DNA from: a virus | DNA length: 36,660 bases | Direction: 5' to 3' (one strand) | IMG/VR virus record: IMGVR_UViG_3300030202_002186 | Span: 1 to 36,660 of that record | Notes under the pieces: model-generated | What the model was told of the DNA's origin: nothing | What the model saw: the letters and a program-made list of their open reading frames with translations, nothing else | Database searches by the model: none | Made by a program: the position numbers and the translations under genes | In this document: piece after piece, positions 1 to 36,660 of the stretch | Layout: each line of letters begins with the position of its first letter | Numbering within the stretch: position 1 is the stretch's first letter

Positions 1-318
1 CAAGAAGGCTCTGAATACGCCGAATATGATACTGATGGCGATGGTGTTGTGTCGGACTCGGAGCTTGAAACCAGCCGTCAACTCAAAGAGCTAAAGCTGT
101 CGAGTGAGAAGGCTGATGCACAAAGAGCAATGGCGTGGTTCGCTTTGCTAGGGATGCTACTTTACCCTTCGCTGGTTGTTATCAGCAGTTGGATAGGTTT
201 GGAGCAAGCGGCAAATCTGCTAGGTAATATGGCTCCCACATACTATGTGAGCACTGCCGCGCTCGTCGCATCCTACTATGGCGCGTCAGCTTGGCAGAAT
301 CGAGGGAACGGAAAATGA
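1..318 (+). CDS. EF-hand, two-TM lysis-cassette protein (5' partial)
   Basis: Frame 1 is open from the first base, so the start lies to the left; the GTG at 49 is internal to a larger reading frame. The visible 105 residues begin with a canonical EF-hand loop, DTDGDGVVSDSE (visible residues 10-21), with Asp at loop positions 1, 3 and 5, Gly at 6 and Glu at 12. A charged helix follows, then two hydrophobic segments (around AMAWFALLGMLLYPSLVVI and YYVSTAALVASYYGASAW) suggesting two membrane helices. It overlaps the holin gene by 4 bases (ATGA) and is followed by the endolysin, so it belongs to the lysis cassette. A role as a calcium-responsive holin partner or antiholin is inference; the EF-hand and membrane segments are visible. 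Confidence 0.8.
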   Translation, partial: QEGSEYAEYDTDGDGVVSDSELETSRQLKELKLSSEKADAQRAMAWFALLGMLLYPSLVVISSWIGLEQAANLLGNMAPTYYVSTAALVASYYGASAWQNRGNGK

Positions 319-698
319 GTATTGTTGCATCGCTAGTTGGGCCGGTCACTGGACTGCTCGACAAGTTCATAGAAGACAAGGATCAAAAGAACGCCCTCGC
401 CCATGAGATAGCGACCATGAGTGAAAGACACTCGCATGAGGCACTCAAGGGCCAGCTTGAAATCAATAAGATGGAAGCTGCACATAAGAGCTTGTTTGTT
501 GCCGGGTGGCGACCTGCCATCGGTTGGATCTGTGCGCTGGGCCTCCTCTACAACACCATCATTGCCAACATAATTAGCATCTGGGTAGATGTGCCAGAGG
601 TAGATACAACGCTTCTTGTGCCCGTTATGATGGGTATGCTCGGATTGGGCGCAATGAGAAGCTACGAGAAGGTCAACTCCGTAGCACGGGAGAAGTAA
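315..698 (+). CDS. 3-TM holin (phage/GTA holin type)
   Basis: Encodes 127 residues from ATG 315, which overlaps the previous stop as ATGA; an upstream in-frame TTG at 291 is less likely because of that coupling. The N-terminal third is amphipathic and charged. It is followed by the family-typical stretch around FVAGWRPAIGWICALGLLYN (about residues 58-77), a second hydrophobic segment (NTIIANIISIWV) and a third (LLVPVMMGMLGLGAM). This matches the three-TM holin family found in phages and gene transfer agents. It should form inner-membrane lesions that release the endolysin at lysis time. The gene ends in a TAATG overlap with the endolysin gene. The family call is by motif recognition. Confidence 0.85.
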   Translation: MSIVASLVGPVTGLLDKFIEDKDQKNALAHEIATMSERHSHEALKGQLEINKMEAAHKSLFVAGWRPAIGWICALGLLYNTIIANIISIWVDVPEVDTTLLVPVMMGMLGLGAMRSYEKVNSVAREK

Positions 699-1117
699 TG
701 AGCAAGCTTGTTGAAATGATCAAGCGCCATGAGGGCGTCAAATCCAAAGTTTATATGTGCAGTGCTGGGTATGAAACCATAGGTGTCGGCAGAAATATCT
801 CAGAGTCTGGCCTTGGACTATCTGACGATGAGATCGAATACTTGTTGGCGAATGACGTAGCGCGAGTAAAGAGCGAGCTTGCCGACACATACTTCTGGTT
901 CAACGGCATCAACGAAGCGCGTCAAGATGCAATGATTGATATGTGCTTTAACCTTGGTCTAACCAGATTGCGTGGCTTTGTGAAGGCTCTTGAGGCTATG
1001 TCGCGCGAACAATTCGATATTGCCGCAGACGAATTCATGGATAGTCGATGGGCACAACAAGTAGGCACGCGGGCCATCAGGGTGACTGAAATGATCCGTA
1101 GCGGTGAGTACATCTAA
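698..1117 (+). CDS. endolysin, T4-lysozyme-like (GH24) muramidase
   Basis: A 139-residue protein whose N-terminus aligns with T4 lysozyme. Glu12 sits in RHEG, followed by eight residues, then Cys21, five residues and Thr27 in YETIGVG. This is the E-8-D/C-5-T catalytic spacing of phage GH24 endolysins, with Cys replacing the Asp20 of T4. The rest is helical and ends with the typical RWAQQVGTRAIRVTEMI segment. There is no N-terminal signal or SAR segment, so export should depend on the holin just upstream. It hydrolyses the MurNAc-GlcNAc bond of peptidoglycan. Start and stop overlap both neighbours (TAATG), indicating translational coupling in the lysis operon. Confidence 0.93.
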   Translation: MSKLVEMIKRHEGVKSKVYMCSAGYETIGVGRNISESGLGLSDDEIEYLLANDVARVKSELADTYFWFNGINEARQDAMIDMCFNLGLTRLRGFVKALEAMSREQFDIAADEFMDSRWAQQVGTRAIRVTEMIRSGEYI

Positions 1118-3012
1118 TGCCCTTGCAGAAGTACATATTTAACCCCGGAATCAACAAAGAAGGCACTGATTATACTGCCGAAGGTGGTTGGTTTGACGGC
1201 AACTTGGTGCGTTTTCGCAAAGGTTTGCCAGAAAAGATAGGTGGTTGGGTCAAGTTTATTACGTCTTCTTTCAACGGTACGGGACGAAAACTTCTGGGGT
1301 GGACCTCTTTGGAGGGTACAAAGCTTTTGGGTCTTGGCACTCGGACCAAGCTCTACATACAATCAGGCGCAAACTACAACGACATTACGCCGATACGGTC
1401 AACAACGGCGGCAGGGGACGTGACGTTTGGCGCGACCGACGGATCAAGTTCAATTAACGTGACCGATACTGCCCACGGGGCCGCAAAGGGCGATTTTGTG
1501 ACTTTTTCTGGGGCCGCGTCACTTGGCGGCAATGTTGTTGCTGCTGTGTTGAATCAAGAGTATGAGATCGACTCTATCACCAGCACTAGCGTGTATGTCA
1601 TCACGGCGAAAGACACCTCTGGGACGACTGTCACGGCCAACAGTAGTGACAGCGGCAACGGCGGTAGCTCTGTAGTCGGTGCTTACCAGATCAACGTTGG
1701 GCTTGATGTGTTTGTAGATGGCACAGGTTGGGGTTCAGGGACATGGGGTGCAGGGACATGGGGTTCCTCAAGCGCGTTAAGTTCTTTAAATCAATTGAGG
1801 CTCTGGTCGTTTGATAGTTTCGGGGAAGATTTGCTTGCTAATGTTCGGGCAGGCCGAATCTACTATTGGGACACTAGCGCAAAAACGTTGGGAACGGACA
1901 GGGCCGTAGACATTGCTGATTTATCGGGGGCAAGCTTTACTCCGACCGTTGCTTTGCAAGTACTTGTTTCTGACGTGGATCGACACGTGATTGCCTTGGG
2001 GGCTGATCCAATCAATGATAGTGCAACTGCAAGGACAGGATCATCTGACCCACTTTTAGTTGCTTTTTCTGACCAAGAAAACCCGGCAGAGTGGTTCCCG
2101 AGAGCAACTAATACCGCAGGCTCCTTACGTTGTTCAGCCGGATCACAGATCATCGGAGGGCTGCGGGCAAGACAAGAGACTTTGATCTGGACGGACGTCG
2201 CGCTGTATAGCTTGCAGTTTATTGGACCGCCTTTGACTTTTGGTTTGAACCTCATCAACGAGGGCGTCAGTCTCGTTAGCCCTAACGCAGCGGTAAATAC
2301 GCCCAACGGCGTGTTTTGGATGGACAAAAAAGGGTTTTATGCCTATCAAGGCTCTGTGCAGTCGGTACCTTGCAGCGTCCGATCTTACGTTTTTGACGAC
2401 ATCAACGAGGGCCAGTCATTTCAGTTCTTTGGGTTTTTGAACAAGCAATTCGACGAGGTAGGTTGGTTTTATTGCTCCTCTTCCTCCAACAGCATTGACC
2501 GGTATGTGACGTACAACTATGTCGAGCAAACATGGGCAATAGGCAATCTATCTAGGACGGCGTGGCTTGATGAAGGGCTAGAAAGTTTTCCGCGAGCGGC
2601 TGGATATGATGGCGCAGCCAACTACGTTTATTCACACGAGACTGGCTTTGATAACGACGGCAGTCCAATGGACAATGTGTTTATTGAAAGTGCGGACTTC
2701 GATCTTGGCGACGGAGACCAGTTTCAGTTTATTCGTAAGTGTATCCCAGACGTCAAATTTACAGGTGATTCAGGCAGCACACAGACTATAAACTTGGTCA
2801 TCAAAGCGCGTAACTTTCCCGGTGACTCACTGACCACGGATCAAACGACGGCTTTTACTGCTAGCACCACCAAAATAGATACACGCGCTAGGGGGCGGCA
2901 AGCTGTTGTGCGGTTTGAGTCAGATGACGATGGAGAGATTGGCGTCAGAACAGGCGTGGGCTTCCGTATTGGCGGCACAAGACTTGATCTACAGCCGAAC
3001 GGTCGTCGATGA
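1117..3012 (+). CDS. tail hub / DNA-stabilisation-like structural protein
   Basis: A 631-residue, beta-rich protein whose N-terminus (NPGINKEGTDYTAEGGWFDGN, then RFRKGLPEKIGGW) resembles the conserved start of phage tail proteins related to P22 gp10, the packaged-DNA stabilisation hub. The body has many short Gly/Ser/Thr-rich strands expected of a propeller or hub, including a Gly-Trp repeat around residues 200-215 (GWGSGTWGAGTWG). It starts within the endolysin stop (TAATG) and overlaps the next gene by 4 bases (ATGA). Position at the head of the virion operon, before putative ejection proteins, fits a portal-proximal tail component. The gp10 relationship is from pattern similarity only; another tail or receptor-binding role is possible. 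Confidence 0.55.
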   Translation: MPLQKYIFNPGINKEGTDYTAEGGWFDGNLVRFRKGLPEKIGGWVKFITSSFNGTGRKLLGWTSLEGTKLLGLGTRTKLYIQSGANYNDITPIRSTTAAGDVTFGATDGSSSINVTDTAHGAAKGDFVTFSGAASLGGNVVAAVLNQEYEIDSITSTSVYVITAKDTSGTTVTANSSDSGNGGSSVVGAYQINVGLDVFVDGTGWGSGTWGAGTWGSSSALSSLNQLRLWSFDSFGEDLLANVRAGRIYYWDTSAKTLGTDRAVDIADLSGASFTPTVALQVLVSDVDRHVIALGADPINDSATARTGSSDPLLVAFSDQENPAEWFPRATNTAGSLRCSAGSQIIGGLRARQETLIWTDVALYSLQFIGPPLTFGLNLINEGVSLVSPNAAVNTPNGVFWMDKKGFYAYQGSVQSVPCSVRSYVFDDINEGQSFQFFGFLNKQFDEVGWFYCSSSSNSIDRYVTYNYVEQTWAIGNLSRTAWLDEGLESFPRAAGYDGAANYVYSHETGFDNDGSPMDNVFIESADFDLGDGDQFQFIRKCIPDVKFTGDSGSTQTINLVIKARNFPGDSLTTDQTTAFTASTTKIDTRARGRQAVVRFESDDDGEIGVRTGVGFRIGGTRLDLQPNGRR

Positions 3013-3353
3013 GTAAGCTGTTACAGGGTCGTCTGCCTTTTGTTGCTAACGGCGAATCTGTTGACGGCAACACGTTCAACCGTACTATTCGCTTGTTGGA
3101 ATTGAGTTTAGACTCTTTTGATCCGGATGCGACTCCACAGTTTGTAACGACTCAAAGAGACCAGCTTAAATTTAACGCTGGCGCTTTAATTTGGAACCTT
3201 ACGGTGGGGCGTTTGCAGTTGTATACAGGCAACGAGTGGGTGAGTCTTTCCGACCCGTTGCCATACACGGTTTCAAAGCTAGAGGCGACAGGCGCAGTCG
3301 GCGCTGTTCAGGTAGTTACGAATGGATCTGTAGTAGTGAACGTACACGGTTAG
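3009..3353 (+). CDS. small virion-operon protein, unknown
   Basis: Encodes 114 residues starting at an ATG overlapping the tail-hub stop (ATGA). I do not recognise a named family. It has an N-terminal segment FVANGESVDGNTFNRTIRLLELSLDSF, a central beta-rich part with FNAGALIWNLTVGRLQLYTGNEW, and a Val-rich C-terminus (VGAVQVVTNGSVVVNVHG) without charge. The central phrase resembles the short beta-strand repeats that phage fibre and tail proteins use for trimerising or host-facing surfaces, so a minor tail protein is plausible. It is the last gene before a 38-base gap that carries a weak promoter-like -10. Confidence 0.6.
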   Translation: MSKLLQGRLPFVANGESVDGNTFNRTIRLLELSLDSFDPDATPQFVTTQRDQLKFNAGALIWNLTVGRLQLYTGNEWVSLSDPLPYTVSKLEATGAVGAVQVVTNGSVVVNVHG

Positions 3354-3379
3354 GTTGGTTCTTCTAATTAAAATAGGCG

Positions 3380-3385
3380 TATACT
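3380..3385 (+). promoter_or_regulatory. weak -10-like TATACT before the large virion genes
   Basis: TATACT lies in the only sizeable gap of the virion operon, with the next ATG (3392) six bases downstream. A poor -35 candidate (TTGGTT, 3355-3360) sits 19 bases upstream. If used, it would give a leaderless or near-leaderless message. GGGGA at 3386-3390 could also act as a close ribosome site. Low confidence because the -35 is weak. Confidence 0.3.
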
Positions 3386-3391
3386 GGGGAC

Positions 3392-5296
3392 ATGGGACAA
3401 GCTGCACTTAAATACGACGAAGTCGATCAATTCGATAAAATCCCTATTCCAGAGGGCGGGATCGCCACGTTTTTGACCGCAAAGACTGGATCTTGGGCCG
3501 ATGACGATGATGACGTACCGCCCAAAGGTATTACCAACGTCGTGAAAATAGCCGACAAGTTGGCTAAATACGGTCGTAACGAAGACGAATACATGGTCCA
3601 CGCTGCTGAAGGCGAGACTGTGGTACCGATGGAAGTCTTCAACCAAAACCCCGCACTGAAAGACAAGCTTTTTGCAGAAATGCGCATCATGGGCATTGAG
3701 CCAGAGCGTTACGTTGTCGGTAACGAGCTTAACTCAATCAACCCTGTGACAGGGCAACCTGAATTCTTCTTAAAAAAGCTGTTCAAAGGCTTGAAGAAGA
3801 TTGTCAAAAAGATCCTGCCTGTTGTTGCAACAATAGGTCTGACCATGTTGGGTGTACCGCCGCCAATTGCTTCTGCGATTGTTTCGGGCGCACAAGTCGC
3901 CATTCAGGGCGGAAGTTTAAAGGACAGCTTAAAAGCAGCGGCCATAGGCGGTATTTCGAGCTTTGCCGCAGGTAAAATTGGTGACAAATACAATTGGGCT
4001 GCAAATGGTGCGAAACAAATGGCGACGCAGGCAGCTATCAACACCACGCTGTCGGGCGGTAAGCCAAAAGATATTTTAGCGAGTGCGGCCCTTGCGGGCG
4101 TTACGACGAAAGGCATGGACTTCCTTGGAGGCAAGCTTGCCCCCGCAGGAGCAGAAGCCACGGCGACGGTAGATCCTGCATACGCAAAAGAGTTGGCTGC
4201 GACTAATCCCGCAGAGCTTGCTCGACTGCAAGGAATAGAAGGCGTAACAGTTCTCGAAACGCCAGATTTTGCTCCGTCTGGTTTCCAAGCTTTAGGGAGC
4301 ATGCCCGCCAAAGTTGCACCGGTTGATGCAACGGCTCCGGCAGGTGGCGTAGGAACTCAAGTAAGCGGAGCAGTCGGAGCAATCGGTCCTGTTGCCTCAC
4401 AACCTGCACAAGTATATGACCCCTTTACTGGGCAAATGATCGCAGATGCTAGACAACCGGTCCAAGGAGTAGGCACCAGAGCAGGCACCGGAGCAGATGC
4501 CAGTGTCGACACAACTGCCGCAGGGGGACAAAAAGTTGATTTTGAGGCGAAGCTAGCGGATTTTCAGGGAGAACAGATACGCCCAGTTGGCGAAGCATTC
4601 AAAGAAGTTTTTACCGGCGGTGGACGTGGATTTCAAGGCCGTTTAGAAGCTTTCGGCGACCTATTCCTGCCGAATTACAACAAGGGCGAATTGAACGATC
4701 TACTGAGGGACTTGAAAAAACAAGATCCTGCTGGATTTGCGTCAGAGTTCGGCGACGTATCAATAAGCAATGCTGCGAGTCAATTTTTGAAAAGTAACCC
4801 TGTCAGTTTCCAACGCAAATTTGGTCCGGCGGGTGTCGCTTTATTAGCGGGAAGCGCGTTATTTCCCGGCGAAGACGTAGAACTCACCGATTTAAGCACC
4901 TTGCCCTCCGGTTTTGATCTTGTAGACGCAAACCCGGAGCGGTACAGAGTTTTTTACGGGGACGATCCGATACGCATGGCACCGTCTTTTGGCATCACTC
5001 GCGCAGCAGGTGCGTATCAACCCACACCGCAGCAAAGTTTTTTTGAGCCTACGGATATTGACACCAGTTTGCCTCCGCTTGGAGCAGCGGACGGGGGCGA
5101 AATTATGAATTTTCCGCGCATGAACGGGCCGATTGAGGGGCCGGGCACGGAGACTTCTGATGACATACCCGCCATGCTGTCGGACGGAGAATTTGTATTT
5201 ACAGCAAAAGCTGTCCGTGGTGCCGGTCGGGGTAGTCGAGAAGATGGTATGCGCAACATGTACAACATGATGCGTCAATTTGAGGCTAAAGTCTGA
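3392..5296 (+). CDS. large virion protein with tape-measure/ejection-like features
   Basis: A 634-residue protein. The N-terminal region includes HAAEGETVVPMEVFNQNP, and residues 125-215 contain a basic stretch (FLKKLFKGLKKIVKKILP) leading into a hydrophobic, Gly/Ala-rich segment (VATIGLTMLGVPPPIASAIV) that could insert in membrane. The middle is Ala/Pro/Gly-rich and probably disordered. The C-terminus holds IPAMLSDGEFVFTAKAVRG, a short motif seen in many marine phage tape-measure or internal virion proteins. It overlaps the next gene by one base. The basic-plus-hydrophobic segment would suit a protein injected through the cell envelope, but that is inference; enzymatic motifs were not seen. 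Confidence 0.65.
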   Translation: MGQAALKYDEVDQFDKIPIPEGGIATFLTAKTGSWADDDDDVPPKGITNVVKIADKLAKYGRNEDEYMVHAAEGETVVPMEVFNQNPALKDKLFAEMRIMGIEPERYVVGNELNSINPVTGQPEFFLKKLFKGLKKIVKKILPVVATIGLTMLGVPPPIASAIVSGAQVAIQGGSLKDSLKAAAIGGISSFAAGKIGDKYNWAANGAKQMATQAAINTTLSGGKPKDILASAALAGVTTKGMDFLGGKLAPAGAEATATVDPAYAKELAATNPAELARLQGIEGVTVLETPDFAPSGFQALGSMPAKVAPVDATAPAGGVGTQVSGAVGAIGPVASQPAQVYDPFTGQMIADARQPVQGVGTRAGTGADASVDTTAAGGQKVDFEAKLADFQGEQIRPVGEAFKEVFTGGGRGFQGRLEAFGDLFLPNYNKGELNDLLRDLKKQDPAGFASEFGDVSISNAASQFLKSNPVSFQRKFGPAGVALLAGSALFPGEDVELTDLSTLPSGFDLVDANPERYRVFYGDDPIRMAPSFGITRAAGAYQPTPQQSFFEPTDIDTSLPPLGAADGGEIMNFPRMNGPIEGPGTETSDDIPAMLSDGEFVFTAKAVRGAGRGSREDGMRNMYNMMRQFEAKV

Positions 5297-7275
5297 TGGC
5301 AGAAAACGTACAACAAACAGTCTATCAACGTGAAGCCCCAGAAATTGAGGCTTATAAAGTTGCCCGGATGCAGGACGCTTTGCGTTATGTGCAGGAGTTA
5401 CAACGCCAAGGCATAACACCACCCGCGCAAACAATTGCGGGTTTGACCAGCGAACAACAGGCTGCTGGCGATTTAATCAGGTCAGGAGTAGGCAGTTACG
5501 CGCCTTTTCTTCAAGGTGGTCTGGACGCAAACCAAGCAGCGCAGGGCATGATATCGGATACAGCTATGCCCTTTATCCAAGAGTCGTATGGTCAGCAACT
5601 GGAGGGCATTGCGGATCTTGGGCAAGCCAGAGACTTAGCACTCGGCCAAATGCAAGACGCATATCAGTATCGTGACGCCGCTATGCAAGGGTTTTCTGAC
5701 GCTAGTGCGGGTATCGGACAAGCTAGGGAGGGTGTTGGTGGCCAAGTATCTGCCGCCCAACAGGGCATTGGTCGCGCGGATCAATTAGGTCAAGAAGCCG
5801 CCCAGTTCGGGCAACAAGGATTGACTGACGCTGCGCGTAGCTCAATGCCAGCAAGCCGACGCGCACAAACGGAGGCTATTCGTTCAGGGCGGCAAGCCGG
5901 TCGTATTTCCGGCCAAGGCAGGCAAGGTATCCAAGATGCCGCAGGCGGTATTGCCGGGCAAATTAGTGGTGCTCAACAAGGATTAGGACAAGCTACTCGT
6001 CGTGCTAGACGGGAAGTTGGTGGTGCTCAACAAGATTTGGCTAGAGCGGGAGCGATGGGCCGCTCAACCGCTAGACGAGGTATCGCGCAGTTGGCAGGCA
6101 GTGCAGATCAATTTGACCCCAGTGGCATTGGCGCGTTTATGGACCCCTTCACCCGCGACGTCATTGAGGCAGAGCAGGCAGAAATAGCGCGTCTCGGTGA
6201 AAAACAAAAGATGGACGCGAGAGCGCAGCAAGCAAAAGCAGGAGCTTTTGGTGGCTCTCGGGGTGCTATCGCAGAAGCGGAAATCGGTCGTAATGTTTTG
6301 GAACAGCAAGCACGGACCGGAGCGCAATTAAGCTCTCAAGGTTATCAGCAAGCGGCTCAACAAGCTCAACAAGCTTTTGAGGCAGCAAAAGGGCGACAAC
6401 AGCAGGGTGCTCAACTTACGGGACAATTAGGTCAAGCGGGTGCGGCAACGGGCCTACAAGCAGCCTCACAGGCAGGGCAGCTAGGACTAAGCGCAGAACA
6501 ATTAGCTCAACGAGGCGCAGGTCAAGCAGGACAGTTGGGTTTGCAAGGACAAATGTCTCAAGCGCAATTAGCAGAAAATGCAGCAAAATTGGGCATTTCC
6601 ACAGAGCAACTACAAGCACAACTCGCGGCTCAAGGTGCGCAAACGGCGCAAAACCAAGCCAAATTAGGTATGGACGCTGCCGGACAAGGTGCGCAGTTAG
6701 GCATGGGCGCAGCGCAACTGGGTCAGCGAGGGGCTATCGCAGGCGGTCAGTTAGGATTATCTGGTCAAGAAGCAATGGCTCAAATGTCGGGACAGCAAGC
6801 AAACGTTGCGCAACTGGGTGGTCAGATGGGGCTACAATACGGACAATTGGGTCAAGCAAACGTGGCTCAACTAGCCGATCTGGCGCAGCAGCGAGGCGCT
6901 ATGGGGCAAGGTATTGCGGGTCTTGCAAATCAAACCGGAGCTTTAGCGGGGCAGTTAGGAAGTCTGGGCGGTCAACAAGTCCAAATGGGTGCGCAAGGTC
7001 AAGCAATGCGTGGTCAGGACATTAACCAGTTGATGCAATTCGGCGGAATGAACCAACAACAAGCACAAAACGTCTTAAACGCACAATTTGCAGCGGATCA
7101 GGCGGCATACCAAGCTCCGTTCCAACAAATGGCGTTCCTCACCGACACTGCTTCTGGGCTACCGTCCTCTCAATACTCAATCACGCAACAACAATCCTCT
7201 AGCCCCGGCTTTGCTCAAACAGCCGCTGGTCTGGGAATGGGCGTCGCCGGTCTGAACAGAGCAGGAGTCATTTGA
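5296..7275 (+). CDS. Gln/Ala/Gly-rich repetitive virion (ejection-type) protein
   Basis: A 659-residue protein dominated by Gln, Ala and Gly. After a helical N-terminus (about residues 1-70) it has long helix-forming repeats such as GQLGLSAEQLAQRGAGQAG with a roughly 11-residue rhythm, suggesting extended alpha-helical coiled structure. A segment KAGAFGGSRGAIAEAEIG (about residues 314-331) matches a phrase recurrent in marine phage virion proteins. Length and composition suit an internal virion or tape-measure protein released with DNA. It overlaps both neighbours by one base (TGATG at 7273-7277), so it is coupled within the operon. No catalytic motif is visible. Confidence 0.65.
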   Translation: MAENVQQTVYQREAPEIEAYKVARMQDALRYVQELQRQGITPPAQTIAGLTSEQQAAGDLIRSGVGSYAPFLQGGLDANQAAQGMISDTAMPFIQESYGQQLEGIADLGQARDLALGQMQDAYQYRDAAMQGFSDASAGIGQAREGVGGQVSAAQQGIGRADQLGQEAAQFGQQGLTDAARSSMPASRRAQTEAIRSGRQAGRISGQGRQGIQDAAGGIAGQISGAQQGLGQATRRARREVGGAQQDLARAGAMGRSTARRGIAQLAGSADQFDPSGIGAFMDPFTRDVIEAEQAEIARLGEKQKMDARAQQAKAGAFGGSRGAIAEAEIGRNVLEQQARTGAQLSSQGYQQAAQQAQQAFEAAKGRQQQGAQLTGQLGQAGAATGLQAASQAGQLGLSAEQLAQRGAGQAGQLGLQGQMSQAQLAENAAKLGISTEQLQAQLAAQGAQTAQNQAKLGMDAAGQGAQLGMGAAQLGQRGAIAGGQLGLSGQEAMAQMSGQQANVAQLGGQMGLQYGQLGQANVAQLADLAQQRGAMGQGIAGLANQTGALAGQLGSLGGQQVQMGAQGQAMRGQDINQLMQFGGMNQQQAQNVLNAQFAADQAAYQAPFQQMAFLTDTASGLPSSQYSITQQQSSSPGFAQTAAGLGMGVAGLNRAGVI

Positions 7276-9536
7276 TGAGCGTTTTACAACGTCCGTTATT
7301 CCGAGCAGGCGGTGGTGGCGCTAACAAGTTCCCTGATTTAAGTGGGGACGGGCAAGTCACGCAAAAAGACATTTTAATGGGAAGGGGTGTTTTGCCCCGC
7401 AAAATGCAGGAAGGCGGTATTGCCGCCATGATGCCGGAGACGGCCCCTGCACCGCCACCGGTTATGCCAGATCCCATGGCAACACAACCCCCGATGCCGA
7501 TGGAAGAGCCTTTAGACCCTCTTGCACAAGACGTTCTTATGGCCCGTGAAGAGGGTGAAAAAATAGGGCTGGATTATTTAGCGCAGACAATGGATGGGAT
7601 TGATGACGCAGCAGATACAGAACAACTCATCAATGCCATCAGAGGCAATGACAGATCTTTAACGGACCGAGTTTCGGAGCTTGCCTCGTTCGTCGGCGAA
7701 GCTGATGCGCGGCAGACTCCCGAGTCAGTGTTAGCCATGGTGCAACCCACTATTATGATGAGCGAAGAGGGCGCTATCGACAGTGGCGTCGGAGGCTTGA
7801 TTCAACAGGTGTTGGGCGCGGCAGAAGTTGAAGATGAAATGGCCGAGGGCATCGGCTCTTTGATGGTCCAAGGTCAACCTGCGCCAGAGATGGCTCCCCC
7901 TATGGCACCACCGCAGCAGTTCGCGGTAGGCGGTGCTGTAAAAAAGTTTGAAGAAGGTGGTGGTGCTACTGCCGATCCGGGGTTTCAGACGTATTACGAC
8001 CAATATTTGCCGGTCTATCAAAATCTTATAGCAGAATCAGAGGAAGAGCGTGACCTTGATCGCGGCCTAGCTTTAGCTAAAGCAGGTTTTCAACTTGCTT
8101 CTGGCAGAGACGCAAAGGGCCGCAACATCGCGGGATCTGGCTTTCTTGCTAATTTAGCTAGCGCGGGCGAAGGCTTGATTGGTGACATCGGTACACTAGA
8201 CCGTGAGCGTCGTAAGTCCCAACAAGCCGCTAAAACGCTAGCGTTGCAGTCTGCTTTTGCCACCGACCAAGCAGAGCGTAGTGCCGCTGCGCGAATGGCT
8301 GAAAAGCAATACGAGCGCACGACCAAACTTTTGGTAGAAGAGATTAAACAACTGAATAAAGTCAACATCGGTAGATTTGAAATCGCTAAGACCGGCACTA
8401 ACATCGACGGTGAAGATGAATTTTCGGTGCTGGATACAACCAGCGGAACGGTACAGGGCGGAGTTTTAGCGGGTCAGTTAACGGGCATTTTCAACCAAGC
8501 GGCACGCATTGATGCGGCTCCTGCTGACGACGTTGCTGCTACTGCGGTTATCGATGACGCGGATAAACGAACGATAGGGATGCCACGCAATACTCCAGAC
8601 GAGCGTGATTTTGCTAGGTTTTTCACGAAGCTCCCGACTTATGCTGACGGGACGATGAACGATGCTGATTTACAAATTTTTGAAACTTTGATTGATCGAA
8701 GATTTGCTCCTGAAAGGACAGATCAAGGCATCAGCTTCAAAGAAAACATTCCTGTACGCGTTGCGCAAGAAATAAAAAAGCGACTTGACGCCAAACTACC
8801 GGTCAACATTAATAGCGAAATCAAAGAAAAAGTTATTGAACTGGCAACAGACCCTGTTTCTACTCTGAATACAGACATGGAGGAGGCTTTAAAGAGAGCC
8901 GAAGGCATTTCTATCCTTGATGAAGATTTCGATGCGTCTAAAGCTTTTGGCGCTAGAACTAACTTAGCGTCTACTTTCGCAGGTGCTGCTAACCAACTTC
9001 GTGAGCTAACAGAGCTACCTCAGATAGCTAACTTAGACGTTGTGCAACAAGCCAATTTGCGACGTAATGCGCAAGAAGTTATGAAAAATTTAGCCACGCA
9101 AACGTTGAAGTTGTTTTACACGGATCTGGGTTCTCGACCGCTGAAGTCTGTGACTACTCTTCTTGAACAGCAAGTCTCCTCGTTGCAGCCGGGAGTATTG
9201 AAAACTGATGAAGATGCTCTAAAAGCCGCGAAAATATTACAAGGCGAAATACAAAGTAGCTTACTTGACGCTCAAGACATTATTGCCAATCCCAAACTAC
9301 ACCCCGGTGCTAGTGTTTCCATGGCGAGAACCGCTCAAAGACAAGGCGTGCGCTTGGTTGGCGCTTTTGATGACGTTATAGCATCTCTCGAAAGAGGTAT
9401 TGGACTGATTGAAGACGTTGGGCCTAGTAATCCTACCGGATCGAACAACTTAACCGACAGTCGCATCGCACGACCTTTTCAGGACAACAGCGAAGCCGTG
9501 CAAGCGGCAGGCAAAATGATGTTTGGTGAGGGCTAA
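7275..9536 (+). CDS. large virion protein with N-terminal EF-hand/dockerin-like loop
   Basis: Encodes 753 residues from ATG 7275, which overlaps the previous TGA; an in-frame TTG at 7272 is less likely. The N-terminus reads RPLFRAGGGGANKF, followed by DLSGDGQVTQKD, a 12-residue calcium-loop pattern with Asp at positions 1, 5 and 12, then Met/Pro-rich linkers containing EGGIAAMM and FAVGGAVKKFEEGGG. Residues about 240-620 are mainly charged helices, including a predicted coiled coil around 310-350. No enzyme motif is visible. Context points to an injected or tape-measure protein. The calcium-loop assignment rests on the loop alone, so ion binding is uncertain. Confidence 0.6.
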   Translation: MSVLQRPLFRAGGGGANKFPDLSGDGQVTQKDILMGRGVLPRKMQEGGIAAMMPETAPAPPPVMPDPMATQPPMPMEEPLDPLAQDVLMAREEGEKIGLDYLAQTMDGIDDAADTEQLINAIRGNDRSLTDRVSELASFVGEADARQTPESVLAMVQPTIMMSEEGAIDSGVGGLIQQVLGAAEVEDEMAEGIGSLMVQGQPAPEMAPPMAPPQQFAVGGAVKKFEEGGGATADPGFQTYYDQYLPVYQNLIAESEEERDLDRGLALAKAGFQLASGRDAKGRNIAGSGFLANLASAGEGLIGDIGTLDRERRKSQQAAKTLALQSAFATDQAERSAAARMAEKQYERTTKLLVEEIKQLNKVNIGRFEIAKTGTNIDGEDEFSVLDTTSGTVQGGVLAGQLTGIFNQAARIDAAPADDVAATAVIDDADKRTIGMPRNTPDERDFARFFTKLPTYADGTMNDADLQIFETLIDRRFAPERTDQGISFKENIPVRVAQEIKKRLDAKLPVNINSEIKEKVIELATDPVSTLNTDMEEALKRAEGISILDEDFDASKAFGARTNLASTFAGAANQLRELTELPQIANLDVVQQANLRRNAQEVMKNLATQTLKLFYTDLGSRPLKSVTTLLEQQVSSLQPGVLKTDEDALKAAKILQGEIQSSLLDAQDIIANPKLHPGASVSMARTAQRQGVRLVGAFDDVIASLERGIGLIEDVGPSNPTGSNNLTDSRIARPFQDNSEAVQAAGKMMFGEG

Positions 9537-9537
9537 T

Positions 9538-12500
9538 ATGGCTAACGAACGGCTCGAAGAAGCGCGCGCGGCTTATCAAAGTAACCTCAAAGAACCTTTC
9601 CAGAATTTAAAGGCAATGGGGTTGATGCCTAAAACTGGCCCGCTACCTGAGCCGGAAAGCCCCCAAGTGCCTTTGGCCGCCGCAGAGCTTATTGGCTTTG
9701 AACAAAAATTCGCCCCGTCTGTTCGGGAATTTGGTTTAGAACCGACCGTTGAAGCGATTGTAAATAACTTTGAAGGACCGGGTGTCTACAGAGAGTTGCG
9801 CGGCACGGGTTTGAACGATTTAGACATCGTCAAACGTTACATGAACATCGAAAAAGTCGATCTGCCGATTCAATCCATGCGTGGTCAGGGTCTTACACAA
9901 GACGAAATTCTTACTACGTTCCTAGACGACCTTGGTTTAGATGAAAACGAAGACCTTTTGAAAAAAGGTATTTCGCCACAAGATTTTCTTAGCACGTTTG
10001 TTAAAGGCCGACAGTTAACGCCCACAGAAGCTGCCGCAGAGGGCACGGCCCGTGGTGTAACGGTAGGTGCGCCCGCCACTGCTGGAATGATTACCGGAGC
10101 CACGGTAGGTGCGCCTTTCGTCCCTCCTTTCGGAGCTATTGTCGGCGGCGGGACAGGTTTGATCTTAGGCGCTGTTTTAGGCACAGAGGCAGAAGAGGCT
10201 ATTTTCCCCGACGAACCCATACTTGATCCAAACACTCAAGCGTTGCTAGAGGGCACGAAAGTCATCGGTGAAGGCTTTACGATGATGGGTGCGCCCAAAG
10301 CTTTTAAGACTATTTCAGACACTGCCTTAAACAGCCAAGCTGGATTTTTGAACAGGTTAGGCCAAACAATTCGGTTGCGTAGTTTCAACCAAGAAAAAAA
10401 CCCTGTTTTCCAACCGGGAGCTATGTCCGAAACGATGCGGTTTTTGCAAAGCAGTGACCCTGTGATGTTCAAATTTTTGCGGACGTACAAAGATAATCCA
10501 AGAGCCTTTCAAGTCGGCGAAGGTTCGGCAGTGGTTGGCGCTGGACTTGGAGCCGGGATGGCGGAACAAATTGATCCCGGCGGTTTTACGTCCCGTATTT
10601 TAGGAGAGGCGGGCGGCGGGTTATTTTTGGGCGTACCGTTTGGCTCTATTGCGGTATATGCTCTTGCGGGAAAAGACGCGCTTCAAGCAGATGCAAAAGA
10701 ACTTGCCGGACAGGCTTCTCAAGGATCTGTAGAAGCTCGTGTAGGAGCGGCTTTGCGGGAGCTTTTTGTCGCACGAGGCGAGGACCCAGATGCCATACAA
10801 AAAAAGCTTCGATCTCCTGAGTTTATAGACCTTTTAAAAGACGCAGAGCAAAAGTACGACGGAACAACCCGCCCGCTTTTAGACAAGGCGAAGATTCCGG
10901 CTCCTACATCTAGAGCCTTGACGGCTAGTTCCACACTAGGATTGATTGAAGGGCGGCTAAGAGCTTTAAACGGTCGCTTCGGCACAGAGGTGCAGAACCA
11001 ATTAGATAATCAAATAGAGGCCGTCAATTACTTAATTAACGCGTTGACACTGACCGGCGGTAACAATGCCATTCAAACTGCCGCGCAAATCCGTAATCGA
11101 CACTTTTCTGATTTGATGAACCAGCGCCTCGATTTGGCGCTACAAGATGCCACAAAAGCAGTCGGCCAGATCAACCCAAACAGTGTCGCTGCACGAAACG
11201 AAGCCAGCCGACGTATCAGTTCGATCATTGAAGGAGTGTTCCAAGACGCCCGAGCGCAAGAGAAACAACTTTACGGTCGAGTACCAAACAATGTGATCGT
11301 TGGGCAGGACAATTTAATTTCGACAATTCAAGCCGAAATGGCTGCGCTCCCAGAGGAAGTGGCGAGAGAAGTGTTCCCTCGGGCTGCTTCGGCTACCGGC
11401 GCACGGTTCGCGGAACAAATGCAGGCGGCTGCATTAGACACGCGTATTTCGACGTTGGAAGCAATCAAAAACAGGCCACCCGCGCCCGGGGAGAGCTTTC
11501 CGCGCTTGACCGATCAAGACCGGCAAAACACGGGCCTTGGTGCATTTTTCGAGATTGACCGCGCTTTAACAGAGGCTAGAAAAACCCGAGAGCAATTTGG
11601 CGATGTCAATCTTGAGCCGCCCACCTACCAGCAAATGTTGAATTATCGGTCTTTCTTGCTGAGTGAGGCTCGAAAAGCGGCTAGCGGTGAAAATCCCGGC
11701 ATGGCGGACGCAAGAGTCTATGGCGTTCTCGCAGACGCTATACGGCAAGACCTCGGAGATTTAGAAAATCTGCAAACGCTCAACCCCGAAATATCGGCGG
11801 ACGATCTTGCTGCTGCGGACACGGCCAGAGCTTTTTCAAAAGTATTCAACGATACATTCCGACGCGCTTTCCCTAACAAAGCGTTGCAGAACAAAGCTAC
11901 AGGAGCGGATTTTGTTCAGCCTGAATTGCTCTATCGCCAAATCTTCCAAGGTCAAGACGATGAAACCATGCTGCGAATGCGAGAAATGGACGACGCGGTA
12001 CGCTTTCTTGTCAACGACGCAACGCCCGGTGGGCTACAGAAAGACCAAGATGCATTAGATGCCGTGCTTGCCCGCACAGGGGCACTGGAATACAACTTCG
12101 ATTTGGTTATGCGTGCTTTAGCCGACAACCCGACCATAATTAATCCAGAAACAGGAGAGGTCAACACGCGTGCGGTCGCGGCTTTTGTAAAGCGTAACGA
12201 GGGCACCCTCGAAAGATTGCCTCAGTTAAAAGCGGACCTTGAAAATTCTGCGGCTACTCAGGTTCTTCTTCAGCAGGTGCGTAGTGAAGCCAAAGACGCA
12301 GAGAGGGCCACGGCTTTCGGTACGGTTAAATTATTTGAGCAGTTAACGGGCGAGATGCCGGTATCCGCAATACAAAACGTTTTGCGCTCAGAAAAACCCG
12401 AAGAGGGCATGAAAAACTTGGTTACACGGTTGAGGGAGGGAGCTAGGCGCAGTGAAGCTGGAGACGCTCCGGAGGGTATGCCGAAAATTACTTTAGATGC

Positions 12501-13392
12501 CGTAGACTCTGAAATACGAGATGCGGTCTTTGAAGCTGCCAGACAATTTTCGCAGAGCGACAAAGATTCAATTACCGGTATTCCCGACTTTGCAAAAATG
12601 CGGACTTTCTTTTTTAGCGACAGAGGTAAAGTACCCCCACTTATCAAGACATTAGTGGATGCCGGTGTCTTTACATATGACGAACGTGTGCGCTTGCGTA
12701 AGCTGCTCGTGTCGGGTGAGGGTGCGCAAAAACGCATCAGTGACCCTGCATTCGATATTCTTGAGGATGTTGAAACTGGCACGGACGTATTGACGCAGTT
12801 GTTGGTGCGAATCAGCGGCTCAAAAATTGGTTCTATGGTTGGTGATTTGATGCCGGGACGGTCCTCTCAAGGCTTGATCGAAGCACAAGCTGGTTCACAA
12901 GCCGCTATGCGGTTACTCAATGCGCTGCCGGTCACCACCGTCAACAGCGTATTGGAAACCGCCATAAAAGACCCCGAATACTTGGATCTTTTGCTTGATA
13001 AAAATCTTTTATCTCCTACTGGCAGCAAACTATCCGCGTCAAAACGTCTGCTTGGGGTTCGCAAACTTAACGCATACTTAAAAAACGCCATAGGCGTGAA
13101 CATCGGCGCAATGATTGCGGAGGACCAGCCGACCACCAGTGAGATGCTACGAGTAGAAGAATTTAAGCAGCAAGGCTCGCCGTTCAGGGCACCTGAACCA
13201 GAGCCAGTGGCTCCGCCACAAGCAGCAGCGCCCATGGCTGCGCCGCTTCCAGCACCTCAACCGGCTCCCCCACCTCAAGGCGGAGCAAACCCGCAACAGC
13301 GTCAGCAGTTCGCGGCCCTGTTCCCTAACGATCCAATCTCTGGGCTGATACAGCAGCAGGGTATTGGGTCACTGCCTCAAGCGCCGAGCTAG
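9538..13392 (+). CDS. giant internal virion/ejection protein
   Basis: Encodes about 1284 residues from ATG 9538, one base after the previous TAA; the open frame extends five codons upstream to a TTG, but the ATG is preferred. Around residues 170-220 lies a Gly/Ala/Val-rich zipper-like hydrophobic stretch (GAPATAGMITGATVGAPFVP, then GAIVGGGTGLILGAVLG) that could span or insert into membrane. The following 900 residues are mostly charged helices. The C-terminus is a Pro/Ala/Gln tail (PEPEPVAPPQAAAPMAAPLP) then a Gln-rich end. Size, composition and last place in the virion operon fit the largest ejected protein of podovirus-like phages. The stop overlaps the opposing helicase stop within CTAG. 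Confidence 0.65.
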   Translation: MANERLEEARAAYQSNLKEPFQNLKAMGLMPKTGPLPEPESPQVPLAAAELIGFEQKFAPSVREFGLEPTVEAIVNNFEGPGVYRELRGTGLNDLDIVKRYMNIEKVDLPIQSMRGQGLTQDEILTTFLDDLGLDENEDLLKKGISPQDFLSTFVKGRQLTPTEAAAEGTARGVTVGAPATAGMITGATVGAPFVPPFGAIVGGGTGLILGAVLGTEAEEAIFPDEPILDPNTQALLEGTKVIGEGFTMMGAPKAFKTISDTALNSQAGFLNRLGQTIRLRSFNQEKNPVFQPGAMSETMRFLQSSDPVMFKFLRTYKDNPRAFQVGEGSAVVGAGLGAGMAEQIDPGGFTSRILGEAGGGLFLGVPFGSIAVYALAGKDALQADAKELAGQASQGSVEARVGAALRELFVARGEDPDAIQKKLRSPEFIDLLKDAEQKYDGTTRPLLDKAKIPAPTSRALTASSTLGLIEGRLRALNGRFGTEVQNQLDNQIEAVNYLINALTLTGGNNAIQTAAQIRNRHFSDLMNQRLDLALQDATKAVGQINPNSVAARNEASRRISSIIEGVFQDARAQEKQLYGRVPNNVIVGQDNLISTIQAEMAALPEEVAREVFPRAASATGARFAEQMQAAALDTRISTLEAIKNRPPAPGESFPRLTDQDRQNTGLGAFFEIDRALTEARKTREQFGDVNLEPPTYQQMLNYRSFLLSEARKAASGENPGMADARVYGVLADAIRQDLGDLENLQTLNPEISADDLAAADTARAFSKVFNDTFRRAFPNKALQNKATGADFVQPELLYRQIFQGQDDETMLRMREMDDAVRFLVNDATPGGLQKDQDALDAVLARTGALEYNFDLVMRALADNPTIINPETGEVNTRAVAAFVKRNEGTLERLPQLKADLENSAATQVLLQQVRSEAKDAERATAFGTVKLFEQLTGEMPVSAIQNVLRSEKPEEGMKNLVTRLREGARRSEAGDAPEGMPKITLDAVDSEIRDAVFEAARQFSQSDKDSITGIPDFAKMRTFFFSDRGKVPPLIKTLVDAGVFTYDERVRLRKLLVSGEGAQKRISDPAFDILEDVETGTDVLTQLLVRISGSKIGSMVGDLMPGRSSQGLIEAQAGSQAAMRLLNALPVTTVNSVLETAIKDPEYLDLLLDKNLLSPTGSKLSASKRLLGVRKLNAYLKNAIGVNIGAMIAEDQPTTSEMLRVEEFKQQGSPFRAPEPEPVAPPQAAAPMAAPLPAPQPAPPPQGGANPQQRQQFAALFPNDPISGLIQQQGIGSLPQAPS

Positions 13393-14831
13393 ATCAGCCA
13401 AGCCTTAGCTTCTTCGCCCAGCACTCGCTGGGCCAGATCGATCTTATTGCGTAAGGCCGCAATGATCTTCTCGTCTACCGTGTCTGGACTGACCAGATCC
13501 ACGTACAATACATGCTTGGTCTGACCAATACGGTGCGCTCTGTCTTCCGATTGCAGGCGTATCTCTAAGTCGTACTGGTTGCTGTAGTACACCATGTTGG
13601 TTGCAGCGGTCAGTGTCAGGCCGTAGCCCCCGGTCCGTGGGTTAGCGACAAAGAAGCGTAGCTCGCTATCTGGATCTTGGAACTCTGCAACCATTTGATC
13701 CCGGTCTTGCGTTGGCGTGTCCCCATAAAACGTGCAGACGGAGCGCAGGCCGTAGATCTTGGCCAGTTCTTCTTTGATCTTGCCAATATCAAACACCCAG
13801 CTAGCCCATATGATGACCTTGCCATTCATTTCACTGATCACGTCCAGCAGTTCGCTCATCCGATTGTTGGGTATCTCCTGCACCTGACCATCGTCAGTCT
13901 TCAGATGCCCGCAACAGATCTCCTGCAAGCGCATGATCTGCGTCAGAACGCTTTGCGTCGTCGATAGCTCGCCTTTCTCTAGCATGGCCAGCGCCATCTC
14001 TTTCATTTGTTTGTAGGCAGATTCTTGCTCTTTGGTCAGCGACACCTGACGCTGCATGTAAATCTTCTCAGGGAGATCAAGGCAGTCCTCTTTCAAGATA
14101 CGGCTGCTAAACGTCTGTAGCTTGGTGTTCAGTTCGTCAAGGTTTCTGTAGCCGGTAATCTCTTGGAAGCTGCGATTACCAAACTTGCGCGTCTTCATTA
14201 CGGCGTAGCGGCCTTGGAACGCGTAAAACGATTCAAAGCCCAGCACGTCCGTGCCCAAGAAAGCACACTGTGCGTACAGGTCCATTGGGTTCTTGGTAAT
14301 AGGGCTGCCTGTCAAGATGCGACGGTACTTTGCCGCTTTGCCCAGTTTGATAATGCTCTTGGTCCGTTTTGCGGTGCGGTTCTTGATCGACGTCGACTCA
14401 TCCACGGCCATGAGGCAGTTGGGGTTACGCTTCATAAACCATGCAGCAACGTCCGGCCCTTTCTTGGAAGAGAACGACTCCACGTTCATTACCAGTATCT
14501 TCAGGTGCTCTTGATCGTTCGTCAGGGCCATTAGTTCTGCTTTGAACTTCTGCGTCAGGTTCGGTTGCCATAACACCACGCTGCACGGCACATCGTCCGG
14601 CATGTGCTGCGGTATCTCCTTAGCTACCCAGTTGCCGTACACGCCTTTCGGTGCAATGACCACGGCTGCGTTTATCTCGCCTTCGCAGTAGAGCTTGGCC
14701 AGTGTGTCGATAGTGACTTTAGTTTTGCCTGTCCCCATCTCAAGGAACAAGGCCCACGATTCGCTGTCCCAACTCGCATCGAAGACTTCGCGCTGGTGCT
14801 CGTAAGGCTCAGTTTTGAAATTAAATTGCAT
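13389..14831 (-). CDS. SNF2-family DNA helicase/translocase (SF2)
   Basis: A 480-residue protein with the full SNF2 core: a Q-like YEHQ (10-13), Walker A MGTGKTK (Lys36), the DExx-type VDEST (about 140-146), motif III LTGSPITKNP, and the C-terminal RecA lobe ending in EDRAHRIGQ (motif VI) and YVDLVSPDTVDEKI. It should hydrolyse ATP to translocate on duplex DNA, and compact phage SNF2 proteins of this kind are thought to help replication or recombination. It is the only gene on the minus strand between two long plus-strand operons; its stop overlaps the virion operon stop (CTAG) and its start faces the replication operon. The start ATG at 14831 has only a weak AGG upstream. Confidence 0.92.
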   Translation of the reverse strand: MQFNFKTEPYEHQREVFDASWDSESWALFLEMGTGKTKVTIDTLAKLYCEGEINAAVVIAPKGVYGNWVAKEIPQHMPDDVPCSVVLWQPNLTQKFKAELMALTNDQEHLKILVMNVESFSSKKGPDVAAWFMKRNPNCLMAVDESTSIKNRTAKRTKSIIKLGKAAKYRRILTGSPITKNPMDLYAQCAFLGTDVLGFESFYAFQGRYAVMKTRKFGNRSFQEITGYRNLDELNTKLQTFSSRILKEDCLDLPEKIYMQRQVSLTKEQESAYKQMKEMALAMLEKGELSTTQSVLTQIMRLQEICCGHLKTDDGQVQEIPNNRMSELLDVISEMNGKVIIWASWVFDIGKIKEELAKIYGLRSVCTFYGDTPTQDRDQMVAEFQDPDSELRFFVANPRTGGYGLTLTAATNMVYYSNQYDLEIRLQSEDRAHRIGQTKHVLYVDLVSPDTVDEKIIAALRNKIDLAQRVLGEEAKAWLI

Positions 14832-14928
14832 GAGGTGCCTAAATTGTTTGACACATGCGATATTATGGGATTATTCTTGCTTTGGGAAGTGGCTAACGCC
14901 GCTTGAAACATGAAAAACGAGGACGACG
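14832..14928. promoter_or_regulatory. divergent regulatory region, SNF2 helicase / replication operon
   Basis: This 97-base gap separates divergent starts. On the plus strand a perfect -35 TTGACA (14848-14853) abuts CATGCGA, with GATTAT (14869-14874) as a -10 at a short 15-base spacing. On the minus strand CATAAT (complement of 14862-14867) has a TTCCCA-like -35 about 16 bases away. The plus gene has a clear GAGGA site (14919-14923) before ATG 14929. The ATGCGA element recurs at other promoters of this window. Confidence 0.55.
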
Positions 14929-15498
14929 ATGAGTAAATCTCTCTCTGATCTTATGGCTGAAGACAGCCAAAGCCCCTTGGACTTACCCTCAAACGAAGGT
15001 TTGTCGGGTGTGCAAAAGCTGGCCAATGATATCGTAGCTGCCCAAACAAGGGTAGAAAATCTTGAAGGTGATCTCAAAGCAGCGAAGCAGACATTGCTCA
15101 AGCTGACTGACGAAGATCTGCCAAGCCAGATGGCCGAAATCGGCCTGACCAACTTCACCTTAGCTGACGGCAGCAAGGTCGACATCAAAGAAACATACGG
15201 CGCAAGAATCAAAAAGGATAACGAAGAAAAAGCCTTCGATTGGCTGCGCTCGCATGGCGAGGGAGACATCATCAAAAACACCGTGACGGTGCGCTTCGGT
15301 AAGGAAAAAGACAACGAAGCTTTGGCTTTAGTTGATGAACTTAGAAACAAGCAGTGGGAGCCAGAGCAGAAGCAGGAAGTGCATGCTGGGACGCTCAAGG
15401 CTTGGGTCAAAGGCCGTATCGAGGAAGGTAAGGAGCTAGACATGGATTTGTTTGGCGTATGGGTAGGACAACGAGCAACGATCAATAAGGCAAAATGA
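14929..15498 (+). CDS. conserved replication-operon protein, unknown
   Basis: Encodes 189 residues from an ATG preceded by GAGGA. The N-terminus SLSDLMAEDSQSPLDLPSNE is followed by a helical coiled-coil-like stretch (about 28-65), then a compact alpha/beta part containing GLTNFTLADGSKVDIKETYG and a C-terminal LKAWVKGRIEEGKELDMDLFGVWVG-type segment. I cannot name a family with certainty. It heads the replication operon and overlaps the SSB-like gene by one to four bases, so the two are probably translated together. An accessory DNA-binding or replication-partner role follows from that context only. Confidence 0.65.
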   Translation: MSKSLSDLMAEDSQSPLDLPSNEGLSGVQKLANDIVAAQTRVENLEGDLKAAKQTLLKLTDEDLPSQMAEIGLTNFTLADGSKVDIKETYGARIKKDNEEKAFDWLRSHGEGDIIKNTVTVRFGKEKDNEALALVDELRNKQWEPEQKQEVHAGTLKAWVKGRIEEGKELDMDLFGVWVGQRATINKAK

Positions 15499-16319
15499 TG
15501 GCTGAGAAAGAAGATAAAAAGGTAGCGGAAAAGAAAAAGAGCGACGTAGTGGTCGCAGGGCCTGCGATGTTTGAGGCAGACGCGGGGGTTGGTATGGAGT
15601 TGAGCCAAGACGACTTGGCACTGCCGTTCTTGAAGATTGTGTCTTCAGAACTGCTCCAGCAGGACGAAAAACTGGCAGAGACTGCCAAGCTAGGCGACAT
15701 GGTGAACTCCGTGTCACGGCAGGTATACAGCGCGAAGTCGCCTCTCAAGGTGATCCCGTGTCACTACGAGCGACGGTTTCTCATGTGGGCACCGCGTGGC
15801 TCTGGCACAGGCGCACCGATGAAGATTTTTGCGCCAGACGAAGACCGGCCTCAGACAAGGCGTGATCCGGACGACAACCGCGAATACGTGGATGGCGGTA
15901 AGGGTGAGTACATCGATGAGACGCACCAGCATTACGTGCTGATCATGGAAGAGGACGGCACGATGTCTAACGCGCTGATCTCCATGAAGTCGACGCAACT
16001 CAAGAAGTCGCGCCAGTGGAACACCATGATTGCCACGCGCAGCATGGTCGGTGCTAACGGCGTGCCGTTTCAGCCACCGCGTTTCTCGCACGTCTACAAC
16101 CTGACCACGGCAAAGGAGGAGAACTCCAAAGGCGTATGGCACGGTTGGAAGATTGATCTGGATGGCCCTATAGAGGATGCCAATCAGTATCAGGCGGCTA
16201 AAGCGTTTCATACTGCGATCAGTGCAGGAGACGTGCAGGTCAAGCATGAAGAGGGTGGGGCCGCTACGGCCAAACCAAAAGCTACGCCAGAGGATAACGC
16301 TGACGACATTCCTTGGTAA
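15498..16319 (+). CDS. SSB-like single-stranded DNA-binding protein (putative)
   Basis: About 273 residues; the start is ambiguous between ATG 15495 and 15498 (ATGATG). The N-terminus is Lys-rich; the central part, from LPFLKIVSSE to RFSHVYNLTT, is beta-rich. The C-terminus is a disordered acidic tail ending ADDIPW, which closely mimics the DDIPF tip by which bacterial SSB recruits replication enzymes. Position between the replication operon head and the primase supports single-strand DNA coating at the fork. The fold itself is not recognisable by eye, so the assignment rests on the tail and context; another DNA-metabolism scaffold is possible. Confidence 0.6.
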   Translation: MAEKEDKKVAEKKKSDVVVAGPAMFEADAGVGMELSQDDLALPFLKIVSSELLQQDEKLAETAKLGDMVNSVSRQVYSAKSPLKVIPCHYERRFLMWAPRGSGTGAPMKIFAPDEDRPQTRRDPDDNREYVDGGKGEYIDETHQHYVLIMEEDGTMSNALISMKSTQLKKSRQWNTMIATRSMVGANGVPFQPPRFSHVYNLTTAKEENSKGVWHGWKIDLDGPIEDANQYQAAKAFHTAISAGDVQVKHEEGGAATAKPKATPEDNADDIPW

Positions 16320-16337
16320 AAATCCCAACGGCGTACC

Positions 16338-16374
16338 GTGCCGTCGATAGGAGGGACCGACCTATAGCGGGCAC
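16338..16374 (+). promoter_or_regulatory. leader stem-loop before primase gene
   Basis: GTGCC (16338-16342) pairs with GGCAC (16370-16374), and ATAGG (16347-16351) with CCTAT (16361-16365), separated by a symmetric 4x4 internal loop. It lies in the 79-base gap inside the replication operon. The primase gene has its own AAGGAA ribosome site just before ATG 16399. No T-tract follows, so an mRNA processing or stability element is more likely than a terminator. Confidence 0.45.
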
Positions 16375-16398
16375 CTCCATGCACGGACCAAGGAACTT

Positions 16399-17934
16399 AT
16401 GAACATTCGCAAATTTGCACAGATTTTTGATGGTCTGAAGCAGGCGCACGGCACGTTCACGATTGAGTCGAAGTCAAGCAGTGGCAAGACTCAAGGCAAA
16501 GCGAACGTAGTACGCGAAGCACGGACCAAAGAACATTGGGAAAGACACCTAGCGGGTCAGCAATCCATTGGGATTATTCCAATCAATGAAGACAATGCAT
16601 GCCGCTGGGGCTGCATTGACATCGATCAATATAACTTTGATCACAAGGCGCTAATCGACAAGATCCAAGCGGCAAAGCTACCGCTGGTGGTGTGCCGATC
16701 TAAGTCGGGCGGTGCTCACGTATTTTTATTCACAGATGAATTTATTCCTGCCAAGGACATGCAGGACGTGCTGACACAGTTGAGCGCGGGCCTTGGCTAT
16801 GGCGGCAGTGAGATCTTTCCCAAACAGATCAGCTTAAACCTAGAGCGTGGCGACGTCGGCAACTTTCTGAACATGCCGTACTTCGATCACGAAAACGGCC
16901 TGCGGTACGGGTTCAACCCTGACGGTACAGCAGCCACGTTTGATGAATTCCTTGAGCTTGTTGACCACAACGTACAGACGCACGAACAGGCACTGGCTTT
17001 GGTGGTGGAGCAAGATGCCGCACTGCCCATACCGGACGGTCCGCCTTGTCTACAGATCTTATGTAAAGAAGGCATCGGTGAAGGCGCAAGAAACAACGGA
17101 CTTTTTAATCTTGGGGTATACCTGCGCAAGGCACACCCGGAGACGTGGGAGTCAGAGATCCTGACTCACAACATGAATTTCATTCATCCACCTTTACCGC
17201 TGGGTGAAGTCAACACGGTTGCCAAGCAGCTAGAGCGTAAGGATTACGCCTACAAGTGCCGTGATGCCCCGATCAATGCGTACTGCAACCCAGAGCTTTG
17301 CAAGACGCGTAAGTTTGGTATCGATGCAGCTACCTCTGGCGTGCAGATAGCCAACCTGCGCAAGTACAACAGTGTGCCACCCGTGTGGTTCTTGGACGTT
17401 CAAGGCAAACCCCTAGAGCTTGCGACCGACGATCTGATGGTTCAGTCGGCCTTCCAGAAGGCGTGTGTCGATCAGTTGAACTTCTTCCCAAGGACTGTGC
17501 AAAAGGCGCAGTGGGAGCAGCGTATCAATGCTCTGCTCAATGAGATGAGTGACACCGAAGGTCACGTCATAGAAGTAAGCCAAGACGTCAGCGTAAACGG
17601 GCAGTTCGCCGATCACTTGGAAGAGTTCTGTACAGGTCATCAGGCTGCGGATGAGAAGGAGCAGATCTTGCTCAAGCGGCCATGGACAGATGAGGACCAG
17701 AAAGAAACGTACTTCAGGCTGAAAGATCTAGAAGCCCACCTCATCAAAGCGAACTTCAAGGTCTACAAAACACATCAAATCGCGCAACGTTTGCGGGACG
17801 TGAACGGTGAGGCCACTCAATTGCGCATACAGGGTAAAGTGATACGGTTATGGAAGATCCCTGCGCACGAGCAGGCCATAAGTCGTATAGAGCCGCCCAG
17901 CTTCGGGGGCACTGAAGAGGAGATACCGTTTTGA
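16399..17934 (+). CDS. AEP-superfamily primase
   Basis: A 511-residue protein with the archaeo-eukaryotic primase signature: CIDIDQY gives the metal-binding Asp74-x-Asp76, and SKSGGAHVFLF supplies His107 of the sxH motif. These are followed by FPKQ and GNFLNMPYF segments typical of phage AEP primases. A Cys cluster (YKCRDAPINAYCNPELCKT, about residues 290-310) looks like a zinc-binding element of the C-terminal half. It should synthesise primers for the phage PolA and may also extend them, as some AEPs are primase-polymerases. It precedes the UvrD helicase in the same operon, overlapping the intervening small gene by 4 bases. Confidence 0.85.
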   Translation: MNIRKFAQIFDGLKQAHGTFTIESKSSSGKTQGKANVVREARTKEHWERHLAGQQSIGIIPINEDNACRWGCIDIDQYNFDHKALIDKIQAAKLPLVVCRSKSGGAHVFLFTDEFIPAKDMQDVLTQLSAGLGYGGSEIFPKQISLNLERGDVGNFLNMPYFDHENGLRYGFNPDGTAATFDEFLELVDHNVQTHEQALALVVEQDAALPIPDGPPCLQILCKEGIGEGARNNGLFNLGVYLRKAHPETWESEILTHNMNFIHPPLPLGEVNTVAKQLERKDYAYKCRDAPINAYCNPELCKTRKFGIDAATSGVQIANLRKYNSVPPVWFLDVQGKPLELATDDLMVQSAFQKACVDQLNFFPRTVQKAQWEQRINALLNEMSDTEGHVIEVSQDVSVNGQFADHLEEFCTGHQAADEKEQILLKRPWTDEDQKETYFRLKDLEAHLIKANFKVYKTHQIAQRLRDVNGEATQLRIQGKVIRLWKIPAHEQAISRIEPPSFGGTEEEIPF

Positions 17935-18194
17935 TTATTTTAGAAGGGTTTGACGCAGCTATTCTGGGCGTAGGCGAGTCCGCCGGTTGGGACGCTCCGC
18001 TTGTCGTCTATGACTATCAAAAATGCCTAGACGTTTTGATGAAGGATAACGACTGGGAAAAAGAGGACGCGATAGCGTGGATGGACTCTAACGTCATCAA
18101 CGTGTACATGGGCAGAGGCAACCCTGTTTTTGTCTTTCCAAGCGTCGATTTGGCAGAACTTGCCTTTGAAATCAAAAAGGAGATGTTGCACTAA
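17931..18194 (+). CDS. small conserved phage protein, unknown
   Basis: Encodes 87 residues from a TTG start that overlaps the primase stop (TTGA). GAGGAGAT (17918-17925) is a strong ribosome site at normal distance, which supports this unusual start. The sequence (LVVYDYQKCLDVLMKDNDW and a C-terminal NPVFVFPSVDLAELAFEIKK) resembles a small acidic alpha/beta protein often seen beside phage replication genes, but it has no assigned function. It overlaps the helicase start by one base (TAATG), so translation is probably coupled. Confidence 0.7.
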   Translation: MIILEGFDAAILGVGESAGWDAPLVVYDYQKCLDVLMKDNDWEKEDAIAWMDSNVINVYMGRGNPVFVFPSVDLAELAFEIKKEMLH

Positions 18195-19723
18195 TGCAGC
18201 GTATTTTTGGGCCACCGGGGACGGGCAAGACCACCACGCTTCTTAATCTTGTTGAAGCAGAACTGGGCAAAGGCACGTATCCGGGGCACATTGCTTTCTT
18301 TGCCTTTACGCGCAAAGCGGCAAATGAGGCTAAGGAACGAGCAGCAAAACGTTTCGGGCTTGATCCAAAAAACGATCTGCCGTACTTCCGGACACTGCAC
18401 AGTCTGGCATTTCACCTGACAGGGCTACGCAACGATCAGTTGATGACGGCATCGCATTATCGTGAAGTTGAGCACGTCACAGGGGTCAATTTCATGGAAG
18501 GCAGCGTGTCGTCCCGGCACGAGGTTGAGGAAGAACTGAGCAACAGCCTGAAAAAAGAAACGCCCTTGCTGCGTTTGATCACATTGGCACGGCTGAAGAT
18601 GAACCCGCTCAAAGATGAGTACAACCTGAGTGATCTTGACCAGCCATGGATCGAAGTCGACTACGCCGCCAACTCTTTGAAAAGCTATAAGAAAAAGCAC
18701 GGCCTGTTTGACTACACCGACATGCTGGAGCTTTTTGCGGATACTGCGCACGTTGCGTGCCCCCAGTTCAAGCTTGCGATGCTTGACGAAGCACAGGACC
18801 TGTCCCCTCTACAATGGAAGATAGCCCACGCTATCGACGGGCGCTCAGAGCGCATGTACTGCGCTGGTGACGACGATCAGGCTATCTACAAGTGGTCTGG
18901 CGCGGACGTAGAGCATTTTATCAATCTGGACGGCGGCAGTGAGGTGCTGGAGCAAAGCTACCGTGTCCCATCCAACATCCACGCGATTGCAGAGCGGATC
19001 TGCGGACGCATCAAGCGCCGGTTCCCCAAGAAGTACCTGCCCAAGAAAGCGAACGGCAAGCTGGAGCGACTAACAGACTTCTTTGAACTGGATATGCGAG
19101 AGGACACGTGGCTGTTTTTGGCACAAGCCAACTACTTTTTGGCACCGGTACAGCAATTTTTAAAAAGTCAGGGCTACTACTTTGAGTACGGTGGTGGTGT
19201 GCGTAGCGTTAGAGACAAAATACGTGTGGCATTGTCGGCTTGGGGCTGTATGCAGAACGGTGACCCGATCTCCTTCGACGCAGCTAAGGCCATGTATTCG
19301 TTTATGTCCGGCAACGGCGTGCGTGTCTTACGTGGTCACAAGAAGATCGTAGGCGATCCCGATGCGTTATTTACCTATGAGGACTTGCGGGACTTCAACG
19401 GCTTGCTGGCCACACCTGATATGGCTTGGAACGAGGCTCTCGACAAGCTGCCAGATGTCGATGTGGCGTACATTAACGCCCTCGTCCGGAGAGGTGAGGA
19501 TCTGACGGCAGAGCCGCGCATACGGCTGTCCACGATCCACGGAGCCAAAGGCGGTGAGGCGGACAATGTCGTGCTGTTTACCGACATCACCGCAGCAGCA
19601 GAAGCCAGCATGGAAAGCGATCCAGACTCCATGCACCGCGTCTTTTACGTGGCAGTCACACGAACCCGCCAGAACCTTTACACACTAGAACCCGCCGACT
19701 TTTACAGGAGCTATGCACTATGA
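18194..19723 (+). CDS. UvrD/Rep-like SF1 DNA helicase
   Basis: A 509-residue protein carrying the complete SF1A motif series: Walker A GPPGTGKTTT (Lys12), motif Ia FAFTRKAANEAKERA, Walker B MLDEAQDLSPLQW, motif III AGDDDQAIYKWSGAD, motif IV LEQSYRVPSN, motif V LSTIHGAKGGEADNVVLFTD and motif VI RVFYVAVTRTRQNLY. It is shorter than chromosomal UvrD (about 720), consistent with trimmed accessory domains. It should unwind DNA 3' to 5' ahead of, or in support of, PolA. It overlaps neighbours at both ends, being the fifth gene of the replication operon; its stop overlaps the DUF3310 start as ATGA. Confidence 0.95.
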   Translation: MQRIFGPPGTGKTTTLLNLVEAELGKGTYPGHIAFFAFTRKAANEAKERAAKRFGLDPKNDLPYFRTLHSLAFHLTGLRNDQLMTASHYREVEHVTGVNFMEGSVSSRHEVEEELSNSLKKETPLLRLITLARLKMNPLKDEYNLSDLDQPWIEVDYAANSLKSYKKKHGLFDYTDMLELFADTAHVACPQFKLAMLDEAQDLSPLQWKIAHAIDGRSERMYCAGDDDQAIYKWSGADVEHFINLDGGSEVLEQSYRVPSNIHAIAERICGRIKRRFPKKYLPKKANGKLERLTDFFELDMREDTWLFLAQANYFLAPVQQFLKSQGYYFEYGGGVRSVRDKIRVALSAWGCMQNGDPISFDAAKAMYSFMSGNGVRVLRGHKKIVGDPDALFTYEDLRDFNGLLATPDMAWNEALDKLPDVDVAYINALVRRGEDLTAEPRIRLSTIHGAKGGEADNVVLFTDITAAAEASMESDPDSMHRVFYVAVTRTRQNLYTLEPADFYRSYAL

Positions 19724-19959
19724 GCGATATGGTCAACTCACCGAGCCACTATGCTGACTCAGAGATTGAATGCATCGATGCCATGGTCGCGGCTTTCGGT
19801 ACAGAGGCCGTGCAGATGTACTGTCGTTTAGCTAGCTTCAAGTACCAATGGCGGGCCGGAAAAAAGTTCGATGCGGTTGAAGATTTAAAAAAATCTATTT
19901 GGTATACGCGTTTTGCGCTGGGCGATGACCCAAGGAAAGACGATGCAAAAGGAAACTAG
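19720..19959 (+). CDS. DUF3310 (SaV-like) protein
   Basis: A 79-residue protein with the family opening VNSPSHYADSEIECIDAM and the following YCRLASFKYQWRAGKKFD..EDLKKSIWY, matching DUF3310, a small protein common in phage replication or nucleotide-metabolism regions. The function is not established. It starts at an ATG overlapping the helicase stop (ATGA), and its 3' end overlaps the PolA start by 17 bases in another frame. This tight placement argues that its production is tied to the helicase-polymerase pair. Confidence 0.88.
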   Translation: MSDMVNSPSHYADSEIECIDAMVAAFGTEAVQMYCRLASFKYQWRAGKKFDAVEDLKKSIWYTRFALGDDPRKDDAKGN

Positions 19960-21850
19960 GTTACAGTTCCCGTTGTTTGCGACCGAAACAGAGTGGACGG
20001 CACCTTACGAGTTTGTTGACCTGACAGACGCCAAAGAGATTGCCATTGACCTAGAAACACGTGACCCCAACCTCAAGCAGATGGGTCCGGGCTGGCCCCG
20101 CAAGGACGGCGACGTTGTTGGCATAGCGGTCGCTACTGAGGGCTTTGAAGCCTACTACCCTATTGATCACCTTGGTGGTGGTAATCTCGACAAGCGGCAG
20201 GTGCTGCGTTGGCTAGCCAAGCAGTTATCCACAGACTGCCCAAAGATCATGCACAACGCACCCTACGATCTGGGCTGGCTCAAGGCGCTCGACGTGCCGG
20301 TAAACGGCCCGATCATCGATACGATGGTGATGGCGGCGCTGCTCGACGAAAATCGTTTCAGTTACTCTCTGAACGCTCTGTCATACGACTATCTGGGCCT
20401 AGCCAAGTCAGAGAAGCTTCTGACGCAGGCTGCGGTAGAGTTTGGGGTAGACCCCAAGGGCGAGCTTTGGAAGCTCCCTGCGCAGTTTGTGGGGCCGTAT
20501 GCAGAGCAAGACGCACGGCTGGCCTACGATCTGTACAAGTTTTTCCGCGTAGAAATCAACAAGCAGGACCTAGAAACCATCTTCGATCTCGAAACACGGC
20601 TCACGCCCTGCCTGATCGACATGACGTTTCGCGGAATACGGGTAGATCTAGAGCGATGTGAGCGGTCGAAGCAACAACTTTTAAAAAGAGAGAAGCAGAC
20701 CTACCGGGAAATCAACAAAGAAGCAGGCTTTGACGTCGAGATCTGGGCGGCAACTTCTCTAGCCAAAGCATTCGACAAGCTAAAAGTTGCCTATCCCCGA
20801 ACGGCCAAGGGCGCACCGTCTTTCACCAAGGCATTTTTGAGCGAGAACCCGCATCCGTTTGCCAAAATGATCATCGAGGCACGAAACCTCAACAAGATCC
20901 AAGGCACGTTTATCAACAACATAATGAAGTTTGTGGGCGCTGACTCTCGTATCCACGGGCACATCAATCAGCTACGCAGCGATGACGGAGGCACTGTCTC
21001 CGGACGCCTGTCTATGTCGAACCCAAACCTTCAGCAGATTCCTGCTCGCGATCCAGAGCTAGGACCTATGATTCGCAGCCTGTTCCTGCCGGAAGAGGGA
21101 GAACTGTGGGCTGCTATAGACTACTCGCAGCAAGAACCACGGATCTTGACCCACTACGCCAGCGTTTTTGGCAAGTGGAAAGGTCTGCCGCTGGGTGGAG
21201 CGAAAGAATTTGTCGACGGGTACACCAATGACCCAGACATGGACTTTCATACCATGGTTGCCGACATGGCAAACATCAGCCGCAAACAGGCGAAGACGAT
21301 CAATCTAGGCATGATGTACGGCATGGGCGTGCGCAAGCTGGCTGACCAACTGGATCTGGAGTTTGATGACGCCAAAGAACTGACGCAGCAGTACCACAAG
21401 CGGGTGCCGTTTGTGAAAGAGCTAATGAACGGCGTATCGCGGTCCGTGGATCAAAAGTCAGACGGGTCACTGCGATCTTTGAAAGGCCGCAAGTGTCGGT
21501 TCGATATGTTTGAACCGATGGGCTACGACGTGCAGAAAGCCATGCCTTTGAAGGAAGCAAAGGCTACCTACGGCGAGACTGCACCACTCAAGCGTGCATA
21601 CACCTACAAGGCGCTAAACAGGCTGATACAGGCATCTGCGGCGGACATGACCAAGCAGGCCATGGTCGATCTGTACGAGGCTGGAGAACGCCCCTTGTTG
21701 CAGGTGCATGATGAGCTAGGGTGCAGCGTGGCCAACATAGAGCATGCCAAGAAAATACGTGAAGTCATGGAAGCTGCGATCAAGCTTCAGGTGCCGAGCA
21801 AATGCGACATTGACCTTGGGCCAAGTTGGGGAGAAACTAGCGAAATATAA
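19943..21850 (+). CDS. polA: family A DNA polymerase with 3'-5' exonuclease
   Basis: About 635 residues from ATG 19943, preceded by AAGGA; an upstream in-frame start at 19913 would lack a good ribosome site. The exonuclease domain shows DLET (Asp36, Glu38), MHNAPYDLGWL and YAEQDARLAYDLY. The polymerase domain shows motif A AAIDYSQQEPRIL (about residue 390), motif B RKQAKTINLGMMYGMG and motif C QVHDELG (about 588). There is no 5'-nuclease domain. In motif B the residue equivalent to E. coli Phe762 is Leu455. This enzyme should copy the phage genome. It is last in the replication operon. In virioplankton surveys, Leu at this site has been linked with slower, possibly temperate phages. Confidence 0.96.
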   Translation: MQKETRLQFPLFATETEWTAPYEFVDLTDAKEIAIDLETRDPNLKQMGPGWPRKDGDVVGIAVATEGFEAYYPIDHLGGGNLDKRQVLRWLAKQLSTDCPKIMHNAPYDLGWLKALDVPVNGPIIDTMVMAALLDENRFSYSLNALSYDYLGLAKSEKLLTQAAVEFGVDPKGELWKLPAQFVGPYAEQDARLAYDLYKFFRVEINKQDLETIFDLETRLTPCLIDMTFRGIRVDLERCERSKQQLLKREKQTYREINKEAGFDVEIWAATSLAKAFDKLKVAYPRTAKGAPSFTKAFLSENPHPFAKMIIEARNLNKIQGTFINNIMKFVGADSRIHGHINQLRSDDGGTVSGRLSMSNPNLQQIPARDPELGPMIRSLFLPEEGELWAAIDYSQQEPRILTHYASVFGKWKGLPLGGAKEFVDGYTNDPDMDFHTMVADMANISRKQAKTINLGMMYGMGVRKLADQLDLEFDDAKELTQQYHKRVPFVKELMNGVSRSVDQKSDGSLRSLKGRKCRFDMFEPMGYDVQKAMPLKEAKATYGETAPLKRAYTYKALNRLIQASAADMTKQAMVDLYEAGERPLLQVHDELGCSVANIEHAKKIREVMEAAIKLQVPSKCDIDLGPSWGETSEI

Positions 21851-21851
21851 C

Positions 21852-21869
21852 TTTTCAGGACGCTGAAAA
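21852..21869 (+). promoter_or_regulatory. hairpin overlapping the ribosome site of the low-complexity gene
   Basis: TTTTCAG (21852-21858) and CTGAAAA (21863-21869) form a perfect 7-bp stem with a GACG loop, ending one base before ATG 21870. The AGGA ribosome site (21857-21860) is inside it, so folding would hide the site. Whether this regulates translation is inference. Confidence 0.5.
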
Positions 21870-22820
21870 ATGTTTGGACCTGCAATGGGTGGTATGGGCG
21901 GCGGATTTGGCCAGCAAGGCGGATTTGGCCAGCAAGGCGGATTTAGGGGACAACAACAAATGTCGCCTTTCGGGCAGCCCATGAATCGACAGCCGATGGG
22001 GGGCTTTGGTCAACAACCCCAACAATTTGGTGGGGGCTTTCCGCAACCCCAACAGCAGTTTGGCGGGGGCTTTCAGCAACCTATGCGACAGCCAATGCAG
22101 CAGTTTGGTGGGGGCTTCGGTGGGGGCTTTCAAGGACAGGGCGGATTTGGGCAACAACCTCAACAGCAATTCGGAGGTGGTTTTCAAGGACAAGGCGGAT
22201 TTGGGCAACCTCAACAACAATTTGGCGGGGGCTTCGGTGGCGGTTTTCAGCAAATGCCTCAACAGCAATTTGGCGGGGGCTTTCAAGGACAAGGCGGCTT
22301 CGGCGGCATGATGGGCGGCTTCGGCGGTCCTGCGGCAGCCCAGCAACAAGCAATGCAGAGGATGATGGGCGGTATGGGCGGCGGTCAAATGGGCCAGTTC
22401 GGTGGTGGGTTTCAATCCCAAGGCCCACAAGATTTAAGGCAAATACGGCAACGACAAAGCGATGCCATGTTTGATCGTCAAGGCCGTGGTGGCCGGGGTA
22501 ATCAAGGTCAAGACATGAAGATTGATATAGATCAATTTCAAGCAAAGCCATCACCTCCTGTGGCAATGAACCAAAGAGATATGACCAGACTGCAAGGTCG
22601 TGGATTCGGCGGTGGGTTTCAATCCCAAGGACCACAAGATTTAAGGGGAATGCAGGCACGACAAATCGATTCCATGTTTCAATCTCAAGGGCCACGAAAC
22701 ATGCGACAAATGACTGCGATGCCTCAACTGTCGCGAGGTATTGGCGGGTTTGGAGGGCAACGCGGACTTGCGCAAGGCAGGTTTTCTAACCTCCAAGACG
22801 CAATGAGAACTTTTCGATAA
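21870..22820 (+). CDS. Phe-Gly/Gln-rich low-complexity protein
   Basis: A 316-residue protein unlike its neighbours. Residues 1-150 are built almost wholly of Gly, Gln, Phe, Met and Pro in imperfect repeats such as QQFGGGFQGQGGFGQ. The C-terminal half is more mixed but repeats GGGFQSQGPQDLR, with related RQ/SMF phrases, two to three times, and contains Arg-rich spacers. There is no transmembrane, enzyme or folded-domain motif. The composition resembles FG-repeat or prion-like disordered proteins that form condensates or gels; such a role here is inference. It follows PolA after a 19-base gap carrying a hairpin over its ribosome site. A structural or coat-associated role is the main alternative. 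Confidence 0.75.
   Translation: MFGPAMGGMGGGFGQQGGFGQQGGFRGQQQMSPFGQPMNRQPMGGFGQQPQQFGGGFPQPQQQFGGGFQQPMRQPMQQFGGGFGGGFQGQGGFGQQPQQQFGGGFQGQGGFGQPQQQFGGGFGGGFQQMPQQQFGGGFQGQGGFGGMMGGFGGPAAAQQQAMQRMMGGMGGGQMGQFGGGFQSQGPQDLRQIRQRQSDAMFDRQGRGGRGNQGQDMKIDIDQFQAKPSPPVAMNQRDMTRLQGRGFGGGFQSQGPQDLRGMQARQIDSMFQSQGPRNMRQMTAMPQLSRGIGGFGGQRGLAQGRFSNLQDAMRTFR
21901..21947 (+). repeat. 18-bp tandem repeat in the low-complexity gene
   Basis: GCGGATTTGGCCAGCAAG is repeated exactly at 21901-21918 and 21919-21936, with a diverging third copy from 21937. It encodes GFGQQG units. The exact identity at DNA level suggests recent slippage or duplication. Confidence 0.85.
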
Positions 22821-22824
22821 ACCC

Positions 22825-22853
22825 TTGAATTAGTATGCGACATGCGCGATAAT
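22825..22853 (+). promoter_or_regulatory. strong promoter for the RHH gene, probably leaderless
   Basis: TTGAAT (22825-22830) and GATAAT (22848-22853) have the ideal 17-base spacing. The start codon at 22861 lies seven bases after the -10, where transcription would begin, so the mRNA should be leaderless; no ribosome site is present. TATGCGA (22834-22840) and the related CATGCGCGA sit in the spacer and may be the operator. Confidence 0.75.
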
Positions 22854-22860
22854 CTCTTGC

Positions 22861-23028
22861 ATGGATACAACGAAATGGAAGTCGATTCTGGTGCCAATGC
22901 CAGTTTATCGTCAGATCAAAGAAATTGCGCAGATAGAAGACCGCACGATCAGCGGACAACTGCGTAAGATTTTCAACGAGTGGAAAGAAGACCGCGCTAG
23001 AGAGGCGCGCGAACTCGACTCCGCTTAG
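22861..23028 (+). CDS. ribbon-helix-helix DNA-binding regulator (Arc/CopG-like)
   Basis: A 55-residue protein. A short N-terminal beta segment (KWKSILVPMP) is followed by helix A (VYRQIKEIAQIED) and helix B (TISGQLRKIFNEWKEDRA), with the hydrophobic pattern of Arc/MetJ-type ribbon-helix-helix domains. Such proteins dimerise and bind DNA through the paired strands. A strong promoter lies directly upstream and the ATG sits at the predicted transcription start, so the message is likely leaderless. Its 3' end overlaps the convergent last gene of the minus operon by 32 bases. It is the best candidate for the phage's repressor-like switch protein. Confidence 0.8.
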   Translation: MDTTKWKSILVPMPVYRQIKEIAQIEDRTISGQLRKIFNEWKEDRAREARELDSA

Positions 23029-23233
23029 ATAAAAACCGCCTGCGCAGTTCCAACCGACAGCAGTTGATTGTTGTCATCCATTCTTTTGATTTTTCTTCTG
23101 ATGCATCAGGGTATGCAACCAACAGCGACGAGGTGTCCAGTAGCTTTTTCTGGATGTCGCTGATCTTTTCTTCTTTCGCCAGTTCTTCAAGAACTTTCGT
23201 TGTGAACGTTTTACCTACTTCACCCGCTGCCAA
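22997..23233 (-). CDS. small unknown protein, last gene of minus operon
   Basis: Encodes 78 residues from a TTG start (23233) with GGAGG about nine bases upstream, overlapping the previous gene by 14 bases. The sequence is helical and charged, ending in a basic tail (RRRFLSKRSRVR), and shows no recognised family. Its 3' end overlaps the convergent RHH gene by 32 bases. The TTG start and basic C-terminus make it less certain than its neighbours; it could be a non-essential accessory protein. Confidence 0.5.
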   Translation of the reverse strand: MAAGEVGKTFTTKVLEELAKEEKISDIQKKLLDTSSLLVAYPDASEEKSKEWMTTINCCRLELRRRFLSKRSRVRAPL

Positions 23234-23453
23234 GTTGTAGTGCCTCCAGTTTTTGTTCGACGGATGTCCATGTGTCTTTGATGCACTGCTCTTCGGTCTT
23301 GCTATGGCTATGGAACCAGAAGCATGTACCGATCAAGCCGTGAATCCTTGGATCGTCCTTGGAACTTTTTAAAAGTCTGAGCAAGAACAGCCCTTCGTCG
23401 GGGGACAGATTAAGGGAAAGGGTTGCTTCTTCAATTTCTGTCACTTCTGTCAT
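23220..23453 (-). CDS. small unknown protein, minus operon
   Basis: A 77-residue acidic protein starting at ATG 23453, with GAGG about nine bases upstream and a GATAAT -10-like hexamer in the same leader. LSLNLSPDEGLFLLRLLKSS and HSKTEEQCIKDTWTSVEQKLEAL suggest a mainly helical fold. No family is recognised. It follows a structured 237-base intergenic stretch holding three repeated hairpin-prone units, and overlaps the next gene by 14 bases. Confidence 0.6.
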   Translation of the reverse strand: MTEVTEIEEATLSLNLSPDEGLFLLRLLKSSKDDPRIHGLIGTCFWFHSHSKTEEQCIKDTWTSVEQKLEALQLGSG

Positions 23454-23472
23454 ATAGATTATCCTCTAGAAA

Positions 23473-23650
23473 AGCCCCGCCTTTGGGCACCCGGACGGGA
23501 ACGGGCAAGGAGAGAGTGTGTTTATCTCTCTGCCCAATTTAGCCCGCCTTCTGGCACGCGGACGGGAACGCGCGTTTCAGGGCTGGAGTGCCCTTGCCAA
23601 AACAGTGCCGTCTTGTGGGCACGCGGACGGCGCGCGCTTGGAGCGGAGTG
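23473..23650. repeat. three imperfect 65-bp structured repeats (noncoding)
   Basis: Units at about 23473, 23542 and 23606 share the core GGCACGCGGACGGGAACG (with variation) and end in GGAGTG-like tails about 30 bases later. Each can fold: GTGCC/GGCAC and GCCGTC/GACGGC in the third, GCCC/GGGC in the first, CCGC/GCGG in the second. They fill most of the gap 23454-23690 inside the minus operon. No T-tract or open frame is convincing. They could be RNA structures between the two halves of the operon or protein-binding DNA repeats; spacing of 69 and 64 bases rules out a CRISPR-like regularity. Confidence 0.7.
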
Positions 23651-23690
23651 ATAACCGCATCCCAAACTGGTTTGCCCCAGAGCATATCAA

Positions 23691-24206
23691 TTATTTTGTC
23701 CTAACCGGAACCACCGATTGCAGTTCTACATCAAAATCGAATTTGCAGGAGGCCAGCGACTCAAGCTTCTTACGCAGTTTATTCAACCGCCCTTCTTGCC
23801 CATACAGAGCGCGGTAAGTGGGGTTGCTGACCGCATAATCTCCCGTTTGAGCCTCAAAACGTTGGTAATCCTCTCTGATGTCCATCGAAGTCGTGGTCAA
23901 CAGATCCAACAAAATTGCAATATCGTCGTTGTTCAACGCCGTGATGTTCGCGGTGCGCGGCTCTTCGTTGTCGCGCGGCTCTTCGTTGTCGCGCAAGAAC
24001 GTCCGCACGCGGTCCACGGTGCGCTCTGAGGGCCTTTTGATCGTGCCAAACACGAAACCCTTCATGGTGGCGTAGTCAACGCCTACCGCTTTAGAAACCG
24101 CTTTGATGCCCCCAGTAATCTTACTGCCAGATTTCTCCGCTGCGTCTACTGCAAGGGCGTTCATTTGTGTCTGCATCTCGTGCAGCTTTAAGTTATTTAC
24201 TGTCAT
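23691..24206 (-). CDS. HTH-like putative regulator, minus operon
   Basis: Encodes 171 residues from ATG 24206, immediately after the shared ribosome cassette GGAGATAGTGATG; an ATG four codons upstream belongs to that leader. Residues about 30-75 (KITGGIKAVSKAVGVDYATM through RPSERTVDRVRTFLRD) look like a helix-turn-helix or small phage regulator fold, and a long charged helix follows. A tandem duplication gives RDNEEPRDNEEP at residues 72-83. It overlaps the previous gene by 14 bases. A transcriptional role is inferred from the HTH pattern. Confidence 0.6.
   Translation of the reverse strand: MTVNNLKLHEMQTQMNALAVDAAEKSGSKITGGIKAVSKAVGVDYATMKGFVFGTIKRPSERTVDRVRTFLRDNEEPRDNEEPRTANITALNNDDIAILLDLLTTTSMDIREDYQRFEAQTGDYAVSNPTYRALYGQEGRLNKLRKKLESLASCKFDFDVELQSVVPVRTK
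23955..23994 (-). repeat. 18-bp tandem duplication in the HTH-like gene
   Basis: The unit GCGCGGCTCTTCGTTGTC is repeated twice exactly, with a partial third copy, adding a second RDNEEP to the protein in frame. Exact identity points to recent slippage. Confidence 0.85.
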
Positions 24207-24414
24207 CACTATCTCCAATGCCTAAAAATTTTAAGGTTGCTTTGAACTTTAAAAAGTTCACGGTGTTTACCGGCAACATCGCAGTCAAATTGCTGATGAT
24301 GTCATCCAGTTCTTCGCGCTCACTCTTTGTTTTGTTCGGCAGCAGACGCATCACCAGCCCCTGATACAGGGCTTCTTCTGCGCTTTCGGGGTTTTTGTCC
24401 ATGCTGTAGTTCAT
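24193..24414 (-). CDS. small unknown protein overlapping its upstream gene
   Basis: A 73-residue acidic, helical protein. Its ATG (24414) follows the recurrent ribosome cassette GGAGAAAGTGA exactly, which strongly supports translation from here. No family is recognised. Its first 95 bases lie inside the 3' end of the previous gene in another frame, while its own 3' end overlaps the HTH-like gene by 14 bases. It may be a phage accessory or counter-defence protein, but this is not shown. Confidence 0.6.
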   Translation of the reverse strand: MNYSMDKNPESAEEALYQGLVMRLLPNKTKSEREELDDIISNLTAMLPVNTVNFLKFKATLKFLGIGDSDDSK

Positions 24415-24541
24415 TCACTTTCTCCAACAGGGTTTCCATTTGCTGTTCCATTACAGACAGCCGCTCATCAAGACCAAGAAGCAGCGTTACCACTCGCTCC
24501 GCTTCTTCTTGATCAAAGATTATTGTCAGTTCGCCTTTCAC
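24320..24541 (-). CDS. small coiled-coil protein with basic C-terminus
   Basis: About 73 residues from GTG 24541, which overlaps the upstream TGA as GTGA and suggests coupled translation; a longer TTG start at 24586 is possible. The protein has TIIFDQEEAERVVTLLLG, then a coiled-coil stretch LSVMEQQMETLLEKVNELQ, then a Lys/Arg-rich segment QKPRKRRRSP. No family is known to me. The last 95 bases overlap the next gene in a different frame, so one of the two coding claims deserves caution; the ribosome cassette favours the other gene. Confidence 0.5.
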   Translation of the reverse strand: MKGELTIIFDQEEAERVVTLLLGLDERLSVMEQQMETLLEKVNELQHGQKPRKRRRSPVSGAGDASAAEQNKE

Positions 24542-25020
24542 GATGGCGACGCTATTGTTTGCACATCGACCACATGGTCTGACCAACTGGAGTCGTCTCG
24601 CGCTTTACGGATTGCTTCCTGCTCTGTCTTAGCAGTGACACCCCTGACGACGCTGGTCTGAACGATGGTCACGTCCCATTGCTTGGCGCTGGACGCCAAT
24701 CCGGTGACTGCGATTCGGGTGTGCTCGCTGCCGTTCCAGTCGACTTCCAAGCCCGCTTCGCGGATCGTGTCGCAAATAGTATGACCAAATTTTTCTCCGA
24801 CTTTGCCGCCCCACGCCAGATAGCAAACGCCAGCATCTTTCAAATTCTCCGCGTCTTGCATGTGATAAAAAACGTAAGCCATTTCTTTGTCTTCGGGGAT
24901 CTCCGACAGCCCGCAGGACTGACAGCACGTGTGGTTGGCCTTGGCAAAGAACCCCTTATCGCGGAGCGCGGCAAACGCTAAGTCAATACGACGTGCGATT
25001 TTCTTGGCGTCTTTGTGCAT
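24538..25020 (-). CDS. Cys-motif protein (DUF6891-like), first gene of minus operon
   Basis: Encodes 160 residues from ATG 25020, placed just after the shared GGAGAAAGTGAAA cassette; an apparent TTG start upstream is inside that leader. The protein carries CCQSCG (Cys32, 33, 36), a phrase like that of the DUF6891 family, then YVFYHMQDAENLKDAGVCYLAWGG. The cysteines could bind metal. It leads the minus-strand operon of six overlapping genes and faces the divergent promoter region shared with the gene at 25098. The family link is from memory of the motif; function is unknown. Confidence 0.6.
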   Translation of the reverse strand: MHKDAKKIARRIDLAFAALRDKGFFAKANHTCCQSCGLSEIPEDKEMAYVFYHMQDAENLKDAGVCYLAWGGKVGEKFGHTICDTIREAGLEVDWNGSEHTRIAVTGLASSAKQWDVTIVQTSVVRGVTAKTEQEAIRKARDDSSWSDHVVDVQTIASPS

Positions 25021-25040
25021 TTTCACTTTCTCCAAAAAGC

Positions 25041-25082
25041 TTGAAATGCGATGGTATGCGAGTTATCTTAGCTTTGCAACAC
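25041..25082. promoter_or_regulatory. divergent promoters with TATGCGA boxes
   Basis: Plus strand: TTGAAA (25041-25046) and TATCTT (25064-25069) are 17 bases apart. Minus strand: TTGCAA (complement of 25077-25082) has TACCAT after 17 bases. ATGCGA (25046-25051) and TATGCGA (25055-25061) lie between, nine bases apart, and could be shared operator sites controlling both directions. Confidence 0.6.
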
Positions 25083-25097
25083 TAAATTGGAAAAAAG

Positions 25098-25688
25098 ATG
25101 GCACACAGTCTGAACAACTCCAAAGCAGCCGACTTTATGAAGCGCACGTCGCAGTACTCGACCCACGGGTCACGGCGGGGATACGTGGACCACGGCTCGT
25201 ACATCGTAGAAACCGATTGGAACCGCGAAGCACTGATCCTTCAAAAAGTTGAATTGCAAGCTAAGATCAATACCTTCCGCACCAAGTACAAACTGCCAAA
25301 AAAGAAAAAAATCGATGAGTTGATCGTCCCTTCGATCCGCAACAACGACCGCAATACGTATAAAAAAATCAAAAAACGCCGGTCATATAGCGCAGAAGAG
25401 CTAGAGCACATAAAGGCATGCGCAAAAAAGCTCACGGCCCTTGATGCACAAATTTTAAAAATGCCGCCGAGCCGAAATATCTCTACGAGCGTACCGCAGC
25501 AGATGTTGGCTATCTTGAGCCAACGCAGCCCAGAGCTTTACAGGGCGCTAGAAAAGGAAGCCACAAAACAAATCGCTCGTGCAGCGGCTGAAGCGGTTAG
25601 ACCCGATGAGCTAGCGGGCGAAGAGAGGCGAATCTTTTTGACGATCAAAGAACGGCAGGAGAGCAGGACGGAGCGTCTAAGTGATTAG
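25098..25688 (+). CDS. basic helical protein, unknown
   Basis: A 196-residue Lys/Arg-rich protein with no recognised family. The N-terminus (AHSLNNSKAADFMKRTSQYS, SRRGYVDHGSYIVETDWNREA) is followed by a charged helix, a very basic stretch (KLPKKKKIDELIV through YKKIKKRRSYS) and a C-terminal helical part. It is transcribed away from the minus operon by the divergent promoter region. A nucleic-acid-binding role is plausible from composition only. The ribosome site is weak (TTGGAAAAAAG before ATG 25098). Confidence 0.6.
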   Translation: MAHSLNNSKAADFMKRTSQYSTHGSRRGYVDHGSYIVETDWNREALILQKVELQAKINTFRTKYKLPKKKKIDELIVPSIRNNDRNTYKKIKKRRSYSAEELEHIKACAKKLTALDAQILKMPPSRNISTSVPQQMLAILSQRSPELYRALEKEATKQIARAAAEAVRPDELAGEERRIFLTIKERQESRTERLSD

Positions 25689-25726
25689 CTTTTTCTTGTC
25701 AACCCTTCGCTGTAAAATAAATGCAT

Positions 25727-25792
25727 TTGTCTAAGTTGTGTCTAAGAACTGGGGTAGACAAGGCGGGTAAGGTATGGGATAATGTGCATACC
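25727..25792 (+). promoter_or_regulatory. operator-rich promoter for the gene at 25870
   Basis: TAGACA (25755-25760) and GATAAT (25778-25783) are 17 bases apart, a strong promoter. TGTCTAAG occurs twice as direct repeats (25728 and 25739), 11 bases apart, and TAGACA is its inverted counterpart. GGTATG (25771-25776) and CATACC (25787-25792) form a perfect dyad around the -10. This looks like a tightly regulated promoter. Confidence 0.75.
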
Positions 25793-25815
25793 GACTAAGG
25801 AAAGGACCTTGTCGG
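25791..25815 (+). promoter_or_regulatory. 5'-end hairpin of the 25870 transcript
   Basis: CCGAC (25791-25795) pairs with GTCGG (25811-25815), and AAGG (25797-25800) with CCTT (25807-25810), with one bulged T and an AAAGGA loop. The expected transcription start is at about 25790, so the RNA would begin with this stem. Such 5' stems usually protect messages from decay. Confidence 0.55.
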
Positions 25816-25821
25816 GGGCAA

Positions 25822-25837
25822 TGTTCCACGTGGAACA
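25822..25837. promoter_or_regulatory. parS: parS-like ParB-binding site (copy 1)
   Basis: TGTTCCACGTGGAACA is a perfect 16-bp palindrome and fits the chromosomal parS consensus TGTTNCACGTGNAACA. It lies in the leader region between the strong promoter at 25755-25783 and ATG 25870. An identical copy is at 36295. ParB binding here could recruit or spread on the phage DNA and also block transcription from the upstream promoter. No parB gene is seen in this window. Confidence 0.8.
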
Positions 25838-25869
25838 ACCCAGATCTTTAACAACTTGGAGATAGTGAT

Positions 25870-26331
25870 ATGACTCAAGCCATATCCAACCCTGCGTTCG
25901 TCTACGATGACGGCGGTCGCAAAGACGCTGGCTACAAAGGCGATGCAGGTGACTGCGTTTGCCGAGCCATCGCCATCGCGGCGCAGCTTCCCTACCAACA
26001 GGTCTACGACCGATTGGCGGAGGGCAACGCCTCGCAGCGTAAATCGAAACGCACGGGCAAGCAGTCCCGATCAGCCCGCAACGGTATTTATACCCAGCGG
26101 AAATGGTTCAAGGACTACATGCAGGAGCTAGGCTTTGTCTGGACCCCTACGATGCAAATCGGGAGCGGATGCCAAGTGCATCTCAACGCCGGAGAGTTAC
26201 CGAGCGGACGATTGATCTGCAAAGTTTCTAAGCATCTTGTTTCAGTAATCGATGGCGTCATCCATGACACCTACGATTGCTCCAGAGACGAGCAGCGATG
26301 CGTCTACGGGTATTGGCAACCAACCAGCTAA
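25870..26331 (+). CDS. conserved phage protein with Cys/His pair, papain-like candidate
   Basis: A 153-residue protein of a widespread phage family. GDCVCRAIAIA places Cys29 at a helix start, while SKHLVSVIDGVIHDTYD supplies His122 followed by Asp residues (128, 133, 136). Together with the terminal RCVYGYW, this layout resembles a papain-like or C39-like cysteine protease fold, though it might be an inactive relative. It is expressed from the operator-rich promoter and follows a parS-like site and a 5' hairpin. Its ribosome cassette GGAGATAGTGA is shared by several nearby genes. Substrate and activity are unknown. Confidence 0.7.
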   Translation: MTQAISNPAFVYDDGGRKDAGYKGDAGDCVCRAIAIAAQLPYQQVYDRLAEGNASQRKSKRTGKQSRSARNGIYTQRKWFKDYMQELGFVWTPTMQIGSGCQVHLNAGELPSGRLICKVSKHLVSVIDGVIHDTYDCSRDEQRCVYGYWQPTS

Positions 26332-26337
26332 ACTCAC

Positions 26338-26353
26338 GGGGGCTTCGGCCCCC
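26338..26353 (+). terminator. UUCG-loop hairpin after the 25870 gene
   Basis: GGGGGC (26338-26343), TTCG loop, GCCCCC (26348-26353): a very stable hairpin right after the stop. No T-tract follows, so it may mark an RNA processing or 3'-stabilising point more than a classical terminator. Confidence 0.6.
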
Positions 26354-26371
26354 ACAACTTGGAGATAGTGA

Positions 26372-26560
26372 ATGGAATTGAAAGAAGTTACGACCAAGAC
26401 AGGAGCCGATGGTAAACCTGTAGACCGCAGCGTGAAGAACGTGGCACTAACCGATCAGGAAATCCTGGCCATTTTGAAAACGTTCCAGCTACCTTTCGAT
26501 TTAGAACAGGAGCTTGAGCATGCTCTAAACGAGCATCCCGATACGGTCTTTGAACTCTAA
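26372..26560 (+). CDS. small acidic protein, unknown
   Basis: A 62-residue protein started by the 18-base leader ACAACTTGGAGATAGTGA, identical to that before the 25870 gene. The C-terminal 40 residues (LTDQEILAILKTFQLPFDLE, QELEHALNEHP) are helical and acidic; no family recognised. It sits between two UUCG hairpins, forming a small self-contained cassette. Confidence 0.6.
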   Translation: MELKEVTTKTGADGKPVDRSVKNVALTDQEILAILKTFQLPFDLEQELEHALNEHPDTVFEL

Positions 26561-26566
26561 ACCAAC

Positions 26567-26582
26567 AGGGGCTTCGGCCCCT
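26567..26582 (+). terminator. UUCG-loop hairpin after the 26372 gene
   Basis: AGGGGC, TTCG, GCCCCT, followed by TTCTTATC. It closely resembles the hairpin at 26338 and has a short T-rich tail, so weak intrinsic termination is possible. Confidence 0.65.
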
Positions 26583-26604
26583 TTCTTATCAACGGAGAAA
26601 GTGA

Positions 26605-26814
26605 ATGAAATTATATTTAGCGCGTGTTACGTGCAATGAGGGTGGACACCACGTAGTTCAAGTTTTTAAAACGGCAAAAGAGCGCAAAAGATACATCGAC
26701 GCCGTCCTAGACCAAGACGGTTCTTTTGAGATCACCAAACACACCTGCGAGTTTCCCGCGACCAAAGAAGGGATCGTCGCATTTTTTAACCGGCACGCGT
26801 GGCATGAGCAGTAG
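26605..26814 (+). CDS. small MKLY-family protein (paralogue A)
   Basis: A 69-residue protein after the cassette GGAGAAAGTGA. It opens MKLYLARVTCNEGGHHVVQVFKT-like and ends with KEGIVAFFNRHAWHEQ. The next gene starts the same way and shares the spacing of (K/R)xGI(L/V) near its end, so the two are likely distant paralogues. Such small phage proteins have no known function. Its stop overlaps the next ribosome site. Confidence 0.6.
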   Translation: MKLYLARVTCNEGGHHVVQVFKTAKERKRYIDAVLDQDGSFEITKHTCEFPATKEGIVAFFNRHAWHEQ

Positions 26815-26824
26815 GAGAAAGTGA

Positions 26825-27061
26825 ATGAAATTATACCGAATCGATACGGGTGAGGGTTACCACTACGCCCGAAACAAAAAACACCTTGCGCGGGCCATCG
26901 ACTTTATCGATGAAAATTTCATGCCGAGGGAAGCCTTGACGATTAGCGTTGTCGAGTTCGAGATCAGCCGTCGGGGAATCCTTAGCGCTTTGTGGGAGGG
27001 ATCAGAAGCGGCAGGGGGGCACGAGCACTCTGCATTGCGGGTGTTTGGGGACGGGGAATAG
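26825..27061 (+). CDS. small MKLY-family protein (paralogue B)
   Basis: A 78-residue protein with MKLYRIDTGEGYHYARNKKH, then VVEFEISRRGILSALWEG. It is preceded by the same cassette GGAGAAAGTGA at identical spacing and lies 10 bases after its paralogue. A perfect CGCCG-TTCG-CGGCG hairpin (27071-27084) follows its stop. The function is unknown; the duplicated gene pair with shared leaders suggests an expanded accessory family. Confidence 0.6.
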   Translation: MKLYRIDTGEGYHYARNKKHLARAIDFIDENFMPREALTISVVEFEISRRGILSALWEGSEAAGGHEHSALRVFGDGE

Positions 27062-27070
27062 GGCGCGTAA

Positions 27071-27084
27071 CGCCGTTCGCGGCG
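27071..27084 (+). terminator. UUCG-loop hairpin after the MKLY pair
   Basis: CGCCG (27071-27075), TTCG, CGGCG (27080-27084), ten bases after the stop. It is the third UUCG hairpin in this small-gene cluster and has no T-tract. Confidence 0.55.
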
Positions 27085-27091
27085 CTTGGTG

Positions 27092-27335
27092 CAAAAAACG
27101 CGCTTCTATATAGTACTTTCCCAGAAAAAATATTTTTTGAAAAAACAATTTCAAAAATGGCGGTACAGGCGGTACGGTGGTACAGCCCTTATAGGACGGG
27201 GCCTGTAGCCGTACCGGCAGCGTACCACCGTGTTTAGAGCCGTTACGGGCTAAACCAAAAAACGCGTAACTGCATAGGAGTTTTCCGGAAAAATTTTTTT
27301 TATCTTTTTTGTTTTGCTGAAAAAGTACTATATAG
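27092..27335. other. origin-like noncoding block (AT-rich, iterons, long inverted repeats)
   Basis: The gap 27062-27415 has no convincing gene. CTATATAGTACTTT (27106-27119) and its exact inverse (27322-27335) flank about 200 bases. Inside are AT-rich tracts (27121-27158, 27281-27320) and a core with GGTAC at 27162, 27171 and 27179, opposed by GTACC at 27211 and 27222, plus an exact 10-bp dyad (27174-27183 / 27222-27231). CAAAAAACGCG is repeated at 27092 and 27256. Iterons beside AT-rich DNA are typical of replication origins; a regulator array is the alternative. Confidence 0.6.
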
Positions 27336-27415
27336 GAACCCGAATTAAGGAATGGGGTATTGACAGTGCGCGTGACCGTACTGTTAGGCTGCGAGAAATC
27401 GCATAGGAATTCGAT

Positions 27416-27691
27416 GTGCTGTATTGGATCGCAAAATGGAAAGAACGCAAGTACGAGGAATTTATCGCCTTGGAACGCGAAGCCGAGCAAAAGCAGATTG
27501 AAATCCGTGCCCGCTATACTGCCCATAATCAAAAATGGACCCGTTATATACAGGATAGAAAGATCGCCCTTGGACTTGCGCTAGAGGAAGATATACGCGA
27601 CTATTCGCATACACCGATAACCAAGGATGCGAATGATGAAATTGACAGATACCCGAGCGACGAACACGAAAGTAAAAAAAACTCAGGATAA
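27416..27691 (+). CDS. small helical protein, unknown
   Basis: Encodes 91 residues from GTG 27416, with AGGA eight bases upstream. The protein is a charged helix (YWIAKWKERKYEEFIALERE, then EQKQIEIRARYTAH) likely forming a coiled coil, with no recognised family. A perfect TTGACA lies at 27360 but lacks a good -10. The 3' end overlaps the next gene by about 60 bases, so either this gene or that gene's start is imprecise. Confidence 0.5.
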   Translation: MLYWIAKWKERKYEEFIALEREAEQKQIEIRARYTAHNQKWTRYIQDRKIALGLALEEDIRDYSHTPITKDANDEIDRYPSDEHESKKNSG

Positions 27692-28352
27692 GCCGAATAG
27701 CCATTTTGCCAAGCCGGTCCGGATGGCAAGCCTTAGCATGATGCCGGACCACATTATCTGCGCCGGTAGCAAAGCCGCGAATTGTATGGACCTATGCCTG
27801 AAGGATGCGGGCCTTGCGGCAGTGTATGACAGCGTCAACATTGCCCGCCAAGCAAAGACCGACTACTGGCATTCCGACCAAGCTGGATTCCTCGCCCAAC
27901 TTACCCGCGAACTAAGAAACTTTAAAAAGCTTTGCGCCAAGCAAAATGTGCAAGGCGTGGTGCGGCTTAACGTGCTGTCTGATATCCCATGGGAAAAGCA
28001 TGGCATCCCGCAGGAATTCCCCGACCTGTTTTTTTATGACTACACTAAGCAAGCGAAACGCTTGGGCAAAACTCCCCACAACTACCGGTTAATGTTTAGC
28101 TACAGCGACCGACCGCAATATCAAAACCAAGTAGCCGCCGCGCTGCCCACTGGCGTCCCCGTCGCCGTGGTTTTTAAAAATCGTTTACCGAGCGAATACC
28201 TTGGCCGCCGCGTTATTGATGGTGATCTGTCTGATCTGGATAACGTAATGGCCGGTCCGGTTGTTATAGGACTGACTGCCAAAGGGCCTGCACTGCACGA
28301 CGCTTCGGGTTTCGTTGTGGATGGCAATATGATCCTACGCGCTGCCGCATAA
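27633..28352 (+). CDS. GP88-like phage protein
   Basis: About 239 residues; ATG 27633 (or 27636) is preferred because AAGG at 27623-27626 lies at proper distance, while the ATG at 27627 is too close. The protein has AGSKAANCMDLCLKDAG with clustered cysteines, GVVRLNVLSDIPWE, FFYDYTKQAKRLGK, NYRLMFSYSDRP and a C-terminal DASGFVVDG, all matching the conserved order of the phage gene product 88 family. The function is not established. It lies upstream of a DUF932 gene, a pairing of accessory genes common in phages and plasmids. Confidence 0.75.
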   Translation: MMKLTDTRATNTKVKKTQDKPNSHFAKPVRMASLSMMPDHIICAGSKAANCMDLCLKDAGLAAVYDSVNIARQAKTDYWHSDQAGFLAQLTRELRNFKKLCAKQNVQGVVRLNVLSDIPWEKHGIPQEFPDLFFYDYTKQAKRLGKTPHNYRLMFSYSDRPQYQNQVAAALPTGVPVAVVFKNRLPSEYLGRRVIDGDLSDLDNVMAGPVVIGLTAKGPALHDASGFVVDGNMILRAAA

Positions 28353-28368
28353 TATAAAAAAATAAAAA

Positions 28369-28435
28369 TTTACATCTGTCCGCCGGTATGCGACTATTCT
28401 TATGCGGCCAACATTTCGGGCCAAGCCGCAGGCCC
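28369..28435 (+). promoter_or_regulatory. promoter-like and alternative-hairpin leader of the DUF932 gene
   Basis: TTTACA (28369) may serve as a weak -35, with TATGCGA at 28387-28393 and TATTCT or GACTAT as a weak -10. The leader then holds interleaved complementary pieces: GCGGC (28404-28408) with GCCGC (28425-28429), and GGGCC (28418-28422) with GGCCC (28431-28435). The two stems cannot easily coexist, so they are alternative folds before the TAGGA ribosome site. Confidence 0.5.
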
Positions 28436-28454
28436 AAACTTAGGAAAAAGTGAA

Positions 28455-29645
28455 ATGACATACACCACTAACGCGTTCGCGCATGGCATTGGTAACAGTG
28501 CCGTATCTAGCCAATGGTTCAGCCGTCCCGACGATCAAAAATTTCTGACTCTCGACGATATGCTGGCCACAAAAAAAACGGATGCCCATCGGATGATTAG
28601 CCGGACCGTGGATACCCATAAAATTCAGATTATCGGCGACCTAGACGAAGCTAACCCCAGCCGTGGCGATTTGGTTATCGAATACCAAGATGACAATAAC
28701 CGCGACCATTTCAACACGCCGACAAATTGGAGCTTTGGCCAATTGTCTCAATTATCCGGAGCGCCTGCGGGATATCTGCGCGACCTGCCTGCGCCATTGG
28801 CCGCTGACTGCCTGCAATGGGGATTGCGCCATAACCGTGGCCGCGAATTGGTGAAAGTGTACGGCAGTCAAACCGACGGCGGCGATTTACGTGCGGCGAC
28901 CGGTCCCGACTATGGCCGTATTTTTGACTGGGAAATTATCGAGCCGGTTAAAAACCTAGTCGAGCAATCTGGCGGGCGCTGGAAAGTGCCGGGTATGATG
29001 ACCGGCAGCCGCGACGGCCTAGCCGTTTATGATCCCGACGTTCCGGTTAGCATCGACACCACCACGCTATTCGCTAGTGATCGTGATGTGTTCCTGTTTC
29101 TAGTCGACGACCGTCACCCTATCGAAGTTGGAAAGCTTCCGAACGGCGAGCCTGATCTAATGTTTAGAGGTTTCTACGCGTGGAACAGTGAAACGGGTAG
29201 CAAGACGGCGGGCATAGCCGCCATGTACTTGCGTGGCGTATGCATGAATCGCAACTTATGGGGTGTTGAGAATTTCCAAGAAATTAAAATTCGGCACACC
29301 AAATTCGCGCCCGACCGTTTCGCGTATGAGGCGCGCCCAGCATTGGAAAGCTTCGCGCAAGGTAAAACGTCGACGTTTGTTGAGGGCGTCCAAGCCGCGA
29401 AAGCCGCCAAGATTGCGCACGACGATGACAGCCGTTTGGAGTTTCTAAGCAAACGCGCTGGGTTATCTGCCCGCATGGCGAAAGCCGCGAACGCGCGCCA
29501 TTTAGAAGAAGAAGGGCGACCCGTTGAGACTGTATGGGACGCCGCCCAAGCTATCACCGCGATTGCTCGGGATATCCCGCATCAAGATAACCGCATCGAA
29601 ATCGAACGCAAAGCCGGTGCGCTGCTGGATAAAGTAGCGGCCTGA
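28455..29645 (+). CDS. DUF932 (phage/plasmid-like) protein
   Basis: A 396-residue protein of the DUF932 family, recognisable from its length and conserved order: SGAPAGYLRDLPAPLAADCL near residue 110, AATGPDYGRIFDWEIIEPV, FLFLVDDRHPIEVG, a C-terminal LRGVCMNRNLWGVENFQEIK, then a charged helix. Members are widespread on phages and plasmids, and the biochemical function is unresolved. The ribosome site is GGAAAAAGTGAA, a variant of the local cassette. A strong terminator follows at 29670. Codon style here is GC-richer (GCC, GCG, CGC) than in the virion operon. Confidence 0.88.
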   Translation: MTYTTNAFAHGIGNSAVSSQWFSRPDDQKFLTLDDMLATKKTDAHRMISRTVDTHKIQIIGDLDEANPSRGDLVIEYQDDNNRDHFNTPTNWSFGQLSQLSGAPAGYLRDLPAPLAADCLQWGLRHNRGRELVKVYGSQTDGGDLRAATGPDYGRIFDWEIIEPVKNLVEQSGGRWKVPGMMTGSRDGLAVYDPDVPVSIDTTTLFASDRDVFLFLVDDRHPIEVGKLPNGEPDLMFRGFYAWNSETGSKTAGIAAMYLRGVCMNRNLWGVENFQEIKIRHTKFAPDRFAYEARPALESFAQGKTSTFVEGVQAAKAAKIAHDDDSRLEFLSKRAGLSARMAKAANARHLEEEGRPVETVWDAAQAITAIARDIPHQDNRIEIERKAGALLDKVAA

Positions 29646-29669
29646 TCAGGACCGCCAACAAGCCCAACA

Positions 29670-29699
29670 AGCCCGCCATCGTGCGGGCTTTTCTTTTCT
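29670..29699 (+). terminator. intrinsic terminator after DUF932
   Basis: AGCCCGC (29670-29676), loop CATCGT, GCGGGCT (29683-29689), followed by TTTCTTTTCT. A nearly identical terminator stands at 30949, suggesting duplication or a shared module. Confidence 0.9.
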
Positions 29700-29757
29700 A
29701 TGCGATTAATCCTATAATCCGATCACGCCATACCGGCGCAATATAGGAAAAACGAAA
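29699..29757 (+). promoter_or_regulatory. promoter and conserved leader (copy 1)
   Basis: TATGCGA (29699-29705) precedes a perfect TATAAT (29713-29718); the -35 is poor. The leader holds a CGCC/GGCG stem (29726-29738), then CAATATAGGA and the ribosome site before ATG 29758. The leader matches that at 30463-30504 closely. Confidence 0.7.

Positions 29758-36660: not shown

Follow-up and report, generated by a model that had tools for sequence, protein, structure and literature searches.

Distributed aromatic residues are a feature of protein regions that drive condensate formation (PMC12143593). In the linker of Escherichia coli SSB, which contains 17 Gly and 11 Gln in 56 residues, condensation is reported to be driven by glycine-rich stretches together with aromatic and positively charged residues, with the few aromatic residues and Arg being important (PMC12143593). 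For phages, a PLAAC survey reported 1.35% of proteins as positive for prion-like domains; where these proteins had an assigned role, it was mostly a tail or attachment function, and the replication-linked ones included SSBs (PMC5694896). Low-complexity phage proteins are already known; the compositional class considered here, rich in Gly, Phe, and Gln (GFQ-rich), and its distribution were not found described in the titles and abstracts of the literature on phage proteins that are glycine-rich, low in complexity, prion-like, or of the FG type. The member analyzed here is a 316-residue protein encoded in a virus contig of 36,660 nt (IMG/VR record IMGVR_UViG_3300030202_002186), the whole of which is referred to as the window.

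Host phage and genomic context

The gene order of the window (structural genes, SNF2 helicase, Pam3 gp33/gp34-like genes, primase, UvrD, PolA, small genes, and TerL) is that of DSL-LC04, and the PolA is 53–54% identical to those of DSL-LC04, 023Pt_psg01, and Pelagibacter phage HTVC023P. By these features, the virus is classified as a DSL-LC04/HTVC023P-like phage. The family 'Dishuiviridae' has been proposed for DSL-LC04 (PMC10611076), and HTVC023P-type pelagiphages are treated as podoviruses (PMC9599517). At 36.7 kb, compared to 57–62 kb in related records, the contig is a fragment; it stops after TerL, with the portal-capsid-adaptor block outside it. The structural module includes a 659-residue Gly/Gln-rich protein (5296–7275) that has no match in PHROGs. 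A stretch of 63 residues of this protein matches the IMG/VR locus L171, which itself carries a GFQ-rich ORF.

The GFQ-rich gene behind polA

The GFQ-rich gene (21870–22820, plus strand) directly follows the gene for DNA polymerase A (polA; 19913–21850, plus strand), with 19 nt between the polA stop codon and the ATG of the GFQ-rich ORF. The usual downstream neighbor of polA is a small conserved gene for a 55-residue protein that begins with MDTTKWKS (22861–23028, plus strand) and that we take to resemble a small regulator of the ribbon-helix-helix type. A small gene with this or a similar start and a conserved promoter follows polA in 61 of 80 PolA relatives, and its distance from the polA stop codon is 36–45 bp in the 17 closest relatives (L003–L019), compared to 1010 bp in the window. 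One of these, L003, is 94.6% identical to the window over positions 12994–21849 (8.9 kb, up to the end of polA) and has 36 bp in place of the 1010 bp. The segment that is absent from the relatives at this site spans ~974 bp (21851–22824, plus strand, with ends uncertain by a few bases) and carries the ORF together with its own ribosome site; polA lies outside it, and the sigma-70-like promoter of the next gene (TTGAAT-17-GATAAT; 22825–22853, plus strand) is intact and untouched.

In none of the 80 PolA relatives, 3 of which end right after polA, do the 3 kb that follow polA contain a GFQ-rich ORF, which rules out a core replication gene. IMG/VR scans found the gene only in the window and in the contig L002 (sample 3300030109), and the genome contigs searched gave no relative. 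L002 is identical to the window over positions 19428–25860, has the same junctions, and then diverges. The shared junctions make an assembly chimera unlikely. The identity is so high that both contigs may come from the same population. In L034–L036, the slot after polA is occupied by a relative of the window gene at 17931–18194, which makes this slot a site for accessory genes. Taken from these comparisons, the GFQ-rich gene is a recently gained single-gene accessory cassette, inserted cleanly between the polA stop codon and the next promoter. The preliminary description of this DNA had drawn attention to the place of the gene after PolA. The adjacency is real, but it is weak evidence for a replication role because it results from the recent insertion of a single gene, and none of the 80 relatives has such an ORF.

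A hairpin (TTTTCAG/GACG/CTGAAAA; 21852–21869, plus strand) partly covers the AGGA ribosome site (21857–21860). This hairpin had also been singled out as unusual; it exists, but its 51-nt fold has a modest advantage over shuffled sequences (z = −2.04), of which 11 out of 200 equaled or surpassed it. Of note, the direct repeat AACTTTTC occurs near both ends of the insert (21849–21856 and 22808–22815), with a chance probability of ~0.8% by window sampling. A target-site duplication is not claimed from it, as the empty site is without the repeat.

The Gln codons of the GFQ-rich gene differ from those of primase, UvrD, and PolA combined (Fisher p = 1e-7) and are not different from those of the four large structural genes (p = 0.66). 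GFQ-rich ORFs of other phages were CAA-shifted relative to their own neighbors at 9 of 10 loci read (of 13 selected). This weakens the case for a late-module origin from codon bias, and the hint of such an origin is largely a property of ORFs of this kind.

Composition, coding, and predicted disorder

Both the ORF and the composition of its product agree with the Gly-Phe-Gln-rich protein of 316 residues that had been described at 21870–22820. The protein contains 27.8% Gly, 23.1% Gln, 10.8% Phe, 8.2% Met, and 1.6% Asn, so that Gly and Gln together make up 51%. It has 34 Phe, 29 of which adjoin Gly, as well as 24 Lys/Arg and 20 FG dipeptides. In its richest stretch of 80 residues, Gly, Gln, Phe, Met, and Pro account for 99%, compared to at most 70% in DSL-LC04, HTVC023P, and HTVC027P. 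Residues 1–182 form a low-complexity core (entropy 2.37 bits) of almost exclusively these five residues, with 4 Lys/Arg and no Asp/Glu. Residues 183–316 form a basic and more complex C-terminal part (20 Lys/Arg vs 10 Asp/Glu; 3.54 bits), to which three FQSQGP modules starting at residues 181, 250, and 270 are assigned. The Phe residues of the core are spaced more regularly than in shuffled sequences: the coefficient of variation is 0.63 compared to a mean of 0.87 (4% of 2000 shuffles were as low), and the windowed Fano factor is 0.366 compared to 0.781 (1.8%). These features support a sticker-and-spacer composition, with Phe and Arg as stickers and Gly and Gln as spacers.

The frame of 316 codons is intact, and non-overlapping internal repeat pairs differ at 8, 10, and 19 sites at codon positions 1, 2, and 3, respectively. 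This third-position excess supports coding in the plus-strand frame 21870–22820. The C-terminal module, present in two 86-nt copies that are 84% identical (22398–22483 and 22605–22690, plus strand), does not show the excess when taken alone (5/5/4). An antisense ORF was rejected as a real gene: the longest antisense run was 234, compared to a mean of 233 in 300 synonymous recodings. The long antisense ORFs are by-products.

AlphaFold2 without an alignment predicted just two short low-confidence helices with a mean pLDDT of 47.3, a low value that is expected for any orphan protein. By its charge-hydropathy relation, too, the protein falls among disordered chains (H 0.403, boundary 0.429). Intrinsic disorder of the 316-residue protein is supported at the level of prediction. 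Searches gave no PHROGs or Pfam family, PDB chain, or INPHARED match, although composition filters may hide weak matches. Neither a confident fold nor a known family, either of which would count against the preliminary description, emerged.

GFQ-rich look-alikes in related aquatic phages

Degenerate-codon scans of IMG/VR yielded 269 loci, in which 38 ORFs were GFQ- or GYQ-rich by one fixed threshold (window and L002 excluded). Because the scans relied on composition-based patterns, the sharing of GGFGQQ-type units among these look-alikes is partly built in. A homologue of the DSL-LC04-type tail adaptor lies 1–407 bp away from 23 of the 38 ORFs; wherever the gene order was read, the ORF was directly upstream of the adaptor gene and on the same strand. 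The 23 ORFs fall into ~4 sequence groups and do not represent 23 independent events. The loci of two more (L230 and L279) contain a DSL-LC04-like capsid gene, and in L450 a gap of 12 bp separates the ORF from a downstream homologue (51% identical) of the window structural gene at 1117–3012. Matches to structural genes of the window are weaker for L171, L271, and L224, and the TerL of the carrier L449 is 54% identical to that of the window over 467 residues. PolA, UvrD, or primase of the window type had no match in the fetched stretches of any of the 38 loci.

None of the look-alikes matched the window protein in BLASTP below E 0.05, a test limited by low complexity, and their DNA similarity to the window gene was no better than that of recoded controls (best 42.8 bits, compared to a recoding median of 60.8). 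They match the window protein in make-up, without demonstrable sequence homology. Eighty adaptor loci were also picked by adaptor similarity, and 10 with <500 bp upstream were set aside. No true GFQ-rich ORF was present in the remaining 70, which have at least 500 bp upstream; two flagged loci, L363 and L374, are rich in K/G/M/P rather than in GFQ. This rules out the GFQ-rich gene as a fixed neck component. Four PolA relatives (35 searched) had a readable adaptor region, and a GFQ-rich ORF was absent from the stretches read. GFQ-type proteins recur sporadically in related aquatic phages.

The 18-bp unit that encodes GGFGQQ in the window gene occurs as one exact tandem pair (21900–21917 and 21918–21935, plus strand). 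The preliminary description had reported exact 18-bp repeats, which holds for this pair; the remaining copies are degenerate and have diverged, in the core chiefly at third codon positions. In adaptor-slot GFQ genes, 14 GGYGQQ units are present in L439 (4068–5204), 12 in L448 (9293–10393), and 23 in L443 (2249–3547). Over 5400 bp, a single 36-bp gap, equal to two GGYGQQ units, is the sole difference between L439 and L448. Because 18-bp units are gained and lost in this way, recent duplication of GGFGQQ-coding units is probably the best explanation for the exact short repeats of the window.

L245 (2640–3404) and L292 (1822–2679) encode apparent SSB-type proteins, named from sequence, with long GFQ-rich tails. 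This suggests that the GFQ composition is also used in fusion to ssDNA-binding domains.

A candidate phage SSB

In the window, the Pam3 gp34-like protein of 274 residues (15495–16319) ends with NADDIPW and the primase (16399–17934) with GTEEEIPF. Both ends resemble the C-terminal tip of bacterial SSB. Among homologues with a readable stop codon, 42 of 46 for the 274-residue protein and 54 of 55 for primase end with Pro-Phe or Pro-Trp, compared to 0 of 40 for DUF7307, 0 of 74 for UvrD, and 0 of 80 for PolA. The AlphaFold2 model of the 274-residue protein has a mean pLDDT of 77. Among the modest matches listed for this model, the phiC31 RDF had a Z of 7.5 (rmsd 4.1, 153 residues aligned), followed by BRCA2 OB folds and SSBs with Z 3–5.6. 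The 274-residue OB-like protein is put forward as a candidate phage SSB, with the primase bearing the same tip.

Possible roles of the GFQ-rich protein

We tentatively favor the reading that the 316-residue protein is a self-associating disordered protein resembling the SSB linker, with clients among the DNA and replication proteins of the phage and with virion or neck assembly as a close second. It would work like an enlarged, free-standing Gly/Gln-rich SSB linker and self-associate by way of numerous weak contacts, Phe-Phe and Phe-Arg, with Gly and Gln as spacers. Such multivalent contacts would give rise to a droplet or gel inside the infected cell, and the protein may thus form droplets or gels during infection. 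Its basic C-terminal part would hold nucleic acid or partners, and read-through from polA would have it made together with the replication proteins, which is the ground for placing its clients there. Two points speak against a special replication role: all close relatives lack the gene, and the look-alikes lie in neck modules.

A somewhat less probable reading is that of a disordered protein made late and associated with the virion or its assembly (a neck or tail gel, a plug, or an assembly condensate), of the type found beside the tail adaptor in related phages, that moved to the polA slot or re-evolved there. This idea gains indirect support because compositionally similar ORFs in related phages occupy head-neck modules, with 23 of 38 next to the tail adaptor and that of L450 next to the structural-gene homologue; the TerL identity of the carrier L449 and the Gln codons, which are like those of structural and unlike those of replication genes, point the same way. 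However, the window copy sits in the replication cluster and has no demonstrable homology to the adaptor-slot ORFs beyond composition, the class is not fixed at the neck, as the 70 adaptor loci indicate, and the codon argument is weak, with most other GFQ loci being likewise CAA-shifted. It is rather unlikely that the gene is an almost neutral repeat ORF that expands by itself, or an accessory factor aimed at the host, with neither a replication nor a virion role. Its very narrow distribution (window and L002), the freely changing repeat number of GFQ genes elsewhere, and the C-terminal duplicate lacking a third-position excess would fit this, whereas the intact frame with differences that are third-position-biased overall, and the recurrence of similar proteins next to one adaptor gene across several sequence groups, speak against it. 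A broader proposal, which we hold to be improbable, is that recurrent free-standing, disordered 'FG/YG-gel' proteins in aquatic DSL-LC04/HTVC023P-like phages are selected for composition, not sequence, vary in repeat number among phages that are otherwise identical, and serve as a neck hydrogel plug or assembly condensate, the window copy having been redeployed as a replication condensate.

If this is true, mid-sized phages would make dedicated condensate or gel proteins, beyond disordered tails on folded proteins. The repeat series of 12, 14, and 23 units, together with the present/absent pair of the window and L003, would make the relation of valency to function directly testable, and the class would provide non-eukaryotic comparators for FG-type gels.

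Comparison with known systems

The preliminary description had likened the composition to that of FG-nucleoporins and prion-like proteins. Like FG-nucleoporins, the window protein is a chain, predicted to be disordered, with numerous FG dipeptides; all 20 are bare, as neither GLFG nor FxFG occurs in the protein, and it is Gln/Met-rich, has no pore anchor, and belongs to a prokaryotic virus, so the likeness is loose. Its Gln-rich low complexity resembles that of PLAAC-positive phage prion-like domains, but Asn is scarce, which sets it apart by composition from the N-rich prion type, and Gly and Phe are prominent. The adaptor-slot ORFs of DSL-LC04-like phages are similar in composition, in GG(F/Y)GQQ units, and in belonging to the same wider phage group. 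However, they lie in the neck module and are often Tyr-rich, whereas the window gene lies 3' of polA. The E. coli SSB linker is, in our analysis, probably the best physical comparator. Both are about half Gly and Gln, with scattered aromatic and positively charged residues and predicted disorder. In contrast to the linker, the 316-residue protein is free-standing, about six times longer, and far richer in Phe and Met, and it differs from SSB in lacking an OB-fold core (no confident fold in the single-sequence model and no family match) and an acidic C-terminal tip, as it ends with NLQDAMRTFR.

Follow-up and report, generated by a model that had tools for sequence, protein, structure and literature searches.

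The phage DNA analysed here (the window, i.e., the whole of a linear virus record of 36.7 kb) carries two exact copies of the 16-base palindrome TGTTCCACGTGGAACA, at 25822-25837 and 36295-36310, both of which fit the chromosomal-type parS pattern TGTTNCACGTGNAACA. We predict, with a probability of about 0.75, that they act as parS sites carried by the phage, to which the chromosomal ParB protein of the host binds, and the window phage and its relatives would probably, by this prediction, borrow host ParB. An earlier note made from the sequence had proposed recruitment of host ParB, and this is supported as the best reading because the sites are parS-like, exceed chance expectation, are kept in relatives, and occur where no parA or parB gene was found.

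Two parS-like palindromes in a phage genome

The features of the window that bear on the argument are as follows.

25755..25783, + strand: sigma70-like promoter before site 1 (TAGACA-17-GATAAT, extended TG; from a promoter scan)
25822..25837, palindrome: parS-like site 1, TGTTCCACGTGGAACA, lying in a leader ahead of an early-region gene
25870..26331, + strand: 153-aa ORF (phrog_3754, function unknown) that follows the site 1 leader
31409..31963, + strand: terminase small subunit (phrog_51, E 2.5e-06)
32275..33768, + strand: terminase large subunit (terL), the landmark of site clustering in relatives
33761..36658, + strand: 966-aa ORF running from terL to the window end, open at its 3' end, containing site 2
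35335..35350, strand unspecified: degenerate match TGTTAAACGTGCAACA, with a broken CACGTG core
36295..36310, palindrome: parS-like site 2, TGTTCCACGTGGAACA, within the ORF that follows terL; translated in frame as V-P-R-G-T

The earlier note had reported exact palindromes at 25822 and 36295, the one in a leader and the other in a coding stretch, and had considered them improbable by chance; all three points hold. With up to three mismatches allowed, only one further match appears, so that the window has three where shuffled sequences average 0.16, and three or more were reached in 0 of 100 shuffles. The base composition predicts 0.00012 exact matches to TGTTNCACGTGNAACA in 36,660 bases, and two are observed. 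Two of the eight CACGTG hexamers in the window are part of a 16-mer of the TGTTNCACGTGNAACA type. The window 16-mer also matches TGTTTCACGTGAAACA, given as the bacterial parS consensus in PMC10197239, at all but two variable positions; unlike chromosomal parS, the window sites lie on a phage genome, away from any parAB found.

Site 1 is placed between the ORFs 25098-25688 and 25870-26331, with the start codon of the latter 32 bases on, and the site and the same leader block also occur in a relative with 99% TerL identity (L338:3193), before a gene with a differing start. The sigma70-like promoter that appears to precede site 1 is suggestive only, one such sequence having been found against a shuffle mean of 0.7, which is not above chance alone. 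Site 2 falls within the ORF 33761-36658, for which no Pfam family was retrieved at E <=0.01 and a partial match to phrog_13543 was obtained (E 8.6e-07, 84 residues). The degenerate match at 35335 is probably not a working site. Three loci (L126, L128, and L141) contain TGTCAAACGTGGAACA, which may be compared with the degenerate TGTTAAACGTGCAACA of the window if homology is assumed.

The window phage and its relatives

The genomes of its four closest named relatives measure 57.6-61.5 kb, and the window is therefore probably a fragment of a genome in that size range. Its TerL is 57-66% identical to those of these relatives, HTVC023P, HTVC027P, psg01, and DSL-LC04 (57% for HTVC023P and 63% for HTVC027P). 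With the HTVC023P-type pelagiphages it shares a homologous TerL, genes for a primase, a helicase, and a DNA polymerase upstream of the terminase, and a similar overall gene order, the order having been compared by eye. It differs from them with respect to the site: HTVC023P and psg01 lack an exact copy, and HTVC027P has one at one mismatch. A 50.9-kb contig with 99% TerL identity (G001) has gene blocks absent from the window, and vice versa. A megablast search of window positions 14001-36660 against isolated phages retrieved no match; no tRNA genes were found in the window or in two relatives, and no integrase family is among the PHROG and Pfam families listed.

The alphaproteobacterial host supposed in the earlier note is possible, given that two of the four named relatives infect SAR11, but unproven, the other two being labelled Gammaproteobacteria in one case and carrying no host label in the other. 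Matches to the window TerL in genome_contigs fall on contigs of metagenome-assembled genomes (MAGs) labelled Rhodobacteraceae, Maricaulis, Verrucomicrobia, Euryarchaeota, and others; as these labels span many phyla, archaea included, they cannot all be hosts. The loci L344-L361, which are TerL contigs in MAGs of many phyla and also of archaea, suggest that phage contigs were misbinned. Judging from the sources of its relatives, the window phage is probably marine.

Several further features of these genomes were recorded. The window ORF 21870-22820 (+ strand) codes for a 316-aa protein with G/F/Q-rich, FGGGFQ-like repeats and no PHROG match. The segment 27062-27415 has A/T runs and no assigned gene, and it contains inverted arms of 31 nt that are 81% complementary (27099-27129 and 27312-27342). 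On contig G001, three domains are combined in one 334-aa protein (L338:1322-2323, - strand): DUF6891, the C-terminal domain of RNA polymerase alpha (E 7e-18), and sigma-70 region 4 (E 9.8e-06). This protein is possibly a phage factor redirecting host transcription; in the related window ORF 24538-25035, the domain scan found DUF6891 alone.

Conservation of the site among terminase relatives

We assembled a family set of 172 loci (1.59 Mb) by TerL similarity only, making no use of the site; it comprises 80 loci, 17 of 18 from MAG contigs, and 75 new loci of a further 80, the five duplicates being counted once and L361, with a TerL match of 43 residues, being excluded. The exact pattern occurs 68 times in 64 of the 172 loci, whereas 419 permuted half-site palindromes occur 0.03 times on average and never more than 5 times. 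The 68 sites do not amount to 68 independent events because the loci are related and many are near-identical. These loci have 290 CACGTG hexamers, 68 of them within the full parS 16-mer.

Grouped by TerL identity to the window, the exact site is present in 17 of 24 loci at >=92%, 24 of 49 at 80-91%, and 23 of 49 at 67-79%, and in 0 of the 50 TerL-recruited loci below 67%. Several of the seven siteless loci in the closest group are truncated. Retention of the 16-mer in related contigs had been put forward as a check, and many close relatives do retain it. Five contigs recruited by the site itself have an exact copy at TerL identities of 49-59% (L022, L027, L035, L069, and L087). In the 80-locus set, 44 loci have an exact site, 10 a site at one mismatch, and 4 a site at two mismatches with an intact core; of the 22 with none, 10 stop <800 bases after terL. 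Eighteen of 24 long contigs have a site at <=1 mismatch and six do not; two of the six are 44-46 kb long and hold loci that belong to the 22. A further sample of 30 records included four recruited by the site and four MAG genomes; among the remaining virus records, 6 of 22 have a site at <=1 mismatch.

Among the named relatives, psg01 and DSL-LC04 have no site at <=2 mismatches, and HTVC023P has only three matches at that threshold, all with altered cores and none exact. The single match in HTVC027P, CGTTTCACGTGAAACA at position 16412 (L203:15837), has one mismatch and lies within an unannotated open frame reading ...SPHQYAFHVKHP..., and may be a coding coincidence. The main text of the HTVC027P infection transcriptome study (PMC12753301) names neither parB nor parS.

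Position relative to terL and conservation of the DNA dyad

The sites are clustered around terL. Of the 68, 22 lie within 200 bases upstream of the extrapolated terL start or just overlap it, 22 lie downstream of terL at +200-500 bases, and 16 at +2-4 kb; the remainder are distributed upstream at 4-8 kb (three) and 1-2 kb (one) and downstream at 0-200 bases (one), 500-1000 bases (one), and 1000-2000 bases (two). No site was found at +4-8 kb from terL in 237 kb. The position follows the clade: at >=80% TerL identity all 41 site-bearing loci have it in the gene that follows terL (L124 has an additional one 6.3 kb upstream), and at 67-79% it is within about 120 bases upstream of terL in 20 of 23. 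The three exceptions have it in the gene behind terL (L367), 1.0 kb upstream (L383), and, as two sites, 5.7 kb upstream (L387). In L368 and L072 the sites upstream of terL are paired, 24 bases apart. We conclude that in the loci compared here the location of the putative parS site differs between clades and is confined to the neighbourhood of terL.

In the gene behind terL, exact sites read V-[PS]-R-[GE]-T in a single frame, and one-mismatch forms read F-S-R-E-T. Of the 68 exact sites, 63 have symmetric variable positions, and the CC..GG and TC..GA forms are exchanged through paired amino acid changes (P/S together with G/E) that keep the dyad. In one module of 14 unique sequences, synonymous variants occur at none of the 5 codons of the site but at 13 of the 22 codons flanking it, and a fifteenth sequence has S replaced by P together with E by G, with the palindrome retained; on its own, this comparison of site and flank codons is moderate evidence. 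Two in-gene modules of smaller size, with 4 and 7 unique sequences, show no synonymous change in the site, but their flanks vary little too. Selection on the DNA dyad rather than on the peptide best explains these observations because the changes are paired, the variable positions are symmetric, the site is relocated outside the gene, and a further copy is found in an early leader.

Search for ParA and ParB

The window yielded no ParB_N, HTH_ParB, or AAA_31 domain, in keeping with the absence of parA and parB claimed earlier, and the complementary 50.9-kb contig G001, to which the check was extended, has none either. Six-frame searches for ParB_N and HTH_ParB gave 0 of 17 records each in the group, which comprised 13 virus contigs, mostly fragments, and the 4 complete named genomes; the ParA-type AAA_31 gave 0 of 9. 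Among 14 control genomes, the same models detected ParB_N in 10, HTH_ParB in 9, and AAA_31 in all 14. No ParB family is among the 25 listed of 38 Pfam families in 59 proteins. Hence, the arrangement of P1-type phage-plasmids, with their own parA and parB beside parS, was not found. Across 100 site-bearing virus records (50 from each of two site-recruited sets, many of them fragments), three have ParB_N at E <=0.001, two above the curated cut-off and one below it.

The motif in viruses at large

At least 120 stretches with TGTTCCACGTGGAACA and at least 120 with TGTTTCACGTGAAACA were retrieved from viral_contigs; a reversed palindrome retrieved none, and a swapped one that retains the CACGTG core retrieved 10. 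Of the site-bearing loci, 26 of 120 and 39 of 119, respectively, have a match above 60 bits, within the stretch fetched, to at least one of 24 proteins of the window, so that most of the stretches fetched show no such link to the window phage. In two of them (L225:2657-3444 and L252:10535-11462), five exact TGTTTCACGTGAAACA copies lie in about 0.8 to 0.9 kb with a TerL-like gene nearby, and these appear to be site arrays, not single sites.

In isolated phages, a 30-base BLAST query around the site retrieved 214 records, 109 at >=95% identity, and its TGTTTCACGTGAAACA version 399 records, 302 at >=95%, these counts being inflated by partial matches and duplicate accessions; scrambled controls retrieved 6 and 8 records, none at 95%. 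Twelve phages were scanned for exact copies, namely, seven BLAST hits, phi29 and CRP-810 for other reasons, and T4, T7, and lambda as E. coli phages; because its members were chosen, this set gives no frequency. Exact copies number two in KoPa-4, two in LpeD, two in Bacchae, four in vB_BcoS-136, and three in XD2. The Pseudomonas phage phiPsa374 (KJ409772.2) has a site at 389, within a direct terminal repeat annotated as 1-526, and a second at 98150 of 98287, which is the matching place at the other genome end. ParB_N was found in none of these phages or phi29, and T4, T7, and lambda have no site. The single exact copy in the Klebsiella jumbo phage RaK2 is inside a baseplate gene, and so some copies may be incidental.

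The BLAST tallies count phages by host only indirectly. Escherichia is outside the ten host names listed in the BLAST tallies, where the 10th place holds 4 and 9 records, and at least 635 Escherichia phage records exist; this absence among the listed names fits the statement in PMC8367383 that E. coli has no ParA or ParB homolog and no parS, with the caveat that the ParB_N model has matches in the E. coli control genome. Klebsiella, with 11 records in the tally of the 30-base query, runs against such a pattern of depletion. Ten of these are among the 60 rows listed, each matching without error an identical stretch of 20 query bases, and eight of the ten are of the RaK2 kind (345-358 kb). The TGTTTCACGTGAAACA tally includes 94 Listeria records; those listed lack annotation, are in many cases short, and could be host DNA.

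Alternative explanations

The same palindrome could be an operator or signal for a non-ParB protein of the phage, such as a late-gene regulator or a packaging initiator, its likeness to parS being accidental. The closeness of the sites to terL, mostly just upstream of it in the 67-79% relatives, and the promoter-like sequence before site 1 are what such a signal would show, but the same pattern recurs in unrelated isolated phages (phi29 and those of Pseudomonas, Lactobacillus, and Bacillus), only a minority of the site-bearing virus loci share a protein with the window (the 26 of 120 and 39 of 119 above), and the bacterial parS consensus is matched exactly, variable positions included. We regard this explanation as quite improbable: a binder encoded by the phages themselves is unlikely to be shared among phages of unrelated build, whereas a ParB shared by their hosts fits. 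An origin in coding constraint, with a conserved V-[PS]-R-[GE]-T peptide forcing the palindrome, draws on the fact that every site-bearing locus with TerL at >=80% has the site in that frame of the gene after terL. It is barely credible, and we rejected it, since it is contradicted by the sites outside the gene (site 1 in a leader; 20 of 23 loci at 67-79% with the site upstream of terL, sometimes two of them 24 bases apart and in different frames) and by the paired peptide changes that leave the DNA dyad intact.

Two further alternatives concern what ParB would do or where it would come from. A self-contained partition system with a divergent ParB of the phage's own is conceivable, as the window is incomplete and ParB-type folds, including single-domain ones, occur in phages according to PMC12704722; with ParB_N and HTH_ParB in 0 of 17 records, the complementary 50.9-kb contig included, AAA_31 in 0 of 9, and no ParB among the Pfam families listed, we consider it highly unlikely. 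Replicating phage DNA might instead act as a decoy: by titrating ParB away it would interfere with segregation of the host chromosome or release genes of the origin region. With one or two sites per genome, a burst of phage copies could outnumber the 1-20 sites of a host (range from PMC10197239), and two parS mimics of SGI1 destabilise the IncC helper in a dose-dependent manner (PMC10954446), but a pure decoy need not remain beside terL, and as the sole function this seems rather unlikely to us. A decoy effect may accompany recruitment.

Proposed recruitment of host ParB and its precedents

Few bacterial chromosome proteins are as widespread as ParB. In the proposed recruitment, the phage would supply the DNA site and the host the ParB, which acts as a CTP-dependent clamp; ParA and SMC might follow. 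We infer that host ParB would bind, load, and spread over the terminase/head region and, at site 1, over the early leader. Two benefits can be conceived. The incoming genome might be placed or held in the origin or nucleoid territory of the host, with an option of delay or persistence in poorly growing cells, as in phi29; alternatively, ParB might influence how the terL block is transcribed or packaged, until ParB is diluted by replication. We think these the most likely benefits, and the present data do not separate them: the close association of the sites with terL suggests that the terL block is affected (through transcription, packaging, or the nearby DNA), and the phi29 precedent suggests persistence or positioning. 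Two counterpoints apply to the proposal, namely, that a pure centromere needs no tight location beside terL and that the site is not universal among relatives, being found in 0 of 50 loci below 67% TerL identity. A more speculative extension, which we hold to be doubtful, is that phages of several bacterial phyla convergently acquired "centromeres" for host ParB and that in the window family ParB would nucleate at a site kept at the front of the terminase/head block, spread, and repress or shield this block in the infecting genome until accumulating copies dilute it off, thereby serving as a copy-number timer for the switch to packaging.

The protein-primed Bacillus phage phi29 is like the window phage in that parS-like sites without a ParB were found on its genome (four exact TGTTTCACGTGGAACA and no ParB_N); phi29 is virulent. 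It differs in its size of 19 kb, its spore-forming host, and the asymmetry and scattered placement of its four sites, whereas the window family has one or two sites tied to terL, and its two cultured relatives infect SAR11. The phi29 chromosome is reported to be entrapped in spores by host Spo0J (= ParB) (PMC9437464, citing Meijer 2005). This reported entrapment, together with the four exact phi29 sites, is a precedent for a strategy that the earlier note had called undescribed; beyond phi29, no description was recognised among the open-access papers searched, subscription journals and preprints lying outside this scope. A second comparison is offered by SGI1, which binds and uses the ParB of an IncC plasmid through two parS mimics (PMC10954446). 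It is likewise a mobile element with two such mimics and no complete Par system, but the ParB is that of a plasmid rather than chromosomal, the 22-base site is unrelated, and SGI1 is a genomic island and not a phage.

The use of host ParB in this manner is directly testable in laboratory strains. With a conserved parS-like site and no ParB found in the window family, and with such sites in isolated phages of Pseudomonas, Bacillus, and Lactobacillus, it may be common rather than a speciality of phi29, and it may bear on the intracellular location of phage DNA and on the persistence of virulent phages in slow-growing hosts.

Follow-up and report, generated by a model that had tools for sequence, protein, structure and literature searches.

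A conserved iteron block in a group of marine phages, a putative replication origin whose repeat word covaries with one residue of an AEP-TOTE primase

The virus record IMGVR_UViG_3300030202_002186 is a 36.7-kb linear contig which was analysed over its whole length of 36,660 nucleotides (hereafter the window). Comparison with the related contigs G001, G002 and G003 (54–58 kb) showed that the window is part of a phage genome, in which a replication module is followed by accessory genes, by terS and TerL, and then by structural genes. The replication module encodes an SNF2-type helicase, the protein p2378, a gp34-like protein, an AEP-TOTE primase of 511 amino acids (16399..17934, plus strand), a UvrD-type helicase and a family A DNA polymerase (19913..21850, plus strand; Pfam DNA_pol_A). 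The terminase small subunit was recognised by a PHROG match at 31409..31963 on the plus strand. Based on primase and polymerase, the nearest named phages are DSL-LC04, 023Pt_psg01 and the pelagiphages HTVC023P and HTVC027P, all of them below 60% identity. Directly 3' of the polymerase gene (21870-22820), a 316-aa ORF displays Gly-Gly-Phe/Gln-rich repeats (GGFGQQ). Further downstream (23030-25040), three reverse-strand ORFs (23691-24218, 24320-24586 and 24538-25035) lie inside the forward-coding region; with homologues of 87, 81 and 56% in contig G004, they are probably real genes.

Between the replication module and terS lies a non-coding block (27062..27415, no strand assigned), a putative replication origin with a promoter at its downstream end. 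From left to right, it starts with an outward-reading outer box (27099..27129, minus strand), of which CTATATAG is the core conserved in alignments of near relatives and which holds the exact 14-bp CTATATAGTACTTT at 27106-27119. An A/T-rich tract (27120..27159), also present in the blocks of relatives that were read, directly abuts three direct GGTAC iterons (27162-27166, 27171-27175 and 27179-27183, plus strand), which are opposed by two inverted iterons GTACC (27211-27215 and 27222-27226, minus strand). Repeat listing and alignments revealed a middle box, CTGCATAGGAGTTTTC (27270..27285, minus strand), which is a degenerate copy of the left box. It faces the right outer box (27312..27342, plus strand, with the exact AAAGTACTATATAG at 27322-27335) over a second A/T-rich tract (27286..27321). 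A conserved promoter-like element of the sigma-70 type, TTGACA-N16-TGTTAG (27360..27387, plus strand), closes the block on the right and is expected to drive the rightward genes; it was found in 29 of 29 relatives from the families of the window and of contig L036.

The exact repeats CTATATAGTACTTT and AAAGTACTATATAG are separated by 202 bases and belong to 31-nt arms which are 81% complementary. In addition, the block contains a 10-bp dyad (27174-27183 / 27222-27231) and two copies of CAAAAAACGCG, at 27092 and 27256, each within a 46-nt direct repeat of 76% identity. All the elements listed in a preliminary description of this locus (14-bp inverted repeats about 200 bases apart, AT-rich tracts, three GGTAC in 22 bases against two GTACC, a 10-bp dyad and a duplicated sequence) were thus recovered, with the AT-rich tracts flanking the iterons. 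It had overlooked that the outer box occurs a third time in degenerate form, that a promoter is present at the right-hand end of the block, and that most relatives carry the block directly before terS. First-order Markov shuffles of the block produced an exact inverted repeat of at least 14 bp in 0.2% of cases and three GGTAC within 22 bp in 0.02%; when the whole window was shuffled 200 times, the latter never appeared. No further copy of the 14-bp repeat was detected in the window with up to two mismatches. The CTATATAG boxes were considered as promoters of a phage RNA polymerase and rejected, as the window holds no other good copy and no phage RNA polymerase was recognised.

Far better evidence for the block than the shuffles is its conservation. 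In contigs fetched via the neighbouring GP88 gene, blastn revealed blocks that are 80–93% identical over their length, while the genes flanking them often differ. Pattern scans of viral contigs and a polymerase-based sample delivered 226 distinct block cores from a large group of marine phages. A search of the block or its relatives against named phages by blastn gave nothing. The elements are arranged as follows: a left CTATATAG box, an A/T tract, three direct iterons 8–10 bp apart, a spacer of 30–60 bp, then usually two inverted iterons, a middle box, an A/T tract and a right box, with the outer CTATATAG boxes facing outward. These outer boxes are a second conserved element of the block. Wherever terS was present on the contig (188 distinct blocks), the block is located upstream of it on the same strand, and in 161 of the 188 the distance is below 500 bp. 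The window is a minority case, with accessory genes filling 4.2 kb between block and terS. Looser analogues of the block were seen in HTVC023P and DSL-LC04, and no recognisable block was found near terS in HTVC027P and 023Pt_psg01.

The complementary arms could suggest that the block acts as a hairpin, either in RNA or in extruded DNA, and that the uniform words merely keep the arms complementary. Indeed, the block folds better than its shuffles (z -4.8 to -6.4), and left and right words remain complementary. However, the pairing of the outer arms is lost in many near relatives, where alignments show GTAC on the left and GTTC on the right, a search of Rfam with the block gave no match, and pairing explains neither the three uniform direct copies nor the covariation with a primase residue described below. 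A structured RNA or hairpin is therefore barely conceivable as the function of the block.

The five-base word of the iterons differs among close relatives. While the window carries GGTAC, the words GGGAC, GGGAT, GTAAC, GTTAC and GGAAC were found in related phages. Within a block the word is highly uniform: among 51 blocks that had not been selected by word, 50 contained three identical direct copies (7% would be expected if the copies were drawn independently), and an inverted copy of that word was present at least once in 50 and at least twice in 46. Mixed words were encountered in L041, in the hybrid L102 and in L058. In L102 (around 4123, minus strand), three GGGAC on the left are combined with two GTACC on the right, as in a natural or assembly recombinant of two word types. 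A word that is constant inside each block and changes from block to block argues for a single cognate binder which changes along with it.

A packaging site was considered as one explanation, with TerS binding to the repeats beside its own gene and starting DNA packaging from a pac or cos site. Pac and cos sites usually include repeated binding sites close to terS, and the universal position of the block upstream of terS (188/188) would fit. The TerS sequences argue against it, as contigs G001 (GGGAC) and G002 (GGTAC), whose replication proteins are 96–99% identical, share a 100% identical TerS, as do L091 (GTAAC) and L094 (GTTAC). Across the TerS alignment the best column reached a score of only 0.18 (same measure as for the primase below), which is not the pattern of repeats recognised by TerS. 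A cos site is further contradicted by G001 and G003, whose assemblies run through the block and are opened at different positions, indicating that the block is not a fixed end. Taken together, TerS was rejected as reader of the iterons, and a pac or cos function is considered very unlikely. The small genes next to the block (A125 and an ORF of 327–380 aa) were discarded as well, since A125 proteins of 96–97% identity occur with both GGTAC (L167, L186) and GGGAC. In G001 (47772-48914) and G003 (5123-6106), block-side proteins are variable towards the N-terminus and conserved at the C-terminus (..SPKPHRRRGYWRTLSHPRY..), possibly an exchangeable module.

A clear signal was obtained for the primase. 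In aligned primases of block-carrying contigs, the column of the window residue Q474 (codon 17818..17820, plus strand) tracks the iteron word and ranked at the top of 498 columns, with a normalised mutual information of 0.65 against 0.36 for the next column and a median of 0.09, row L392 being mis-oriented in this data set. In a second sample, composed of contigs holding both block and primase and with the orientation corrected, the same column reached 0.81. The best columns of the other core proteins scored 0.25 (PolA), 0.32 (gp34), 0.35 (UvrD), 0.40 (p2378) and 0.47 (SNF2), although the sizes of these control samples differ (19–155) and make the scores only roughly comparable.

Among 53 non-redundant pairs of word and residue, the GG words were found as GGTAC with Q (10 pairs), GGGAC with Q (2) and GGAAC with K (2), and the GT words as GTAAC with V (18) or S (3) and GTTAC with L (17). 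The residue thus fits the word in 52 of the 53 pairs, with a single GTTAC-V pair as exception. With respect to the second base alone, guanine goes along with Q or K in 14/14 pairs and thymine with V, L or S in 39/39. Such a pairing of Q/K with guanine and of V/L/S/A with thymine would be chemically sensible. The strand of the word was checked against that of the primase and agreed in 51 cases; L418 and L392 were corrected, and 20 pairs located in separate loci were not comparable in this manner. In the exceptional case (L473/L231, contig G018, V with GTTAC), the block lies within about 150 bp of the contig end, and an assembly switch at that end is a possible cause.

On a primase tree calculated without the C-terminal domain, the word changed 14 times and the residue 15 times. 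Independent pairs on well-supported branches amounted to about 5:0 for GTTAC/GTAAC with L/not-L and 4:0 for GG words with Q, none being against, each sign test alone being too small for the 0.05 level (medians 0.06 and 0.125). A Fisher test on the pair counts (4e-13) ignores relatedness and should not stand alone. From the tree, word and residue appear to have switched together repeatedly. A natural pair differing by one residue in the winged helix is given by L478 (V, GTAAC) and L467 (L, GTTAC). Two predictions were stated beforehand: V was expected in the primase of the L216 contig (L216/L474; GTAAC), and Q in that of the GGGAT group (L047; sister contigs with 99.8% identical PolA); V and Q, respectively, were found. 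Of the seven PolA contigs entered in a blind test, L058 alone extended as far as terS. Its primase has A at the key column and its block a mixed GTTAC/GTGAC array; the word had been predicted only as one not yet seen, and it fits the rule of V/L/S/A with thymine at base 2. From this covariation we conclude that the iterons are most probably binding sites of the primase.

Domain analysis of the primase revealed an AEP domain (40-165), a PriCT-1 domain (223-276) and a predicted C-terminal winged helix (approximately 398-495). The AEP-TOTE family (PF22548) was detected in 34 of 34 primase members, while PriCT-1 (PF08708) scored above the cut-off in the window primase and was found in 22 of 34 members at E<=0.01. 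In AlphaFold models, the wing of the winged helix is a beta-hairpin of residues 471-488 (17809..17862, plus strand), and residue 474 is located in its first strand (471-477), the confidence of the winged-helix model being moderate (pLDDT 72–88 by block). Structural comparison matched the AEP part to the CRISPR-associated Prim-Pol (CAPP) with Z 21, and the winged helix best to TcpK, with Z 7.8 for both the whole model and the domain alone, and with Foldseek rank 1. With a Z under 8, the latter could merely reflect a shared common fold, and homology is not claimed. A search of PDB sequences with the primase profile gave no real match, and no paper on TOTE primases in phage replication was found in a literature search. 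The absence of ColE2 Rep among the structural matches listed for either model says little.

TcpK is known to read tandem GGAACTTTA boxes with a winged helix, placing the beta-wing into the major groove (PMC6137059). The word GGAAC within these boxes of the pCW3 oriT is also one of the phage iteron types, and residue 474 is likewise situated in the wing. In contrast to the phage primase, TcpK is a stand-alone accessory protein of the relaxosome at a transfer origin, and, at a modest structural match, the sequence identity is about 13%. Winged helices of mobile-element primases have been proposed as origin readers (PMC5862659).

The closest functional parallel is offered by the Rep proteins of plasmids ColE2 and ColE3. 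ColE2 Rep is an origin-binding AEP primase which needs DNA polymerase I (PMC4538821), and, as cited in PMC5862659, it unwinds the origin with its PriCT-1 and HTH domains. Both Rep proteins bind specifically to their origin and prime there, and DNA polymerase I extends the primer (PMC4538821, PMC5862659, PMC5304414). The phage primase has the same combination of an AEP domain, PriCT-1 and a C-terminal HTH, and the phage encodes its own polymerase A. In contrast, the origin of ColE2 is among the smallest known and has no iteron array, whereas the phage block takes up approximately 250 bp, in which A/T tracts and outer boxes accompany five iterons, three of them direct and two inverted; moreover, the AEP domain of the phage is of the TOTE type, and the gene context differs (phage genomes of 55–58 kb). 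As the AEP domain, PriCT-1 and the C-terminal HTH or winged helix were all found, and the small, iteron-less origin was not, the phage system is described as probably working like ColE2, and not as ColE2-type.

In iteron origins of plasmids and lambdoid phages (see PMC4980987), the initiator binds to tandem short repeats next to A/T-rich DNA. Like the origins of RK2 or those recognised by lambda O, the phage block has tandem short repeats adjoining A/T-rich DNA, and A/T tracts were present on both sides of the iterons in the blocks that were read, as expected for the unwinding region of iteron origins. Unlike these systems, the phage block has 5-bp iterons that occur in both orientations, the presumed binder is the primase itself, and no DnaA or helicase-loader step is evident. 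SV40 and papilloma-type origins display central direct and inverted pentanucleotides with A/T-rich flanks; their likeness to the phage block is an analogy of layout only.

The position of replication start was approached by nucleotide skew. Raw GC skew was abandoned as origin marker, as it follows the coding strand, and the analysis was moved to fourfold sites. The minimum of the detrended cumulative skew was found 0.5–5 kb from the block in six of seven genomes (G001 0.5, G002 2.2, G003 2.5, G004 5.0, the window 5.1 and G007 4.5 kb), while in G006 it was not near the block. In the window and in G004, the minimum at about 5 kb is nearer to terS. The range of the skew was clearly beyond that of shuffles only in G001, G002, G003 and G007, the first three being close relatives. 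The skew test suggested in the preliminary description gives the origin weak support, as chance could still account for the range in some of the genomes.

A different reading of the same data is that the block serves transcriptional control only, the primase binding as an early protein to the iterons as an operator that times the terS/late operon or the accessory genes, with replication starting elsewhere. The constant location before terS on the same strand (188/188) and the promoter following the block in 29/29 relatives of two families speak for it. On the other hand, the covarying protein is a primase and not a regulator, the distance from the iterons to the downstream promoter is about 180 bp, the TTGACA promoter was not seen in terS-adjacent blocks of the G001 type, and the long A/T tracts and dyad layout are needless for an operator and typical of origins. 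A purely regulatory block is thus regarded as unlikely. Counting against an origin, the block is locked to terS and not to the primase gene, and it could therefore serve late expression or packaging. As the outer boxes sit between the replication genes and terS, a link to late transcription or packaging is plausible; the block could have such a role in addition to replication, and the outer boxes could be a packaging signal.

Altogether, the origin function proposed in the preliminary description from iterons and AT-rich flanks was strengthened by the covariation of the iteron word with one wing residue of the primase, nothing comparable being seen in other core proteins. The block is likely to be the replication origin of the phage, used by the primase as initiator in a way similar to ColE2. 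Physical binding, melting, priming and the start of replication at the block are inferred from these comparisons. In a first step, well supported by indirect evidence, the C-terminal winged helix would bind each 5-bp iteron, wing residue 474 recognising bases 2 and 3 of G-K-N-A-C. Several primase molecules would then be loaded in opposing orientations by the direct and inverted iterons, the A/T tracts on either side would melt, and PriCT-1 and the winged helix may hold the opened strands, as for ColE2 Rep. Finally, the AEP domain would make a primer at the block, which the family A polymerase of the phage would be expected to extend, possibly helped by the UvrD- and SNF2-type helicases. With less assurance, though still on the favourable side, we propose that the wing residue sets the required origin word, Q/K specifying G and V/L/S/A specifying T at base 2, and, at base 3, V specifying A and L specifying T. 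Switches of this code would have been frequent, with all five iterons changing together, and closely related co-occurring phages would have mutually exclusive origins, in analogy to plasmid incompatibility groups.

To our knowledge, the replication origin has been established in few uncultured phages. In the present case, a candidate origin, its probable reader protein and the residue likely to set specificity were all obtained from sequence alone for a large group of marine phages. AEP-TOTE primases, which up to now have been little more than a domain name, are linked to a concrete, if putative, task as initiator. The natural series of matched protein and DNA variants may help to understand how origin specificity evolves and whether co-infecting phages are kept separate, and the block offers a sequence mark for finding the probable origin in hundreds of metagenomic phage genomes.

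Several observations were made at related loci. L175 and L492/L495 carry variant blocks, in which iteron copies are added or rearranged over a longer stretch; in L495, a phage contig in a MAG with V at the key column, GTAAC words follow an A-tract in a looser layout. The isolate phage DSL-LC04 (L187, 20540-20840) has 36-nt inverted repeats (83%) upstream of terS together with degenerate GTRAN repeats; its primase carries S at the key column, making it a possible test phage. A GC-rich non-coding stretch with many GATCCGCG/CCGATC-like repeats precedes terS in the window (31000-31375), and AAAGTGCTATATTT at 31361, after these repeats, is a weak copy of the outer box; a weak outer box before terS was also noticed in G004, L036 and L042. 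Contigs L492, L493 and L494 of the phage group were binned in MAGs of Pirellulaceae, Maricaulis and Flavobacteriaceae, and these mixed hosts suggest mis-binning.
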